Shown here in pieces: positions 1-64,000 of a stretch of DNA of 64,000 bases. Origin of the DNA: Pseudophaeobacter sp. EL27 (GTDB taxonomy: Bacteria > Pseudomonadota > Alphaproteobacteria > Rhodobacterales > Rhodobacteraceae); contig NZ_OMPQ01000015.1 of the NCBI RefSeq assembly GCF_900313025.1, forward strand, positions 195,775 through 259,774. Direction: 5' to 3'. The position numbers and the translations under genes are program-made. Below the pieces are notes generated by a model, which was given only the letters and a program-made list of their open reading frames with translations, was not told the origin of the DNA and did no database searches. Each line of letters opens with the position of its first letter. The stretch's first letter is position 1.

Positions 1-42
1 ACACGCCGTCGCTAACTTCGCATCGCGAAGCTGTAGCTTAAG

Positions 43-81
43 ACAAAGCCCAGAGCCGGTAATTTCGGCTCTGGGCTTTGT
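43..81. terminator. Strong bidirectional hairpin terminator
   Basis: A perfect 16-bp inverted repeat (43-58 paired with 66-81) encloses a 7-nt loop. The right arm is followed by a T-rich stretch and the stem has A/T-rich ends, so it can act on both strands. It lies downstream of the minus-strand rnd gene and would also end any plus-strand transcript entering from the left. Confidence 0.8.
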
Positions 82-194
82 TGATTCTAGTGACCGATAA
101 TTCAGAGAGGGTCGTGTAGAGCATCGGAAGCTGACTCAATCAGCCCGCAGCTTGAACCCGTCAACAGAGACTACATATCCCCCAGGCGCAGTAA

Positions 195-1352
195 TTACAG
201 GGCAACCACTTTGACCGACTGCCCCTTGGCGGCCAGGGCGATTTCACCATTGCACAGACGCAGCGCGTCCTCGCCAAAGACCTCATGACGCCAGCCCGTC
301 AAGGCCGCCACGTCGCGCTCACCTGCGGCGATGGCATCCAGATCAGCGCTGGGGGCGATAAGTTTGGCTGCCACACCGGCAGATTCGGTCTTGGCCTTCA
401 ACAGTACCCGCAGCAGATCAGCCAGCGCCGGGTTAACCTGCAGCTTTTCCCGGCTGCGATCCATTTTGGGATGTTTGTCTGCCGGGCAATTCATCCCCTT
501 GGCAACTGCTTGCAGAATGCCCTCTGCGATGACACCTTTGCGGGCCTCACGCAGCAACAGGCGCGATCCGCCAAGATCAGCTCCGGTGCGTGGCTTGGTC
601 GAAGCGAGTTCTACCAATGCATCGTCTTTGAACACCCGGTTACGCGGCACGTTGTTGCTCTGGGCATAGTCCTCACGAAAGGCCGCCAATTCACGTACTA
701 CGGCGAGAAATTTCCCGGAAGAGGTTCGGGTTTTCACCCGGCGCCAGGCCTCTTGCGGCTGAATATTATAGGTCGCAGGATCGGTGAGCACCTGCAACTC
801 TTCGGAAACCCAATGCGAGCGGCCACTGCGCTCCAGATCGGCGGCCAGATATTCATACACCCGGCGCAGATGGGTGACATCGGCCAGCGCATAGGCCTGC
901 TGGGCTTCACTTAGGGGGCGACGGGACCAATCGGTAAAGCGCGAGCTTTTGTCGACGCCTTCCTTGACGATCTTGCGCACCAGAGTTTCATAGCCAACCT
1001 GATCGCCAAAGCCGCAGACCATGGCCGCAACCTGAGTGTCAAACAGCGGCTTAGGAAAAACATTGGCATCCACCCAGAAGATCTCCAGATCCTGCCGAGC
1101 GGCATGGAATACCTTGACCACGGATTCATCGCGAAACAGCTCATACAGCGGTTCCAGCGACAGCCCATCCGACAGCGGGTCCACCAGCACGGCATCGTTT
1201 TCACCATCGCCGGAAAAGGCGATCTGGATCAGGCAGAGCTTGGAGTAATAGGTACGTTCGCGCAGAAACTCGGTATCGACCGTCACGTAGGGGTAATTTG
1301 CGGCTTCTTCACAAAAGGCCTGCAGCTCGTCGGTGGTGGTCAGAGTTTTCAT
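195..1352 (-). CDS. rnd: Ribonuclease D
   Basis: A 3'-5' exoribonuclease of the DEDD superfamily that trims the 3' ends of tRNA precursors and other structured RNAs in the cytoplasm. The 385-residue length is typical. The N-terminal exonuclease domain shows the first acidic pair in VDTEF (Asp26, Glu28), a second Asp in ARQDLEIF near residue 88, and a later YALADVTHL block near 155-165. An HRDC domain follows at roughly 210-290, where helical RNA-binding sequence and TGADL can be seen. The start ATG has only a weak upstream ribosome site. The gene stands alone, about 80 bp downstream of purN and on the same strand. Confidence 0.93.
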   Translation of the reverse strand: MKTLTTTDELQAFCEEAANYPYVTVDTEFLRERTYYSKLCLIQIAFSGDGENDAVLVDPLSDGLSLEPLYELFRDESVVKVFHAARQDLEIFWVDANVFPKPLFDTQVAAMVCGFGDQVGYETLVRKIVKEGVDKSSRFTDWSRRPLSEAQQAYALADVTHLRRVYEYLAADLERSGRSHWVSEELQVLTDPATYNIQPQEAWRRVKTRTSSGKFLAVVRELAAFREDYAQSNNVPRNRVFKDDALVELASTKPRTGADLGGSRLLLREARKGVIAEGILQAVAKGMNCPADKHPKMDRSREKLQVNPALADLLRVLLKAKTESAGVAAKLIAPSADLDAIAAGERDVAALTGWRHEVFGEDALRLCNGEIALAAKGQSVKVVAL

Positions 1353-1434
1353 ATATCACGACTTTTCTGGTGTTCTGGTCTAGTGGGCTGGCCATGGTGA
1401 TACGCCTTTGCCGCCCGCAATGCAAACCGCCAGA

Positions 1435-2037
1435 TCAGCCCTGCAGCAGCACCGGGGTGCGATCCCCCGCAGCAAAGCGCCGCAGCACTGCCGGATAGAG
1501 CCGATGCTCCTGCACCAAGACCCGCGCCGCCAGGTCTTCTGGGGTGTCGCCGGGCAAAACAGGCAGTCGCGCCTGCCCCAGAATGGGCCCGTCATCCAGC
1601 GCGGGCGTGACCTCATGCACGGTGCAGCCATGTTCGCTATCGCCAGCCTCCAGCGCCCGCGCATGGGTGTGCAGGCCTTTGTATTTGGGCAGCAGCGAGG
1701 GGTGAATATTCAGCATGCGACCCTGAAACGGCGTCACAAACCCCGCGGTCAGCACCCGCATGAACCCAGCGAGACAGACGATATCGGCGCCCGCCTCCAG
1801 AATCGGTTTAATCAGCTCAGCCTCAAAAGCGGCGCGATCGCCCTTGAAGGGGCGGTGATCTATCGCCGCCGTGGCAATCCCCGCAGCCGCGGCCTTTTTC
1901 AGCCCCCCTGCTTCGGCGTCATTTGACAGCACCAGACAGGGGCGGGCCGGATGGTCGCCAGTCATGCTCTCGATCAGCGCCACCATATTGGAGCCGCCGC
2001 CCGAGACCAGAATGGCAACCTTCTTCTTGTCGCTCAC
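1435..2037 (-). CDS. purN: Phosphoribosylglycinamide formyltransferase
   Basis: Third step of de novo purine synthesis: transfers formyl from 10-formyltetrahydrofolate to GAR. It is 200 residues long, as usual for PurN. The substrate phosphate loop SGGGSN lies at residues 12-17. The catalytic block [10 protein letters not shown] carries the Asn and His, and the downstream DDGPILGQA block carries the catalytic Asp. The start overlaps the purM stop by 4 bp, so purM and purN form one translationally coupled transcript in the order found widely in Rhodobacterales. Confidence 0.96.
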
Positions 2038-3080
2038 AGCAGTTTGCCCGAATAGCGCATGCCCGCACCAGCAGTGACAGTGCCCAGACGGCTGACGGTT
2101 TCGCCTTCGTCTTGCAGGATTTCCACCAGCTCATCGGCGCGATCGGCCGAGACCGACAGGATCATGCCGATACCGCAGTTGAAAGTCTTGAGCATTTCAG
2201 CCTCGGCAATGCCGCCAACTTCCGCCATCCATTTGAACACACCGGGCAGCTCCCAGGCCTCCAGGTCAATATCGGCCCCCAGATCCTCGGGCAGAACCCG
2301 TGGCAGGTTTTCGGTCAGGCCACCACCGGTGATATGGGCCAGCGCATGCACGCCCCCTGCCCGCACAGCCGCGAGGCTTTGTTTGACGTAAAGCCGCGTT
2401 GGCGTCAGCAGCGCCTCACCCAGGGTGCCCTCGCTGAACGGCGAATCCGCATCCCAGCCCAGGCCGGAGAGTTCAACAATCTTGCGCACCAGGGAGTAGC
2501 CATTGGAATGTACCCCATCAGAGGCCAGGCCCAGGAGCACGTCGCCCTCAACCACACCCGCAGGCAGGGCAGTGCCACGTTCCATGGCGCCAACCGCAAA
2601 GCCCGCGAGGTCAAAATCACCCTCAGGATACATGCCCGGCATCTCGGCGGTTTCGCCACCAATCAGCGCAGAGCCAGAGCGCACGCAGCCCTCGGCGATG
2701 CCTTCGATGATCCGCGCGGCAGTTTCTGTCTCCAGTTTGCCAGTGGCAAAATAGTCGAGAAAGAACAAAGGCTCAGCACCCTGACAGACCAGATCATTGA
2801 CGCACATGGCCACCAGATCGATGCCCACACCGTCGACGACACCGGTATCAATCGCAATGCGTAGCTTGGTGCCAACACCATCGGTGGCGCCGACCAGAAT
2901 GGGATCGCTATAGCCTGCGTCTTTAAGATCAAACAGCGCGCCAAAGCCGCCCAAACCACTCATCACGCCGGAGCGATTGGTACGCTTGGCAGCTGGTTTG
3001 ATGCGATCCACCAGGGCATTGCCCGCGTCGATGTCCACACCTGCATCCGCATAGGTCAATCCGTTCTTGCCGCTGGTCAT
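2034..3080 (-). CDS. purM: Phosphoribosylformylglycinamidine cyclo-ligase
   Basis: AIR synthetase, the fifth step of purine synthesis: ATP-dependent ring closure of FGAM to aminoimidazole ribonucleotide. It has 348 residues, the normal length. The N-terminal half carries the [12 protein letters not shown] and [13 protein letters not shown] blocks, followed by [11 protein letters not shown], which is characteristic of Pur[18 protein letters not shown] is in the C-terminal domain. An AAGGAG ribosome site sits 9 nt before the ATG. It is the first gene of the purM-purN pair and probably has its own promoter in the 105-bp gap upstream. Confidence 0.97.
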
Positions 3081-3185
3081 CTCTTGGCTCCTTAAAACTG
3101 GTTGCGCAGCCTTTAGCGCAAGGCGCCGCAGAAAGAAACAAGGGAATCTGCCGCACGCGCTACCTCGTGCGACAGAGGCCTTAGA

Positions 3186-4157
3186 TCAGAGCCCAAATTG
3201 CCAGGGAGCAGCCTGGTATGCATAGCCGTCCTTCTGTCGCAGCACTCGGCCAAGACCTGGGAAATCAATATGGCTGCCCGTCAACAGGAGATTGTCCGAC
3301 ACCGCACGGTCCAGCATCTTGTGGCGCGTCGCCGCTGTCAGTACCGGGTCGGTATCAAAGGCAATGGTCCAATCCGGATAGGCAAACTGCAGGGCGGTGC
3401 TGTGAATGATATCCCCCCAGAACAAGAGCTGTTGCCCCTCGCTGTCCAGCATGTATCCGGTATGACCCGGCGTATGCCCTGGCAGCGGCAGAGCAGTGAA
3501 ACCCGCAATCACGGCCTCTTCCCCTTTGATCAGCCGTAGCCGGTTTTGATAGGGAGAAACCGTCATACGTGCCATCTGGAAGAACCCGCGGCTGTTTTCC
3601 GGAACAGAGGCCATGATGGCATCGTCATACCAGAAATCCCATTCCACCTGCGACACCACCAACTCTGCATTGGCAAAGCGCGCCGCGCCATCTGACGCAA
3701 CCAACCCGCCAGAGTGATCCGGATGCATATGGGTCAGAAGAACCATTGAGATGTCAGATGGATTCACGCCTATTGCGGCTAAACCAGCCCCCATGCCCCC
3801 CAGGTTAGGCCCCATCAGATTGGCAGTGCCCGCATCAATCAGTATCTTGTCCGTGCCCCGCTCTACCAGATAGCCGTTTACCGGGATGTTCATCCCCTCC
3901 GGTGACATTTGGTGCAGCCCTTTTGCGAGCACTGCATCGGCCTTATCCGCATCATAATTGGCAAAGAGCTGTGTCCCCAATGGCAGATGACCATCCAAGA
4001 ATACCGTCACACGCGCCTCCCCCAGCGAAAACTGATGCAAAACCGGAGGCAGCCCCTGTGCGAGAACTTGGGTCTCAGCCACAGCCTGGCCCGATGCTAG
4101 AGCAGCCGCAGGCACTGTAGTAAGTGCGGCAAGAAGGGTTCTACGATTGATCGTCAT
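3186..4157 (-). CDS. Secreted MBL-fold metallo-hydrolase
   Basis: A metallo-beta-lactamase-fold hydrolase with a Tat-like signal (NRRTLLAAL followed by an Ala-rich stretch ending AVA), so probably exported to the periplasm. I chose the ATG at 4157 because GGAGA precedes it by about 5 nt and it begins directly with the signal; an upstream in-frame start would add 23 unlikely residues. The Zn-binding motif THMHPDHSGG is present, with a later LPGHTPGHTGY block and a C-terminal GSHIDFPG. About 323 residues. The substrate cannot be told from sequence; lactonases and other small esterases share this architecture. It is divergent from a LysR gene, which probably controls it. Confidence 0.8.
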   Translation of the reverse strand: MTINRRTLLAALTTVPAAALASGQAVAETQVLAQGLPPVLHQFSLGEARVTVFLDGHLPLGTQLFANYDADKADAVLAKGLHQMSPEGMNIPVNGYLVERGTDKILIDAGTANLMGPNLGGMGAGLAAIGVNPSDISMVLLTHMHPDHSGGLVASDGAARFANAELVVSQVEWDFWYDDAIMASVPENSRGFFQMARMTVSPYQNRLRLIKGEEAVIAGFTALPLPGHTPGHTGYMLDSEGQQLLFWGDIIHSTALQFAYPDWTIAFDTDPVLTAATRHKMLDRAVSDNLLLTGSHIDFPGLGRVLRQKDGYAYQAAPWQFGL

Positions 4158-4275
4158 AAGGATCTCCAATATGGTTTTGACGAAGTTTTGGTCGCACCCC
4201 CGATTTAGTTTAGCCAGATTGACCACCGTAGACCCAGATCACCTATTAGGGATATAAGCAGGATTTATAGCGAAC
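4158..4275. promoter_or_regulatory. Divergent promoter region, MBL hydrolase / LysR
   Basis: A 118-bp gap between the minus-strand hydrolase and the plus-strand LysR gene. LysR regulators commonly bind such shared regions. An A/T-rich stretch (about 4240-4270) near the LysR start holds T-N11-A-type half-sites, but I cannot single out one operator. Confidence 0.4.
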
Positions 4276-5211
4276 ATGGATCGATTGGGATTATTGGAGA
4301 GCTTCGTTATCGCTCTGGACGAAGGCAGCCTCAATCGCGCCGCCCAGCGCCGGGGTATCAGCCAGCCCGCGATGAGCCTGCAAATCAAACAGCTCGAGAC
4401 ACTATTGGGTCATGAGTTGCTGCATCGCTCCTCAACTGGGGTAAAGCCAACCCGCGCCGGCCAGCTGATCTATACCCAAGCGCAGGCGCTGCTATCGGGC
4501 TATGATAGAATGTGTGCAGAGCTGAGCGCACTGGAAGAAAGCGTCTCGGGCACCTTCCGGATCAGTACCAGCACCTTTTTTGGCCGCATCATCCTTGGTC
4601 CTGTACTTCTGGAGATCAATCAGGCCTACCCCGATCTGAATATCGTCATGAAGCTCGAAGACCGGCTGATTGATGTGGTTCGTGAAAACGTCGACCTGGC
4701 AATCCGATCCGGAACGCTTGGCGACATGGACGGGGCGGCGCGTAAAATCGCACAGATGGAAACTGTGCTTTTTGCCACGCCCAGCTACCTGGACCAAACC
4801 GGACGCCCCAAGGTTCCGGAAGACCTGAAGCGGCTGAAATTCATCCAACACCATGAAGATCAGACCGGAGGTTTCTTCCCGCTTATGCTGGAGGGTGTCG
4901 AATACCAAGCTCCAGTCCATGTGGGCTTTACCGCCGATGACCCTGATCTGATCATCCGCGCGGTCACCAACCACACCGGATATGCCCGCGCCCCCCGGTT
5001 GTTTCTGGAAGAGGCGCTTTGGGACGGTCGGTTCGAGGAAGTCTTACCTTCCTATCACCCCCCACACAAAGACATCTATGCCGTCTACCCCTCACGCCAT
5101 AGCTATGACAAGCGCCACGACGTTGTCATCACAGCCCTCCTAGAGCGCATGGAAGCAATGTCAGTGGCTTCAATCGCCCGACAACGCCCTCCGGCTGCAA
5201 TCTTGGCTTGA
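4276..5211 (+). CDS. LysR-family transcriptional regulator
   Basis: LysR-type regulator of 311 residues. The N-terminal winged helix-turn-helix (about 1-60) contains SLNRAAQRRGISQPAMSLQIKQLE, shown here in two parts: SLNRAAQRRGIS and QPAMSLQIKQLE. The periplasmic-binding-like effector domain covers about 90-295. It is divergent from the secreted MBL hydrolase with only 118 bp between them, so local control of that gene is the simplest reading. The effector is unknown. Confidence 0.85.
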   Translation: MDRLGLLESFVIALDEGSLNRAAQRRGISQPAMSLQIKQLETLLGHELLHRSSTGVKPTRAGQLIYTQAQALLSGYDRMCAELSALEESVSGTFRISTSTFFGRIILGPVLLEINQAYPDLNIVMKLEDRLIDVVRENVDLAIRSGTLGDMDGAARKIAQMETVLFATPSYLDQTGRPKVPEDLKRLKFIQHHEDQTGGFFPLMLEGVEYQAPVHVGFTADDPDLIIRAVTNHTGYARAPRLFLEEALWDGRFEEVLPSYHPPHKDIYAVYPSRHSYDKRHDVVITALLERMEAMSVASIARQRPPAAILA

Positions 5212-5246
5212 CCTTCTTGCAGGCATTTTCTAACCACATGCCCAGT

Positions 5247-5322
5247 GGGCCTGTAGCTCAACGGTTAGAGCAGAGCGCTCATAACGCTTTGGTTGCGGGT
5301 TCAAATCCTGCCGGGCCTACCA
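5247..5322 (+). tRNA. tRNA with CAU anticodon, likely tRNA-Ile2 (lysidine-modified)
   Basis: A complete 76-nt cloverleaf with encoded CCA. The acceptor stem is 5247-5253 with 5312-5318, the D stem GCTC/GAGC, and the anticodon loop CTCATAA (anticodon CAT). The T arm is GCGGG-TTCAAAT-CCTGC. Acceptor pairs 4-69 and 5-68 are both C-G, which are TilS identity elements of tRNA-Ile2. Elongator tRNA-Met usually differs there, so Ile2 is more likely than Met even though anticodon-only tools would call Met. The first acceptor pair is a G-U wobble. Confidence 0.85.
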
Positions 5323-5785
5323 CCACTGCCAGAAAATTCAATGTTTTCAATTCCTAAGTAGTACCGCACTGCGCGAAATCCGCTTTATAGGTTTCAATGG
5401 GTTACGAGCAAAGTGTACCGCAGTTTGCGGTCAAAAATGTCCTTTTTGCAAATTTTTCTAACGATCCGGATCCTGAACTCTGGCCCGCTACGGTGTAAAC
5501 AACACGTCCCTTGCTCAAGCTATTGATTTTAGGACTAAGGGACGCTTTCTATTCAACCTTTTTCCACCACCTACGCGAGCTTAGCCGGTTCAATACAGTT
5601 CACAGCATCTATGGACACCTCGCTACTCTAACGAAGTGTCCCTTCTACATTGCTTAGGACTGGCAGTTCCCACGAAAGGCGACCACACCAAGAGAAAGAC
5701 CCCAGCTGATGCCAGGGCCTTTGGGTTTTCCTCTTGCAGCAACAAGCCTCACTCAAACCAAAGCCGCCACCACGAAAAAGCGCTA

Positions 5786-5947
5786 TCAGGGGGCAGCGGA
5801 GAAGAAGATCCGGTATTCCCTGACGTTCTTCATCCGGCACCAGGAGCAACGCATTTTACTGATGGCAAAACACACCGTCCCCTGATCCCCAAGCTTCTTG
5901 ATGAAATCCAGAACCCGCACTGATTCAGCATGACCGTAGTTGCACAT
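5786..5947 (-). pseudogene. Remnant of a small zinc-ribbon-like protein
   Basis: A 53-codon frame. The sequence in phase just upstream (NIYV) continues the similarity but is closed by a stop. The pattern MCNYGHAESV, then a short helix, then KMRCSWC has the CxxC-type spacing of small zinc-ribbon proteins common in Rhodobacterales, but the first CxxC is degraded (C-N-Y-G-H). I read it as a decayed gene. It could also be chance. Confidence 0.3.
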
Positions 5948-6572
5948 CACATAGATGTTCCTGCTGATCGATCACTGAAAGTTTGGTTTCGCCGCGCATT
6001 AACATTAGCGATGAAAAGGAGAGGCTATTTAGCCTGACCAGCCCTAGAACCAAAGGTCATCTAAGAAGGAAACTCCAACGTACAAGGTCCGCTTCCTGCG
6101 CCTAGCTGCCCCCTCTGAGCCAATCAAAGGCCACTCGCTGCTCTGGCGGTCGTCTGAAGTCAGCTCTCAGCCCAAACAAGACATTCGTGCCAGGTGCAGC
6201 GAGCGACCGGGCGCTTACACAGAAGCGAGAACCGGACTTTCGCCTCGGGTGCGCAATCTCATGGGTGACATCGCAAAAACTGTCATCTTATGAGAATTCG
6301 AATCTACGCATGCTACAAACGATCTATTGGCGGCAGAGAGCCCGACCTGTGAATTCGACTTCCTCTCAGCGTTTGCCCGTATTGCGATAAATTCTGCGGC
6401 GGCGCAGATCACGGCATTACAGTATTGCGGAATTACAGTATTGTGGAAATTTCGGCCATTTACTCAGGGGGCGGCGATTTTGCAGCCTTGAATTCGCGCT
6501 TCATGGACAAACCAAACTTGTTCCACAGACATTAAATAGCAGTAAGGCGCTAACGTTAGAATAGGCTGCTCA

Positions 6573-6590
6573 CCGGGCTCGCAAGCCCGG
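6573..6590 (-). terminator. Hairpin after the ABC transporter operon
   Basis: A 7-bp GC-rich stem (6573-6579 with 6584-6590) and a 4-nt loop, 30 bp beyond the permease stop codon on the minus strand. No long T-run follows, so termination efficiency is uncertain. Confidence 0.45.
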
Positions 6591-6619
6591 CGCGTTTCAT
6601 TTTCAGCGTGGTGCCCGGC

Positions 6620-7894
6620 TCAGCTGCGCCCTTTCCAAGGAACCAGCCAGTTCTCGGCCCGGCGCATCAGCACATCGATGCCAAAGCCGATAACTCCGAT
6701 AAGTATGATCCCCATGAGCACGATGTCGGTCAGTTGGAACTTGGATGCGACCATGATCATCATCCCGGCGCCTTCCGACGCCGCAACCAGTTCGGCCGCA
6801 ACCACCGTGCCCCAACAGACCCCCATGGCGACACGCGCGCCGGTAAAGATCTCGGGCAGCGAGTTAGGCATGATGACATGGCGCATGATCTGCAGCTTGC
6901 TTGCGCCCAAGGAATAGGCCGCATGCACCTTGGAGATATTGACCCCCGACACACCTGCCCGCGCCGAAATCGCCATGATCCAAAGCGAAGCCAAGAACAA
7001 CAGGATGATCTTGCCCACCTCGCCGATGCCAAACCAGATGATAACCAGCGGGATCAGCGCCAGCGGCGGCACTGGGCGCATGAATTCCACGATCGGTTCG
7101 AACCAGCCACGGAACCAGTCGCTCAAACCCATCGCATAGCCCAGAGGGATCCCGATCAGCGCCCCGAAGAAGAAGCCCGCAATCACGCGAAACAGCGAAT
7201 AGCCCAGGTGTTTCCACAGCGTGCTGTCACGGTAGCCTTCATTGGCAATTTCAATCACACGGCCCACAACAGCTTCGGGCGGCGGCAGCCAGATCGGCTC
7301 CATCTGCAAGCCCTTGGGCGGAGAGAAGCTGATCGCGCCCTTGCTGGTCAGGGCAAAGCGCCCCGCATCGGTACGGATCGAGCCGCCCGGTGCAATCGCG
7401 ACACCATCAATGGCGACAACCCGGGTCCCATCTTTGCGCGTGACCTCGTCATTCTTGTCAAACAGCACAGTGGCCGAACGCGAGGCGGACATGGCCAGCG
7501 CATCGTCCTTGGCAAACCCGTCGCCGAGCGGCACGTCAAACTTCTCCGGCTTCTCACCGAAATCCACGACGCGCACATGCACTGTGGCATCATCGCGTTC
7601 GCCATCTTGGGTGGCCACCGTATAGGTAAAGGATGTCTCGCCGACAAACGGTCCCGGCGCGTGCAGGAACCCCGGCACCCAGGCCGACCCTGTGAAGGAT
7701 CCCCAAAGCAGGAAAATCGTCAGAACCGAGACCACCGAAGCAGACCGGTTCGAAATCACCGCGCTTTCGTCGCCAAAGGTCACGGTTTTGAGCGAGGTAA
7801 AATCAGTACTCGTGCGCTGCACGAAGAACCGCACAACAAGGAAGGAGATCACGAAAATCGCGACGTATACCAGCAGGATCATCAAACCGATCAT
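6620..7894 (-). CDS. ABC transporter permease, TauC/SsuC/NrtB type, with large insert
   Basis: Inner-membrane permease of a taurine/nitrate/sulfonate-type importer. The C-terminal binding-protein-dependent transport domain (about 225-415) has the EAA-loop sequence SLGASKLQIMRHVIMPNSLP, which contacts the ATPase. At 424 residues it is much longer than the roughly 250-280 of TauC. The extra part is an N-terminal TM helix (about 3-22), a second TM (about 53-73) and a soluble segment of about 120 residues before the core, presumably periplasmic. The gene overlaps the upstream ATPase gene by 4 bp and is last in a substrate-binding protein-ATPase-permease operon. Confidence 0.85.
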   Translation of the reverse strand: MIGLMILLVYVAIFVISFLVVRFFVQRTSTDFTSLKTVTFGDESAVISNRSASVVSVLTIFLLWGSFTGSAWVPGFLHAPGPFVGETSFTYTVATQDGERDDATVHVRVVDFGEKPEKFDVPLGDGFAKDDALAMSASRSATVLFDKNDEVTRKDGTRVVAIDGVAIAPGGSIRTDAGRFALTSKGAISFSPPKGLQMEPIWLPPPEAVVGRVIEIANEGYRDSTLWKHLGYSLFRVIAGFFFGALIGIPLGYAMGLSDWFRGWFEPIVEFMRPVPPLALIPLVIIWFGIGEVGKIILLFLASLWIMAISARAGVSGVNISKVHAAYSLGASKLQIMRHVIMPNSLPEIFTGARVAMGVCWGTVVAAELVAASEGAGMMIMVASKFQLTDIVLMGIILIGVIGFGIDVLMRRAENWLVPWKGRS

Positions 7895-8697
7895 TGCATT
7901 TCCTCCGAACGACCCATGATTTCTTCTTCCATGTCCCAGATCATTTCCAGGATTTCTTCGCGCGTCGTGGCATAGCCTTCTGCTTTCTTGACTTCGCGCA
8001 GGTCACCCCCAACGCCCATTTCGGCAAAGGGAAGCCTGTATTCCTTGTGAATGCGTCCTGGACGCGGGGCCATAACGAGAAGTCGCTCGCCCAAAAGCAG
8101 GGCCTCTTCCACGGAGTGAGTGATCAGGATGATGGTCTTGCCCGTCTCTTTCCAGAGCTTCAGCACGAGGCCCTGCATCTTTTCGCGGGTCAGCGCATCC
8201 AGCGCGCCCAGCGGTTCATCCATGAGGATCACGTCAGGATCATTGGCCAGGCAGCGGGCAAGCGCCACACGCTGCTGCATGCCTCCGGAAAGTTCAAAGA
8301 TCGCCTTGTCCTTGAAATCGCCAAGACCGGTCACGTCAAGCAGGTGATCCACCTGATTGCCCCATTCCGCTTCGGTCTGCCCCTTCATCCTTGGGCCGAA
8401 GCTGACATTTTCGCGCACGTTCATCCATTCGAACAAAGCGCCTTGTTGGAACACCATGCCGCGCTCGGCGTCGGGGCCCTTGACCACGTGCCCGTTCATG
8501 GTGATTTGACCTCCTGTCGGCGCCAGAAACCCGGCCGCGATGTTCAGCAAGGTGGTCTTGCCACAGCCCGAAGGGCCGAGCACGCTCAGAAGCTCACCGG
8601 GCTTGAGATGCAGCGAGACGTCTTTCAGCGCCTGCACCGAACTGCCGTTGGGCAGATCAAAGCGCATAGAGATGCTTTCAATAGATAGTCCTGACAT
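7891..8697 (-). CDS. ABC transporter ATP-binding protein, TauB/SsuB type
   Basis: ATPase subunit of the same importer. Walker A GPSGCGKTT (about 40-48), signature LSGGMQQRVALARCL (about 140-154) and Walker B VILMDEPLGALD are all intact. ATG at 8697 is preferred because AAGGGA lies about 10 nt upstream. A GTG three codons earlier (8706) sits almost on top of that ribosome site. About 268 residues, normal for the family. The stop overlaps the permease start. Confidence 0.9.
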   Translation of the reverse strand: MSGLSIESISMRFDLPNGSSVQALKDVSLHLKPGELLSVLGPSGCGKTTLLNIAAGFLAPTGGQITMNGHVVKGPDAERGMVFQQGALFEWMNVRENVSFGPRMKGQTEAEWGNQVDHLLDVTGLGDFKDKAIFELSGGMQQRVALARCLANDPDVILMDEPLGALDALTREKMQGLVLKLWKETGKTIILITHSVEEALLLGERLLVMAPRPGRIHKEYRLPFAEMGVGGDLREVKKAEGYATTREEILEMIWDMEEEIMGRSEEMQ

Positions 8698-8798
8698 AGG
8701 CAGCACGTCCCTTTTGAGAAATGTGTGGGAGGACGGACGGCCCCGGACGGAGCCACTCTGAAAGGCAGCGACCCGCGCCGCTGCCCCAGTTGGTATCC

Positions 8799-9803
8799 TT
8801 AATTGCCACCGGCGCTTGCAAGCGGATCGGTGTTGACGTTGCTCTCATAGGAATCGAGGGCCGCGTTGATGCTCTTGGCCTCGACAAACACGTCCGCAAC
8901 GCCCTTCATGAAGGTCTGAGCATTCCCACCAAGCCACTTCTCCGAAAGCTGATCGTCAACAGTCGGGAAGGTGAAGGTCGCGATGGTTTCCGCGGTGGCG
9001 GCTTCATCCATGCCCGCGTCCTTGGCAATCAGCGGCAGCATTTTTGCGTGGTTGGCCGGATCGGCCCACATTGCGTTAGCATCTGCCGTCACCTTGAGGA
9101 ACTGGGAAACCACGTCGCCGTTCTCGGCAACCCAGTCAGCCGGGCCGGAGGTGACATCAAACACCAGGATGCCAATCTCGGTCTTTTCAGCACCGGTCAG
9201 CAGCACGTTGCCATGCTCCAGAGCGCGGCGCAGTGATCCGCCCCAGCCGCAGAACATGTCGATTGAGCCCTGTGCAATCGCAGCGGCCGCATCCGGCGGA
9301 TCCATGTCGACCACATCCATCGAGGCGACATCAACGCCAAAGTGGCTCATCTGCTTGAGGAAGCCATAATGCGCGGCGGTGCCCAGCGGCACAGCGACTT
9401 TCCGGCCGGCCAGTTCGCCCGCATTGGTCTTGTCGATCTCCAGTTCCGAACGCACGACGCAGTTATCGTTGTCAGCATAGCTCACGGCGACATCAAGGAT
9501 CTCCAGATTTTGCCCGGCGCTGGCGGCAACTACGAAAGGCGGCAGGCCCTGGCTGACCGAAAGGTGAACATCACCCGAGGCCATGGCAGCTGACATTTTC
9601 ACACCGCTTTCAAAGCTGACCCAGTTGATGTCCATGCCAAGGACTTCTTCATAAGTGCCCATCTGCTTGGCATATTCGAACGGCATCGGCCATTCGAGGA
9701 AATAGGCCACGGTGATGCTCTCGGCGCTGGCCTGTGCAGCGGCAAGTCCGGCCACGCCGGCTGCAAAAGCTGCAATGGTATTTCTGAGGGGCTTCGTCTT
9801 CAT
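8799..9803 (-). CDS. ABC transporter substrate-binding protein, TauA/SsuA-like
   Basis: Periplasmic binding protein of 334 residues. The Sec signal peptide ends near ASA-ES (residue 28). The mature part begins SITVAYFLEW, the usual first strand and ligand loop of the taurine/sulfonate/nitrate class. VKMSAAMASGDVHLSV, AVPLGTAAHYGFL and GSIDMFCGWG are hinge and pocket blocks of this family. It is first in the importer operon and divergent from a LysR gene. The ligand is not fixed by sequence; the sulfonate-type enzymes across the regulator make an amino-sulfonate plausible. Confidence 0.85.
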   Translation of the reverse strand: MKTKPLRNTIAAFAAGVAGLAAAQASAESITVAYFLEWPMPFEYAKQMGTYEEVLGMDINWVSFESGVKMSAAMASGDVHLSVSQGLPPFVVAASAGQNLEILDVAVSYADNDNCVVRSELEIDKTNAGELAGRKVAVPLGTAAHYGFLKQMSHFGVDVASMDVVDMDPPDAAAAIAQGSIDMFCGWGGSLRRALEHGNVLLTGAEKTEIGILVFDVTSGPADWVAENGDVVSQFLKVTADANAMWADPANHAKMLPLIAKDAGMDEAATAETIATFTFPTVDDQLSEKWLGGNAQTFMKGVADVFVEAKSINAALDSYESNVNTDPLASAGGN

Positions 9804-10000
9804 TGTAGTCTCCCTGTTCTTTTTCTGGGTCGCTTCCTTGCGACTTGGGTAAGCCGCGAAGAATTCCGGCTGTTAATATCTCGCAATGTTTTCCGCCCAT
9901 TTGTCCAATAAAACTCGATTTTCGCAAAAAGATGGACTTTAGTTCCGAAATTTTCGAATGTAGCGCAGGATTCGCATAGATATCATGCAAAAGGTCGGTC
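9804..10000. promoter_or_regulatory. Divergent promoter region, importer / LysR
   Basis: 197 bp between the divergent binding-protein and LysR genes. It holds a near-palindrome at 9943-9958 (TTCCGAAA followed by TTTTCGAA) and the shared 18-bp motif at 9911-9928. This is the expected location for autoregulation and co-control of the importer. Confidence 0.45.
9911..9928 (+). promoter_or_regulatory. Candidate operator, copy 1
   Basis: AAACTCGATTTTCGCAAA matches 14 of 18 positions with 11078-11095 upstream of the catabolic operon. It lies 108-125 bp before the binding-protein start. Such a shared site would let one regulator, most likely the LysR gene lying between, control both uptake and breakdown. 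Confidence 0.35.
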
Positions 10001-10981
10001 ATGCAGCGCAGTAACCTAAGCCTTCGCGGGCTCGAGATCTTTCAACTGATCTCCAAATCGGGCTCGGTCCGCAAGGTCTCCGAGGAAACCGGTCTCTCGA
10101 TCAGCACCATATCACACCATTTGCGAAGTATTGAAGATAGCCTTGGGGTCGACCTAGTAGACCATTCCCGCCGCCCGATGGTATTGACCCCCGCAGGTGA
10201 AGTTTTTGCCCATCACGTCGGAATTGGGTTGCAGGCGATTCGTCGGGGTGAAACAGAGCTCACAGCAGGCAACCTTGCCCAGGTCCGGGAGCTGCGCCTG
10301 GGCATTGTCGATGATTTCGATAGCGAGGTCGCACCGGAACTGGCCCAATTCCTGTCTCAGGCCATGCCAAAATGTACGTTTAAACACCTCACCCGTCCCA
10401 GCCACGACATCATCCGCCTGCTGCACGAAAAGAAGCTCGACATCGGTATGGCGACGCGCCCGATCAGTGGGGATGCGGGGCTGGTCGAACTGCCTTTGCT
10501 GCGCGATCCTTTTGTGATTGCCTTGCCGGCCAATGCCACGGAACCGCCCGAAGCCTATCTGGCAGGACGGTCAAAACTGCCCTTCCTGCGCTATTCCAAG
10601 AACCTGATTATTGGCAACCTGATCGAACTGCATTTACGGCGCACGCAGATATCCTTGGACAACCGCTTTGAGCTGGAGAGCAACCATTCCCTGCTTGGCA
10701 TGGTTGCAGAAGGCACCGGCTGGGCGATCACCACGCCGGCCAGCTACAACCGCGTCAAACGCTATCAAAACCGCATCACGCTCCATGCCTTCCAGAACAA
10801 GAGCTTTGCGCGGGAATTGTCGTTGTTTCGCGCGGACTACTATCCTCAGGCGACGGCCGATCTGATCGGCGGCACGTTGCGGCGCCTGCTGTCGCGCCAT
10901 TTCATCGAACCGATCCTGGATAACCACCCTTGGCTTTCCAATGATTATCGTCTGCTGGAAAAGCCCGGAACCGACAGTTAA
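10001..10981 (+). CDS. LysR-family transcriptional regulator of the island
   Basis: LysR-type regulator of 326 residues. The N-terminal HTH (about 5-65) contains GSVRKVSEETGLSISTISHH; the effector-binding domain follows at about 95-300. AAGGTC lies just before the ATG. The gene sits between the divergent importer operon and the downstream catabolic operon on its own strand, so it most likely controls both. The inducer is unknown and is probably the imported compound or a breakdown product. Confidence 0.87.
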   Translation: MQRSNLSLRGLEIFQLISKSGSVRKVSEETGLSISTISHHLRSIEDSLGVDLVDHSRRPMVLTPAGEVFAHHVGIGLQAIRRGETELTAGNLAQVRELRLGIVDDFDSEVAPELAQFLSQAMPKCTFKHLTRPSHDIIRLLHEKKLDIGMATRPISGDAGLVELPLLRDPFVIALPANATEPPEAYLAGRSKLPFLRYSKNLIIGNLIELHLRRTQISLDNRFELESNHSLLGMVAEGTGWAITTPASYNRVKRYQNRITLHAFQNKSFARELSLFRADYYPQATADLIGGTLRRLLSRHFIEPILDNHPWLSNDYRLLEKPGTDS

Positions 10982-11077
10982 CGCCCCTAACAGATAACGG
11001 CCTTTCCGTACCCAAAACCGCTCTGCGATGCCTTTGCGGGCTTGTCAATTCGTGAGATCCGAAACAACTGGCAAACT

Positions 11078-11095
11078 AAATTCGATTTTTTCCAA
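11078..11095 (+). promoter_or_regulatory. Candidate operator, copy 2
   Basis: AAATTCGATTTTTTCCAA, 71-88 bp before the FAD-dependent oxidoreductase start, matches 14 of 18 positions of the copy at 9911-9928. The central TCGATTTT is identical. Nothing else in the 184-bp gap (10982-11165) looks coding. Confidence 0.35.
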
Positions 11096-11165
11096 TCTGA
11101 AGACTTCCCATTGCGCCACCGCCGACCCTGCGAGCAGTTTGCAGGCAACGCATTAGGAGATCGCA

Positions 11166-13604
11166 ATGAAATCGAGAACCAAAGTAGTGGTCATTGGCGG
11201 CGGCATCGCTGGCTGCTCGACACTCTATCATCTCACCCGGGAAGGTTGGAGCGACGTGGTCCTCGTTGAACGCAACGAGCTGACCAGCGGCACCACCTGG
11301 CACTCGGCCGCGCAGGTCACGAACTTTGGTGGCAACCAGACCATGGTTGGGCTGAAGACCCATTCCATCAACCTTTACAAAGAGTTGTCGGAGAACCCTG
11401 AATATCCGATCAACTATCACCACGCTGATGGCGGCATCCGACTGGCCAATACCGAAGAGCAGATGCAGGGCTATCGGCATTTCTCTTCGATGGCTCGCGG
11501 CATGGGCGTGGATCTGGAAGTGATCGACGCCGAGGAATGCGCCCGCCGCCACCCGCTGATTTCCACCACCAACCTGTTGGGTGGCCTTTGGGATCCGCTG
11601 GATGGCGATATCGATCCGGCGCAGCTGTGCCAGGCGCTGGCGTATCATGCGCGCAAGGCCGGGGCCGAAGTCTATCGCAACACGCCTGTCACCGCGCTGA
11701 CCCAACACAAGGACGACACCTGGACCGTGCACACCGAACATGGCGATATCGACTGTGACATCGTGGTCAACGCCTGCGGTTACCGCGTGAACGAAGTGGG
11801 CGCGATGATGGGTGTGCATCACCCGGTGGCGTCAATGGAGCACCAATATTTCCTGACCGAGGACATCCCGGCCATTGCCGAGGCCGGCCACCGCATGCCG
11901 CTATTGCGCTGCCCGATCTCGGACTATTACTCGCGCCAGGAAAAAGGCGGTCTGCTGGTCGGCTTTTATGAACAGGACTGCAAGACCTGGGGCATGGACG
12001 GGATCGACCCGAACTTTGTGAATGCGCTGTGCCCGGACGATCTGGACCGCGTGATGGATGTGCTGGCCGGTGCCTTTGAACGTATGCCCGCGCTGGAAGA
12101 AACTGGTATCCGCTCCATCGTCAACGGCCCGATCACCTATACCATCGACGGCGCTCCGCTGGTGGGTCCGATCCCGGGCAAGCGCAACGCGTTCTGCATC
12201 ATCGGGTTGCGCGCTGGTCTGGGCGAAGGCGGCGGCCACGGCTGGCTTCTGGCGCAACAGATCGTGCATGGTGAAGCCCAGTATGACACCTGGTGCATCG
12301 ATCCGCGCCGATTTACCGGGCACACCAACGTGGAACTGACCGCACTGAAGGCCATCGAAGACTATCAGAACGAATTCCGCTTTCACTTCCCCCACGAACA
12401 CCGCCCTGCCGGCCGTCCCGCGAAAACCACGCCGCTGACCCCTGTCCTTGCCGCTGAAGGCGCCGAATTCACCGTGGTCAACGGCTGGGAACGTGTCGAC
12501 TACATCAAGCCCAGCCCCGATTTCCACCCGTCGTTGTCGTTCAACTTTGACGAAGCCTTCGACATCGTCGGGGCCGAAGTCAAAAATGTTCAGGACAATG
12601 TCGGCCTGTGTGAGGTCAACGGCTTCAACCGGTTCGAAATCACCGGTGCGGATCGCCACAGCTTCCTCGACCGTTTGTTCTGCGGCAACGTGACCAAACG
12701 CGACGGCCGGGTTGGCCTCGGTTACATGCTGAACGACCACGGCATGGTCAAAGGCGAAGCAACAGTCGCCAACTTGCCCGAAAGCGACTGTGGTCCGGCG
12801 CGGGTGTGGTTCGGTTCGGCAGCGGCTGCCGAGTTCCACGACATGGACTGGCTGACCCAGCATGTGCGCGACCACGAAGACGTCGAGATCAAATCGCTGA
12901 CCAATGACCAGACCATCCTGGTTCTGGCCGGCCCCAATGCGCGTAAAGTGCTCAGCGCTTGTGCGCGTGGAGACTGGTCGAAACAGGCCTTCCCCTGGCT
13001 GTCAGCGCGCGAATGCTTCATTGGTTTTTCGCCCGCAACCGTGCTGGGTGTCAGCTTCTCGGGCGAGCTGGCTTACGAAATCCATGTTCCAAATGCTTCG
13101 CTTTACGCGGTCTACCTGGCGCTCCGTGCTGCGGGTGAGGCCTACGGCATGCAGCTGTTTGGCGCCCGCGCCGTGGACTCGATGCGCATGGAAAAAGGGT
13201 TCTTGCACTGGAAAGCCGACCTGCTGACCGAGTTCGACCCGTTTGAAACCGCGTTGGACCGGTTCGTGAAGCTGGACAAGGAGGCCGACTTTATCGGCAA
13301 GGAGGCGCTGCGCAAACGGCATGCCGAAGGTCCGCGCAGCAAGCTGGTCTCCCTCAGGATAGACGCGACCCACGCCCCTGCCCATGGTGGCGCCTCGCTG
13401 ATGCAGGGCGACGCGGTGGTTGGCACCATCACCTCGGGCGACTGGGGCCACCGCGTCGGCATGAACCTTGCCTACGCCTTCGTCGAGCCTAGTCTGGCAA
13501 AAGAAGGCAGTACCATGGAGCTGGACCTGTGCGGGGACCGGGTACCGGCCACCGTCATAACGCCGTCTCCTTACGATCCCAGCTACGAACTGATGCGGAG
13601 TTAA
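11166..13604 (+). CDS. FAD-dependent oxidoreductase with GcvT domain (dimethylglycine/sarcosine dehydrogenase family)
   Basis: An 812-residue two-domain enzyme. The N-terminal DAO-type FAD domain has the dinucleotide motif VIGGGIAG (about 9-16) and TTWHSAA with His46, the position where DMGDH and sarcosine dehydrogenase bind FAD covalently. The C-terminal half (about 420-805) is a GcvT/aminomethyltransferase domain that in relatives moves the released one-carbon unit to tetrahydrofolate. Family knowledge therefore predicts oxidative N-demethylation of a secondary or tertiary methylamine. AGGAG precedes the ATG by 7 nt. It is first in a six-gene operon, 3 bp before the GlxA-like regulator. The exact substrate is unknown; the neighbours suggest an N-methylated amino acid or amino-sulfonate. 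Confidence 0.85.
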   Translation: MKSRTKVVVIGGGIAGCSTLYHLTREGWSDVVLVERNELTSGTTWHSAAQVTNFGGNQTMVGLKTHSINLYKELSENPEYPINYHHADGGIRLANTEEQMQGYRHFSSMARGMGVDLEVIDAEECARRHPLISTTNLLGGLWDPLDGDIDPAQLCQALAYHARKAGAEVYRNTPVTALTQHKDDTWTVHTEHGDIDCDIVVNACGYRVNEVGAMMGVHHPVASMEHQYFLTEDIPAIAEAGHRMPLLRCPISDYYSRQEKGGLLVGFYEQDCKTWGMDGIDPNFVNALCPDDLDRVMDVLAGAFERMPALEETGIRSIVNGPITYTIDGAPLVGPIPGKRNAFCIIGLRAGLGEGGGHGWLLAQQIVHGEAQYDTWCIDPRRFTGHTNVELTALKAIEDYQNEFRFHFPHEHRPAGRPAKTTPLTPVLAAEGAEFTVVNGWERVDYIKPSPDFHPSLSFNFDEAFDIVGAEVKNVQDNVGLCEVNGFNRFEITGADRHSFLDRLFCGNVTKRDGRVGLGYMLNDHGMVKGEATVANLPESDCGPARVWFGSAAAAEFHDMDWLTQHVRDHEDVEIKSLTNDQTILVLAGPNARKVLSACARGDWSKQAFPWLSARECFIGFSPATVLGVSFSGELAYEIHVPNASLYAVYLALRAAGEAYGMQLFGARAVDSMRMEKGFLHWKADLLTEFDPFETALDRFVKLDKEADFIGKEALRKRHAEGPRSKLVSLRIDATHAPAHGGASLMQGDAVVGTITSGDWGHRVGMNLAYAFVEPSLAKEGSTMELDLCGDRVPATVITPSPYDPSYELMRS

Positions 13605-13607
13605 ACC

Positions 13608-14696
13608 ATGTCGCAGGAGGTTCGTGTTACCATTCTGGTTGCCAACGGCTTCGTGCCCACGGAACTGGCGCTTGCACAGGATATCTTGCGCATCGCCACC
13701 CGCGTGGGTCGTGGTCTGACTTTCACTTGTCAGGTCTGTTCAATGAACGGCGAAGACTTTGTTGAAGTTCTTGGCGGTTTGTTGGCCCGAACCGAAGGTT
13801 TCTCGGTTGACGAGGCTGTTCTTCCAGACCACCTGATCGTTTTAGGTGGCAAGGGGGCATGTTCCGGGTTTTCTCAATTGCGCGCACGATTGCGATGGTT
13901 CGAACGCATGGGCCGGGACGTTCTTTTGCTGTCCGATGCCGCGTCGGAATGGAAGCAACTCTACCCTGACGACGCACTGGTTACGACACACTGGGAAATC
14001 CAACAGCGCGCCCGCGACGCGGGTCATGGGCTCGATGGCGCGCTCCCTCTTTTTTCCCAGGCCAGCCGCATCACCACCGCCGCTGGTATGGCATCCACCG
14101 CCGACGTAGTTCTAAACCGGATCGTGGCGCCTAAATCGCTGCAACTGGCCCAGGCCGTCGGTCAGGTCTTGCTCCTGCACGGCATCCGGGAAGGCGACAC
14201 CAGCCAACCGTGCAGTGTCAACGACGTTGGAGCACTTCGTCTTCCCGGGCTGGAACCAGTGGTTGCTGCAATGGAACAGAACATGGATACGCCGCTCAAA
14301 ACCACTGAACTCGCCGAGATAGTTGGCTTGTCGGTCCGCCAGTTGGAACGCAAGTTTCTTAGCATCGTTGGCCAAAGTCCGGCGGCGTTTTATCGATCGC
14401 TACGATTGCACCGCGCACGCAATCTAATCGAGCATACAGCCCTACCTCTTTGCGAAGTAGCCCTGGCCTGCGGGCTGGGCACCACGTCGAACTTTTCACG
14501 TAGGTACGCCCTCGAGTTTGGCGTGAGCCCAACACGGCGGCGTGCCCAGCTGTCCGCCACCGCGTCACAAGAAAAGCCTACAACACACACTCAAGGAATT
14601 CAGAATGCACCTATCTCGCTTCCCACGCGTCCATCTCGCCCATCTGTCTACGCCACTCGAACCGATGAAGCGTTTGTCGGAGGCGCTCGGCGTTGA
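13608..14696 (+). CDS. GlxA-like AraC-family regulator (GbdR/CdhR/SouR type)
   Basis: A 362-residue regulator with a DJ-1/PfpI-like N-terminal domain (about 5-175) and a C-terminal AraC helix-turn-helix pair (about 230-325, with [21 protein letters not shown] in the second half). Relatives of this layout regulate betaine, carnitine and sarcosine catabolism, which agrees with the upstream demethylase. GGAG lies about 8 nt before the ATG. The AraC homology ends near SPTRRRAQL. The last 30 or so codons, of low complexity, overlap the start of the next gene by 92 bp, which is unusual. The natural stop may have been lost. Confidence 0.85.
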
Positions 14697-15618
14697 TCTG
14701 TGGATCAAACGCGACGATTGCACTGGCATGTCCACGGGCGGGAACAAGACCCGCAAGCTGGAATTCCTGATGGCCGAGGCGCTGGAACAGGGGGCTGATA
14801 TGGTCATGACCCAGGGTGCCACACAGACCAACCATGGTCGCCAAACAGCAGCCTTTGCCGCCAAACTGGGGCTGAAGTGCCATATCCTGTTGGAAGATCG
14901 CACTGGTTATCAGGACGGGAATTACAACACCAACGGCAATGTGTTGCTCGACCATTTGCATGGCGCCACGACTGAAAAGTTTCCAGGCGGCCACGATATG
15001 CCCGGGGAAATGGAGCGCGCGGCTGAAAAAATGCGTGCAAAGGGCCATAAGGTCTATGTGATCCCTGGTGGCGGGTCGAATCCGACCGGCGCGCTTGGCT
15101 ATGTGAACTGCGCCTTTGAACTTCTTGCCCAGGCCAATGAAACCGGACTAAAAATTGACCGAGTTGTGCATGCGACCGGGTCGTCAGGCACTCAGGCCGG
15201 GCTGGTGACCGGGCTTTGCGCGATGAACTCCGCCGTTCCGGTACTGGGCATCGGCACGCGTGCACCGCAACCGAAACAGGAACAGATGGTGTATGACCTG
15301 GCGTGCAAGACCGCCGAGAAGCTCGGTTGCCCGGGCGTGGTCAAGCGCGAAGATGTCATGGCCAACACCGACTATGTCGGCGAAGGGTATGGCGTACCCA
15401 CTGAAAGCGGCATCGAGGCCATCCGGATGTTTGCCGAACTGGAAGGGATTCTGCTGGACCCCTGCTATTCGGCCAAGGGTGCAGCAGGCCTGATCGACCT
15501 CGCGCGCAAGGGCGCATTCAAGGACGAAACCGTAGTGTTCCTGCACACCGGCGGGGCAGCCGCCCTGGGCGGGTACGATTTCGCATTCGATAACGCTGAC
15601 CGCTGGGTCAACCTGTAA
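14605..15618 (+). CDS. cuyA: CuyA-like L-cysteate sulfo-lyase (D-cysteine desulfhydrase/ACC deaminase family)
   Basis: PLP-dependent lyase of 337 residues. ATG at 14605 follows AAGGAA by 8 nt, and the family N-terminus MHLSRFPR starts there. The PLP lysine is in [12 protein letters not shown] (Lys48). [31 protein letters not shown] and the glycine-rich [11 protein letters not shown] phosphate loop follow. From memory the whole chain resembles CuyA of Ruegeria pomeroyi more than E. coli DcyD. CuyA converts L-cysteate to pyruvate, sulfite and ammonium. D-cysteine desulfhydrase or ACC deaminase activity are alternatives that sequence alone does not exclude. It lies inside the operon, 13 bp before the DegT-family gene. 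Confidence 0.75.
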
Positions 15619-15631
15619 GGAGACGGCCACC

Positions 15632-16825
15632 GTGGTGTGCAAATTCACAGGATCATTCACGCAACAGGAAGCGCTTCCTGCCGCAGCTGTGGATGCCGCA
15701 GTGGCCGTGCTGAATACCGGCCGCCTGCATCGCTATAACCTGGCCGAAGGTGAACCCGGCGAGGTTGCCATTCTGGAGGCCGCGTATCGCGAATGGCAGG
15801 GCAGCGCGTTTTGCCTTGCGGTCACCTCCGGGGGGCAAGCCCTGCAAATTGCCATGCGCGCTTGCGGAGTCACACCCGGCACGCCGGTGTTGACCAATGC
15901 CTTCACGCTCGCCCCTGTTCCTGGTGCGATTGCGGCGGTCGGGGGCAATCCGGTTCTGGTCGAAATTGACGAAACCCTGCGTCTGGACCTGACCGACTTG
16001 GAACAGAAAATCGATACCAGCGGCGCAAAGGTTCTGCTGGTGTCGCATATGCGTGGACATCTCTGCGACATGGAGAGGCTCATGCAGATCTGCGACGACA
16101 GGGATGTCGTGGTGATCGAGGATTGCGCCCATACCATGGGGGCAACATGGAATGGCAAGCGTTCAGGTAATTTCGGAGCGATGGCTTGTTTCTCGACCCA
16201 GACTTACAAGCATATGAATTCCGGCGAAGGCGGTTTGCTGACAACTGACAATGCGGATCTGGCGGCCCGCGCAACGATCCTGTCAGGAAGTTACATGCTG
16301 TACGGACGCCACGGAGCTGGCCCCGATGACGTCGCCTTTGCTGATGCCCGGCTAGACATGCCCAATTGTTCGGCCCGCATGGATGCGTTACGCGCCGCCG
16401 TTCTGCGTCCGCAGCTTGCACGGCTGGACCAGTCAATCACCCGCTGGAATAGGCGCTACAGAATTATCGAGGACGGTCTGTGCGATGCGCCGCATATCTC
16501 ATTGATCATGCGTCCAGTCGCGGAACAGCCGGTCGGATCTTCGATCCAGTTCCGCCTGCCGGCTTTTTCCGCTGCTCGATGCCAGAGGGTGCTTGCCACG
16601 GCCTCCGAGCGTGGGGTTGATCTGAAATGGTTCGGCGGGTCGGAACCTTCCGGCTTTACCTCCTCTCATGGCACCTGGCGGTATATCCCGGTGCAGGCCC
16701 TGCCTACGACAGATTCAGTGCTATCGACATTGTTCGATATGCGCCTTCCCCTGACATTTTCAGAAGCAGACTGCGCCCTGATCGCCAAGATTATCCGCGA
16801 CGTGGTGGATGAGGTGGCGACATGA
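15632..16825 (+). CDS. DegT/DnrJ/EryC1-family PLP aminotransferase
   Basis: A 397-residue aspartate-aminotransferase-fold enzyme of the DegT group. The PLP aldimine lysine is Lys193 in TYKHMNSGEGG, and the Asp contacting the pyridine nitrogen is Asp164 in VIEDCAHTMG. The GTG start at 15632 has AAGGAGA 8 nt upstream. Relatives transfer amino groups to keto-sugars or cyclitols, so the role beside a cysteate lyase is not obvious. It could remove or move the amino group of the imported compound. It ends in a 4-bp overlap with the racemase gene. Confidence 0.8.
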   Translation: MVCKFTGSFTQQEALPAAAVDAAVAVLNTGRLHRYNLAEGEPGEVAILEAAYREWQGSAFCLAVTSGGQALQIAMRACGVTPGTPVLTNAFTLAPVPGAIAAVGGNPVLVEIDETLRLDLTDLEQKIDTSGAKVLLVSHMRGHLCDMERLMQICDDRDVVVIEDCAHTMGATWNGKRSGNFGAMACFSTQTYKHMNSGEGGLLTTDNADLAARATILSGSYMLYGRHGAGPDDVAFADARLDMPNCSARMDALRAAVLRPQLARLDQSITRWNRRYRIIEDGLCDAPHISLIMRPVAEQPVGSSIQFRLPAFSAARCQRVLATASERGVDLKWFGGSEPSGFTSSHGTWRYIPVQALPTTDSVLSTLFDMRLPLTFSEADCALIAKIIRDVVDEVAT

Positions 16826-17541
16826 CGGGGTTTGCATCCAGACGCGTGGTCGGAATTCTGGGCGGCATGGGCCCTGAAGCGACGGTCCTGCTGCAACAGC
16901 GAGTATTGGCAACCGTAGCCGCCAGAGACGATTCCGATCATTTACCGCTGTTGATCGACATGAATCCGCAGATCCCGTCGCGCATTGCCCATCTGATTGA
17001 CCAGACCGGAGAGGATCCCGGCCCGACTCTGGCGGCCATGGCTCAGCGGCTCGAGGCCGCAGGTGCCACTGCTCTGGGCATGCCGTGCAACACGGCGCAT
17101 CACTATGCCAGCGCCGTGACCAAAGCCGTCACGATTCCACTTCTGAACATGATTGATCTGTCAGTTGCCAAGGCCGCCTGTCATTTGCGACCGGGTCAAC
17201 ACATCGGGTTTCTGGCTTCCCCTGCGGTACAATCGGCTGGCGTATTTGACGGGGCTCTCAGACAAGCCGGGTTGCAGCCGCTCTGGCCAGAGGACGGCGA
17301 CCGCATGCTCTCTGCCATTCGAGAGATCAAAGCAAAGGGTCCGACAGCGCGCGCACGCCAAATCCTGATCGATGCGGCCCATGAACTGACCACCAAGGGC
17401 GCGGCCATCCTGTTTGTCGCCTGCTCCGAATTCTCACTTATCGCGCGCGATCTGCCAGAGGATTTTCCAACCCTCGACACTGTTGATGTGCTGGCAGATG
17501 CGATCCATGACCACACCCTTTCACAGGAAGTGAACCCGTGA
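16822..17541 (+). CDS. Aspartate/glutamate racemase-family protein
   Basis: A 239-residue racemase of the Asp/Glu/hydantoin superfamily. Both catalytic cysteines of the two-base mechanism are visible: Cys89 in GMPCNTAHHY and Cys201 in LFVACSEFSL. ILGGMGPEAT at the N-terminus is the family signature. Cysteate is a structural analogue of aspartate (sulfonate for beta-carboxylate), so racemisation of D-cysteate to L-cysteate for the upstream lyase is a reasonable inference. Aspartate or another amino acid remains possible. The gene overlaps both neighbours by 4 bp. Confidence 0.83.
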   Translation: MTGFASRRVVGILGGMGPEATVLLQQRVLATVAARDDSDHLPLLIDMNPQIPSRIAHLIDQTGEDPGPTLAAMAQRLEAAGATALGMPCNTAHHYASAVTKAVTIPLLNMIDLSVAKAACHLRPGQHIGFLASPAVQSAGVFDGALRQAGLQPLWPEDGDRMLSAIREIKAKGPTARARQILIDAAHELTTKGAAILFVACSEFSLIARDLPEDFPTLDTVDVLADAIHDHTLSQEVNP

Positions 17542-18806
17542 CCGTTACATATTTGAAAGAAGCCGCCCCCCGTCCTGCACTGGAAAACACCGGTATCCGC
17601 GAGGTTGTCAGCTCCATGTTGACAAATATCGAACGCGACGGCGAAGAGGCTGTGCGCCGCTATGCCAAAGAGCTCGACCGATGGGAGAGCGACATTGTCC
17701 TGTCCGATGCCGACCGCGCTGCAGCCTGCGCGAGAGTGCCTGAGGACGTGAAGGCCGACATCCGTTTTGCCTACGCCAATATTCGCCGCTTCGCCGAGGC
17801 GCAACAGGCGACGGTACAGGAATGCGAAATCGAGGTCATTCCTGGCTTGATCGCCGGGCAGAAGCAGATCCCGGTGTCCTGTGCAGGCTGTTATGTCCCT
17901 GGGGGACGCTACAGCCACATCGCCAGCGCGTTGATGACAATCACTACAGCCAAGGTTGCCGGGGTTCCCCATATCACTGCCGTATCGCCGCCGCGTGAAG
18001 GGGGCATCCCTGATGCCATCGTCTATGCAATGGATCTAAGTGGTGCCGATCTTATCCTGAATCTGGGCGGGGTTCAGGGGATCGCCGCCATGGCCCAGGG
18101 GCTGTTTGGTGGGAAGCCTGCGGATATATTGGTTGGCCCCGGCAATTCCTATGTCGCGGAAGCGAAGCGCATGCTGTTTGGTGATGTCGGCATCGACATG
18201 TTTGCCGGGCCGACGGACTCGTTGGTTATTGCTGATCACACGGCCTCGGTCGAAACCGTCTCCTGGGATCTGGTCAGCCAGGCCGAACACGGTACCGACA
18301 GCCCCGTCTGGTTGATCGCCACCGATCGCGCCCTGGCCGAAGGCGTGCTTGAGCGTGTCCACACGCTGATCGCCGACCTGCCGGAACCTAATGGCGCAGC
18401 GGCCCGTATCTCTTGGGAAGACCGGGCTGAGGTTATCCTGTGCGACACACGGGAAGAAGCAGTGGCCGTGTCCGATCGCTACGCGCCAGAGCACCTCCAC
18501 GTACAGGCGGACCAGCTTGATTGGTGGCTGGATAAGCTCGGCGCCTATGGATCACTGTTCCTTGGCGCGGAAACGACCGTGTCCTTCGGTGACAAAACGT
18601 CAGGACCGAACCACGTCCTGCCCACCAGTGGTGCCGCGCGTTACACTGGCGGTCTGTCAGTCCACAAGTTCACCAAGACAGTGACCTGGCAACGGTGTAA
18701 CTCTGAAGCCTCACACGAACTGGCGCAAAGGACCGCTCGAATTAGCCGTATGGAGGGCATGGAGGGCCACGCCCGCGCCGCTGAGATGCGTCTGACCGGA
18801 GCCTGA
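17538..18806 (+). CDS. Histidinol dehydrogenase homologue, HpsN-like
   Basis: A 422-residue zinc- and NAD-dependent dehydrogenase of the HisD family. All expected active-site residues are present: Gln248 and His251 (QAEH), the catalytic pair Glu318-His319 (PEHL), Asp352 (GDKTSGPNH) and His411. The family performs a four-electron oxidation of a primary alcohol to a carboxylate. No other his genes are nearby, and the sequence resembles roseobacter HpsN (sulfopropanediol 3-dehydrogenase) in AARYTGGL and KFTKTVTWQR. In this operon it could oxidise an amino alcohol sulfonate such as cysteinolate to cysteate. GTG start, 4-bp overlap with the racemase stop. Last gene of the operon. Confidence 0.8.
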   Translation: MTVTYLKEAAPRPALENTGIREVVSSMLTNIERDGEEAVRRYAKELDRWESDIVLSDADRAAACARVPEDVKADIRFAYANIRRFAEAQQATVQECEIEVIPGLIAGQKQIPVSCAGCYVPGGRYSHIASALMTITTAKVAGVPHITAVSPPREGGIPDAIVYAMDLSGADLILNLGGVQGIAAMAQGLFGGKPADILVGPGNSYVAEAKRMLFGDVGIDMFAGPTDSLVIADHTASVETVSWDLVSQAEHGTDSPVWLIATDRALAEGVLERVHTLIADLPEPNGAAARISWEDRAEVILCDTREEAVAVSDRYAPEHLHVQADQLDWWLDKLGAYGSLFLGAETTVSFGDKTSGPNHVLPTSGAARYTGGLSVHKFTKTVTWQRCNSEASHELAQRTARISRMEGMEGHARAAEMRLTGA

Positions 18807-18903
18807 AACGGGGCATCTTACCCCATCTCCCCTTCTGCTGCGCCTTGTCCTAGCCTGTTCGGCTTGGGCAAGGAGGCAGCCGTACCGGTTTGCCAGTCTG
18901 AAC

Positions 18904-19023
18904 ATGGCTTCAATGTCATCTGCCTTTGTCCTGCCAAAGAAGATGAACCGGGCACAGAACACGTTGTTCATAGCGATCGGCGTGACCGCTCTTTCTACGA
19001 TCGCCATGATCGGATACCGGCTC
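18904..19023 (+). pseudogene. N-terminal gene fragment cut off by the IS element
   Basis: A frame beginning at ATG 18904 encodes a basic stretch and one hydrophobic helix (NTLFIAIGVTALSTIAMIGY). It runs straight into the left terminal repeat and stops inside the element at 19050. This is the N-terminus expected of a membrane-anchored periplasmic protein; efflux adaptor subunits often begin this way. The rest of the gene is not seen beyond the right end of the element, so part was deleted. The identity is a guess. Confidence 0.4.
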
Positions 19024-19218
19024 GGCTCTGTTGCACAAATCGAGTTCTGAGCGAGGTTCCCCTTTCCCCAGAAGGACTTACCCCACGGCCTCTGTGGCGG
19101 GTGTTCCGAGCCTAGTGGAGCCGTTTGGGACGGCTATGCGGGTCTGAAGCGCGGCGACCTGTCGGTCGAAGTCCCTCGCCATGAGGCGCTGGCCCATCAG
19201 TTTCACACAATGCATCCG

Positions 19219-19258
19219 CTGCCCGGCAGGGTTATGCGTAGCGTGATCCCGAGAGGGT
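19219..19258 (+). repeat. 40-bp insert, copy A
   Basis: Plus-strand copy starting CTGCCCGGCAGGGT and ending GATCCCGAGAGGGT. It interrupts the transposase between the RSRVET block and MHCVKLMG. It matches copy B (19598-19637, opposite strand) at 34 of 39 positions. It begins with a near-palindrome (CTGCCCGGCAG). Confidence 0.8.
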
Positions 19259-19597
19259 GGTTTCGACCCGGCTTCGGCGGTGGTATCCGCTCCCTCTTCG
19301 CCAGATCGCGCGGCCTAGGTATCGCGATGCGTTGACTGCTTCGTTTTGGGCGATGGCCCCAGCGCTCGTCGGCTTCCAGGGCTTGGCGTTTTTGCGCGGT
19401 GGAATGATGGCGTCAGCACCACCTACAGCAATCGCCTCGTGGCATTTGCGCGTGTCATAGGCCCCATCAGCGGTCATTGATCCGATGTCCTGATCGGGCG
19501 GGATGTGATCCAGCAGGTCTGGCAGCATGGGCGCGTCTCCGACATTACTGGTGGTGACCTCGACGGCTCGAACCTCCAGCGTTTCCTCGTCGTTCCC

Positions 19598-19637
19598 CCT
19601 CTCGGGATCGTGCAATGCATGACCCTGCCGGGCAGTG
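19598..19637 (-). repeat. 40-bp insert, copy B (inverted)
   Basis: Minus-strand copy of the same sequence, reading CACTGCCCGGCAGGGT at its start and ending GATCCCGAGAGG. It interrupts the transposase between RMIHI and GNDEETLEVRA. Its length of exactly 40 nt shifts the frame by +1. Confidence 0.8.
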
Positions 19638-20277
19638 AATGTGTATCATGCGCCAAATGCGGCGCTTTGGGCCGCCATGCTCGCGCGCGTTCCATTCGCC
19701 TTCACCCTCGGCCTTGAGGCCGGTGCTATCGATAAGGAGGTTCAGTGGGCCTTTGCCGCCTCGATACGGTAGGCGCATGTTCAGCGTCTTTTGTCGGCGG
19801 CACAGCGTGCTGTAATCCGGCATCGCCCAGTCCAACCCTGCCAGCCGTAACAGGCTTTCGACAAAGCCAGAGGTCTGGCGGAGCGGCATGCCAAACAACA
19901 CTTTCAGCGTCAGGCAGGTCTGGATCGCGGCATCGCTGAAACTCTGATGCCGACCGCGTTTGCCGTTTGGCGGCGGCACCCAAACCATCTCGGGATCAAA
20001 CCAGATTGCCAGCGATCCACGACGCTTCAATGCCGTGTTGTAGGTCGACCAGTTTGTGGTCTTGTACTTCGTAGGTGTCCAACTGCTCATGGCCTCCAGC
20101 TATCATGCTGGATCCACAACGTGAATCCTCTCAAACCATTTGCGCAACAAAGCCAAGGGGAGGCATTAAGGTGAAGCTTCTATTACGTCCTTTGAGGCGG
20201 TCCTTAAACCTCAGCGTTTGCTTTACAGTTCTTGTGGTCAATGTAATGGTTCTACTATTCTTTAAGTGGAACGACTC

Positions 20278-20646
20278 ATGCGCATTATGGCAATAACCAC
20301 CCTCGCCCTAGGTTTCACCTTGTCACTAGGTATTCCAGCTATCGCGGCCAATGTTGCCGGAACAGATGGCCAAGACTCCATTGGGAACCTTCCCTGTAGT
20401 GCTCAAGAAGGGCAGCTTCTGTCAGATTGCCATTTTGAAACGCTGCGAAAAGAGGATGGATCCTTCACAGTCCGCGTACTTCTACCTGGTGGAGGTATTC
20501 GTTACCTTTATGGAGCAGACGGAAAAGTGACGGGAACTGACAGTACTGGATTGCTAGCCTCTAAGCGTCTCAAGAACAAAACGATCGTGCACATTCGCCC
20601 AGGCGAAATGTTTGAAATCGCTAACGAGTTGATCGACGGTCAATAA
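20278..20646 (+). CDS. Small secreted protein of unknown function
   Basis: About 122 residues with a clear Sec signal (hydrophobic core TTLALGFTLSLGIP, cleavage after AIAA). The mature domain has two cysteines (LPCSAQEG and LSDCHFE), which could form a disulfide, and short beta-strand-like segments (VRVLLPGGGIRYLYG). ATG at 20278 is preferred; a GTG at 20266 would add four residues ahead of the signal. I do not recognise the family. It lies 145 bp before the RND efflux genes and may or may not be linked to them. Confidence 0.65.
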   Translation: MRIMAITTLALGFTLSLGIPAIAANVAGTDGQDSIGNLPCSAQEGQLLSDCHFETLRKEDGSFTVRVLLPGGGIRYLYGADGKVTGTDSTGLLASKRLKNKTIVHIRPGEMFEIANELIDGQ

Positions 20647-20791
20647 GCGCCATTTTGTTTGATCCAGACAACAGCAATCTGCGCTCATGTAGTATCAATA
20701 CCCCTTCAGACATCGTGACGTCTACGAAGGGCAAAAGAGTTGTGCCCTCTCCGCAGTAGAGGTTTCGTTCGTTTTGGATAAAGGACCAAAT

Positions 20792-21898
20792 ATGTTTCGC
20801 GTTTCGCTCATTCTAGGCTGCCTCTTGTTGTTGGGGTGCAAAGAAGAAGACGTCCAGACTGACGAGGTCATTCGTGGGCTAAAAGTACACACTGTTGAGG
20901 CCACGGAAAGCTCCAACATCCGACGTTTTCCAGCGGTGCTTGAACCATCCGAACTTAACACATTGTCCTTTGAAACCGGCGGCGCCCTATCCGCCATTGA
21001 CCTTAACGTTGGCCAACGTATCGCCAAAGGTGAGGTGATCGCGAGATTGGACGAAACCTCACTTGTCTTGCAGGTCGAGACCGCAAAAGCAGCTGTCAGC
21101 CAGTCCGAAGCCGCCGCTCGGAATGCGTTGGAGACAAGTGCGCGCCAGGCAGAACTGCTTGAGCGCGGCAGTACCACCCGTGTGGCAGCGGATGACGCCA
21201 AGGCTGCCGCTGATCAGGCCGAAGCAGTTCTTCTCCAGAGTCAGACATCGCTGGAAGTCGCGCAGGAAAACCTCTCCAAAGCAGTGCTCACGGCCCATAT
21301 GGACGGGATCATCAACTCTGTCGATGTGACATCCTATTCAAATGTGGCAGCAGGCGCTTCAATCATCACGCTTTATCCAGCCGACTCTTTTGAAGTGTTT
21401 TTCTCGGTCAATTTCGACACCGTTAGCCAGCTTGTTGTTGGCAAACGGGCTGAAATTCGGCTTGCTGATCGCCCTGACATTGTTTTGCCAGCCGTAATCA
21501 GCGAAATCGGTTCACGCGCAGGTGCGGTCTCAAGCTTCCCAATTGTGCTGGAACTCACCCAGGAAAACCCATTGCTCAAAGCTGGCATGGCGGTTGAAGC
21601 CTCTATCGAGCTGCCTCTTCCTGAGGCCGAGGGTTTTCTGGTGCCGCTGAGCGCCATCATCAAGGACGGAGGCGGCAACACCAATATCCAGGACGCCGAA
21701 GTTTCAAAGGCCGGAGTATACCTGTTTGACCCTGACAGCAGCACGGTTGTGCGTCGTGACGTCTCCGTCGCAGGGATCCGTGAAAATTCAGTCATTGTGA
21801 TTGACGGTCTAGACGCAGGTGATCTTGTGGCCTCGGCTGGTGTTTCCTTTCTTAAAGAAGGTCAGAAGGTCAACTTGCTGACAGCTGAGGAGAATTGA
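20792..21898 (+). CDS. RND efflux periplasmic adaptor (membrane-fusion lipoprotein)
   Basis: Adaptor subunit of a tripartite RND pump, 368 residues. ATG at 20792 follows AAGGA by 6 nt and starts the lipoprotein signal with lipobox LLGC (Cys16). A TTG six codons earlier is unlikely. The biotinyl-lipoyl-like half motifs (GGALSAIDLNVGQRIAKGEV and ENLSKAVLTAHMDGII) flank an Ala/Glu-rich coiled-coil hairpin (about 95-165). It lies directly before the permease gene (1 bp between stop and start). No outer-membrane channel gene follows, so a shared TolC-type protein must be used. Confidence 0.9.
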   Translation: MFRVSLILGCLLLLGCKEEDVQTDEVIRGLKVHTVEATESSNIRRFPAVLEPSELNTLSFETGGALSAIDLNVGQRIAKGEVIARLDETSLVLQVETAKAAVSQSEAAARNALETSARQAELLERGSTTRVAADDAKAAADQAEAVLLQSQTSLEVAQENLSKAVLTAHMDGIINSVDVTSYSNVAAGASIITLYPADSFEVFFSVNFDTVSQLVVGKRAEIRLADRPDIVLPAVISEIGSRAGAVSSFPIVLELTQENPLLKAGMAVEASIELPLPEAEGFLVPLSAIIKDGGGNTNIQDAEVSKAGVYLFDPDSSTVVRRDVSVAGIRENSVIVIDGLDAGDLVASAGVSFLKEGQKVNLLTAEEN

Positions 21899-21899
21899 G

Positions 21900-24800
21900 G
21901 TGGAGGGGCTTGCACGATTTGGCATCGAGAAATCCCGCCTGACAATCCTCGCCATGATTGGCCTGCTGCTTATCGGTTGGATGAGCTTTATTGGCCTACC
22001 CAAGCGGGAAAACCCGGCAATCACCATCCGGGCTGTAAACATTACAGCGATGTACCCCGGCATGACGCCCGAGCGAATGGAAAACCTGATTGCGATCCCG
22101 CTAGAACGCGCGGCTCGGGAAATCGGCGAAGTCGATGATATCTCGACCCTTGTTGTCACCGGCCAGGTGACCATGAGCGTGATGGTCAGTGACAGCATTC
22201 CGGTTGCTGATCTGGAACAGGTGTTCACGGATATCCGCACCCGGATGGAGAGCACCCCCAGAGAGCTGCCCGAGGGAACGCAGGGCCCCTTTGTGAACAC
22301 CAACTATGGCGACGTCGCCATTGCCACCATTGCGGTGACCGGTGAAGGCTTTTCTTATGCAGAGATTTCAGACGCCGCCGAAGATTTGCAGACTGGTCTC
22401 TATCAGGTTGACGGCGTTACCAAAGTCACCCTGTCCGGTGAGCAGGATGAACGCATATGGCTCGAGCTGGACAGTCGCCGCCTGGCAAGTGTCGGGGTAC
22501 AACTCCCCCAGGTTCTAAATGATCTGAGTGCGCAGAATGTTATCTTACCAGCAGGAAGCATCGACGCGAATGGCACCTCTATTCTTTTGGAAACTGACGG
22601 CAACCTCACCTCGATAGAAGAGATTGAGCAGGTCCTGACAAAACTGCCACAGGGAGACATCGTAAAGCTTCGTGATCTGATGACTGTCCGGCGTGGTTAT
22701 GTCGACCCTGTTCAAAAGCCAGTCTACTTCAACGGTCAACCCGCGGTTCTTGTCAGCGTCGAAATGTCTGACACTGACGATGTGCAAAAGCTGGGCAGAC
22801 GTCTGAACGGCGAGATTGCGGCGCTTGAACAAAACCAGCCCGTCGGCATGTCCTACAGTATCTCGACCTTTCAGGAAACCAATGTCACCATTTCAATTAA
22901 CGGTGCCCTGTCCAACGTCGGCCAGACATTTGCTGTTGTCATTGTTGTGATGTTGCTGTTCCTCGGTCTGCGCCCGGCTTTGATCATCGCAAGCATCGTC
23001 CCCTTCACTGTGACCTTTGCTCTGTTGGCCATGTCCTACTTTGGCATTGATCTGGAGCAGATTTCCATTGCCGCTGTGATCATTTCACTCGGGCTTTTGG
23101 TTGATAACGGGCTAGTGGTGGTGGAAGATGTCGCGGCCCGCATCCGCCAGGGGGCCTCTCCCAAAGACGCGTCAATCGCAGCAAGTGGTCAGTTCTTCAT
23201 CCCACTCGCCGTTGCTTCTGTGACCACTGTGGCGGCCTTCATGCCGATGTTCATCCTCGAAGGTACATCGGGCGAATTCGCCTTCTCTCTGGGCGCTGTT
23301 GTGGCCATCATGCTGGCCGGCTCTTGGCTGACCGCGCACTACATCTTGCCTTTCCTGGCGGCGAACCTGCTGCGGCCTCAACCGGAAAAGGATAAGAGCG
23401 AAGGCCTGCTCGTGCGAGCCTACGGAAGCCTCATCCGACGTTTCATCCGATTCGGGATACCGGCAGTAGTGGTAAGCTACCTCTTGGTTGCGTTTGGCGT
23501 TTCAAGCTTTGGGTCCCTGCGGTCTGAGATGTTTCCACTGTCAGAGCGATCAGAATTCCTGATCTATGTGGACTTGCCCAAGGGCAGCTCGATCACCGAG
23601 ACCCAGCAAGAGGTGCTTTTGATCGAAAAATGGCTGCGAGACCCAGAAGTAAACCCTGGCGTGGCCAATACCACCCTGTTTGTTGGTCATGGTGGCCCGC
23701 GCTTTTATCTTGCGCTGTCACCCGCGGACACGGATCCGGCCAGCGCCTTTTTTGTGGTCAATACCCACAGCTTCGAAGACGCAGTCACCGCTTCAGACCG
23801 GGCCCGGAGCTACCTGATTGAAAACCACCCGGCGGTGCGTGCACGGGTCACCCGATTGTCTATGGGAGGCAGCGAAAGCGGTATTGTTGAAGTTGAGATA
23901 ACCGGCCCCGACGCGGATGTGTTGTTGCAGGCCGCAGCCAAGATTGAGACGGCTTTTGACAGCGTGCCTTCCATGATCCTCAACCAAAACGACTGGGGAA
24001 ACAAAACCATCACCGTTGGCCTTGATCTTCTGCAAGAAAAGGCGCGTCAGTTGGGGGTGACCTCGCAAGATGTCTCCAATGTGATGCAAGCCTATTTCTC
24101 CGGCACCGAAATCTCGGTCTATCGAGACCAATCAGATCAGATCCCGATCGTCGTCCGGGCCGAAGATGTTTTTAGGGACAGCTTGGAAGATCTGTTTAAC
24201 ATGTCGATCTCCACAGAGAATGGTCTTGTTGCATTGGATCAGGTTGCAGTCTTTCAGCCCCGGCTGGAATTGGCGCAAATACGTCGCGAAAATCAGAAAC
24301 GGCAGATCGTTGTTTCTGGCAAAAGCGCTACCTTGCCAGCAGCTCAGGTCGAGGCCTTGATTGCACCCACCATTGCGGCACTGGACTTAGGGCCTGACTA
24401 CGCAGTGGTGATTGGAGGGGAAAGTGCGGATTCAGCAGAATCCAATGCAGACCTCCTTGCTGGCATGCCCTATGCGCTCATGACCATGATTGCCGCGCTT
24501 GTGTACCAGTTCAACTCGGCACGCCGGGTGGCACTAACTTTTATGACTATACCTCTTATCGTAGTTGGCGCGCCGCTCGCCTTGCTCCTTACCAATCAGC
24601 CGCTATCCTTCTTTGGAATACTCGGGTTGGTGTCGCTCATGGGGATCATCATCAATAATGCTATCGTGTTGATAGATCAGATCGACATTGAGCGTGGGGA
24701 ACAGCCTTTGGATGAAGCGATCATCACGGCTTCCAAAAAACGGCTGAGCCCGGTCCTGTTGACGTCACTGACAACGATCCTAGGGCTGTTGCCGATGGCG

Positions 24801-24923
24801 CTTGTTGGCGGCGCCCTATTTGAGCCCATGGCGACGTTGATGATTGGTGGCTTGTTGTTTGCCTCGCCTCTGTCGCTGATCTTTGTCCCTCTGTCCTATC
24901 GTCTGTTGTTTCCGGATCGATGA
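21900..24923 (+). CDS. RND-family efflux permease
   Basis: Inner-membrane proton-driven exporter of 1007 residues, AcrB/MexB superfamily. TM1 (ILAMIGLLLIGWMSFIGL) leads into FVNTNYGD and other porter-domain blocks. The TM4 region has GLLVDNGLVVVEDV, with the Asp used in proton relay, and the second half has GIIINNAIVLIDQID. The GTG start has GAGG just before it. It is co-transcribed with the adaptor lipoprotein. The divergent acidic N-terminus (VEGLARFGIEKSRLT) resembles the subgroup found in marine alphaproteobacteria; the substrate is unknown. Confidence 0.92.
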   Translation: MEGLARFGIEKSRLTILAMIGLLLIGWMSFIGLPKRENPAITIRAVNITAMYPGMTPERMENLIAIPLERAAREIGEVDDISTLVVTGQVTMSVMVSDSIPVADLEQVFTDIRTRMESTPRELPEGTQGPFVNTNYGDVAIATIAVTGEGFSYAEISDAAEDLQTGLYQVDGVTKVTLSGEQDERIWLELDSRRLASVGVQLPQVLNDLSAQNVILPAGSIDANGTSILLETDGNLTSIEEIEQVLTKLPQGDIVKLRDLMTVRRGYVDPVQKPVYFNGQPAVLVSVEMSDTDDVQKLGRRLNGEIAALEQNQPVGMSYSISTFQETNVTISINGALSNVGQTFAVVIVVMLLFLGLRPALIIASIVPFTVTFALLAMSYFGIDLEQISIAAVIISLGLLVDNGLVVVEDVAARIRQGASPKDASIAASGQFFIPLAVASVTTVAAFMPMFILEGTSGEFAFSLGAVVAIMLAGSWLTAHYILPFLAANLLRPQPEKDKSEGLLVRAYGSLIRRFIRFGIPAVVVSYLLVAFGVSSFGSLRSEMFPLSERSEFLIYVDLPKGSSITETQQEVLLIEKWLRDPEVNPGVANTTLFVGHGGPRFYLALSPADTDPASAFFVVNTHSFEDAVTASDRARSYLIENHPAVRARVTRLSMGGSESGIVEVEITGPDADVLLQAAAKIETAFDSVPSMILNQNDWGNKTITVGLDLLQEKARQLGVTSQDVSNVMQAYFSGTEISVYRDQSDQIPIVVRAEDVFRDSLEDLFNMSISTENGLVALDQVAVFQPRLELAQIRRENQKRQIVVSGKSATLPAAQVEALIAPTIAALDLGPDYAVVIGGESADSAESNADLLAGMPYALMTMIAALVYQFNSARRVALTFMTIPLIVVGAPLALLLTNQPLSFFGILGLVSLMGIIINNAIVLIDQIDIERGEQPLDEAIITASKKRLSPVLLTSLTTILGLLPMALVGGALFEPMATLMIGGLLFASPLSLIFVPLSYRLLFPDR

Positions 24924-24946
24924 GAGGTTTGCGAAACATCCTAAAT

Positions 24947-24991
24947 CCAGCGGGGAACTCTAAATCTCGGTCTTTTAGAGCTCGCCGCTGG
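24947..24991 (+). terminator. Imperfect hairpin after the RND operon
   Basis: CCAGCGG (24947-24953) pairs with CCGCTGG (24985-24991), and an inner CTCTAAA/TTTTAGAG helix extends it. It lies 24 bp after the permease stop. No T-run follows, so it may be a weak terminator or an mRNA stabiliser. Confidence 0.45.
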
Positions 24992-24998
24992 GTCGCTA

Positions 24999-25403
24999 AT
25001 GATCATTCTCTGCGCGGTTCCTCATCTTTGTATTGCGGCACTAATTGTTAAACACCTCAAGGAGAAACCGCCATTGGCGGAGATCACATCCTTTTGGACA
25101 TTTTTCTTTAGAACATCCGGATTGTTTTTGATGTTCCTAGTGTCGCACACTTTGCAGATTTATCTTTGGGCATTTTTCTTCTGGCTCATTGGTGCTCTAC
25201 CGTGACACGAAGCACCAATCTACTTCGTCCTCGAGACCTATTCGACGGTTGGATATGATGATCTCACCCTTGTCAAACATTTCCGCATTTTTGGAGCTAT
25301 GGCATCAGTCAGCGGCATCTTAATGTTCGGTGCGATAACGGCATTCTTAGTTGGTTTTTTTACGAGAACCTTGGATGCGAAGAAATCTGACCTCAAGGGG
25401 TAG
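24999..25403 (+). pseudogene. Two-TM potassium-channel-like protein, interrupted by a stop codon
   Basis: One frame runs from ATG 24999 to TAG 25403 with a single internal TGA at 25203-25205. Before it lie two hydrophobic helices and WLIGALP. After it come IYFVLETYSTVGYDD, a pore helix and selectivity filter, and a further TM (GILMFGAITAFLVGFF). The filter reads TVGYDD rather than the canonical TVGYGD, a second sign of relaxed selection. About 134 codons in total, the size of small ion-channel (Ion_trans_2) proteins of this group. Readthrough is possible but not suggested by anything nearby. Confidence 0.75.
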
Positions 25404-25869
25404 TCTGAGGTAGAGAGTTCTCCTTGGATGAATGTTGGCGGAGCACAACAGAGGCGAAAGAAGTCTAGTAGCGGATTGTGAATTGAGTTCCTTTGGTCAA
25501 GGTCCGCTTTAAATCCATCCTGCAGAAGCAGCTTTGCCTGCAAGGGGTCCTCAGATGACGGCTTTGGGCTGCGAGCGGTCATAGGACCTAAAGCCCGGCC
25601 AAGTGCATTTTTTTGCGCACACCGCGCAGACCGGTTCAGGGATAGCCTTCGGATGTTCCGAGAAGATGGAAGCTGCGCAGCAAATTCTTTCCAGGACTAG
25701 CCGCTTCGGTGGCCGATCAGTGGGGTTCGGCAGCGCAGTGCAGATACAAAGCACAAGCCGCCTGAACTCCGAATACCAAAGATCTCCGAACCAGAATTCT
25801 ATCCCGCCTGCCAGCCCCTGTGCTGTAGTCTAACCAACGTGCACATAGGTCAGCAGACCAAAACCGCGG
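25404..25869. other. Non-coding stretch with a Cys-rich remnant
   Basis: No convincing gene in 466 bp. A 67-codon minus-strand frame (25551-25754) has PVCAVCAKKCTW near its end and could be a decayed zinc-binding protein, but nothing supports translation. The rest shows no repeats or hairpins that I can point to. Confidence 0.4.
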
Positions 25870-26307
25870 TTACTTCCAGGTCAGGCTTTGTCCAGAAAAG
25901 CAGCCAAGAAGAGTATCAGGGGGCATTTGTCCGAGCTGTTCAAACAAAGCCAGACTGTCTATCCTCGAGATCATTTCGGCGATCAGCCCCTGATCAAAAC
26001 GAAACATAAGCAGGCTATCCAATTTTATAGGGGTATCCCCGTCCGGGCCAGAGGCCGTCGTGCGGTAATTGACGCAGGCCCAGTCACCATCCTCCAGAAA
26101 GACGAGAATTTCCGATTTCATCGGCCCGATGAGCCGATGGAAAACTTCGACCAGTAAGGGGATATCCTTGCGCAAGGCCAGGCTTCCATAGACCGTATCC
26201 TCCTGCCCCAGGGAAGGTGCGAGAAGCTTGTCCAAAAAGGAGATATCGCGTGCGTCCCAGACTTCTGCAAACCACAGTTCAAGAACGTCCCGTTTTGTCA
26301 TAGTCAT
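25870..26307 (-). CDS. SnoaL-like / NTF2-like domain protein
   Basis: A 145-residue single-domain protein with the alpha+beta barrel pattern of the SnoaL/NTF2 superfamily. There is an N-terminal helix (KRDVLELWFAEVWD), a central VFHRLIGPMKSEILVFLEDGDW block, and later strands (ACVNYRTTASG and KLDSLLMFRFDQGLIAEM). Members bind or isomerise small hydrophobic ligands, and many have no known substrate. The start may be the second ATG two codons on. It stands alone. The 273-bp gap to the next gene (26308-26580) shows no obvious features. Confidence 0.7.
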   Translation of the reverse strand: MTMTKRDVLELWFAEVWDARDISFLDKLLAPSLGQEDTVYGSLALRKDIPLLVEVFHRLIGPMKSEILVFLEDGDWACVNYRTTASGPDGDTPIKLDSLLMFRFDQGLIAEMISRIDSLALFEQLGQMPPDTLLGCFSGQSLTWK

Positions 26308-26580
26308 GGTTTGGTCAAACCTCTGTTAGTTCTCCACTCCGCCCTATCAAAGGATGCCCCCAGTAACGCGAACTTAGGCAGTGGCAGGCTACAGGTAAAA
26401 TCAATAACTTGCATATCCTAATTTTCGACCAACAGGCGGTTTACTCGTTGATCAAAAACAGAAACATCCCAGCCGCGTAATTGACCACTGATCGTAATAC
26501 TTACGAACGAATTGCTGGTCGTGACACGTGAAATCCGTCATCATCTTTATTGAACACCAGCAGATCAGCAGGATGCAAAA

Positions 26581-27564
26581 ATGTCAGAAAATGGATATGA
26601 GGCCGGGCGGTTGAACCTCCCCTTTGTCGGGATCTCAACCTTTGGGAAATCCAGCTATGTTGCGGATTGGGATGCGATTGATGCCGATGTCGCCATTCTT
26701 GGCGCCCCCTTTGACTTTGGCACCCAATGGCGCCCGGGGGCGCGGTTTGGTCCCCGTGCGGTGCGCGAAGCCTCTACCCTGTTCAGCTTTGGCCATGCAG
26801 GGGCCTATGACCACGAGGATGACGCTACCTATCTGGGGGCCGATGTAAAGATGGTGGATATTGGAGATGCCGATATCATCCATACCAAAACAGAGGAAAG
26901 CCACGCCAATATCGAATTTGGCGTGCGGAAAATCCTTGATGCCGGTGCCCTGCCCGTCACCATTGGTGGCGACCACTCCATCAATATCCCCTGTATCAAC
27001 GCCTTTGCGGAGGACTGCGCAAAGAATGGGCCGGTTCATGTGGTGCAGATTGATGCCCATCTGGATTTTGTTGACACTCGGCATGGCGTAACCAATGGCC
27101 ATGGCAACCCCATGCGCCGCGCCATCGAAAAAGACTATGTTTCCGGCATGACCCAGCTGGGTATCCGCAATGTCTCCTCAACGGCCAAGGAAGGCTACGA
27201 CGATGCCCGGGCCCGCGGCTCTGACATCCTGTCGGTACGTCAGGTACGAAAACTGGGCTGCGAGGCGGTTCTTGACCGCATACCGGCCGGCGCACGCTAC
27301 TATGTGACCATCGACATCGACGGCTTCTGCCCCTCTATCGCGTCCGGCACCGGCACCCCCAGCCATGGTGGGTTTCTGTACTACGATGTGCTGGAGATCC
27401 TGCAGGGGCTGACCCAACGCGGTGACGTGGTGGGCATTGATCTGGTGGAGGTCGCGCCGGCCTATGATCCAAGCGAAAGCACCCAAATTCTGGCGGCCCA
27501 GCTGCTGCTCAACTTCATTGGCTTTATCTTCCACGCCCGCGAGGGCCTGGCCTCAGAAGCGTGA
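26581..27564 (+). CDS. Agmatinase-family ureohydrolase
   Basis: A binuclear manganese ureohydrolase of the arginase/agmatinase family, 327 residues. Metal-ligand blocks are GGDHSIN, QIDAHLDF and TIDIDGFCP. It differs from the two other ureohydrolases in this window: GFCPSIASGTGTPSHGG replaces the usual GLDPAYAPGTGTP, so the substrate may not be agmatine. AGGA lies about 7 nt before the ATG. It stands alone, closed by a strong hairpin. Symbol withheld because the guanidino substrate cannot be assigned. Confidence 0.83.
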   Translation: MSENGYEAGRLNLPFVGISTFGKSSYVADWDAIDADVAILGAPFDFGTQWRPGARFGPRAVREASTLFSFGHAGAYDHEDDATYLGADVKMVDIGDADIIHTKTEESHANIEFGVRKILDAGALPVTIGGDHSINIPCINAFAEDCAKNGPVHVVQIDAHLDFVDTRHGVTNGHGNPMRRAIEKDYVSGMTQLGIRNVSSTAKEGYDDARARGSDILSVRQVRKLGCEAVLDRIPAGARYYVTIDIDGFCPSIASGTGTPSHGGFLYYDVLEILQGLTQRGDVVGIDLVEVAPAYDPSESTQILAAQLLLNFIGFIFHAREGLASEA

Positions 27565-27571
27565 GGTAATC

Positions 27572-27601
27572 CCCGCCTTCGGTATTCCTGCCGAAGGCGG
27601 G
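27572..27601. terminator. Hairpin between convergent genes
   Basis: A perfect 11-bp GC-rich stem (27572-27582 with 27591-27601) with an 8-nt loop, placed between the stops of the convergent ureohydrolase and sensor kinase genes. It lacks a T-tract but is well placed to end both transcripts. Confidence 0.65.
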
Positions 27602-27602
27602 A

Positions 27603-28922
27603 CTAGCGGCCAATCACAATATCGGCCTGCAACCCGCCAAGCTCCTCGCTTTTGCCCAGCCGCAGCGTGCCGCCATGGGCTCGGGCAATATCGGTGACGA
27701 TGGCAAGGCCAAGCCCTACCCCCGACCCCTGATCCTGATTGCGCGCCGGATCCAGCCGGGCAAAGGGGCGCACGGCATCCCCCCTCTGGGCTGCCGGGAT
27801 ACCGGGGCCGTCGTCCTCGACCCGCAGGCGCAGGGATTTTTCGGTCAGGACCACAGAAACCCGCGCCCGGGTGCCATAGCGCACCGCATTGGAGATCAGA
27901 TTTTCCAGCGCCCTGCGCATCGATTGCTCCCGCAGTGGCACGGTGCCAGCGCCGCTCAACTCTCCCAGCATCACATCCTTATCCTGGCGCCGCCAGCCTT
28001 CGACCACTGAGGTCACCAGCTGTTGCGGGTCGACCGGTTCAGGCTCTCCGGTGGAGGCCCCCCGTGAAAAATCTAGGAAAGCATCCAGCAGGGCCTGCAT
28101 CTCGCTGACATCGCGCAGCATCGGCGCGGCATCCTCTTCGTCGATCATTGCCAGGCTCAGTTTGAGCCGGGTCAAGGGCGTGCGCAGATCGTGGCTTACT
28201 CCTGAGAGCATCAAGGTTCGTTGCTCGATCTGGCGCTCAATCCGCGCCCGCATATCCAGAAAGGCGCTGCCTGCCACCCGGACCTCAGTTGCACCACGGG
28301 GGGAATAGGGCAGATTACGCCCACGCCCAAAGGCCTGGGCGGCATCGGCCAGCTTCTTGATCGGACGCAACTGATTGCGCATGTAGACAAAAGAGATCAC
28401 CGTCATCAAAAACCCAAAGAACACCATGGTCACAATCAGCTGATGCGGTGCCGCCGCCGTAAGGCGCCGTCGGTCAAGCCGCAGCTCCAGAATGCCGGCC
28501 GGGGTTTCAAAATAGAGCAGAAACTGCCGGTTCTCCGGGAACTTGACCGCCACAAACCCTGCCAGCTCGCGTTGCAGTTTGTCCCGCACCACCCGGCCTG
28601 AAAACTCATTCAGACTCAGCGCATCCTGCGGACGTGGCGCATCTGGCGCCACAAACCCTGCTGCCATGGTCAAGGGCACCAGATAGGGCTGCATCCTTTG
28701 CAAATAGAGGTTCGGATCCGAGGTGCCGCCTGCCTGCTGCCGCAACAGGTCGATTTCACGCAGGACCGTTGTGGTCATCTGCGTGGTGACATCCTCAAGA
28801 TCGCGTTTGATAAAGACGATTGTGACCAGTAACTGCAGGGTGACAATCGGCATAATCAGGATCAATGCCGCACGGGCATAGAGACTGCGCGGAACATATT
28901 GTTTGAGCCATTGGAAGAACAT
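27603..28922 (-). CDS. EnvZ-like sensor histidine kinase
   Basis: Membrane sensor kinase of 439 residues. TM1 (about 15-35, AALILIMPIVTLQLLVTIVF), a periplasmic region, TM2 (about 160-180), then HAMP (RNQLRPIKKLADAAQAF). HisKA has the phosphorylated His in SGVSHDLRTPLTRLKL. The HATPase domain has NLISNAVRYG and DDGPGIP, then GVGLGLAIV. The layout and the SHDLRTPLTRLKL core match EnvZ of the OmpR-EnvZ osmosensing pair. No response regulator gene is adjacent on this side, so its partner is elsewhere. Confidence 0.88.
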   Translation of the reverse strand: MFFQWLKQYVPRSLYARAALILIMPIVTLQLLVTIVFIKRDLEDVTTQMTTTVLREIDLLRQQAGGTSDPNLYLQRMQPYLVPLTMAAGFVAPDAPRPQDALSLNEFSGRVVRDKLQRELAGFVAVKFPENRQFLLYFETPAGILELRLDRRRLTAAAPHQLIVTMVFFGFLMTVISFVYMRNQLRPIKKLADAAQAFGRGRNLPYSPRGATEVRVAGSAFLDMRARIERQIEQRTLMLSGVSHDLRTPLTRLKLSLAMIDEEDAAPMLRDVSEMQALLDAFLDFSRGASTGEPEPVDPQQLVTSVVEGWRRQDKDVMLGELSGAGTVPLREQSMRRALENLISNAVRYGTRARVSVVLTEKSLRLRVEDDGPGIPAAQRGDAVRPFARLDPARNQDQGSGVGLGLAIVTDIARAHGGTLRLGKSEELGGLQADIVIGR

Positions 28923-29064
28923 AGGCTAATACTAACGGCGCAGACGCGCAGTGTGAAGACCGGTTGGACCCCGCCTTTTCCCATTGGGTTTTGGCCAGAT
29001 CTCTCCCCCAAAGACCCCAAAGGGCCGTGCAAAACGCCCCCCCCCAATAAGAAAGAAAAACCAA

Positions 29065-29979
29065 ATGCAGGCTCCCGACGATTTCAACCCGACAGCCGGT
29101 GTGCCAGAAGAACTGCAGCCCGATGTGCGACGTCTCTTGGCCCCCAACCCCTCTCCGATGACCTATCGCGGCACCAATACCTATCTGGTCGGCACCACCG
29201 ATCTGGCCGTCATCGATCCCGGCCCCGATATGGACGCCCATCTCGAGGCCATTCTCGCCTGCGTCCTGCCCGGTCAGCGGATCAGCCATATCATCGTCAC
29301 CCATAGCCATCTGGACCATTCTCCCCTTGCCCGCCCCCTCGCGGCCCGTTGCGGCGCGCCGATCTATGGCTTTGGCGCCTGCGAGGCGGGACGCAGCACC
29401 ATCATGCAGGAACTTGTCTCAGCAGGCATGAAAAGTGGCGGTGAAGGCATCGACCTTGGGTTCACCCCCGATATCACCGTTGCAGATGGTGAAATCCTGT
29501 CGGCGGCAGGATGGGAGCTCGAGGTCATCCACACCCCAGGCCATCTGGGCAATCATATTGCTCTTGCTCTGGGGGATGCCTGTTTCACTGCGGATCACGT
29601 CATGGGCTGGGCCAGTTCCCTGGTGTCCCCTCCCGATGGCGATCTGACAGATTTCATGAGCTCTTGCGCCCGCCTGCGCGCCCGGGATTGGCGGGTGTTC
29701 TACCCCGGTCATGGCGCCGCTATCACCGCCCCCCAAGAGCGGCTGGACTGGCTGATCAGCCACCGCAAAGGACGCGAAGCAGAAATTCTGACCTGCCTCG
29801 CAGAGGCCCCGGCCACCCCGGCTGAGCTGGCTCGAATGATCTACAAGGAAACGCCCGTCGCCCTTTTGCCGGCCGCGGAACGCAATGTATTTGCCCATCT
29901 TGTCGATCTGGTTGGCAGATCCAGAGTCGCCCCCTGCGGTGAGTTTAGAGAAACAGGCCGCTTTCAAATCCTGGTTTGA
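29065..29979 (+). CDS. MBL-fold hydrolase, LACTB2-like
   Basis: Cytoplasmic metallo-beta-lactamase-fold protein of 304 residues. The Zn motif THSHLDHSPL is clear, as are HTPGHLGNH and the later YPGHGAAI. A winged-helix-like C-terminal part (about 220-300, RKGREAEIL and ELARMIYK) is typical of LACTB2-like hydrolases. ATG at 29065 is preferred. An upstream in-frame start would add 27 basic, Pro-rich residues that are not part of the family. Function is likely RNA or thioester hydrolysis, but unknown in bacteria. Confidence 0.82.
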   Translation: MQAPDDFNPTAGVPEELQPDVRRLLAPNPSPMTYRGTNTYLVGTTDLAVIDPGPDMDAHLEAILACVLPGQRISHIIVTHSHLDHSPLARPLAARCGAPIYGFGACEAGRSTIMQELVSAGMKSGGEGIDLGFTPDITVADGEILSAAGWELEVIHTPGHLGNHIALALGDACFTADHVMGWASSLVSPPDGDLTDFMSSCARLRARDWRVFYPGHGAAITAPQERLDWLISHRKGREAEILTCLAEAPATPAELARMIYKETPVALLPAAERNVFAHLVDLVGRSRVAPCGEFRETGRFQILV

Positions 29980-30048
29980 GGTTTTTTCAAGAAATCGGAT
30001 TTCTCCTCTGGACCTCCCCCAGAGGCCTCGCTATATCGCACGGACCGT

Positions 30049-30123
30049 TCCGGCGTAGCTCAGCGGTAGAGCAGTTGACTGTTAATCAATTGGTCGTAGG
30101 TTCGATCCCTACCGCCGGAGCCA
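30049..30123 (+). tRNA. tRNA-Asn (GUU)
   Basis: A complete 75-nt cloverleaf with encoded CCA. Acceptor TCCGGCG pairs with CGCCGGA, the D arm is GCTC-AGCGGTA-GAGC, the anticodon loop is CTGTTAA with anticodon GTT, and the T arm is GTAGG-TTCGATC-CCTAC. A terminator-like hairpin follows. Confidence 0.95.
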
Positions 30124-30155
30124 ACTTTCTCAGTCGAGGTTGGATAAACCGAAAG

Positions 30156-30177
30156 AGCGCTCCCTTTGCGGAGCGCT
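30156..30177 (+). terminator. Hairpin after tRNA-Asn
   Basis: An 8-bp stem AGCGCTCC/GGAGCGCT (30156-30163 with 30170-30177) and a short T-containing tail, about 30 bp after the tRNA end. Probable terminator for the tRNA transcript. Confidence 0.55.
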
Positions 30178-30321
30178 TTCGCGTTTAGGGCCTTTCGCTG
30201 CCGAACATTTTGACACAGCGCCCCCGCGGAGAGGCCAGGAACCTCATGCAGGCCTACACCTGAAAACCCAAATCAGGTCAATCTCACGGAGGCACGGAGA
30301 ATTCCCAGAACCTCCTTCCCG

Positions 30322-32922
30322 TCAAACCTGTTCATAATGGGCAGAAGCGGACACCAGGATTCGTTTAGCCTTCATCCAAAGGTCCTGAATCTCTGCAAAC
30401 AGTGGGGCTTGATCCCCCTCTTGCATCTCAATTTCAAGTAGCGCGCTGCGCAGATCTGCCAGCCCCAAGACAGCGGCGGATCCGGCCAGCCGGTGCGCCT
30501 CTTTGCGGTGCTCCTCGATGAGCTGACCTGCCTGTTCCAGCGCACCTATGAAGTCTTCGCCCTCGGAGATAAAGGCCTGCAAAAACCCGATTGCGCGCTC
30601 TGCGCCCAGGGCCTCAAAAAACTGCGCAATATCGGATTGCTCAGACGGCTTCGCTGCTTGCTGGCCTGTCAGGGCACGTCTGGAGATCAAGGTTGAAAGA
30701 TCCTTTTGGGTGACCGGTTTTGTCACCACCTCTGCAAAGCCAGCCTTCAGAATACGTGCATGGTCTTCTGGGGCCGTATGGGCAGTGAGTGCCACAACAT
30801 CTACATTCTCAGCCAGGTTTTCTGCCCGTATCCGACGGATCGCTTCGATGCCGTCCACCTCCGGCATGCTGATATCCATCAAGATCAGATCAAACCCCTG
30901 TGCTCGGCAGGTTTCAACCGCTTCGGCGCCACCTGAGGCGACTGTGACCTGATGTCCCTGTTTCAACAACATCTGCTGGAACAGCTCGCGGTTGATCTCA
31001 TTGTCTTCCACGACCAGGATCTTTGCCGATGGTTCCTGCGCCCGTTCTGCTGCCGGGTTGGGCATGGAAAGCGGCTGGGCGACTGGCAGTGGCAAGACCA
31101 ATGAGAACAGGCTGCCTTCACCTAATTCGCTTTCACAGGTGATGGTTCCCCCCATGGCCTCTACGATCCGACGGGTGATAGCCAGCCCCAGACCGGTGCC
31201 CTCACTGCCACGCCCGTAGCTGGAATCCAGGGTAATGAAATCCTCAAAAATCCGGTTCAGGTCACTCTTGGCAATGCCTTCCCCGGTATCAGAGACATGA
31301 AACTCGATCTGCCCCTCCAGAGCATTGAGCTGGACATCAACCAGTACTGCTCCATCACGGGTAAATTTGATCGCATTGCCAATCAGGTTCAGCAAGGCCT
31401 GTTGCAGTGCCCGGGGACGTCCGGAAAACATTCCGACCCCGTCATCAATACTGTAGTTCAGGGTCAGGACATTGCCGTTCGAGCGTGCATGCGCCTGCTG
31501 GCTTTCCACCAGCCCCTCCATCAGGTCACGCAGATTGAAAGGACTCTCGATCTCTGTTTCGATACCAGCTTCCAGGCTCGACAGTTGCAACACATCATTG
31601 ACGTGATGCAACAACAGCTCTCCGGACACCGACATGGCATCCAGATAGCGGCTTTGTTCAGGATCTGGGCGGGTTTGCTGCAGCAGCTCGATTGCCCCCA
31701 GAATACCGGTCAAAGGCGTGCGCATCTCATGGCTCATCACGGTCAGCAAATTGGCCTTGGCACGCTCGCCTGCGAGGGCATCATCACGGGCGCCGCGCAG
31801 CTCTTCCTCGGCTGCGATGCGATCCGAAATATCCCGAATAAAGCCAACAAAGACCAGATCGGCCTGGCTGCGACTGATGGAAAGGGAAACCTCTACCGGG
31901 AAGATCTCACCTGATTTGCGCTGTGCCTCCAATTGCACCCGCCCCCGGCCAGCCACGCGCGTCTCCGAGGTTTTCAGCAAGCGCTCCATTCCCAGGCGAT
32001 GGGCCTGTCGCAGATGGGGCGGAATAATCAGCTCATCCATGGCGCGCCCCAGGACTTCTTCACGCCGGTAGCCAAAAATGGCCTCGGCTGCGCCATTGAA
32101 GGCCAGGATGCGTCCTTCTTGGTCGATCATCAGAATGGCGTCCAGCGAGGAGGAAATCATCGCCTCCATACGGGATGCCGCTTTGCTGCGCTCTTCGGCC
32201 AACCTGCGGCCGCGCCGATACATCCACCCCGAGAGGATGGCGGTGAAAGCCAGGGCTACAAACAGAGCCAGAACCACCACTGCCAGGCGCCACAGAATTG
32301 CAAACAGGTTCAACCTTTTACTTTCGGTGTCTTCAACCTGGATCACCACACCAAAGAGTGCCAGCTCCCGAACATCATCCCCATTGTGCAACAGATGTGA
32401 TGCAATCATCTGGCGATTGTTGATGAGCTGATTGTCCGGAACGTCAATGGCTTCGACAAGGGCCTCCAAGCGCCCTTGCAACCGGCCCAGCAGTTTGCTT
32501 CCCGCAGGAGATCTGCGCAGATCAGCAAAGAGCGGCCCCTCAACAAAGGTATCTATCCGGCTGTAATAGATATCAAATTGGCGACGTAGGGCAGAAACAC
32601 CCCCGGGTTCGTCCAGCGAGGCCAGTGCCAACTCCAGTTTGAGATGGTCCACTTCGGCCTGGGAGAGCACCCATTGCATATTGTCAGTTGCAGCCGTCGA
32701 TAACCCTTCGAGACGCTGCACCACCTCATGCCCAAGACGCACGGATTGCAGGGCCAGAAGCGGCAAAACCATCAGAGCCAGGGCAAGCAGGATCTTTGTC
32801 AGGCTTGGCCTGTTCTTCTTGCCCGGAACGACACTGGAGAACGCGCCAGCCACCTTCGCGAGAAAGGTGGCTTTGGGGTCTGATCTGTCCGGATCAGGGA
32901 ACTGGCCTGGAGTTTTTGTCAT
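30322..32922 (-). CDS. Hybrid sensor histidine kinase/response regulator with Hpt domain
   Basis: An 866-residue phosphorelay protein. TM1 (about 43-62), a periplasmic region, then TM2 (about 207-232). A PAS domain follows (about 250-375, DAILMIDQEGRILAFNGAAE). HisKA holds the phospho-His in VMSHEMRTPLTGILG and the HATPase holds NLIGNAIKFT. The REC domain has LVVEDNEINREL and the phospho-Asp in LILMDISMPEVDG. The C-terminal Hpt has its His in AHRLAGSAAVLG. Its start overlaps the stop of the periplasmic SUOX-fold gene by 4 bp, so the two are made together and probably sense together. Confidence 0.9.
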   Translation of the reverse strand: MTKTPGQFPDPDRSDPKATFLAKVAGAFSSVVPGKKNRPSLTKILLALALMVLPLLALQSVRLGHEVVQRLEGLSTAATDNMQWVLSQAEVDHLKLELALASLDEPGGVSALRRQFDIYYSRIDTFVEGPLFADLRRSPAGSKLLGRLQGRLEALVEAIDVPDNQLINNRQMIASHLLHNGDDVRELALFGVVIQVEDTESKRLNLFAILWRLAVVVLALFVALAFTAILSGWMYRRGRRLAEERSKAASRMEAMISSSLDAILMIDQEGRILAFNGAAEAIFGYRREEVLGRAMDELIIPPHLRQAHRLGMERLLKTSETRVAGRGRVQLEAQRKSGEIFPVEVSLSISRSQADLVFVGFIRDISDRIAAEEELRGARDDALAGERAKANLLTVMSHEMRTPLTGILGAIELLQQTRPDPEQSRYLDAMSVSGELLLHHVNDVLQLSSLEAGIETEIESPFNLRDLMEGLVESQQAHARSNGNVLTLNYSIDDGVGMFSGRPRALQQALLNLIGNAIKFTRDGAVLVDVQLNALEGQIEFHVSDTGEGIAKSDLNRIFEDFITLDSSYGRGSEGTGLGLAITRRIVEAMGGTITCESELGEGSLFSLVLPLPVAQPLSMPNPAAERAQEPSAKILVVEDNEINRELFQQMLLKQGHQVTVASGGAEAVETCRAQGFDLILMDISMPEVDGIEAIRRIRAENLAENVDVVALTAHTAPEDHARILKAGFAEVVTKPVTQKDLSTLISRRALTGQQAAKPSEQSDIAQFFEALGAERAIGFLQAFISEGEDFIGALEQAGQLIEEHRKEAHRLAGSAAVLGLADLRSALLEIEMQEGDQAPLFAEIQDLWMKAKRILVSASAHYEQV

Positions 32923-33482
32923 TCAGATATGGGTTTCAGAGTCAGACTGTCCAACTGCCAGATACTGCGGGAATAGACGGCTTCGGTGCGAAAGGCGGCG
33001 TTGCTGTCATAAGGGTAAACCACCCAAAGGGGCCCCTTGCCACGCAGCGACATTGTTTTCCCGTTACGTAGATAGGCGACAATCGGCCCGCCTGCGGTGG
33101 CATCCGTCATGGGAATCTCGACCATGTAATCGTTAACCGCGCGCGCCTCGATGGTGAAACCCGCTGACCCATCGGTCACATCAAAATGCGTCAAAAGCTC
33201 CTTCAGCGGAACGCCGGTAAAGCTCTGCGGTCCTGTGGTCCAGATCGTTGTGGTTTCAAAAGTCTCTGCCGTGAAGCCCTGCAGGTCTTCCAACGTCAGC
33301 TGTTTGGTTGCGGAGTCGTCATCCATTCGGGAAATGGAGAGAAGAACATCCCCTTGGATCGCAGGTGTCACCACTTCGGTAGTGGTATCAGCCCAAGCAT
33401 GATCAGCCGCAAACAAGCCGACAAGAGCTGCAAAACCACCACAAAAGGCCAAGGACACCACTCTCTTTCCCAGTCTCATCAT
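32919..33482 (-). CDS. Periplasmic SUOX-fold (molybdopterin-domain-like) protein without Mo-ligand Cys
   Basis: Secreted protein of 187 residues. ATG at 33482 has AGGAGAG 5 nt upstream; an upstream start would add 8 residues. A signal peptide ends near AWA. The mature domain resembles the oxidoreductase molybdopterin-binding fold: SFTGVPLKELL, FTIEARAVNDYMVEIP and GPLWVVYPYD. In sulfite oxidase a conserved Cys binds Mo; this mature domain has no Cys at all, so it is not a catalyst of that kind. Overlap with the hybrid kinase gene argues for a ligand-sensing partner role. Confidence 0.75.
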   Translation of the reverse strand: MMRLGKRVVSLAFCGGFAALVGLFAADHAWADTTTEVVTPAIQGDVLLSISRMDDDSATKQLTLEDLQGFTAETFETTTIWTTGPQSFTGVPLKELLTHFDVTDGSAGFTIEARAVNDYMVEIPMTDATAGGPIVAYLRNGKTMSLRGKGPLWVVYPYDSNAAFRTEAVYSRSIWQLDSLTLKPISE

Positions 33483-33883
33483 GTTTCTCTCCTGTTTGCG
33501 ACGCATTGAACGGTCTTGGTCTTTGCAGCAAGCAGCACCATCAATGCTAACTAAGCCCTCTAAGATTGAGCAAAGCCTAACATATCTCTGTCTTCAGGCT
33601 ATCTACGCCTGCGGATAGCCACCTATCCTTCCGTATAGCTACACCTCTCCCTCCTGCAGCTGCCCTTTGTAACCTGCACCGGAATGCAAGGAATTGGGCG
33701 GTTTCAGGACCGAGATCAAAAACGTCGATCTTGCCTCTGGCACGCCCCTAAAACCGCCACTTTCCGATAGCTGAACTATACAATTGCGCGCAACCTCACC
33801 AAATGATCAAAAATCTTGATGGATTTGAAATACTTCTGATTGTACGCTGATCTGAATATCACTCGAACAGTTTTAGGGTTTTC
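33483..33883. promoter_or_regulatory. 400-bp intergenic region with repeated ATAGC words
   Basis: Divergent control region between the kinase operon (minus strand) and the LuxR-type regulator. It contains an inverted repeat GGCTATC/GATAGCC (33597-33603 with 33614-33620) and further related words at about 33634 (TATAGCT) and 33770 (GATAGCT). These could be binding sites of the LuxR-type regulator. No coding potential seen. Confidence 0.35.
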
Positions 33884-34498
33884 ATGCGTATTTTGCTAGC
33901 CGATGACCATGATATGGTCCGTGAAACCATCTCTGCCTACCTGGAAACCAAGGGGGAGGCAGCGGTTGTTCTGGCCACAGATCTGGTGGGAGCCCTGGAC
34001 AAAATACGCATCGAAGGTCCCTTTGATCTGGTTTTGCTGGATTACCAAATGCCAGGAATGCATGGCCTTGCCGGGCTAAGCGAAGCAATAGCGGCCAATG
34101 GTGGCAAGGGCGTTGCTATTCTCTCTGGCAGTGCACCGGCGCAAACAGCGCAAGAAGCGCTCAAACTGGGGGCGATTGGCTTTATTCCCAAAACCATGGG
34201 GGCGCAGTCACTGCTCAATGCTGTGCGGTTCATGGCCGCCGGCGAGATCTATGTCCCGGTTGACCTGATGCGCGAAGAACCCGCTCCCCCGGCGCACCCG
34301 CTGGCGGCAAAACTCAGCCCGCGTGAGAACGAGGTTTTGGCCGGGCTGTGCAAAGGTGAATCCAACAAAGAGATCGCCCGCGAGCTGGATCTGCAGGAAG
34401 TCACGATCAAGCTGCATGTGCGTACGCTATGCCGCAAACTGGAGGCAAAAAACCGCACCCAGGCGGCTATGATCGCCAAAGAGGCCGGTCTTTACTAA
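33884..34498 (+). CDS. LuxR-family response regulator
   Basis: A 204-residue NarL/FixJ-type regulator. The REC domain has the acidic pair in LLADDHDMV and the phospho-Asp in LVLLDYQMPGMHG (about residue 52). The LuxR HTH (about 140-200) has LSPRENEVLAGLCKGESNKEIA. It is divergent from, and close to, the hybrid kinase with its SUOX partner, which suggests they form one phosphorelay. The hybrid kinase's own REC-Hpt tail fits such a relay. Confidence 0.9.
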   Translation: MRILLADDHDMVRETISAYLETKGEAAVVLATDLVGALDKIRIEGPFDLVLLDYQMPGMHGLAGLSEAIAANGGKGVAILSGSAPAQTAQEALKLGAIGFIPKTMGAQSLLNAVRFMAAGEIYVPVDLMREEPAPPAHPLAAKLSPRENEVLAGLCKGESNKEIARELDLQEVTIKLHVRTLCRKLEAKNRTQAAMIAKEAGLY

Positions 34499-34523
34499 AC
34501 GCACCCCTGGCGATAACTGCCCC

Positions 34524-35762
34524 CTAGGGCAATACCCGCGCCGGCAAAGCCGCGTAGCCGCGAAAACGAATGCGCCCCCCCTCCCGACGTCCCGGCAAGA
34601 TCTGGTAGTCAGGAAAGCGTGCCAGAAATCGCTCCAGCGCAATTTTTCCCTCCAGCCGTGCCAGGGTCAGCCCCACACAAACATGTGGTCCCCCGGCAAA
34701 AGCATGGTGGCGGTTTGGCCGCCGGGTGATGTCAAAAACCTGCGGATCCGCAAAGACGTCTGGATCACGGTTGGCCGCACCAATCATCAGATGCAGATTG
34801 CTGCCCCGTGGTATGGTAACGCCGTTGATTTCGACCATGGCTGTGGTTTCACGATTGCCCAGCTGGTTTGGTGAGCGAAAGCGCAGTACCTCCTCCACTG
34901 TGGATTTTATCAGCTCCGGCTGTGCCAATAAAAGTGCGCGCTGATCTGGGTGATCATGCAGCAAGGCCAAGCCATTCCCGATAAGATTTGTGGTGGTTTC
35001 ATGCCCCGCATTCAAAATGAATATGCAGTTCTGGATCAGCTCGATCTCGCTCAACCCCTCCTCCTCGCTGGTGTCATCGCCGATAAGCCGGGTCAGCACA
35101 TCTGTTTCCGGATCCCCCGGGTTGGCCCGGCGACGGGCAATCAGATCACTCAGGTAAGCCTTGAACTCCTCAACTGCCCTATGCCCCAGTTCCAGTTCTT
35201 CAGCAGACAGGGAGGGCTCAAGCGCACCGAGAATGGCCAGCGACCACTCCCGCAAAGGGTCACGTTCCTCTAGCGGGACATCCAGTAGATTGCCGATAAC
35301 CTGAATGGGAATACTGGAGGCAAAATCCGCGATCAGATCCACTGATGAGCGACCTTCCAACCCCTCCAGCAGATGATCAACCGTGGCAATCAGCCCTGGT
35401 TCCATCCGGGCAATTGCCCGCGGGGTCAGAGCAGAACTCATGATCCGGCGCACCCTTGTGTGCAGCGGCGGGTCTGAAAACACCAAAGAGGTGGTATGGT
35501 GTTCAAACAGCGGCGATCCGGCCCCAAACTTGGGCGCAAAAACCGCCTTCTTGTCGGAAGAAAACGCGGTGGTGTCGCGGTAGATACGGTCCAGATCTGC
35601 ATGTCGGCTGATCAGAAAGGACCCATCTGGCTGCGCCAACACCGGGGCCTCGGACAGAAGCGCATCGTAAAAAGGAAAGGGTTCCTCAACAAAACCAGCG
35701 GGGGGATTGGTCAAATCAAACTTTTGAATATCTGCCTTCAGCGACAACGAGGTTTCTGGCAA
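34524..35762 (-). CDS. Cytochrome P450
   Basis: A 412-residue soluble bacterial class I P450. The I-helix block is NAGHETTTNLIG, the K-helix ExxR is in VEEVLRFR, and the heme-Cys loop is FAGGPHVCVGLTLARLEG. The start is an unusual TTG at 35762: a stop codon lies three codons upstream in frame, no in-frame ATG is close, and AGGAG precedes the TTG by 9 nt. Substrate unknown; no dedicated ferredoxin or reductase gene lies nearby. Confidence 0.9.
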   Translation of the reverse strand: MPETSLSLKADIQKFDLTNPPAGFVEEPFPFYDALLSEAPVLAQPDGSFLISRHADLDRIYRDTTAFSSDKKAVFAPKFGAGSPLFEHHTTSLVFSDPPLHTRVRRIMSSALTPRAIARMEPGLIATVDHLLEGLEGRSSVDLIADFASSIPIQVIGNLLDVPLEERDPLREWSLAILGALEPSLSAEELELGHRAVEEFKAYLSDLIARRRANPGDPETDVLTRLIGDDTSEEEGLSEIELIQNCIFILNAGHETTTNLIGNGLALLHDHPDQRALLLAQPELIKSTVEEVLRFRSPNQLGNRETTAMVEINGVTIPRGSNLHLMIGAANRDPDVFADPQVFDITRRPNRHHAFAGGPHVCVGLTLARLEGKIALERFLARFPDYQILPGRREGGRIRFRGYAALPARVLP

Positions 35763-35763
35763 T

Positions 35764-36237
35764 TTGGCTACTCCTGATCAATCTGTTGAGGATCAGTTGG
35801 AAACTCTATGCTGTCAACAACTTGCCGCCGCTTTTGACATGGGGCGATATTTCGAAAGGACGGGTGACAGGCACGGAAAACCCGCCTATGTTCGCTATAT
35901 GTCCAAAGCTATTTCCTCCATTCGAAACCTGGGCCCCGCCTATGAAGAGGCCTGCAAACGCGCAGGCATCCACAGTGCCGAAGAGCTGCGCACCCTGGGC
36001 GCTGATACGGCCTATGGAAGGTTGTTGGCCAGTGGCAGCAAACCCCATTTCATCGGCTATTACGTCTTGGTCATGGGGCTACAGGGGCGCCCCTGGAACG
36101 ATTGCAAGGGGGAGGAAAAGAAGGCCCTGCGCAAACGCTTTGACGCCATCAAAGCCCAGAATTTTGACAAGGGGCTCTCCGAATTCGAGAGAATTCTCGA
36201 CCAGATTGGCGTCCTGGAAAAAACCGCGCGCCGCTAA
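35764..36237 (+). CDS. TfoX C-terminal-domain-like protein
   Basis: A protein of up to 157 residues with the helical TfoX C-terminal-type domain (ISSIRNLGPAYEEACKRAGI and ADTAYGRLLASG). TfoX regulates competence in Gammaproteobacteria, but short relatives without the N-terminal domain are common and uncharacterised. The start is unclear. The first possible codon is a TTG one base from the divergent P450 start, leaving no room for a ribosome site. A TTG at 35794 after TGAGGATCAG is better placed. Confidence 0.7.
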   Translation: MATPDQSVEDQLETLCCQQLAAAFDMGRYFERTGDRHGKPAYVRYMSKAISSIRNLGPAYEEACKRAGIHSAEELRTLGADTAYGRLLASGSKPHFIGYYVLVMGLQGRPWNDCKGEEKKALRKRFDAIKAQNFDKGLSEFERILDQIGVLEKTARR

Positions 36238-36279
36238 TCCACGCAGAGGGTACCGCACAGGCCAGGCAAAAGAAAAGGC

Positions 36280-36299
36280 CGCTCCAGATATCCGGAGCG
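36280..36299 (-). terminator. Terminator of ndk
   Basis: A 6-bp GC-rich stem (36280-36285 with 36294-36299), followed on the minus strand by a T-run at 36272-36275, just past the ndk stop. Confidence 0.6.
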
Positions 36300-36337
36300 A
36301 CCCTTAACTGCATCTTCAGATCTGAAAGATCAGTGGC

Positions 36338-36760
36338 TTAGCCAACCAGCTCAAGACCGGAGAAGAAGTAAGCGATTTCAACAGCAGCTGTTTCAGGTGC
36401 GTCGGAACCGTGAACCGAGTTTTCGCCAACCGATTCTGCGAACTCAGCGCGGATGGTGCCGGCTGCGGCGTCGGCTGGGTTGGTGGCGCCCATGATTTCG
36501 CGGTTTTTTGCGATGGCGTTTTCGCCTTCCAGAACCTGGCAAACGATTGGCTCGGAGGACATGAATTCGCACAGTTCGTCATAGAAAGGACGCTCAGCGT
36601 GCACTTCGTAGAACTTGCCGGCCTGGGCTTTGGTCAGGTGAATGCGCTTTTGTGCGACGATGCGCAGGCCAGCTTCTTCGAACTTGGCGTTGATTGCACC
36701 GGTCAGGTTGCGACGGGTGGCATCGGGTTTGATGATCGAGAAAGTGCGTTGCAGAGCCAT
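36338..36760 (-). CDS. ndk: Nucleoside diphosphate kinase
   Basis: Balances nucleoside triphosphate pools by moving phosphate from ATP to NDPs through a phospho-His intermediate. It has 140 residues, normal length. The start [14 protein letters not shown] is the family N-terminus; GGAGA precedes the ATG by 7 nt. [11 protein letters not shown] and the catalytic His in [12 protein letters not shown] are intact. About 124 bp separate it from the upstream Bcr/CflA gene, whose terminator lies between them, so it has its own promoter. Confidence 0.97.
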
Positions 36761-36872
36761 TGGGCGTTCTCCATTTGAAAAATCGGCGCCAGACAAGACG
36801 CGCCATAATATCGCGGGCCGCGTAACATGCCACAGCGCACATGGGAAGGGGAGAGTTGGTCTGAAAGGAAAA

Positions 36873-36894
36873 ATGCGCCTGATGTCAGGCGCAT
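36873..36894 (-). terminator. Terminator overlapping the Bcr/CflA stop codon
   Basis: A perfect 10-bp stem (ATGCGCCTGA/TCAGGCGCAT with a 2-nt loop) followed by a T-run on the minus strand. The stem includes the gene's own stop codon at 36885-36887, an unusually tight arrangement. Confidence 0.8.
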
Positions 36895-38087
36895 TCTTCC
36901 AATGGGTCGTGGATGTCGAGCCAAAGCACATAGAGCCCCGAGGCCAGGGCACAGAAACTGGAGAGCAACATCAGCGACAATACCATATAGGGCGCGTTCT
37001 GCGCGGTTACAGCCACGCCGGTTCCTGTGGTGATCACCGCCCCCAACGCAACCACGATGGCACCAGAGAGCCCCGATGCACTGCCCGCCAGATGCGGGCG
37101 CACCGACATCAAGCCGGCACTGGCATTGGCCACCGTCAAACCATTGCCAAAGCCCACCGCTATGGCAGAGCCAAAGAACACCAGCGGCCCTCCCTGACCC
37201 AGGTAAAACAGACCCAGCCCAATCATTGGACCAATCAGGGCCGAAACCCGTCCCGCCAGAATCAAATGGATCAGGGGCACCCGGTTTGCCAGGCGCCCGG
37301 TGACAAAATTGCCAACCATGAAGCCTCCGGTGATAATCCCAATGCCAAGCCCCACCAGAGCGGCACTCAGGTCGAACCAGGCCGCCGCAACCAGGGGTGC
37401 GCCGGTGATAAAGGCGTAAAAACCACCAATCGAGAAAGCCATGCAAAAGCTGTAGCCCCAGAAACGACGGGACGCCAGCAGCTCCGGATAGGTCCGCATC
37501 TGGGCGCCAAAGGTGGCCGAGCGATTGTGATTGGTCTCGCCCCAGTCCGCCCAGCAAAGCAGCAGCAGACCAACACCCATCAGGGCATAGAGTGCAAAGC
37601 TGGAGCGCCAGCCAAAAGCCATGTCTAAGGCGCCGCCCAGCATCGGTCCCAGCATGGGTGCCAGCGCCATGGCCATGGTCACATAGCCCAGCTTGCTGGC
37701 GGCTTCCTTGGTGGAATGCATATCGCGAATGGTCGCCCGCGAGACCACCTGCCCCACCACAACGGCCGCCTGCAACATACGGAAGAACAAAAACACCCAG
37801 ATGGATTGCGCCAGCAGACAGCCAAGCGAGGCCAGAGCAAAGATCACCATCGAGGCCAGAACCACCGGTCGACGCCCATAGAGATCCGACAGCGGCCCCA
37901 TCAGCAGCTGCAATACAGCGGAAATCACCAGGTAGCCCCCCAGGGACAGATTCACCAGGCTATAGCTGGCGTCAAAATCCTCGGAGATGCGCGCAAGAGA
38001 GGGCAAAAACATGTTCAACGACAGCACCGCCAAGGCTGTGCTGAAAATCAGTGTCACAAGATGGGGAGCATTCTGTGCTGCTCGCAT
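36885..38087 (-). CDS. Bcr/CflA-family multidrug MFS exporter
   Basis: A 400-residue, 12-TM proton antiporter. The MFS loop motif [20 protein letters not shown] follows TM2, and TM1 begins [22 protein letters not shown], typical of the Bcr/CflA drug-resistance group. [18 protein letters not shown] is the antiporter motif C. The substrate is unknown. The gene stands alone. Confidence 0.88.
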
Positions 38088-38333
38088 GAAATCACCTGAG
38101 GTTGATCATTGCCCCTATCCAGCTATCAGCAAGCGCCCAAGGGGGCCAGTCAAGACGCTACGTGCCCGGGCAATCTCTGCTTTCGCGAGCCATGCTCGCT
38201 AGACTTGACGAAAGTCAAATTTAACACGTTGCAGAACTTTACTATTTTTATCAGTTACTATTTCCATACCCAAGACCGGGGCACAGATCCAAACACTCTC
38301 GGTCTTCCCCCTTCGCAACTCCGGAGCCCACAT

Positions 38334-38639
38334 ATGTTGAACAGAACTGGTTTGTTTTGCCTCCTCACGACCTCTTTTGCCTCTTTTGGCCTGGCCCCTT
38401 CTGCCTCCGCAAATGAAACGGCCCAACCCCTCCCCTTCACCTACGAGACTTTTGAAACTGCGGTGCCGCATATCGACCTCGAGGCCTGTCCTGCAGCGCT
38501 GCCGCAGGTCGACAGTTTCTGCCGTGCCACAGTCCATCACGAAGAAATCCATGTCTTTGCCTTTTCCTACGAAGGTGACAGCCCAATGGTTGGGTTTGCC
38601 TCCTATTCCGCAGAGGGTCTTGATACGCTGTTTGATTGA
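38334..38639 (+). CDS. Small secreted protein, unknown function
   Basis: A 101-residue exported protein. ATG at 38334 has CGGAG 8 nt before it and starts a Sec signal (FCLLTTSFASFGLAPSASA). The mature part has two Cys (LEACPAALPQVDSFC) and an acidic C-terminus. No known domain is recognised. An upstream in-frame start would add 75 residues of no coding character. Confidence 0.55.
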   Translation: MLNRTGLFCLLTTSFASFGLAPSASANETAQPLPFTYETFETAVPHIDLEACPAALPQVDSFCRATVHHEEIHVFAFSYEGDSPMVGFASYSAEGLDTLFD

Positions 38640-38688
38640 AACGGTCCTAGGGGCGGATACGCATTGACAAGGCGCGAGGACTGCGACA

Positions 38689-40563
38689 GTGCATGAGCCC
38701 ATGCTAAGTATTCGCGATATCACCTATTCGGTTGAAGGCCGCCCTCTGTTCGAAGAGGCCAGTGCCACCATTCCCAATGGCCACAAAGTCGGTCTTGTGG
38801 GGCGCAACGGCACCGGCAAAACAACGCTGTTTCGCCTCATTCGCGGCGAGCTGGCGCTGGAGACCGGATCAATCTCACTGCCGTCAAAGGCGCAGATTGG
38901 CGGGATCGCCCAGGAGGCGCCATCCTCCAATGTGTCGTTGATTGATACGGTTCTGGCGGCTGCAACTGAGCGTGCAGAACTGATGGCCGAGGCTGAGACC
39001 GCAACCGATCCGACCCGCATTGCCGAGGTGCAGACCCGTTTGGCGGATATTGATGCCTGGTCCGCCGAGGCCCGGGCGGCCTCGATCCTGAAAGGTCTGG
39101 GGTTTGACGAAGAGGCGCAACAACGCCCCTGTGCCGATTTTTCCGGTGGTTGGCGGATGCGGGTTGCCCTGGCGGCGGTGCTGTTTTCCGAACCGGATCT
39201 ACTGCTGCTGGATGAACCGACCAACTATCTGGATCTTGAAGGCGCTCTTTGGCTGGAGGCCTATCTGGTCAAATACCCCCATACCGTGATCATCATCAGC
39301 CACGACCGTGAGCTGTTGAACCGATCTGTGGGGGGCATCCTGCATCTGGAAGATCGCAAGGTGACCTATTATGGCGGCAACTACGATCAGTTTGCCCGCC
39401 AGCGCGCTGCCAACCGCGCCAATCAGGCGGCACAGGCCAAGAAGCAGGATGCGCGGCGCGCCCACCTGCAGAGCTTTGTTGATCGCTTCAAAGCCAAAGC
39501 CAGTAAGGCCAAGCAGGCGCAGAGCCGGGTCAAGATGCTGGAAAAGATGGAGACCATCCGCGCGCCCGAAGATGCGGCACGCACCGTTTTCACCTTCCCC
39601 ACTCCGGAAGAGCTGTCACCGCCCATTATCGCTACCGAGGGCGTCAAGGTAGGCTATGACGGCAAGGTGATCTTGGGCAACCTGGATCTACGTATCGACC
39701 AAGACGACCGTATTGCCCTGCTGGGTAAAAACGGTGAGGGTAAATCAACCCTGTCCAAGATGCTCTCGGCGCGGTTGGCGCCTATGGGCGGCAAGATGGC
39801 GCAATCAAGTAAACTGCGCATCGGCTTTTTTGCCCAGCACCAGGTGGATGAGCTCTATATTGATGAAACTCCGCTACAGCACCTGATCCGCGAGCGTCCC
39901 ACCGAGGGGCAGCCGCGTCTGCGGGCGCGTCTGGCCGGGTTTGGCCTGGGCGCAGATCAAGCCGATACCGCCGTTGGACGCCTGTCAGGGGGGCAAAAGG
40001 CCCGTCTGTCACTTTTGCTGGCCACTTTGGATGCGCCGCATCTGCTGATCCTCGATGAGCCAACCAACCACCTGGATATTGAAAGCCGCGAAGCCTTGGT
40101 AGAAGCGCTGACAGCCTATACCGGCGCGGTAATCCTGGTCAGCCACGATATGCACCTGCTGAGCCTGGTGGCAGATCGGCTCTGGCTGGTCTCTAAGGGG
40201 ACAGTGAAACCCTATGAGGGTGATCTGGCTTCTTATCGGGCCTTGCTGCTGGAAAAGGACAAGCCTGCCCCCAAGGACAAGCCTGCCAAAAAAGAAAAGC
40301 CGAAGGCCGCCCGCCCCTCACGTGATGCCATCCTGGCGCTGCGCAAGGAGGCGCGTAAATCCGAAGAGCGCGTCACCAAACTGACCCAGATGAAAGACAA
40401 GCTGGATATCAAACTGGCGGATCCGGAGCTTTACGAACCCGAGAAAAAAGACGAGGCTCGGGTTTGGCAGGGCAAACATGCCGAGGTCATCACCGCGCTG
40501 GAGCGGGCTGAGCTGTTGTGGATGCGCGCGCTGGAGAAACTGGAAAAAGCCGAGGCGCTATGA
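38689..40563 (+). CDS. ABC-F family ATPase (Uup/YheS-like)
   Basis: A 624-residue soluble protein with two ABC cassettes: GRNGTGKTTLFRLIRG and FSGGWRMRVALAAVLFSEPDLLLLDEP (two blocks), then GKNGEGKSTLSKM and LSGGQKARLSLLLATLDAPHL. A basic linker of about 80 residues (about 235-310) and a Lys-rich C-terminal coiled coil (about 530-624) follow the Uup/YheS pattern. ABC-F proteins bind the ribosome E site and resolve stalled or tense states. GTG at 38689 has GAGGA 8 nt upstream; ATG at 38701 is an alternative. Its stop overlaps the MarC gene by 4 bp. Confidence 0.88.
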   Translation: MHEPMLSIRDITYSVEGRPLFEEASATIPNGHKVGLVGRNGTGKTTLFRLIRGELALETGSISLPSKAQIGGIAQEAPSSNVSLIDTVLAAATERAELMAEAETATDPTRIAEVQTRLADIDAWSAEARAASILKGLGFDEEAQQRPCADFSGGWRMRVALAAVLFSEPDLLLLDEPTNYLDLEGALWLEAYLVKYPHTVIIISHDRELLNRSVGGILHLEDRKVTYYGGNYDQFARQRAANRANQAAQAKKQDARRAHLQSFVDRFKAKASKAKQAQSRVKMLEKMETIRAPEDAARTVFTFPTPEELSPPIIATEGVKVGYDGKVILGNLDLRIDQDDRIALLGKNGEGKSTLSKMLSARLAPMGGKMAQSSKLRIGFFAQHQVDELYIDETPLQHLIRERPTEGQPRLRARLAGFGLGADQADTAVGRLSGGQKARLSLLLATLDAPHLLILDEPTNHLDIESREALVEALTAYTGAVILVSHDMHLLSLVADRLWLVSKGTVKPYEGDLASYRALLLEKDKPAPKDKPAKKEKPKAARPSRDAILALRKEARKSEERVTKLTQMKDKLDIKLADPELYEPEKKDEARVWQGKHAEVITALERAELLWMRALEKLEKAEAL

Positions 40564-41183
40564 TCGACACTGCCTTTCTGATCACTTCCTTTGTGACGCT
40601 CTTTGTGATCATTGATCCCATTGGCCTCACCCCGATCTTTTTGGCACTGACACAGGGGGCCACCCCACAGGAGCGCCGCTCTATCGCTCTGCGCTCCGCT
40701 TTTACCGCGATGTTTTTGCTGGCGCTTTTTGCCGCCTTTGGCGAAGCGGTCCTGGGCTTTGCTGGTATTTCCATGGCAGCTTTTCGCGTGGCGGGTGGTG
40801 TATTGCTGTTTCTGACCGCGCTGGACATGCTGTTTGAGCGGCGCACCAAGCGACGGGAAAATCAGGGAGAAGAGGCTGTGGAAGCCGATGACCCTTCCAT
40901 TTTCCCGCTATCGATTCCGCTGATTGCCGGGCCTGGGTCCATTGCCACAGTGATCCTGCTGGCGGGGCAAAAACCTGGGCTGGAAGGCTTTGCCCTGGTG
41001 ATGTGTGTGGTCTTTGCGGTGCTGATGGTCATGTTGACCATGTTTTTGGCCTCAGGCCTGTTTGAACGCGCGATTGGCAAGACCGGTATCAATGTGGTGA
41101 CCCGGCTTCTCGGCATGTTGCTGGCGGCCCTTTCGGTGCAGTTTGTCCTCGACGGGCTACGCGATTTTGGCTTCGCCAGCTGA
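40560..41183 (+). CDS. MarC-family integral membrane protein
   Basis: About 207 residues with six predicted TM helices. It begins with ITSFVTLFVIIDPIGLTPIFLAL, the MarC signature, and has the internal repeat block IPLIAGPGSIATVILLAG. Function is uncertain: MarC proteins were once linked to drug resistance but act as putative amino-acid or small-molecule transporters. ATG at 40560 overlaps the ABC-F stop, so the two are co-translated. Confidence 0.9.
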   Translation: MIDTAFLITSFVTLFVIIDPIGLTPIFLALTQGATPQERRSIALRSAFTAMFLLALFAAFGEAVLGFAGISMAAFRVAGGVLLFLTALDMLFERRTKRRENQGEEAVEADDPSIFPLSIPLIAGPGSIATVILLAGQKPGLEGFALVMCVVFAVLMVMLTMFLASGLFERAIGKTGINVVTRLLGMLLAALSVQFVLDGLRDFGFAS

Positions 41184-41222
41184 CCACATTCAATAACGTC
41201 ACAGAGGACGCTGAGTAGAGCC

Positions 41223-41804
41223 ATGGAAGACTTGGATTACGGGCGCCTGCTTTATCTGTTGCTACTGCTCTGTGCGGTGGGATCCTGGGTGTTTGTACAG
41301 ATGCGGCAAAGCCTGAGCACAACATTACAACAGCTGGCGGTCTGGGCCTTTATCTTTCTGGGTGCCATTGCCGGCTACGGGTTGTGGGAAGACATCCGCC
41401 AGACGGTACGCCCGCAACAATCGGTGATGAGCGAAGCAGGCCGCGTTACTGTGCCCCGCTCTTCTGATGGCCACTACTATCTGACCCTGATGGTCAACGA
41501 TGCCCAGGTGGAATTTCTGGTCGATACCGGTGCCAGCGAAGTGGTGCTGAGTACAGAGGACGCGCGTCGGGCCGGGTTGGAGCCGGAAAAACTGGCCTAT
41601 CTGGGGCGTGCAAATACGGCCAACGGCATTGTGCGCACGGCATCCGTTTGGGTGGATGAGCTTGCTTTGGGAAAGATCCGAGATCGCAATCTGCGTGTTT
41701 CTGTCAATCAGGGAGAGATGGATCAATCGCTCTTGGGCATGACCTATTTACAGCGCTGGTCCAGCATTGAGATCCGCGATCAAGCCCTGGTCCTGACCCG
41801 CTAA
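41223..41804 (+). CDS. Membrane-anchored retropepsin-like aspartic protease (TIGR02281 type)
   Basis: A 193-residue protein with two N-terminal TM helices (LLYLLLLLCAVGSWVFV and LAVWAFIFLGAIAGYGLW) and a single aspartic protease domain. The catalytic motif is FLVDTGASEVVLS. The sequence LGMTYLQRW matches the family's C-terminal loop. A homodimer would be needed for a full active site. It follows marC by 39 bp and is probably in the same transcript. Confidence 0.85.
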   Translation: MEDLDYGRLLYLLLLLCAVGSWVFVQMRQSLSTTLQQLAVWAFIFLGAIAGYGLWEDIRQTVRPQQSVMSEAGRVTVPRSSDGHYYLTLMVNDAQVEFLVDTGASEVVLSTEDARRAGLEPEKLAYLGRANTANGIVRTASVWVDELALGKIRDRNLRVSVNQGEMDQSLLGMTYLQRWSSIEIRDQALVLTR

Positions 41805-41845
41805 ACGGCCCCCTACCCACTACAAGAAATACAGCCGGCCAGCCA

Positions 41846-42847
41846 TCAGCTGGCAGAAATCAATTGATCCATTCGGTCTTGCTCCATCAGTTCCTTGAAC
41901 TCCAGCCCCATGTAATCGCCCTTGCTCCACATGATTTTGCCGACAAATGACCAGCTATCAATCGTGACCGTTTCATTTGGGAACATGACGCGCTTCTTGG
42001 GTAGAACGACTTCGATCTCGCTGCCGACCGGACACGCGGATTCCGTCTTCACCTTGGCACCAATTCGGCTGATATCAACAATTTGGGCCTCAGTTGCTTC
42101 CTCGTCTTCATTGATCTGAATCTTGCAATCAGCGCGACAAACAAACCGCTTTTTCTTGCCTGAAGTTCTTTTCTGCAGCCGGTCAAAAAGCAAAAACGCA
42201 AATACCCCCAAGATGAGTACGAGCACCCCGCCGATACTGGCTGTTTTGGTAGAAACCAGAGCGTCACTAAAGGACTGCCCAGGCAGACGCCAAGAGCCAT
42301 GCACATCACTACAAGGCAGGGCTACCAGTTCTTTTCGGTAGGCCTCCAGTTTGGCGCGAATCCTTAATTTTCGCGCCGCTGCCGCCGCTTTGAACTGGCC
42401 GCCACTCGCACGCACGTTTAATAGCGTCTTCTGCAAAGCAACCAATTTGGAGGTCGGGCGGCTAATTTTATCAAAGCCATTTTTGACGATCCGAATTCTC
42501 AGTTCGACGACAGTTGTTTCAAGTAGGAATTTCGAGAGCCTATTTGCTGCCCCAGTGTTGGCAGCCGTTTCTACGTCATCCAAAAAGTTTTCACTGAGAT
42601 GGACCAGGGTCGTCAAATCGTTGAATACACTAAAATTCAATTCCTCTGCATTGGCAGTTCCAGCCGCCCCCAGAGCAAACGCCAATAGCACAAGGACTCT
42701 CGCGCATTTCTGCTTACCTTGCATCGCCAGCTGGATGAAAAACCTTCGAACTGCATTTGCAATAACGAGAGGACTTGCAGCATTCTCTTTTTGTTGCAAC
42801 TTCACATGCAGGCTTTGATCAACAAACTTACACATATACTCACTCAT
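41846..42847 (-). CDS. Membrane PilZ-domain protein
   Basis: A protein of up to 333 residues. The most probable mature form starts at ATG 42724 with a signal (CARVLVLLAFALGAAGTANA). Then come an alpha-helical periplasmic part (about 70-210), a TM helix (SIGGVLVLILGVFAFLLFD) and a C-terminal PilZ-like domain (about 235-330, starting RFVCRADCKIQI). The usual RxxxR c-di-GMP motif is degenerate (KKKRFVCRADC) and DISRIGAKV is the D/NxSxxG-type block. The ATG at 42847 would add 41 residues. It stands alone with a palindromic region upstream, and could relay second-messenger state across the membrane. Confidence 0.7.
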   Translation of the reverse strand: MSEYMCKFVDQSLHVKLQQKENAASPLVIANAVRRFFIQLAMQGKQKCARVLVLLAFALGAAGTANAEELNFSVFNDLTTLVHLSENFLDDVETAANTGAANRLSKFLLETTVVELRIRIVKNGFDKISRPTSKLVALQKTLLNVRASGGQFKAAAAARKLRIRAKLEAYRKELVALPCSDVHGSWRLPGQSFSDALVSTKTASIGGVLVLILGVFAFLLFDRLQKRTSGKKKRFVCRADCKIQINEDEEATEAQIVDISRIGAKVKTESACPVGSEIEVVLPKKRVMFPNETVTIDSWSFVGKIMWSKGDYMGLEFKELMEQDRMDQLISAS

Positions 42848-43413
42848 TTAGTTCTGACCAAAGCGCGCCTGCGGCACATCTTCGATCCAACAACAATGAT
42901 CAATTGGCCAAAACCAGCCAAAGAACTGATACCCAGGCTTTCGGTGGCATTCACTCAATGAGTGAACAGTTCAACTAGACCGAAAGTATTTCCGTCATTT
43001 TCGCCTATAATGGATTAAAATTCTTTACATGTGTGCAAAATGCACTTTTTAAAGCGAAGTTGGAAACGCCACATATAGCTCGAAGCAATCAGCATGGAAA
43101 TAAATACAATATTTAAAAGACCTATCGCACCATCCATACTAATGCCCATAGTTTCTCGATATAGATGGTGGTTTAATAAACAACCCAAGGCAAATTTTAA
43201 AAAACAAAAACAATCCAAACATCAAGCAACGCGATCTTATTGCAGGAAATGATGGTGGATGATCGGTTGCAACATCATGCTATTCGAATCGCAAACCTTG
43301 TAGCAGTCCTGTTGCTTTCAGCGGCCAAATTTCGAGAACCGATAGATCCCCAAAATCTTTTCAAATGACGAGACCGCATACTGAAAAAATGGTGTCGAAA
43401 CCGTTGGAAAATC
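42848..43413. other. 566-bp A/T-rich intergenic region
   Basis: This stretch is clearly more A/T-rich than its neighbours. It contains nested inverted repeats at 42938-42986 and a weak minus-strand frame (43015-43218) of 67 codons with one TM-like segment (AIGLLNIVFISMLIASSYMW). That frame has no ribosome site or coding bias that I trust. I call no gene here. Confidence 0.4.
42938..42986. promoter_or_regulatory. Nested inverted repeats
   Basis: The outer pair is CTTTCGGT (42938-42945) with ACCGAAAG (42979-42986). The inner perfect palindrome is TTCACTCA-A-TGAGTGAA (42950-42966). They lie upstream of the PilZ-like gene on the minus strand, so they may be an operator or a transcript-ending hairpin. 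Confidence 0.4.
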
Positions 43414-43872
43414 TCAGGCTTCCGCTTTCTTTTCCCAACGTCCCGATTCTTCGGACCAGTATTGGGCGGAACAGCCCGCACCTGTCAGGCTTTTCCATTG
43501 ACCACGGGCCTGTTGAAGGGCCGCTTCATCATTGCCATCAAACAGAATGCAGACACGCTCCAGCGCCTGAACTTCCTCAGGCGTCACCGCCGCGCCATCA
43601 ACCGTCATTAAACACTCAGGCTGATTGGCGCTCTCATTAGAGGTGGTGAGCAAAATAGGCTGCAAGGCATCATGCGGCCCACCTGCCAGCCCATGGGCCA
43701 GGAAACTATCCGCACTGCCTTGCCAGAGGCATTCATCCAGCCAGCTCATTTGGTCAGAGGTCTGACCGCGCACCACAATACGCCAGCCCGCACCGCGCGC
43801 CTTTTGCAACAGAACCGGCAAGGTCTCCTGCAGCGGGCGGCGGGTCAGGTGATAGAAATAGGCGGCCCCCAT
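43414..43872 (-). CDS. holC: DNA polymerase III subunit chi
   Basis: Chi subunit of the clamp-loader complex, which links the replicase to SSB. 152 residues. ATG at 43872 gives the family N-terminus MGAAYFYHLTRRPLQETLP. DECLWQGSADSFLAHG and the C-terminal W-rich segment (QYWSEESGRWEKK) agree with roseobacter HolC. It begins 7 bp after pepA, a conserved pair in alphaproteobacteria. Confidence 0.88.
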   Translation of the reverse strand: MGAAYFYHLTRRPLQETLPVLLQKARGAGWRIVVRGQTSDQMSWLDECLWQGSADSFLAHGLAGGPHDALQPILLTTSNESANQPECLMTVDGAAVTPEEVQALERVCILFDGNDEAALQQARGQWKSLTGAGCSAQYWSEESGRWEKKAEA

Positions 43873-43879
43873 GGTGAAC

Positions 43880-45355
43880 TTATTCCGCCTCGAACTTGTC
43901 TTGCACCAGGCGGTCCAGCGCCATGACACCCCAGCCAGTGGCGCCTTTGGGCGCATAAGAGGTGGCGGATTTCACCGAAGCAACCCCGGCAATATCCAGG
44001 TGGATCCAAGGCATATCCTCTTTGATGAAACGCTTAAGGAACTGAGCCGCAGTGATCGAGCCCGCAGGACGCCCGCCGACGTTTTTCATATCGGCAATGC
44101 GCGATTTCAGCTGATCGTCATAGGCCTGCCCCAGGGGCATACGCCAGGCGCCCTCATCTGTCGCCTTGGCCGCCTTGAGGAAACCATTGCAGAGGGAGTC
44201 ATCATTTGAGAAAACACCTGCATTTTCATGGCCAAGGCCAATGATAACCGCCCCGGTCAGGGTCGCCAGATCAATGACACCGCAGGGGTTGAACCGCTCC
44301 TGCGCGTACCACAACACATCACAAAGCACCAAACGCCCCTCGGCATCGGTATTGATCACCTCAACCGTGTCGCCCTTCATCGATTTCACCACATCACCCG
44401 GGCGGGTGGCATTGCCCGAGGGCATGTTTTCCACCAGGCCAACCAGCCCGACCACATTGGCGCGGGCCTTGCGCAGCGCCAGCGCCTTCATGGTACCAAC
44501 CACCACCCCAGCACCGCCCATGTCCATGGTCATGTCTTCCATGCCAGCGGCCGGCTTCAGCGAGATCCCCCCAGTGTCAAAGACAACGCCCTTGCCCACC
44601 AGAGCCAGCGGTGCCGCGCCCTCGGTGCCGCCCTTCCAGTTCATGATCGCCACCTTGGAGGGGCTGTCGGACCCCTGCCCGACGCAGAGCAGCGTGCCCA
44701 TGCCCAGCTCTTCCAGCTGTGCTTCATCCAGAATTTCGATCTCCAGACCAATTTCGGACATTTCCTCGATCCGTCGGGCGAATTCGACAGTTGTCAGCAC
44801 ATTGGCGGGCTCATTGACCAGATCACGGGTCATATGCACGCCTTCGGCCACCGCGGCCAGGGGCGCATAGGCCGCCGCCATCTCGTCAAAGGCCTTATGC
44901 GCAATGGTGATCTCAGCCACGGGCTTGGCCTCTTTCAGGGCCTTGTGATTGTCAAACCCATAGCTGCGCAGGGCCATGCCCATGGCCAGCTCGGCAGCCT
45001 TGGGAATAGATCCGGCCATCACGGTCATGTTCTTCTCAGGTGCCGCAGCAATCAGTTTGGCCCCGGCCTGGCGCGCCTCGATCGGGGTGATACGGCGTGG
45101 CAGGACCAGGACATGCAGGGCTTCGGAGACCATACCGGTCGGCCAGTTCAGCGTGATCACCGTGCCGGGTTTGGTTTTATCAAACTCCGGAGCCGCGATC
45201 AGGCGCGCCAAAGCTCCTTTGGTCAGCCGGTTGGCACTGCGCGCGGCCTGATCCATCACCCCTTCGGGGGTGACCAGAACAACGACATGGCCTGTCATCC
45301 CAGAGAGGGCTTTGGGGTCGTAGTCGGAAAAGCGGATGGCGGGCATGGTGCTCAT
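43880..45355 (-). CDS. pepA: Leucyl aminopeptidase (M17)
   Basis: Cytoplasmic M17 cytosol aminopeptidase, 491 residues, dizinc/manganese enzyme acting on N-terminal Leu and others. Metal and catalytic blocks are present: VGKGVVFDTGGISLKP (Lys and Asp) and NTDAEGRLVLCD, the family signature. It is transcribed with holC and is divergent from lptF across a 245-bp gap that holds the promoters. Confidence 0.95.
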   Translation of the reverse strand: MSTMPAIRFSDYDPKALSGMTGHVVVLVTPEGVMDQAARSANRLTKGALARLIAAPEFDKTKPGTVITLNWPTGMVSEALHVLVLPRRITPIEARQAGAKLIAAAPEKNMTVMAGSIPKAAELAMGMALRSYGFDNHKALKEAKPVAEITIAHKAFDEMAAAYAPLAAVAEGVHMTRDLVNEPANVLTTVEFARRIEEMSEIGLEIEILDEAQLEELGMGTLLCVGQGSDSPSKVAIMNWKGGTEGAAPLALVGKGVVFDTGGISLKPAAGMEDMTMDMGGAGVVVGTMKALALRKARANVVGLVGLVENMPSGNATRPGDVVKSMKGDTVEVINTDAEGRLVLCDVLWYAQERFNPCGVIDLATLTGAVIIGLGHENAGVFSNDDSLCNGFLKAAKATDEGAWRMPLGQAYDDQLKSRIADMKNVGGRPAGSITAAQFLKRFIKEDMPWIHLDIAGVASVKSATSYAPKGATGWGVMALDRLVQDKFEAE

Positions 45356-45600
45356 GGTCTGATGGCTCCTGTCGGAATGAGGTCTTGTTTTGGTTGCCTA
45401 ATAAGTAACTGCGGCTCTGCACAATAGCCAGCCCCAGCGAGCATCGGCGTCACGGATCCGGCACCCAGCCGGAGAGTGTTTCGGCACCAACCTGCCAAAC
45501 CAGCGTCAGATCACAGAAATCACGCAGATAGCAGTTTTCCCCGTGAAACATTTCCTCTAAGGTTCCGCGAAACGACAATGGCAGGGTCTGGGGGGATCAA

Positions 45601-46764
45601 ATGTCACGCTTCGACAGATATGTCCTGTCGCAATACCTGCTGTTTTTCAGCTTTTTTGCGCTAATTCTAGTGGCTGTCTTCTGGATCAACCGGGCAGTTG
45701 TGCTGTTTGACCGGCTCATCGGGGACGGTCAGACGGCGATTGTCTTTCTGGAATTCACCGCCCTCACCCTCCCCAATCTTATCCGTATGGTGCTGCCTGT
45801 GGCGGTATTTGCTTCGGCGGTCTGGGTGACCAATCGTCTGCAAAGCGAAAGCGAGCTGACGGTGTTACGTGCGACAGGGACCAGCCCCTGGCAGATGGCA
45901 CGGCCGGCGCTCGTCTTTGGTCTGACCGCCGCGGTCATGATGTCTGCGCTCACTCATTTTCTGTTGCCAACTTCGATCAGTCAGCTGGCGCTGCGTGAAC
46001 AGGAGGTTTCGCGCAATGTCACAGCCAAGCTACTCACCGAAGGGAATTTCCTGCACCCAGCCAAGGGTGTCACCTTTTACATCCGGAAAATTGACACCAA
46101 TGGGACACTCAACGATGTCTTTCTGTCTGATCGCCGAGACCCCAAGCAAACCATGACCTACACAGGGGCGCAGGCCTTTCTTGTGCGCGACGGAGACAAC
46201 ACCCATCTGATCATGGTGAATGGCATGGCCCAACGCCTAGACCACCGAACCCAGCAGCTTTCGACCACCAATTTTTCTGATTTCTCTTATGACATCAGCT
46301 CCTTGGCTCACAAAAGTGCAACTCACAAGCGCAACATCCGGGCGATTCCTAGTTGGGAAATGCTGCAAAACCGGGAGGAGATCTCTCTTTCCGAAGGCTT
46401 TAGCCTAGGGGCTTTGGCTGAGGAATTCCATCTTCGCTTTGCCCGCGCTTTGATCTGTGTGGCAGTGGCGCTTATCGGCTTTTCTGCCCTCATGGTCGGA
46501 TCACATTCGCGTTTTGGCGTTTGGCGTCAGGCCCTTATAGCCTTTTTGCTACTGATCATCGTCGAGGGTTTACGCGGGGTTGTCTCGGAACCGGTGCGAA
46601 GCAATCCAGATCTTTGGCCGTTGATTTACCTGCCTGCCCTGCTTGGCCTGGTGGTGGCGCTTGGATTGTTGCAGCTGGCCGCCCACCCCCTCCCTCCGCG
46701 CCGTCAGGTCTCACAGCCTGGTATTTTGGGTCTCAAAGGCGAAAATCAGGAGGCCGGATCATGA
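45601..46764 (+). CDS. lptF: LPS export ABC permease LptF
   Basis: Inner-membrane permease of the LptB2FG exporter that extracts lipopolysaccharide for transport to the outer membrane. 387 residues with six TM helices and a central periplasmic beta-jellyroll domain. MSRFDRYVLSQYLLFF is the expected N-terminus. The gene overlaps lptG by 4 bp and begins the lptF-lptG-lptD-surA-pdxA-rsmA operon. Confidence 0.93.
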   Translation: MSRFDRYVLSQYLLFFSFFALILVAVFWINRAVVLFDRLIGDGQTAIVFLEFTALTLPNLIRMVLPVAVFASAVWVTNRLQSESELTVLRATGTSPWQMARPALVFGLTAAVMMSALTHFLLPTSISQLALREQEVSRNVTAKLLTEGNFLHPAKGVTFYIRKIDTNGTLNDVFLSDRRDPKQTMTYTGAQAFLVRDGDNTHLIMVNGMAQRLDHRTQQLSTTNFSDFSYDISSLAHKSATHKRNIRAIPSWEMLQNREEISLSEGFSLGALAEEFHLRFARALICVAVALIGFSALMVGSHSRFGVWRQALIAFLLLIIVEGLRGVVSEPVRSNPDLWPLIYLPALLGLVVALGLLQLAAHPLPPRRQVSQPGILGLKGENQEAGS

Positions 46765-47864
46765 AACTTGACCTCTATTATGCCCGTAGGTTTTTGCAGT
46801 GGTTTGCTGTGATCTGTGGCGTGTTGATGACCCTGGTTATCCTCATCGACCTGAACGAACAGATCCGCCGCTTTGATGCCTTTGATGTCAGCGCTGGACA
46901 GATCATTGGATTGACTCTGCTCAATGCACCAGCAGCGCTTAACGAGTTTCTGCCATTGATTATGATCCTCACCACAATTGTTCTGTTTGTCGGTCTGGCC
47001 CGCAGCAGCGAGCTAGTGGTGACACGGGCAATCGGGCGCTCAGGCATTCGGGCGCTGGCTGCGCCGGTTCTGGTGGCGGGCCTGCTGGGGCTGCTGGCAG
47101 TGAGCACACTCAACCCGATTGTTGCCGCAACAACCAACCTGTCCAAGTCCCTGGCCGACACCTATCGCACCGGTGGCCCCTCTGCCCTCTCGCTATCCGG
47201 CGAAGGGCTATGGCTGCGTCAGGGCAGCGCCAACGGGCAGTCGGTAATCCATGCCACCTCTTACGGCGGTGGGCGCGATGATATTGTGCTCTACGGTGTC
47301 ACGATACTCGCCTATGCGCCGGGTGGCGGACCAATCCGGCAGATCATCGCTGAATCGGCCCAGCTCGACGGTGATGAATGGCTGCTCCGCAAGGCCAAGG
47401 CCTGGCATATGACTGCCGGTCTCAACCCCGAAAGATCTGCTGCCACCCATGAGACCCTGCGGGTTCCGACCTCGCTCACGCAGGATCGCATCCGGGACAG
47501 GCTGGGGTCTGCGGATGGGATTTCGATCTATGATCTGCCAACCACCATTCGCGATCTTGCCGAGGCTGGTTTTGCCACAAAACGCTATCAAGTCTGGTAT
47601 CAGGTCGAGCTGGCTCGCCCACTGTTCCTCATTGCGATGGTGCTGGTTGGCGCTGCCTTTACCATGCGCCACACAAGATTTGGCGGAACCGGTCTTGCGG
47701 TGCTGACGGCTGTGTTATTAGGCTTTGGACTGTACTTTGTACGAAATTTTGCGCAGATTCTGGGGGAGAATGGTCAAATCCCGGTGGCCCTGGCTGCCTG
47801 GGCACCACCTGTGGCCTCAATTCTGCTGACGATGGGACTGCTTTTACATGCTGAGGACGGATAA
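46761..47864 (+). CDS. lptG: LPS export ABC permease LptG
   Basis: Second permease of LptB2FG, 367 residues, same fold as LptF. ATG at 46761 (sequence MKLDLYYARRFLQWF) overlaps the lptF stop and has AGGAGG about 11 nt before it. An upstream in-frame start exists inside lptF but would add about 80 unrelated residues. The TM block LGFGLYFVRNFAQILGENGQ is typical of LptG. Confidence 0.93.
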   Translation: MKLDLYYARRFLQWFAVICGVLMTLVILIDLNEQIRRFDAFDVSAGQIIGLTLLNAPAALNEFLPLIMILTTIVLFVGLARSSELVVTRAIGRSGIRALAAPVLVAGLLGLLAVSTLNPIVAATTNLSKSLADTYRTGGPSALSLSGEGLWLRQGSANGQSVIHATSYGGGRDDIVLYGVTILAYAPGGGPIRQIIAESAQLDGDEWLLRKAKAWHMTAGLNPERSAATHETLRVPTSLTQDRIRDRLGSADGISIYDLPTTIRDLAEAGFATKRYQVWYQVELARPLFLIAMVLVGAAFTMRHTRFGGTGLAVLTAVLLGFGLYFVRNFAQILGENGQIPVALAAWAPPVASILLTMGLLLHAEDG

Positions 47865-47865
47865 T

Positions 47866-50028
47866 ATGCGCCGCGCCCTGATGCTCTCGGTGGTCCTGCC
47901 CTGGCTGGCCATCGCCTCTCCAATCGGAGCGCAGCAAGCTGCCCCCGCTCCTGCAGCGGAGCAGCCTGCGATTCTTGTGGCTGATCAGATGCTTATCACC
48001 CCCGATCGCCAATTAATCGCAAAGGGTAATGTGGAAGCATTCCAAGGGGACGTGCGGCTGCAAGCCCAGCAGATTACCTTTGAAGAAGGCAGTGGCACCC
48101 TAAAGATCGAAGGGCCGATCCGCATTGATCAAGGCGGTGAGATCACCATTCTGGCCAATGCCGCTGAGCTGGATCGCAGCCTGCGTGACGGGCTTTTGAC
48201 GGGCGCTCGTATGGTCTTTAAGCAGCAGTTGCAGCTGGCCTCCTTGCAAATGACCCGCGTGGGCGGTCGCTATACGCAGCTTTACAAGACCTCGGTAACC
48301 TCTTGCCATGTGTGTGAAGACGGCAAGCCGCCACTCTGGCAAATCCGGGCCGAGCGGGTCATCCATGACCAGGTAGAACAGCAGCTCTATTTTGAAAACG
48401 CCCAGGTCAGGGTTCTGGATGTACCGGTTTTTTACTTCCCGGCGATACGCCTGCCAGATCCAACCCTAAAGCGGACCAGCGGCTTTCTAGTGCCCTCGAT
48501 CCGAACCACCTCGAACCTTGGAACCGGGGTCAAGATTCCCTATTTCTTCACCCTTGGGGACAGCCGCGACCTGACGCTTTCACCCTACATCTCCAGCGAC
48601 ACCCGGACGCTGGATGCCCGCTATCGGCAGGCCTTCCGGCGTGGCACCATTGAACTGGAAGGCGCCTTTACCCGCGACGATCTGCAACCGGATGAAGACC
48701 GTGGCTATTTCTTTGCCACCGGGCAGTTTGATCTTCCGCGGGATCTGCAGCTGGAATTTGACCTAAAAGCTGTATCGGATAATGCCTATATTGCGGATTA
48801 TAGCCTGCCAGATCTCGACCGTCTGCGCTCGGAAGTCACCCTGACCAAGTCATCACGCGACAGTCTGCTGCGGGCTGCGCTGATCAACTTCAAAACCCTG
48901 CGGGACAGCGAAAGTCAGGACCTTATCCCCTCTACCATCGGTGAGATCTATTACCAAAAGCGCTACTTCCCGACCTCCATCGGCGGCGAAACCCGGTTGA
49001 CCCTCGAGGCCCACGGCCACAATCGGACCTCCGATCTGGAGGGCAATCTAACCACCGCAAACGGGCGTGATCACGGGCGGGTCACTGCCGATCTGGATTG
49101 GCGTCGCAGCTGGCATCTGGCGCAGGGTGTGGAACTGGAATGGGAAGTCGGCACAGCCATTGACAGTTTTACCACCTATGACGATTCATACTATCCCGAG
49201 CATAGCTCACGCATCACCCCAAGGTCCGCGCTTACCCTGCGCTTGCCCATGGCCAAAACTGACGCCAGTGGTGCAACGCAGTTCTTTGAACCCATCGTAC
49301 AATTGGGCTGGAGCAATGCAATCGGGGACAGCGTTGCCCAAGACGAAAGCAACTATGTCGAATTTGACCAGGGCAATCTGTTGTCTCTGTCTCGCTTCCC
49401 AGCATCTGATGCGCGCGAAGACGGGCTAAGCCTCGCCTATGGTTTCAATTGGGCCCGTTTCGCCAAAAGTGGCTGGCAGGCCCAAGCCACCCTGGCACAG
49501 GTGATCCGTCAGGATGCCGATAACCGCTTTTCCAAAAGCTCCGGCCTGGGAGGGACCACTTCGGACCTGCTTTTGGCTGGGCAGTTGAAATTCAACGATG
49601 GCATTGCTCTCACCGCGCGGGGCTTGCTCAACGATTCTCTGAACTTCTCCAAAGCAGAGGTACGCGGCGATTGGTACCGCGATGCGCTGGCTGTCTCCGG
49701 CAGCTATCTCTGGCTTGGCACCGACCCAAATGAGAACCGGACCACAGAAACCTCTGAGATCTGGTTTGATGGCTCATATGAGGTTTCCCCAGGTTGGAAA
49801 GCCAGCGCCAACCTGCGCTATGACATTTCAGATGCACGCGCAACGCGGGCAGGACTTGGCCTAGCCTTCAGCAACGAATGCGTGACGGTCGACCTTTCGG
49901 TAAACCGTCGTTATACCTCAACAACAAGCGTAGACCCCTCAACGGACTTTGGGTTTTCAATTTCCATGAACGGGTTCTCAATCAATAACGGCAGCAAACA
50001 GTACAGGCGATCATGCAGACAATCTTGA
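47866..50028 (+). CDS. lptD: LPS-assembly outer-membrane protein LptD
   Basis: Outer-membrane translocon that, with LptE, inserts LPS into the outer leaflet. 720 residues. Signal peptide (LMLSVVLPWLAIASPIGA), an OstA-like N-terminal jellyroll (about 35-145, ADQMLITPDRQLIAKGNVEA), then a beta-barrel rich in aromatic strands. One Cys pair lies in VTSCHVCEDGKPPLWQIRA. ATG at 47866 is one base after the lptG stop. Confidence 0.92.
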   Translation: MRRALMLSVVLPWLAIASPIGAQQAAPAPAAEQPAILVADQMLITPDRQLIAKGNVEAFQGDVRLQAQQITFEEGSGTLKIEGPIRIDQGGEITILANAAELDRSLRDGLLTGARMVFKQQLQLASLQMTRVGGRYTQLYKTSVTSCHVCEDGKPPLWQIRAERVIHDQVEQQLYFENAQVRVLDVPVFYFPAIRLPDPTLKRTSGFLVPSIRTTSNLGTGVKIPYFFTLGDSRDLTLSPYISSDTRTLDARYRQAFRRGTIELEGAFTRDDLQPDEDRGYFFATGQFDLPRDLQLEFDLKAVSDNAYIADYSLPDLDRLRSEVTLTKSSRDSLLRAALINFKTLRDSESQDLIPSTIGEIYYQKRYFPTSIGGETRLTLEAHGHNRTSDLEGNLTTANGRDHGRVTADLDWRRSWHLAQGVELEWEVGTAIDSFTTYDDSYYPEHSSRITPRSALTLRLPMAKTDASGATQFFEPIVQLGWSNAIGDSVAQDESNYVEFDQGNLLSLSRFPASDAREDGLSLAYGFNWARFAKSGWQAQATLAQVIRQDADNRFSKSSGLGGTTSDLLLAGQLKFNDGIALTARGLLNDSLNFSKAEVRGDWYRDALAVSGSYLWLGTDPNENRTTETSEIWFDGSYEVSPGWKASANLRYDISDARATRAGLGLAFSNECVTVDLSVNRRYTSTTSVDPSTDFGFSISMNGFSINNGSKQYRRSCRQS

Positions 50029-51272
50029 CCCAGGCCTTCTCCGCTTCCTTGACCCGAAGCTTTTCCAGAACGGCGGCCGCTATCACTTTGGGCTTTGCGC
50101 TCTCTTTGACAGCAGCGCCACTGGCTGCGCAGGGGCTGTTTTCGCCCGCGGTGACTGTCGACAGCGCAGTCGTCACCAACTATGAGCTGCAACAACGCGC
50201 TCTCTTCATGGGAATCTTGCGCACGCCCGGGAATCCTGAGATCCAGGCACGCGAAGAGCTGATCAAGGACCGTCTCAAGCAGGCTGAACTGGACAGGGTC
50301 GGCATCTCACCAAGTGAGGAAGAAATTACCGCAGGCATGACTGAGCTTGCCGGACGCGCCAACCTGTCTCTCAACGAATTTGTGACAGTCCTCAAACAAA
50401 ACGGCATTGAGCCCGAAACACTGCGTGACTTTACCAAGATTGGCATTGGCTGGCGTGAATACGTCGGCGGGCGGTTCCTGTCCCGGGCACGGCCAACGGA
50501 AGATGAAATCGACCGCGCAATGGGCCGGTCCGGATCCGGTGGTGTGCAGGTTTTGCTGTCTGAGCTGATTGTGCCAATTAACGAGCAGAATGCTCAGCAG
50601 GTTCAACAACTGACCGATCAGGTTGGGGAATTGACCAGTTTTGCTGCCTTTTCGTCTGCGGCGACGCAATACTCGGCGTCTGATAGCCGCAACAATGGAG
50701 GCCGTCTGCCCTGGATGAACCTGACCAAGCTGCCTCCGCAGCTACAACCGGTGGTCCTAGCGCTTGAAACCGGTGAGATCACCGAACCGCTGCCCCTGCA
50801 GGGCGCTGTGGCGATGTTCCAGATGCGCGGTGTGCGCGAAGTCACGGGCAGTCGCCAAAGGTACTCTGCGATTGAGTATGCCGCCTATTACATCCCCGGT
50901 GGTCGCAGCCCCGAGGCGTTGGCCGCAGGGCAGAAAGTGGCCGATAGTATCGACACCTGTGACGATCTCTATGGCGTTGCCAAAGATCAGGACCCTAGCG
51001 TTCTGGATCGTCTAAGCCTAGTGCCCGCGGAGATACCACAGGATATCGCGATCGAGCTGGCCAAGCTCGACGCCAATGAGACCTCTCTGACCCTGACCCG
51101 CAACGAAGGCCAGACGCTGATGTTGCTGATGCTCTGCGGCCGCACAGCAGAGCTGGGCGAGGGGCAATCACGTGAAACCGTGGCCAATGCCCTGTTGCAG
51201 CAGCGGCTGGAGTCCTTGTCCAACGGCTTCCTCGAACAGCTTCGGGCAGATGCCCTGATCATTGACAAATGA
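50013..51272 (+). CDS. surA: Periplasmic chaperone/peptidyl-prolyl isomerase SurA
   Basis: A 419-residue periplasmic folding factor for outer-membrane proteins, including LptD. Signal peptide (ITLGFALSLTAAPLAAQ), N-terminal chaperone domain (about 45-165, VTNYELQQRALFMGIL), and one parvulin-type domain (about 175-280, VLLSELIVPI). The start overlaps lptD by 16 bp. The parvulin core is less conserved than in E. coli SurA, so isomerase activity may be weak. Confidence 0.85.
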   Translation: MQTILTQAFSASLTRSFSRTAAAITLGFALSLTAAPLAAQGLFSPAVTVDSAVVTNYELQQRALFMGILRTPGNPEIQAREELIKDRLKQAELDRVGISPSEEEITAGMTELAGRANLSLNEFVTVLKQNGIEPETLRDFTKIGIGWREYVGGRFLSRARPTEDEIDRAMGRSGSGGVQVLLSELIVPINEQNAQQVQQLTDQVGELTSFAAFSSAATQYSASDSRNNGGRLPWMNLTKLPPQLQPVVLALETGEITEPLPLQGAVAMFQMRGVREVTGSRQRYSAIEYAAYYIPGGRSPEALAAGQKVADSIDTCDDLYGVAKDQDPSVLDRLSLVPAEIPQDIAIELAKLDANETSLTLTRNEGQTLMLLMLCGRTAELGEGQSRETVANALLQQRLESLSNGFLEQLRADALIIDK

Positions 51273-52264
51273 TAACTCCCGGTCGCCCCCTGCCCCCCAT
51301 CGCGCTCAGCTGTGGGGAACCCGCCGGGATTGGCCCCGAGATCACCGCCAAGGCCTGGCAGCTCTTGAAAGAGAGCTGCCCTTTTTTTTGGATCGGTGAC
51401 CCGCGCCATCTGCCAGGTGACATTCCCCTGGCGGTGATCAACGCTCCCAAAGAGGCTCTGAAAGTATGTGCTCAGGCGCTTCCGGTGCTGCCCCTTGAGT
51501 TTGCAGGCTCAACGGTTAAAGGGCACGCCGACCCAAAAAATGCCCCCGGGGTTGTGCGCTCCATTGAACGCGGCGTGGAGCTGGTTCAGGCAGGCGCTGC
51601 CTCGGCTCTCTGCACTGTACCGATCCACAAAAAAGCGCTGATTGACGGGGCGCAGTTTGCCTTTCCCGGACATACCGAGTTTCTGGCCCATCTGGCGCGC
51701 CGCAGCCGCGTTGTCATGATGCTGGCCAGCCCTGCCCTGCGGGTGGTTCCCGCCACCATCCATATCGCGCTGCGCGACGTCCCGCACGTCCTGAACCCTG
51801 ATTTGCTGCGCGAGGTGATTGCGATCACCGCTCAGGGGCTGCGCAGCCAGTTTGGCATTGCCCAGCCACGCATTGCGGTCGCCGGGCTGAATCCCCATGC
51901 CGGCGAGGGTGGCGCCATGGGACAGGAAGAGCTGTTGTGGATCAATGATCTGATCCGCGAACTGAATTCGGACAGCTTGACCCTCACCGGGCCACATCCA
52001 GCGGATACGCTGTTTCACGCCGCGGCCCGCGCCCGCTATGATGCAGCCATCTGCATGTATCACGATCAGGCGCTGATCCCGATCAAGACCTTGGATTTTG
52101 ATCGCGGTGTCAATGTCACCCTGGGCCTGCCCTTTATCCGCACCTCACCGGATCATGGCACCGCCTTTGATATTGCAGGCACCGGAGTGGCAAACCCCTC
52201 CAGCCTGATAGAGGCGCTAAAACTGGCCCAGACCATGGCGCAGCGCAGCACTTCGCCCACTTGA
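51269..52264 (+). CDS. pdxA: 4-hydroxythreonine-4-phosphate dehydrogenase
   Basis: NAD-dependent enzyme of the DXP-dependent vitamin B6 pathway, converting 4-phosphohydroxy-L-threonine to the precursor condensed by PdxJ. 331 residues. SCGEPAGIGPEI at the start and GLNPHAGEGG and MYHDQALIPIK later are PdxA signatures, the last two with metal-ligand His residues. The start overlaps the surA stop by 4 bp. Confidence 0.95.
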   Translation: MITPGRPLPPIALSCGEPAGIGPEITAKAWQLLKESCPFFWIGDPRHLPGDIPLAVINAPKEALKVCAQALPVLPLEFAGSTVKGHADPKNAPGVVRSIERGVELVQAGAASALCTVPIHKKALIDGAQFAFPGHTEFLAHLARRSRVVMMLASPALRVVPATIHIALRDVPHVLNPDLLREVIAITAQGLRSQFGIAQPRIAVAGLNPHAGEGGAMGQEELLWINDLIRELNSDSLTLTGPHPADTLFHAAARARYDAAICMYHDQALIPIKTLDFDRGVNVTLGLPFIRTSPDHGTAFDIAGTGVANPSSLIEALKLAQTMAQRSTSPT

Positions 52265-52347
52265 CGCACCCGAACTCACTGCCTATCCCAACCGCACCCT
52301 TTCTTTGACTGGCGCCCCGCAAGGTCGCGCGCCCTGGACATATAGAC

Positions 52348-53193
52348 ATGAGCGCCATCGACTCCCTGCCTCCCCTGCGCGAGGTCATCGACACCCATCA
52401 GCTGCTGGCCCGCAAATCACTGGGGCAGAATTTTCTGCTGGATCTCAACCTGACCTCCAAGATCGCCCGCCAGGCCGGGGATCTGAGCGAATGCGACGTG
52501 CTGGAAATTGGCCCCGGCCCCGGCGGGTTGACCCGTGGATTGCTAGCAGAAGGTGCGCGCCGGGTGCTGGCTGTCGAAAAAGACAGTCGCTGCATGCCGG
52601 CCCTGGCCGAGATTGCCGAGGCCTATCCCGGAAGGTTGGAGCTGATCAATGGCGATGCGCTGGATATTGATCCCCTGGCGCATCTCACCCCGCCGGTGCG
52701 TATTGCAGCCAACCTGCCCTATAATGTCGGCACCGAGCTGCTGGTGCGCTGGCTCACCCCCAAGGACTGGCCGCCCTTTTGGCAAAGCCTCACCCTGATG
52801 TTTCAGCGCGAGGTGGCGGAACGTATCGTTGCCCAGCCGGGCACCAAGGCCTATGGCCGTCTGGCCCTTTTGGCGCAGTGGCGCGCCGAGGCCCGTATCG
52901 TTTTGGCGCTGCCGCCCGAGGCCTTTAGCCCGCCCCCCAAGGTGCATAGCGCCGTTGTCCATCTGACCGCCCTCCAAGAACCCCGCTTTCCGGCGGATGC
53001 CGCCACCCTGTCGCGGGTGATTGCAGCCGGGTTCAACCAACGTCGCAAGATGCTGCGCGCCAGCCTCAAAGGTGTGGCGCCGGGAATTGAGGATCATTTG
53101 AAGGCAGCAGGCATTGCCCCAACAGAGCGTGCCGAACAGGTCAGCCTTGAGGAATTCTGCGCCCTTGCCCGCAGCATCAAGCCGCTGACCTAA
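52348..53193 (+). CDS. rsmA: 16S rRNA dimethyladenosine transferase
   Basis: Also called KsgA. It dimethylates the two adjacent adenosines in the 3' hairpin of 16S rRNA late in small-subunit assembly. 281 residues. SLGQNFL, the SAM-binding [16 protein letters not shown] and the catalytic motif [14 protein letters not shown] are all intact. It is last in the lpt-surA-pdxA operon and is followed by a terminator. Confidence 0.96.
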
Positions 53194-53237
53194 GGCCCAG
53201 GGCTGGAAGCGCTTAACCAGAGAAACCTCCATGAAAA

Positions 53238-53265
53238 AACCCGGCCTCCATCGGAAGGCCGGGTT
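53238..53265. terminator. Bidirectional terminator rsmA / DUF4167
   Basis: AACCCGGCCT (53238-53247) pairs with AGGCCGGGTT (53256-53265) over an 8-nt loop. A-rich sequence on its left gives a T-run on the minus strand; on the plus strand TCTT follows. It closes both convergent genes. Confidence 0.85.
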
Positions 53266-53292
53266 CTTAATCTTTGATCTCAAAGCCGATCT

Positions 53293-54087
53293 TTATTCAG
53301 CAGCTTCGGGCGCATCCTCAGCCTTTGGCTTGGGCTTGCGTGCCCGTGGCGCGCGTTTTGGCTTGGCTTCCTTGGCCGCTTCCGCAGTCGCTGGGGTCTC
53401 ACCCTCGGCAGCACCTGCGTCACCCTCAGCTGCGGGCTTGGCTGCGGCAGGTTTACGGCTGCGCGGCTTGCGCGCTGCTGGCTTCTTGGCCGCAGCAGGC
53501 TCCTGGCCTTTGCTTTCCGGTGTTTCGACCAACCCGCTGTCCTGGGCATTGCCGCTTGCTGAATCGCGTGGATCAATCACCTCTGGCTGCGGCGCGCTGG
53601 CCGGATCCGGGTGAGGCACTGCCGGGTTTGCCGCTGCTTCGCCCTGGGCCTCAGTGTGGGCTGGGCCAGGCTGGGACTGCTGCGGCTGTGGTTGTGGCTG
53701 GTGGCGTGACTTCTGCTGAGCCGCCTGATTGGCGGTTGCTTCGCGTTCCTGACGCTCGAGCCGTTCTGCCCGCTCGCGGTCTCGATCAGCCTGACGCTCG
53801 CGGTTCTGGCGTTCCTGATCTTCACGCCGGGCATCAATTTCGCGCTGCGCTTCGTTCAGAAGACGTAGATAATGCTCGGCGTGCTGCTGAAAGTTTTCAG
53901 CTGCCACACGGTCATTGCTGAGCTGCGCATCCCGCGTCAGCTGGTTATACTTATCAATGATCTGTTGCGGCGTCCCGCGCACCTTGCCCTCTGGGCCGGA
54001 GCTGTCGAAGACGCGATTTACAACATTGACCCCATTGGGGCGGTTCCGGTTCGACTTGGAACGCGAACGTGATTTTGACGATCTCAT
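53293..54087 (-). CDS. DUF4167-domain protein
   Basis: 264 residues. The N-terminus (NRVFDSSGPEGKVRGTPQQ, about 24-42) begins the DUF4167 domain, which continues with TPQQIIDKYNQLTRDAQLSN and AENFQQHAEHYLRLLNE (given in parts). The remainder is a charged Arg/Glu-rich coiled segment (about 100-130) followed by a Gln/Pro-rich and a basic Ala/Lys-rich low-complexity tail. Function is unknown. The basic tail suggests nucleic-acid binding. Conserved in alphaproteobacteria near prmC-prfA. Confidence 0.85.
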   Translation of the reverse strand: MRSSKSRSRSKSNRNRPNGVNVVNRVFDSSGPEGKVRGTPQQIIDKYNQLTRDAQLSNDRVAAENFQQHAEHYLRLLNEAQREIDARREDQERQNRERQADRDRERAERLERQEREATANQAAQQKSRHQPQPQPQQSQPGPAHTEAQGEAAANPAVPHPDPASAPQPEVIDPRDSASGNAQDSGLVETPESKGQEPAAAKKPAARKPRSRKPAAAKPAAEGDAGAAEGETPATAEAAKEAKPKRAPRARKPKPKAEDAPEAAE

Positions 54088-54313
54088 ATGCCTAACGTCA
54101 GCCTTAAATTACATGTGTCCTGGATCTAATTCAGCGCGTCATTGCGCCGGATGATCGACTATTTTGGGCTTGGTGTCGCTGGGAGGTAGAGCAACCTCAC
54201 CGTTTTTGAGCGACATCTTGAGTAACCACTTTCTGTGCCATCAGACAAGGGGCGCCTTTGATTTTTCGCGAAGTTTCTTTCAAAAACGCAAATTTTCGCA
54301 ACAAATAAGCGCT

Positions 54314-55165
54314 TCAGCCCTCGTTTCGGGCAAAAACCACGCGATCACGCCCGTCCAGGTCCGGCAGAATGGCAATATCACGCAACCCCGCCGCTTGCAG
54401 CATTGCAGCAACCTCCTGCCCCTGGGTTGGGCCAATTTCCAGACAGAGACGGCCACCTGGGGCTAGATGCTTCATCACCCCCGCTGCAAGCGCGCGATAG
54501 GCCGCCAGGCCATCACCACCATCAGTCAGGGCCAGATCAGGTTCATGCTGACGGACCTCAGGGGACAAGTCCGCCATCTCCTCTAGCGCGATGTAGGGCG
54601 GGTTTGAGACAATCAGATCGAAGGAGCCCGTTACATTGGAAAACCAATCCGATTGCTGAATATCAATGCGGGCCTCAACCCGGTGCAAAACGGCATTGGC
54701 ACTGGCCTGCAGGCAGGCGGCCTCGCTGAGATCCACCCCCAGACCGGTGGCCTGCGGGACCTCTGCCAGAAGCGTCACCAGAATACAGCCCGACCCCAGC
54801 CCCAAATCCAGCACCCTTTCAAAAGGCTCGGCCAGAGCGACCTCGATCAGGGTTTCGGTTTCAGGTCGGGGATCCAGTACATCCTTTGAGACCTTGAAGC
54901 GGCGTCCATAGAATTCACGCTCCCCCAGAAGATGCGACACCGGCACCCGCACCGCCCGCAGAGCGATCAGCTGCTCATAGCGTTCGGCCACCTCGGGTTC
55001 GAGATCTTCCGGAGCGATCAGGGTAACACGGCTGGCCTCGATCCGGGCGGCATGGGCCAGCAGGATGCGCGCATCGCGCGCCGGAGCATCGACGCCAGCG
55101 GCCCGCAACCGGGCTACGGCAGCAGCCATGGCCTGCGCCGCAGTCTGAGTGCCCAGTGTGCTCAT
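54314..55165 (-). CDS. prmC: Release factor glutamine methyltransferase
   Basis: Methylates the Gln of the GGQ loop in peptide release factors RF1 and RF2. 283 residues. The SAM-binding [12 protein letters not shown] and the catalytic VSNPPYI motif are intact. It overlaps the prfA stop by 4 bp, so the enzyme and its substrate are co-translated. Confidence 0.95.
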
Positions 55166-56217
55166 TGCCCCATTTCGGCCAAGAGCCGCGCCTGATTGTC
55201 AGCGGTGAGCGCATCGATGGTCTCGTCCAAATCCCCCTGCAGGATTTGATCAAGCTTATAGAGTGTCAGGTTGATCCGGTGATCGGACATGCGGCCCTGT
55301 GGGAAATTATAGGTGCGGATCCGCTCTGAGCGATCCCCCGACCCCACCTGGCTGGCACGATCCGCAGAGCGTTCCCCGTCGATACGCTGGCGTTCCAGGT
55401 CATAAAGCCGCGCCCGCAAAACCTGCATGGCAATCTCACGGTTGCGGTGCTGCGATTTCTCGGCGCTGACCACCATGACCCCGGTGGGAATATGGGTGAT
55501 GCGCACGGCGGAATCCGTGGTGTTGACGTGCTGGCCACCCGCACCAGAGGCGCGCATGGTATCAATGCGAATCTCGCCGGGATCGATCTGCACATCCACT
55601 TCCTGCGCTTCCGGCAGCACCGCCACCGTGGCTGCCGAGGTGTGAATACGTCCGCTGCTTTCGGTCACCGGCACACGTTGAACCCGGTGCACGCCGCTCT
55701 CGTATTTCATCCGGGCAAAGACATTTTCACCTTTGATATGGGCTACAACCTCTTTGATGCCGCCCAGCTCGGTGGCCTGTTCTTCGATGATCTCAAACTT
55801 CCAGCCCCGCGCCTCGGCGTAGCGCTGATACATGCGCAGCAAGTCACCTGCAAACAGGGCCGCCTCATCGCCGCCGGTACCGGGGCGAATTTCCAGCATC
55901 GCCGGACGGGCATCCGCGGCATCTTTGGGCAACAACGCCAGTTGCAGCGCCTCCTCCGCCCCTGGCAAAGCCACCTTCAGCGCTGGAATCTCTTCCTCCG
56001 CCAGCTCCTTCATATCCGGGTCTGCCAGCATCGCCTCGGCATCTTCCAGATCGGTGAGCAGCTGCCGATAGGCGGTGATTTGCTCTGCCACGGGTTTGAT
56101 CTCGGAGTATTCACGCGCCAGATCAGCGATTTCAGCCCCACTGACCCCTTCCGCCATTGCGGCTTCAAGATACTGGAACCGTTGCAGGATCTGCTCTAGC
56201 CGCTCTTCGGGGATCAT
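55162..56217 (-). CDS. prfA: Peptide chain release factor 1
   Basis: Terminates translation at UAA and UAG. ATG at 56217 (sequence [14 protein letters not shown]) has GAGG about 6 nt upstream and gives 351 residues; a start at 56247 would add 10. The peptidyl-transfer loop [14 protein letters not shown] carries GGQ. The anticodon-like tripeptide is PVT (in [14 protein letters not shown]), of the PxT type that reads UAA/UAG. First gene of prfA-prmC. Confidence 0.96.
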
Positions 56218-56291
56218 CCGCGCCTCATCTTCATTTTGGGGTGTCATCCTGCCACTTTGGCAGTGTGTTGCTTCTGTGATATGCTAGCTCC

Positions 56292-56597
56292 ATGCAACAT
56301 GCCAGAGCCCTTATCACATTCGCACTGATCCTCGCAGCCGGCCCTTCTTTGGGGGATGTCATTGGCCCGGGTGGCAAGGTGATCGATTGCTACTGCACCG
56401 ACAAAACCGGTTCACGGGTTGATCTCGGCGAAATTCGCTGTCTGGATGTGGACGGGCGTCAGTTCTTGGCCCAGTGCCAAATGTCCCTCAACGTGCCGAT
56501 GTGGCGCGAGGTGCAGGCCAATTGCCTCTCTGCGGATCTGGGGGAACCCAGCACTGCCTCCTATTCCGTTGCACTGGCCCAACTGCCTGATCTCTAA
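56292..56597 (+). CDS. Small secreted Cys-containing protein, unknown
   Basis: A 101-residue protein with a Sec signal (ALITFALILAAGPSLG). The mature part has four to five cysteines (VIDCYCTDKTG, GEIRCLD, AQCQMS, ANCLSAD), consistent with two disulfides. No domain is recognised. It starts 75 bp from the prfA start on the opposite strand, so they share a divergent promoter. Confidence 0.6.
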   Translation: MQHARALITFALILAAGPSLGDVIGPGGKVIDCYCTDKTGSRVDLGEIRCLDVDGRQFLAQCQMSLNVPMWREVQANCLSADLGEPSTASYSVALAQLPDL

Positions 56598-56661
56598 AGG
56601 ATTGAACCAACTAGACGCAGCCTCCCAATGGGGTGCGGACAGGTGCCGGAATTCTGCGGTG

Positions 56662-57084
56662 CTAATCCTGCGCCTTGGGCATCAGTGACAACCAGTTATC
56701 AATACGCGCCTTGTTGACGCCAAGGTCGGAGCGACCAAACCGCAGCCGGGCATAGACCTTGAGCAGATCGCCGTCCTGACGTGCGGTGGTATAATCGGGA
56801 AAACCAATGACTTTTGTGCGCGTCACATAGGTTGCCATGCCCTCTTCGACAGATCCCGCCAGCAGTTTGGTCCGTGGCGCGGCACTGGCAATCCGATCAA
56901 AGTTCTGCAACCCGTCGGGGCCGGAGCGCACCACCTTGAAGACACCGCCACGAAACTCTTTATCCTCTGACAGTTCCGGTTGAGTATTCCAGTCAAAAGG
57001 ATCAACCGGCGCCAATCTGATAACGCCGACAATCACCACCACTGCCGCCAGCACGACCCAAATCAGCATCATTATCTTCCCCAT
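56662..57084 (-). CDS. DUF1499 protein
   Basis: About 140 residues with one N-terminal TM (LIWVVLAAVVVIVGVIRLA) and a DUF1499 domain (ASAAPRTKLLAGSVEEGMAT and KVYARLRFGRSDLGVNKARI). ATG at 57084 follows AGGAGG by about 10 nt; a start at 57120 would add 12 Gly-rich residues. Members are membrane-associated and uncharacterised. Confidence 0.75.
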   Translation of the reverse strand: MGKIMMLIWVVLAAVVVIVGVIRLAPVDPFDWNTQPELSEDKEFRGGVFKVVRSGPDGLQNFDRIASAAPRTKLLAGSVEEGMATYVTRTKVIGFPDYTTARQDGDLLKVYARLRFGRSDLGVNKARIDNWLSLMPKAQD

Positions 57085-57142
57085 ACTGCTCTTGCCTCCT
57101 ACCGCGCCTCCAGCCCCCATGAGGGGGTTACTAAGTAGGAGC

Positions 57143-58090
57143 TTAACGTGACTTCACGCCTGGAAGAACGCACATCAGCTCATAAAGCAAATTAGCCGCA
57201 GTTAGCGCAGTATTGCCAGAGGTGTCGTAGGGCGGCGAAACCTCCACCAGGTCACAGCCAACAATATTCAGCCCCTTCAGAGAGCGGATCAGCTCGAGGG
57301 CCTGCGGCGTGGTCAACCCGCCGATCTCCGGCGTGCCGGTACCGGGCGCATAGGCCGGGTCCAGGCTGTCGATATCATAGGTGACATAAACTGGGCGCGT
57401 GCCAATATCGCGGCGGATTTCAGCGCCCATATTGTGCAGCTGCCGCCCCCATAGTTCCTGTGCAGGGAACTGCTGAAAGCCCCAGCCCTGGGCCTCTGTG
57501 AAGTCATCGGCGCCATAACCAGTGCCACGAATGCCAATCTGATAGGTCTTGTCTGCGACGATCAGACCTTCCTCATAGGCACGGCGAAACACGGTGCCAT
57601 GGGTTTCACGCTCACCAAACATATCGTCGTTCACATCGGCATGGGCGTCCACATGCACCAATGCGACGGGTCCGTATTTGGCGGCAATGGCCCGCAGGAT
57701 GGGCAGTGTGATCGAATGATCTCCTCCCATGGCCATGGGAATCACATTGCCTCCCAGGATCGCCTGATAGCTTTCCTCGATGATGCGCAGTGATTCCTTC
57801 AGAGAGAAGGTATTGATCGCCAGATCACCGATATCGCCTGCATTCAAACTGTCAAAAGGGGCCGCCCCGGTGGCCATGTTATAGGGGCGCAGCATGGCGC
57901 TTTCCGAGCGGATCTGTTTGGGGCCAAAACGGGTGCCGGAGCGCCAGGAGGTTCCGATATCCATCGGCACCCCCAAAAAGGCCACATCCAACCCCTCGAG
58001 TGAAGTTGCCTGCGGCAGGCGCATAAAGGTGTTTGGCCCGGAAAACCGGGCCAGATCATTGCCACTAATCGGTTGATTGAAGTCAGCCAT
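57143..58090 (-). CDS. gbuA: Guanidinobutyrase-like ureohydrolase
   Basis: A 315-residue Mn-dependent ureohydrolase. Metal blocks GGDHSITLPIL, VHVDAHADVNDDMFGE and TYDIDSLDPAYAPGTGTPE are intact. RPYNMATGAAPFDSLN matches, from memory, GbuA of Pseudomonas aeruginosa, which hydrolyses 4-guanidinobutyrate to GABA and urea. It overlaps the agmatinase-type gene by 8 bp, and both lie near an M20 amidohydrolase, suggesting one guanidino-compound catabolic unit. Agmatinase is the alternative. Confidence 0.8.
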   Translation of the reverse strand: MADFNQPISGNDLARFSGPNTFMRLPQATSLEGLDVAFLGVPMDIGTSWRSGTRFGPKQIRSESAMLRPYNMATGAAPFDSLNAGDIGDLAINTFSLKESLRIIEESYQAILGGNVIPMAMGGDHSITLPILRAIAAKYGPVALVHVDAHADVNDDMFGERETHGTVFRRAYEEGLIVADKTYQIGIRGTGYGADDFTEAQGWGFQQFPAQELWGRQLHNMGAEIRRDIGTRPVYVTYDIDSLDPAYAPGTGTPEIGGLTTPQALELIRSLKGLNIVGCDLVEVSPPYDTSGNTALTAANLLYELMCVLPGVKSR

Positions 58091-59051
58091 TTTCTCTCAT
58101 ATTCCAGCCCAGAAGGCAGATAATTTCCGTTGCCACATGGGCCCCGGCAATTGCGGTAACCCCAGTGGTATCAAAAGGAGGGGAAACCTCCACCACATCG
58201 CCGCCCTTGATATTGATACCTGCGATCTCGCGCAAGATGCGTGAGGCCTGTGCTGAGGTCAGCCCGCCCCAAACCGGCGTGCCGGTGCCCGGTGCATAGG
58301 CGGGGTCCAGACCATCGATGTCAAAGCTGAGATAGGTTGGCCGATCCCTCAGGATCTCTTTGATCCGGCGGGCCGTTTCCACCGGGCCAATTTCATGCAC
58401 CGTGGCCGCATCGATGATATTGACCCCCAGCGTGTCTTCATTGGTGGTGCGAATGCCCACCTGCACCGAGGTCTTTGGGTCCACGATGCCGGATTTCACC
58501 GCTTTGTAGAACATGGTACCATGGTCAATGCGGTCCATATTGTCGTCCGGCCAGGTGTCCGTATGGGCGTCAAACTGCAACAGAGAAATCGGCCCAAATT
58601 TTTCGGCATAGGCCTTGAGGATCGGAAAACTGATGTAGTGATCCCCACCCAAAACCACCGAGGCCGTGTCCTGGGCAAGAATTCCGCGAATATGATCTGT
58701 CAGGGCCGCTGGAAACTCCGGCACATTGGCATGATCAAAAGCGAGGTCGCCATAATCGGCAATCGCCAGGGTGCTCAGCGGCTTATGTGGCCAGCCATAG
58801 GGCTCATCCGGGCTTTGCAGGGTGGAGGCTTCACGGATCGCCCGCGGTCCCAGCCGTGTTCCGGGACGGTTGGTCACCGCCTGATCGAAAGGAACACCAG
58901 TCACGGCGATATCCACACCGGTCAGGTCCTTGGTGTATTTACGCCGCAAAAACGAGGTCGCCCCGCCAAAGGTGATCTCGAAGCTTAGCCCCTTCAGATC
59001 TTCGCGGGTAAAAGCTTCGTCGATTGCGTGTTTTGCATCCTCAAGTGCCAT
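58083..59051 (-). CDS. speB: Agmatinase
   Basis: A 322-residue ureohydrolase. Metal-binding blocks GGDHYISFPIL, QFDAHTDTWPDD and SFDIDGLDPAYAPGTGTPV are intact. Agmatine to putrescine and urea is the family activity, but guanidino analogues are possible. First gene of the gbuA-like pair. The gap to the M20 gene (124 bp) is long enough for a promoter. Confidence 0.8.
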   Translation of the reverse strand: MALEDAKHAIDEAFTREDLKGLSFEITFGGATSFLRRKYTKDLTGVDIAVTGVPFDQAVTNRPGTRLGPRAIREASTLQSPDEPYGWPHKPLSTLAIADYGDLAFDHANVPEFPAALTDHIRGILAQDTASVVLGGDHYISFPILKAYAEKFGPISLLQFDAHTDTWPDDNMDRIDHGTMFYKAVKSGIVDPKTSVQVGIRTTNEDTLGVNIIDAATVHEIGPVETARRIKEILRDRPTYLSFDIDGLDPAYAPGTGTPVWGGLTSAQASRILREIAGINIKGGDVVEVSPPFDTTGVTAIAGAHVATEIICLLGWNMRENG

Positions 59052-59175
59052 GGTGGGTCCCCCTGTTCATACCTCTGCGCCAGGCGAAGATCTTCGCCTT
59101 CAGACCTGATGTCAGAGTAATTTGATCAAATTATGAGGTAGCGATACCCGGTTTAAGCCCTCCTGTCACCTCTTC

Positions 59176-60351
59176 TCACACCAAAGGCTGAGCACGCTCC
59201 ACCAAACGGGCAAAGAAAGAGGCACCAATAGGCGCGATCTCATCGTTGAAATTGTATTTCGGGTGGTGCAGCCCAGCCCCCTCGCCCTGCCCCAGGAAAA
59301 GGTAAGCACCGGGTCGCGCGTTCAGCATATAAGAGAAATCCTCAGCGCCCATTTCGCGCCCGCCGTCGGCTTCGACATTCTCCGGACCCGAGACCTCGCC
59401 TGCAACCTCAACTGCAAAACCGGCCTTTTCTGCGTCATTGATGGTTGCCGGGTAGCCGATCTCATAGTCCAGCTCAGCAGTGACGCCATAGCTCGCAGCC
59501 TGACCTGCAACGATCTCTTCCATACGGCGCATCACCATGGCCTGCACCTCAGGGTTAAAGGTTCGAACAGTGCCATTGATATAGGCAGTATCCGGAATCA
59601 CATTATCCACGGTGCCAGTATGGATCTGTGTGACCGAGACCACCAGATCCTCAAGCGTGTGATGGTTGCGGCTTATGATTGTCTGGATTGCCTGGGCAAT
59701 GCCACAGGCCGCCATCACCGGGTCTTTGGTCTCATGCGGCATCGCGCCGTGGCCGCCGACCCCTTGAATATGAATGTGAAAGGTATCCACCGCCGCCATC
59801 AGCGCGCCGGGAGAGGTCAAAAAGGCACCGACAGGCAACCCCGGCGCATTGTGCAACGCATAGACTTCGCCGATGTTGAATTTCCCCATAATGCCCTCTT
59901 CCACCATGATCCGGGCACCGCCAATTGCCTCCTCGGCGGGTTGAAAAATCAGTGCCACCCGACCTGAGAAGTTACGCGTCTCCGCCAGATATTTGGCCGC
60001 CCCCAACAACATGGTTGTATGGCCATCATGGCCGCAGGCATGCATCTTGCCGGCGTGCTGCGAGGCATATTCGACACCGGTTTCTTCTGGAATCGGTAAC
60101 GCATCCATATCGGCGCGCAGGCCAATGGTAGGGCCCTGCCCGGCATCATTGCCCTGTCCATTGATGATTGCCACCATACCAGAGGTGGCAATGCCTTCGT
60201 GCAGCTCATCCACCCCGATCTCGCGCAGACGCTCCGCCACATAGGCCGCAGTCTTGGGCAGATCCAATGCAAGTTCAGGGATTTGATGCAGATGCTGACG
60301 CCAGGTCTTCATTTCAGGGGCAAAATCAGCAATGCGGTTTACGACAGCCAT
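59176..60351 (-). CDS. M20-family amidohydrolase
   Basis: A 391-residue metallopeptidase-like hydrolase of the hippurate/IAA-amino-acid hydrolase group. Metal ligands lie in ACGHDGHTTMLLG and FQPAEEAIGG. A dimerisation domain (about 185-300) contains GVGGHGAMPHE. Likely removes an acyl group from an N-acyl amino acid. It is the first of the three minus-strand genes in the ureohydrolase group. Confidence 0.85.
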   Translation of the reverse strand: MAVVNRIADFAPEMKTWRQHLHQIPELALDLPKTAAYVAERLREIGVDELHEGIATSGMVAIINGQGNDAGQGPTIGLRADMDALPIPEETGVEYASQHAGKMHACGHDGHTTMLLGAAKYLAETRNFSGRVALIFQPAEEAIGGARIMVEEGIMGKFNIGEVYALHNAPGLPVGAFLTSPGALMAAVDTFHIHIQGVGGHGAMPHETKDPVMAACGIAQAIQTIISRNHHTLEDLVVSVTQIHTGTVDNVIPDTAYINGTVRTFNPEVQAMVMRRMEEIVAGQAASYGVTAELDYEIGYPATINDAEKAGFAVEVAGEVSGPENVEADGGREMGAEDFSYMLNARPGAYLFLGQGEGAGLHHPKYNFNDEIAPIGASFFARLVERAQPLV

Positions 60352-60414
60352 GGGGTGGACTCCTGAAGCAGGTTAGGGATTGATGCATCTGACACAGGAA
60401 CAAGAGAGGCTGCA

Positions 60415-61260
60415 ATGCCCGATACATCCCCACCACCGCCTTTTGACATGGACCTGATCCAAAACGAAAACGCTGGAATTGAACGACTTCTTACAATCAT
60501 GCAGGCGCTGCGCGATCCCACCCGCGGTTGCCCCTGGGATCTGGAGCAGGATTTTGCCACCATTGCCCCCTACACCATCGAGGAAGCCTATGAAGTTGCC
60601 GACGCCATCGAGCGGCAGGCCTGGGATGAGCTGAAGGGGGAGCTGGGGGATTTGCTGTTCCAGTCGGTTTTTCACGCCCAAATGGCGACCGAGGCCGGGC
60701 ATTTCACCTTTCAGGATGTGGTCACCACCATGTCCAACAAGATGGTCTCTCGCCACCCTCATGTCTTTGGCAGCGAGACCCGCAACAAAAGCGCCGACCA
60801 GCAAACCGCCGACTGGGAAGCCATCAAGGCCTCCGAACGGGCAGGCAAACAGGAAACCGGCACTCTGGACGGTGTCGCAGTTGGTTTGCCAGCCCTGTTG
60901 CGGGCCTACAAACTGCAAAAACGCGCCGCCCGCGTTGGGTTTGACTGGCCGCAAATCGATCAGGTCATCGCCAAGATCGCAGAGGAAAGCGCCGAATTGG
61001 CAGAGGCCCGCGCCGAGCTGACCCAGGTCGAGGTCGAAGAGGAATTTGGCGACCTGATGTTTGTCATGGCCAATCTGGGCCGCCACCTCGGGGTCGAGCC
61101 CGAAGCCGCCCTGCGCCGCGCCAACGCCAAATTCATTCGCCGCTTTGAAGGTGTCGAGGCAAAACTCGCGCAACGGGGCAAAAGCCCTGAGGACAGCGAC
61201 TTGGCTGAAATGGATGCGCTATGGGATGCAGTTAAGGCTGACGAACGGAAAACGGACTGA
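60415..61260 (+). CDS. mazG: Nucleoside triphosphate pyrophosphohydrolase
   Basis: Hydrolyses NTPs to NMPs, removing damaged nucleotides and lowering (p)ppGpp precursor pools. 281 residues with two MazG domains: the first about 30-120 (RGCPWDLEQDFATIAPYTIE), the second about 175-265 (ESAELAEARAEL and EEFGDLMFVMANL). AGAGAGG precedes the ATG by 7 nt. Divergent from the M20 gene. Confidence 0.92.
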   Translation: MPDTSPPPPFDMDLIQNENAGIERLLTIMQALRDPTRGCPWDLEQDFATIAPYTIEEAYEVADAIERQAWDELKGELGDLLFQSVFHAQMATEAGHFTFQDVVTTMSNKMVSRHPHVFGSETRNKSADQQTADWEAIKASERAGKQETGTLDGVAVGLPALLRAYKLQKRAARVGFDWPQIDQVIAKIAEESAELAEARAELTQVEVEEEFGDLMFVMANLGRHLGVEPEAALRRANAKFIRRFEGVEAKLAQRGKSPEDSDLAEMDALWDAVKADERKTD

Positions 61261-61370
61261 CCCCAGCATCATCTTTCCATAAATATTCAAAATCTCCGCC
61301 CACCACTAACACGCAGCTGGACATTTTTTCTCTCCGCTGCAACCCTCACCTTTTGCCACAGGACCATCCC

Positions 61371-62312
61371 ATGACCGCCCGCAAAGTTATTATCGACACC
61401 GACCCGGGTCAGGACGATGCCGTTGCGCTGCTGCTTGCCCTGGCCAGCCCGACAGAGATCGAGGTTCTGGGCATCACCTGCGTTGCGGGCAATGTGCCGC
61501 TGTCGCTGACCCAAAGAAATGCCCGCATCATCTGCGAGGTGGCCGGGCACCCCGATGTGGCGGTCTTTGCCGGGCGCGATGCACCGCTCTCCCGCCCTCT
61601 GGTCACCGCCGAAGAGGTGCATGGCAAGACCGGCCTCGATGGCCCTGACCTGTTTGAACCCAGAATGCCGCTGCAGGCACAGAACGGCGTGGATTTCATT
61701 ATCGAAACCCTGCGCCGCGAACCTGCGGGCAGCGTCACCCTCTGCCCCTTGGGACCGCTCAGCAATATTGCTGCAGCCTTTCAGGCTGCGCCAGAAATCG
61801 TTGACCGGGTGCAAGAGATCGTCTTGATGGGCGGCGCCTATTTCGAGGTTGGCAATGTCACCCCAGCGGCTGAGTTTAACATCTACGTTGACCCGGAAGC
61901 CGCTGACATCGTGCTGAAATCCGGCGTGCAGATCACCATGATGCCGCTGGATGTCACTCATAAGGCCTTGACCACCCGCCCTCGTATCGAGGCCCTGCGC
62001 AACCAGGGCAATCGTGCCGGTGCATTCACCGCCGAAATGCTCGATTTTTTTGAGCGCTTTGATATGGAGAAATACGGCTCCGATGGTGGCCCGCTGCATG
62101 ACCCCTGCGTCATCGCCTATCTGATCCAGCCAGATCTGTTTACCGGCCGAAAGATCAACGTCGAGATTGAGACCCAGTCCCACCTGACCCTTGGCATGAC
62201 CGTTGCTGATTGGTGGGGCGTTACCAACCGCCCTGCCAATGCGCTCTTCATCGGTGACCTGGATGCGGATGGCTTTTTTGATCTGATCACCGAGAGGCTG
62301 GGCCGGTTATGA
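61371..62312 (+). CDS. Nucleoside hydrolase (inosine/uridine-preferring family)
   Basis: A 313-residue ribohydrolase that splits the N-glycosidic bond of nucleosides. IIDTDPGQDDAVALLLAL at the N-terminus is the calcium-binding DTDPGxDD signature; MGGAYFEVGNVTPAAEFNI is a second family block. ATG at 61371 has AGGA 6-7 nt upstream and is preferred to an in-frame start six codons earlier. It overlaps the GNAT gene by 4 bp. Confidence 0.92.
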   Translation: MTARKVIIDTDPGQDDAVALLLALASPTEIEVLGITCVAGNVPLSLTQRNARIICEVAGHPDVAVFAGRDAPLSRPLVTAEEVHGKTGLDGPDLFEPRMPLQAQNGVDFIIETLRREPAGSVTLCPLGPLSNIAAAFQAAPEIVDRVQEIVLMGGAYFEVGNVTPAAEFNIYVDPEAADIVLKSGVQITMMPLDVTHKALTTRPRIEALRNQGNRAGAFTAEMLDFFERFDMEKYGSDGGPLHDPCVIAYLIQPDLFTGRKINVEIETQSHLTLGMTVADWWGVTNRPANALFIGDLDADGFFDLITERLGRL

Positions 62313-62758
62313 GTGCCGCGCTGCATCTGGCCCGACCTGAGCATCTGGAAAAGCTGCTCACCATGGTGGAGGCCTTCCATGCGGAGGCAGGCCTGAAGAC
62401 CAGCCCTGAACAGCGTCGCGCCGGGATTGAGCCCCTGCTGGAGGGTATCCCCTATGGAGCCGTCTACATCATCGGCCCCACCCGCGCGCCCATCGGTTAT
62501 ATCGTAGTGACCTTTGGCTGGTCGGTGGAATTTGGCGGCATGGATGGTTTTGTTGACGAGATCTACATCCGCCCGCCGGTGCGCGGACGCGGCCTCGCCA
62601 CTGAAGTGCTGATCGAGCTGCCCAAGACCCTGGCCCAGGCCGGAATCAAGGCGCTTCACCTGGAGGTGGACCGCGACAATGCGCAGGCCCAGAGACTGTA
62701 CCAGCGCACCAGGTTCCAGCCACGCGACAGATACATGCTGATGACCAAACTCCTGTAA
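62309..62758 (+). CDS. GNAT-family N-acetyltransferase
   Basis: A 149-residue GCN5-type acetyltransferase. The acetyl-CoA motif is IRPPVRGRGLATEVLIEL, with the pyrophosphate loop RGRGLA. It starts in the nucleoside hydrolase stop, so the two are co-translated. Substrate unknown; a role in the same salvage or defence process is possible. Confidence 0.83.
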   Translation: MSAALHLARPEHLEKLLTMVEAFHAEAGLKTSPEQRRAGIEPLLEGIPYGAVYIIGPTRAPIGYIVVTFGWSVEFGGMDGFVDEIYIRPPVRGRGLATEVLIELPKTLAQAGIKALHLEVDRDNAQAQRLYQRTRFQPRDRYMLMTKLL

Positions 62759-62778
62759 CTGCATGGAATTCCGCCTAT

Positions 62779-63225
62779 TCAAAGCAATTGACGCAGCCGC
62801 GGCCCAGTGAGTAAAAACCCTTCTCGCTGATAAAATTGCAAGCTACGCTGCCATTGAGGCTGATTTGGTGCGCCAACTTCAAGCCGCTTCCAGCCACGCG
62901 CACGGCCCAGGTCCCGCGCCGCAAGCAGAAGTTTCTGTGCCACACCCTTTGATCGCTGGTCCGGCACGACATAGAGCTCGGTAATTTCACCAAAGAGCCC
63001 CCCGGCATAGATAGCCGCACATTGATTGAGCATCATGAGCCCCAGTGGCTGGTCGCCCTCATAGGACAGCAATCCCACCACCTCTTCTCGGGCCAGCAGG
63101 TCAGCAGTAATCTCTAGCAGATCATTTGGATCATAGCGCTCCCCACCCGAGAGTTCCTCCAAGAGCGCAGCCACAAAACCTGCGACCAATCGACAATCAG
63201 CTGTCTCAGCAGTGATGATTTCCAT
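62779..63225 (-). CDS. GNAT-family N-acetyltransferase
   Basis: A 148-residue acetyltransferase with the acetyl-CoA loop in VVPDQRSKGVAQKLLLAA. Convergent with the other GNAT gene, separated by only 20 bp. The two are different in sequence and not a duplication. Substrate unknown. Confidence 0.82.
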   Translation of the reverse strand: MEIITAETADCRLVAGFVAALLEELSGGERYDPNDLLEITADLLAREEVVGLLSYEGDQPLGLMMLNQCAAIYAGGLFGEITELYVVPDQRSKGVAQKLLLAARDLGRARGWKRLEVGAPNQPQWQRSLQFYQREGFLLTGPRLRQLL

Positions 63226-63345
63226 ACCGACCTCCGGAATATGATCAAATTTCAGAACGAACGATACAGTGCTTTAGACCAGAGGCAAGCCTGCCAGTTT
63301 CAGATACCCTTCCTAGATATGGGGCCGGGCAAAGGTCACAAAAAA

Positions 63346-63368
63346 GGGGCAGCTCAAAGAGCTGCCCC
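63346..63368 (-). terminator. Terminator of eno
   Basis: A perfect 10-bp stem GGGGCAGCTC/GAGCTGCCCC with a 3-nt loop and a T-run of at least five on the minus strand, 40 bp after the enolase stop. Confidence 0.88.
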
Positions 63369-63408
63369 TGTTCACCCTGTCTGAAGCGCCAGCTTCAGCC
63401 ATTATTGC

Positions 63409-64000
<592 letters not shown>

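Follow-up and report, generated by a model that had tools for sequence, protein, structure and literature searches.

What would a marine roseobacter degrade with a dehydrogenase for C3-alcohols, encoded beside a racemase and a lyase for cysteate? The question is raised by a locus of Pseudophaeobacter sp. EL27 (contig NZ_OMPQ01000015.1, positions 195,775 to 259,774; this whole stretch of 64,000 nt is called the window here), and it is this combination of genes that points to cysteinolate. Cysteinolate is 2-amino-3-hydroxypropane-1-sulfonate, an abundant algal osmolyte. We consider it probable that the island encodes an inducible pathway for its uptake and breakdown, perhaps also for that of N-methylated relatives. 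For this assignment we rely on the genes present and their families, on active-site residues, on co-occurrence that is conserved, and on a placing of the dehydrogenase apart from the HpsN clade of the DHPS type; all substrates, the stereochemistry, the induction, and the reactions in the host are inferred.

Layout of the locus

Ten open reading frames were confirmed between 6620 and 18806, tauCBA on the minus strand and lysR with a six-gene run on the plus strand, and their spacing agrees with what a sequence-only reading had first described.

6620..7894, minus: tauC, TauC-type ABC permease (Pfam PF00528; best NCBIfam match TauC)
7891..8706, minus: tauB, TauB-type ABC ATPase (best NCBIfam match taurine ATPase)
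8799..9803, minus: tauA, TauA-type periplasmic binding protein (TIGR01729; best PDB match TauA, 6ssy)
10001..10981, plus: LysR-type regulator (Pfam HTH_1 and LysR_substrate)
11166..13604, plus: DMGDH-like FAD/GcvT putative N-demethylase, substrate inferred (DAO, FAO_M, GCV_T, GCV_T_C)
13608..14696, plus: AraC/GbdR-type regulator (GbdR model, score below cut-off)
14605..15618, plus: CuyA, predicted D-cysteate sulfo-lyase (NF052482, above cut-off; start chosen from family alignments)
15632..16825, plus: DegT-family PLP enzyme (PF01041; lysine in QTYKHMNSGEGG, which we take to be of the PLP type)
16822..17541, plus: CuyB, predicted cysteate racemase (NF052483, above cut-off)
17538..18806, plus: HpsN-type NAD dehydrogenase (nearest PDB entries RpHpsN and CpHpsN; motif; residues)
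19232..20090, minus: transposase remnants, two overlapping open reading frames (PF01609 and PF13737)

The junctions of the six-gene run are, in order, a 3-base gap, a 92-base overlap (the 3' end of the AraC/GbdR-type gene with cuyA), a 13-base gap, and two 4-base overlaps. Because the identical order, 92-base overlap included, is found on a plasmid of Leisingera methylohalidivorans (L263), this is not a chance neighborhood, and a recent junction at the araC/cuyA overlap is rejected in favor of an old, conserved one. The genes co-occur widely elsewhere, as the sequence-only reading had anticipated, the exact order being seen in one named record. The transposase remnants lie directly downstream of the HpsN-type gene, at the place where some relatives (L263, L266, and L267) have a PF03601 exporter gene.

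The lyase and the racemase

The lyase, first described as CuyA-like, scores 525 bits against the CuyA model NF052482 (cut-off 450). It falls below the cut-offs of three D-cysteine desulfhydrase equivalogs (308 against 429, 288 against 469, and 288 against 610), of ACC deaminase (258 against 392), and of XcbE (256 against 450), and by these equivalog models we reject D-cysteine desulfhydrase and ACC deaminase; it also exceeds TIGR01275, a broad model at subfamily level named “D-cysteine desulfhydrase family” (326 versus 289). By the curated model, then, the protein is predicted to be a CuyA that releases sulfite and pyruvate from D-cysteate. The neighboring protein, recognized earlier as an Asp/Glu-type racemase with both cysteines, can now be named CuyB (NF052483, 274 bits against a cut-off of 190), and C89 and C201, presumably the two catalytic cysteines, are invariant in an alignment of the window protein with 18 relatives. 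The locus thus shares with the known CuyA/CuyB system two proteins that pass curated NCBIfam models, and the last two steps; the known system is fed by a sulfolactate dehydrogenase plus an aminotransferase, whereas here that place would fall to a dehydrogenase of the HpsN type and a DegT enzyme.

The HpsN-type dehydrogenase

The best PDB matches of the dehydrogenase are RpHpsN (8wwe) and CpHpsN (8v35). It carries GGRYSH at residues 122-127 and keeps E318, H319, D352, K353, H359, and H411 (paper numbering). The HpsN family is marked by the motif G-R-Y-A/S-H and HisD by G-S-A-P-L (PMC11382572), so that a true histidinol dehydrogenase is ruled out by the motif together with the nearest solved relatives. 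It is on these two grounds that the split between HpsN and histidinol dehydrogenase rests, since the protein also exceeds the HisD domain model TIGR00069 (423 versus 244), as expected for the superfamily. At E<=1e-60 the HpsN protein has two matches in the genome, and we take the second for HisD.

In the tree, hpsOP-linked HpsN proteins form a 28-row clade (support 100/99) without any cuyAB-linked member. The window protein falls outside this clade; cuyAB-linked proteins occupy more than one clade, and CpHpsN, a proven DHPS enzyme, likewise lies outside the large hpsOP clade. Among the cuyAB-linked HpsN of the tree, H126, the T at 226, E318, and H319 are kept in 33 of 33, and D352, K353, H359, and H411 in 32 of 33. 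Comparing residues between the HpsN groups gave no clean separation of DHPS from cysteinolate enzymes, and because CpHpsN shares several of the residues that mark the cuyAB-linked group, such residues do not prove specificity; position 321 (mostly H/Q versus T), which follows the catalytic His by two residues, is at most a candidate for distinguishing the groups. CpHpsN is reported to bind L-cysteate in the manner of its own product (PMC11382572). The earlier assignment to a HisD/HpsN-like enzyme with a complete active site therefore stands for its HpsN side, with the qualification that the enzyme differs from the DHPS enzyme encoded in hpsNOP operons. With the R-DHPS 3-dehydrogenase HpsN (SPO0594/8wwe; CpHpsN/8v35) the window protein shares family, motif, zinc and catalytic residues, and the sulfonate-binding His; it differs in its place outside the hpsOP-linked clade, in its partners cuyA and cuyB, and in an expected substrate that has NH2 rather than OH at C2. 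We propose that the gene encodes an (R)-cysteinolate dehydrogenase.

A proposed route from cysteinolate to pyruvate

In the route that we propose, TauABC would import the amino-sulfonate, and probably taurine too; from a methylated substrate, the DMGDH-like enzyme would move N-methyl groups to tetrahydrofolate; the HpsN-type dehydrogenase would use two NAD+ to oxidize the CH2OH group to COOH, which yields L-(R)-cysteate; CuyB would convert L-cysteate to D-cysteate; and CuyA would cleave the latter to pyruvate, ammonium, and sulfite. Oxidation, racemization, and CuyA cleavage had all been foreseen, and these three core steps are well supported; one correction concerns the configurations passed through. 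Because HpsN, as published, is strict for R and CuyA, as published, prefers D-cysteate, one expects (R)-cysteinolate to yield first L-cysteate and then D-cysteate. This order would explain the racemase, none being needed if the alcohol led directly to D-cysteate. The roles of the DMGDH-like and DegT enzymes are the weakest part of the pathway. In the open papers searched we found no published bacterial route for cysteinolate; taken singly, the enzymes belong to known kinds, very probably combined here into one such route.

Importer and regulators

All three importer subunits have their closest family in the taurine importer TauABC, from which they differ in scoring below the curated taurine cut-offs (235 bits against 342 for the permease, 269 against 357 for the ATPase, and 154 against 304 on TIGR01729 for the binding protein) and in lying inside a proposed cysteinolate island. 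The permease bears an additional N-terminal part of ~190 aa. The expected placing of the binding protein in a sulfonate group is borne out, TauA being its closest relative albeit below that model's cut-off. As it is the single match in its own genome at E<=1e-80, this one taurine-type importer probably serves taurine too, and despite the sub-cut-off scores it may work like a taurine transporter. The Tpa-like and Xsc-like genes of this genome are on another contig.

The LysR-type gene separates the transporter operon from the catabolic operon, which run divergently, and its product is 76% identical to the LysR of L048, where the layout is tauCBA / lysR-cuyA-cuyB-hpsN. For the second regulator, thought to be of the GbdR/CdhR type, the match is to GbdR, at 131 bits under a cut-off of 480.

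In Ruegeria pomeroyi, the part of PMC8027193 drawn on here describes an importer that is induced, yet no cysteate is seen from axenic diatoms. We considered cysteinolate as an explanation of this “cysteate” importer mismatch and make no claim, as the Ruegeria clusters that combine cuyAB with another transporter (below) show no hpsN in the DNA examined.

Gene neighborhoods and alternative substrates

In relatives, hpsN lies within the stretch around cuyB in 32 of 60 loci of family genomes and in 43 of 80 named loci. The other loci (28/60 and 37/80), partly accounted for by contig ends, have no hpsN there, and it is probably common for cysteate to be the sole substrate. Three Rhizobiales plasmids share one layout, lysR / cuyA-degT-cuyB-tauABC-hpsN; L104 is without cuyB, and L103 has dmg-hpsN without cuyA. 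Ruegeria clusters L187, L189, and L198 combine cuyAB with another transporter, with no hpsN within the DNA stretches examined. The plasmid records examined label hpsN- and cuyA-type genes “histidinol dehydrogenase” and “D-cysteine desulfhydrase”; in L. methylohalidivorans DSM 14336 the gene annotated hisD is METH_RS21260, and that for the FAD enzyme is METH_RS21235.

Could the HpsN-type enzyme act on something other than cysteinolate? It might oxidize R-DHPS to sulfolactate, which a dehydrogenase encoded elsewhere would convert to sulfopyruvate and the DegT enzyme, as an aminotransferase, to L-cysteate for CuyB and CuyA. Such a DHPS/sulfolactate-to-CuyA route is described, the aminotransferase and CuyB genes of R. 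pomeroyi being given as unknown (PMC11382572), and here a PLP aminotransferase-fold gene is placed between cuyA and cuyB. We nonetheless judge it unlikely. None of the 60 family cuyB loci has hpsO, hpsP, hpsK/hpsM (TRAP), suyB, or slcC at >=40% identity, and none of the 80 named loci has hpsO or hpsP at >=45% (two hpsO-like matches reach 38-39%), whereas 27 of 40 HpsN loci fetched as not at cuyB have one or the other. Neither gene is found in the first 30 kb of the window, HpsP was not found in the genome at E<=1e-20 (a search without a positive control), the window HpsN stands apart from the main DHPS clade, and degT is missing from most hpsN-bearing cuyB loci (23/32 family, 31/43 named). It is also quite improbable, in our estimate, that the island serves for nothing but cysteate and sulfonates like taurine, with the HpsN-type enzyme using another alcohol. 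The frequency of cuyAB without hpsN would suit that reading, as would the importer beside R. pomeroyi cuyA2, which is termed a cysteate importer in the relevant parts of two papers (PMC9038784; PMC9870897). Against it, the HpsN-type gene follows cuyB directly, with a 4-base overlap, in a pairing that is repeated elsewhere, and the sulfonate-binding histidine is retained.

The putative demethylase, possible N-methylated substrates, and the DegT enzyme

The DMGDH-like protein has the layout of dimethylglycine dehydrogenase (DAO, FAO_M, GcvT, GcvT_C), which is also its best PDB match, and N-demethylation, as the sequence-only reading envisaged, is plausible. The rival view, that the demethylase and the AraC/GbdR-type regulator form a module for glycine betaine/dimethylglycine, merely adjoining or co-expressed with the cysteinolate operon, has in our opinion not quite an even chance. 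Of 295 family genomes, 93 contain homologues at 56-92% identity, most of which have coordinates that are not near cuyB, a spread that weakens the idea of a demethylase belonging only to a cysteinolate system. Their frequent partner is MttB, commonly with divergent MttB and LysR genes, and this module is widespread without sulfonate genes; it also adjoins the DHPS genes hpsNO(P) in L139-L141, and in L140 dmg stands beside a GMC oxidoreductase gene and what we read as a sulfatase end. The regulator, too, is GbdR-type, though below the model cut-off. On the other side, the operon is identical, overlap included, in L. methylohalidivorans, adjacency of dmg is repeated in L060, L098, L142, L183, L184, L201, L214, L075, and L085, and dmg adjoins tauABC-tpa in L147. 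The window gene thus resembles the MttB-DMGDH quaternary-amine modules in domain layout, nearest solved structures, and a gene pair seen elsewhere in the family; it differs in being embedded in a sulfonate operon, with no MttB beside it in the window.

The DegT enzyme (PF01041, 197 bits), left unexplained at first, is proposed to be a cysteinolate/keto-sulfonate aminotransferase, probably interconverting cysteinolate and the matching keto-sulfonate by transamination. The order cuyA-degT-cuyB recurs, also in Rhizobiales. A widespread DegT paralogue co-occurs with salA, in counts uncorrected for relatedness or genome completeness; the salA query was identified by its HX5D and FPSGV motifs, and the SalA limit of 1e-65 was fixed after the list was seen. 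salA is the gene for a cysteinolic-acid lipid.

In Leisingera methylohalidivorans the operon is accompanied by an importer of the betaine type, the methyltransferase MttB, and a PF03601 exporter, and for this reason we entertain a wider reading of the cysteinolate pathway, in which the operon would be complete for a natural sulfobetaine, cysteinolate N-methylated up to the trimethyl form, and both DegT copies would be cysteinolate aminotransferases. A betaine- or taurine-type importer would take up the compound, its methyl groups would be removed by the DMGDH-like enzyme together with any MttB that is present, and the HpsN-type enzyme, CuyB, and CuyA would finish, all laid out as one block in L. 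methylohalidivorans. The cluster DegT copy would degrade cysteinolate and the widespread paralogue would make cysteinolic acid as the head group for the sulfonolipid of roseobacters. This joint reading is tentative, and we think it rather doubtful. Literature searches for N-methylated relatives returned no report of methylated cysteinolate, and the portion of one marine metabolite paper used here (PMC8269262) does not mention it.

Implications

If the cysteinolate assignment is right, the trio hpsN-cuyA-cuyB would serve as a set of marker genes for the use of cysteinolate, and counts of “HpsN” in ocean data would divide between DHPS and cysteinolate. The sulfobetaine reading, for its part, would predict a class of metabolite worth seeking.

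Gene content of the island

The island at 6620–18806, in which the sequence-only reading saw a candidate for uptake and breakdown of an amino-sulfonate, possibly cysteinolate or an N-methylated relative, consists of a TauABC-type importer operon running leftward, six genes running rightward, and a LysR gene in the intervening gap. An ORF check of the window confirmed all ten ORFs at the positions that reading had assigned to them, and the tight six-gene run is borne out, its five junctions measuring 3, 92, 13, 4, and 4 bases (gaps or overlaps).

6620–7894, minus strand: TauC-type permease, with an additional N-terminal part of ~190 aa beyond the Pfam permease domain
11166–13604, plus strand: dmg, the DMGDH-like gene, with DAO, FAO_M, GcvT, and GcvT_C domains (Pfam)
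17538–18806, plus strand: hpsN, a HisD-superfamily gene
19232–20090: two overlapping transposase ORFs (PF01609, PF13737) immediately behind the operon
21900–24923: RND efflux pump (PF00873), a short distance downstream of the operon, with LptD and LptF/LptG genes farther right

By Pfam and NCBIfam, the six genes belong, in order, to the DMGDH-like, AraC/GbdR-type, CuyA, DegT, CuyB, and histidinol-dehydrogenase families. The lyase is indeed CuyA-like, as proposed, scoring 525 bits against the NCBIfam cut-off of 450, and CuyB scores 274 bits (cut-off 190). With the D-cysteine desulfhydrase, ACC deaminase, and XcbE equivalogs, the lyase stays under the cut-offs; it does pass the broad subfamily model TIGR01275. 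The importer subunits are closest to the NCBIfam taurine models, yet each lies below its cut-off. In some relatives a PF03601 exporter occupies the position of the transposase ORFs, and it may have been lost here through an insertion; one PF03601 protein is encoded elsewhere in the genome.

An HpsN-type dehydrogenase outside the DHPS operons

Judged by its sequence, the dehydrogenase is of the HpsN type. Its best PDB relatives are the (R)-DHPS dehydrogenase 8wwe, which we take to be R. pomeroyi SPO0594, and CpHpsN (8v35) with related entries; HisD chains rank far below, and the general HisD domain model is also passed. A crystal structure of SPO0594 is described in excerpts of PMC11131964. According to excerpts of PMC11382572, HpsN is marked by the motif G-R-Y-A/S-H, strictly prefers the R-form, and has been crystallized with L-cysteate occupying the site of the product R-sulfolactate. 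GGRYSH is present in the window protein. Across 33 cuyAB-linked HpsN proteins (the window, L104 with cuyA but lacking cuyB, and 31 of the 32 hpsN-bearing cuyB loci, the too-short L042 being left out), the motif His, T at 226, E318, and H319 never vary; D352, K353, H359, and H411 are retained in 32.

CuyB scores above cut-off in 58 of 295 family genomes. We compared 60 loci besides the window, namely all 59 listed above-cut-off places and one just below (G241, 181 bits); many end at contig ends, so that counts apply to the fetched stretches. They hold cuyA (≥50% identity) in 50, an hpsN homologue in 32, degT (≥50%) in 12, and the DMGDH-like gene (≥60%) in 4. Probes for hpsK, hpsM, hpsO, hpsP, suyB, and slcC, taken from two DHPS operons, found no match at ≥40% identity in any of the 60, and hpsO or hpsP accompanies 27 of 40 HpsN loci selected as not being cuyB places. 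In a tree of 74 HpsN proteins, 26 of the 27 hpsOP-linked proteins form one clade (support 100/99) with RpHpsN (8wwe) and one unlinked row, and the remaining one clusters with CpHpsN. All 33 cuyAB-linked proteins fall outside that main clade, as several lineages and no single clade. By gene content and tree, the window operon is not a DHPS operon.

A scan of named-genome contigs with the cuyB alignment gave 568 confirmed loci, and the best 80, at fixed identity limits, contain cuyA in 53, hpsN in 43, degT in 20, the DMGDH-like gene in 5, MttB in 3, suyB in 1, and hpsO or hpsP in none. In Ancylobacter, Shinella, and Ensifer, the arrangement lysR / cuyA-degT-cuyB-tauABC-hpsN is found on plasmids, two of which continue with genes for an alpha/beta hydrolase and a YeiH/PF03601 exporter. 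By contrast, the layout on a Paracoccus plasmid is of the DHPS kind, TRAP-hpsN-SDR-ADH-UxaA. Two variants were seen among family genomes. L104 (G070) has tauCBA / cuyA-hpsN without cuyB, so that a racemase would there be dispensable or be encoded elsewhere. Three loci (L089, L093, L094) have Tpa-like aminotransferase genes with cuyB and hpsN, joining taurine and cysteinolate genes at one place; L089 and L094 also have window-type tau genes.

Proposed route of cysteinolate breakdown

HpsN would oxidize the CH2OH group of cysteinolate to COOH at the expense of two NAD+, and by its R-preference (and our own CIP reasoning) the product would be L-cysteate. Excerpts of PMC11382572 give D-cysteate as the preferred substrate of CuyA, and CuyB as the enzyme interconverting D- and L-cysteate, so that a racemase is expected between HpsN and CuyA; from the families we infer the order HpsN, CuyB, CuyA. 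At E≤1e-60 the HpsN protein matches two places in the genome, one of which we take for HisD; HpsP has no match at E≤1e-20 in a search run without a positive control.

The importer probably serves taurine as well, since no TauA-type protein other than the window's was found in the genome. A Tpa-like gene (74%) lies on a different contig, near a TPP enzyme that a domain search lets us read as Xsc and genes whose sequences we read as TauR and TauE types; no TauABC was seen in the surrounding 14.5 kb.

CuyA, CuyB, HpsN, and the TauABC-type parts are already known kinds. Literature searched by title and abstract start yielded no bacterial cysteinolate pathway, though a review that PMC11631085 cites, by Burchill and Williams (2022), may discuss one.

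The demethylase and possible methylated substrates

Among the matches listed, the closest named relative comes from Leisingera methylohalidivorans DSM 14336, on a plasmid that holds an ABC importer of betaine type (with an OpuAC binding protein), LysR, MttB, dmg-araC-cuyA-degT-cuyB-hisD, and a PF03601 exporter. The six-gene order is thus conserved elsewhere, at identities of 89% (dmg), 55% (araC), 93% (cuyA), 71% (degT), 67% (cuyB), and 84% (hpsN), with 45% for lysR. A metagenome genome (L183) repeats binding protein-lysR-mttB-dmg-cuyA-degT-cuyB-hpsN. Such gene sets fit the picture that one would expect of a route degrading trimethylated cysteinolate.

Several observations count against that reading. 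Homologues of dmg occur in 93 of 295 family genomes; outside the cuyB loci, most neighborhoods examined show dmg by itself or accompanied by MttB and LysR (MttB lies ≤10 kb away in 25 of 48 dmg loci, a non-random set); and in L139–L141, selected for nearness of dmg to hpsN-hpsO(P), the dmg/MttB pair adjoins these genes for a nitrogen-free sulfonate. Nor did the literature searched, including excerpts of PMC8269262, yield a report of N-methylated cysteinolate. Glycine betaine is a fair rival as the substrate of the dmg/MttB module, given that MtgBCDE of marine bacteria demethylates glycine betaine in a cobalamin-dependent manner (PMC12478193) and that a DMG dehydrogenase, SPO3400, is named for R. 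pomeroyi (PMC4744692), both sources in excerpt. One of hpsN, tauA, cuyB, and cuyA lies ≤10 kb from dmg in at least 12 of the 93 dmg genomes (G000, G007, G241, G293, G195, G100, G104, G123, G176, G004, G197, and G045, G000 being the genome itself; counted from coordinates compared by eye and from L142), where rough arithmetic gives a chance expectation of ~1.

L147 (G197), with dmg-lysR between tpa and tauABC, resembles the window, tpa standing where the window has its cysteinolate genes, and is a candidate N-methyltaurine degradation locus. L141 (G004) lacks cuyA but groups hpsO-hpsN, an importer, dmg, MttB, LysR, and DegT together; we read the importer as betaine-type ABC (permease 37%, binding protein 23% against the L. 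methylohalidivorans importer), and the locus is possibly a further one for a quaternary-amine sulfonate. By coordinates, G269:C1:3309971–3314227 holds a partial dmg match and a degT match 1.6 kb apart, an arrangement like that of the window-type operon.

DegT and its possible role in cysteinolic acid biosynthesis

The order cuyA-degT-cuyB recurs in Rhodobacterales and Rhizobiales, and degT is absent from most hpsN-bearing cuyB loci (23 of 32 in the family; 31 of 43 among the best 80 of 568 named loci). A DegT-type aminotransferase would naturally pair with the keto form.

DegT matches occur in 248 of 295 genomes, most at 56–62% identity among the matches listed. The paralogue in the genome itself (G000:C2:345019–346185) lies beside genes that we read as glmU and glmS, which their domains fit. 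A protein with the HX5D motif described for salA in excerpts of PMC8319176 is also present. DegT and a strong SalA match occur together in 219 of the 295 genomes, DegT only in 29, SalA only in 8, and neither in 39 (37 discordant; Fisher p 2e-22, relatedness of the genomes ignored). This co-occurrence suggests that the DegT group handles cysteinolate. Excerpts of PMC11631085 describe a roseobacter lipid whose head group is cysteinolic acid and for whose first synthetic step no gene is known; the widespread DegT paralogue is a candidate for that step.
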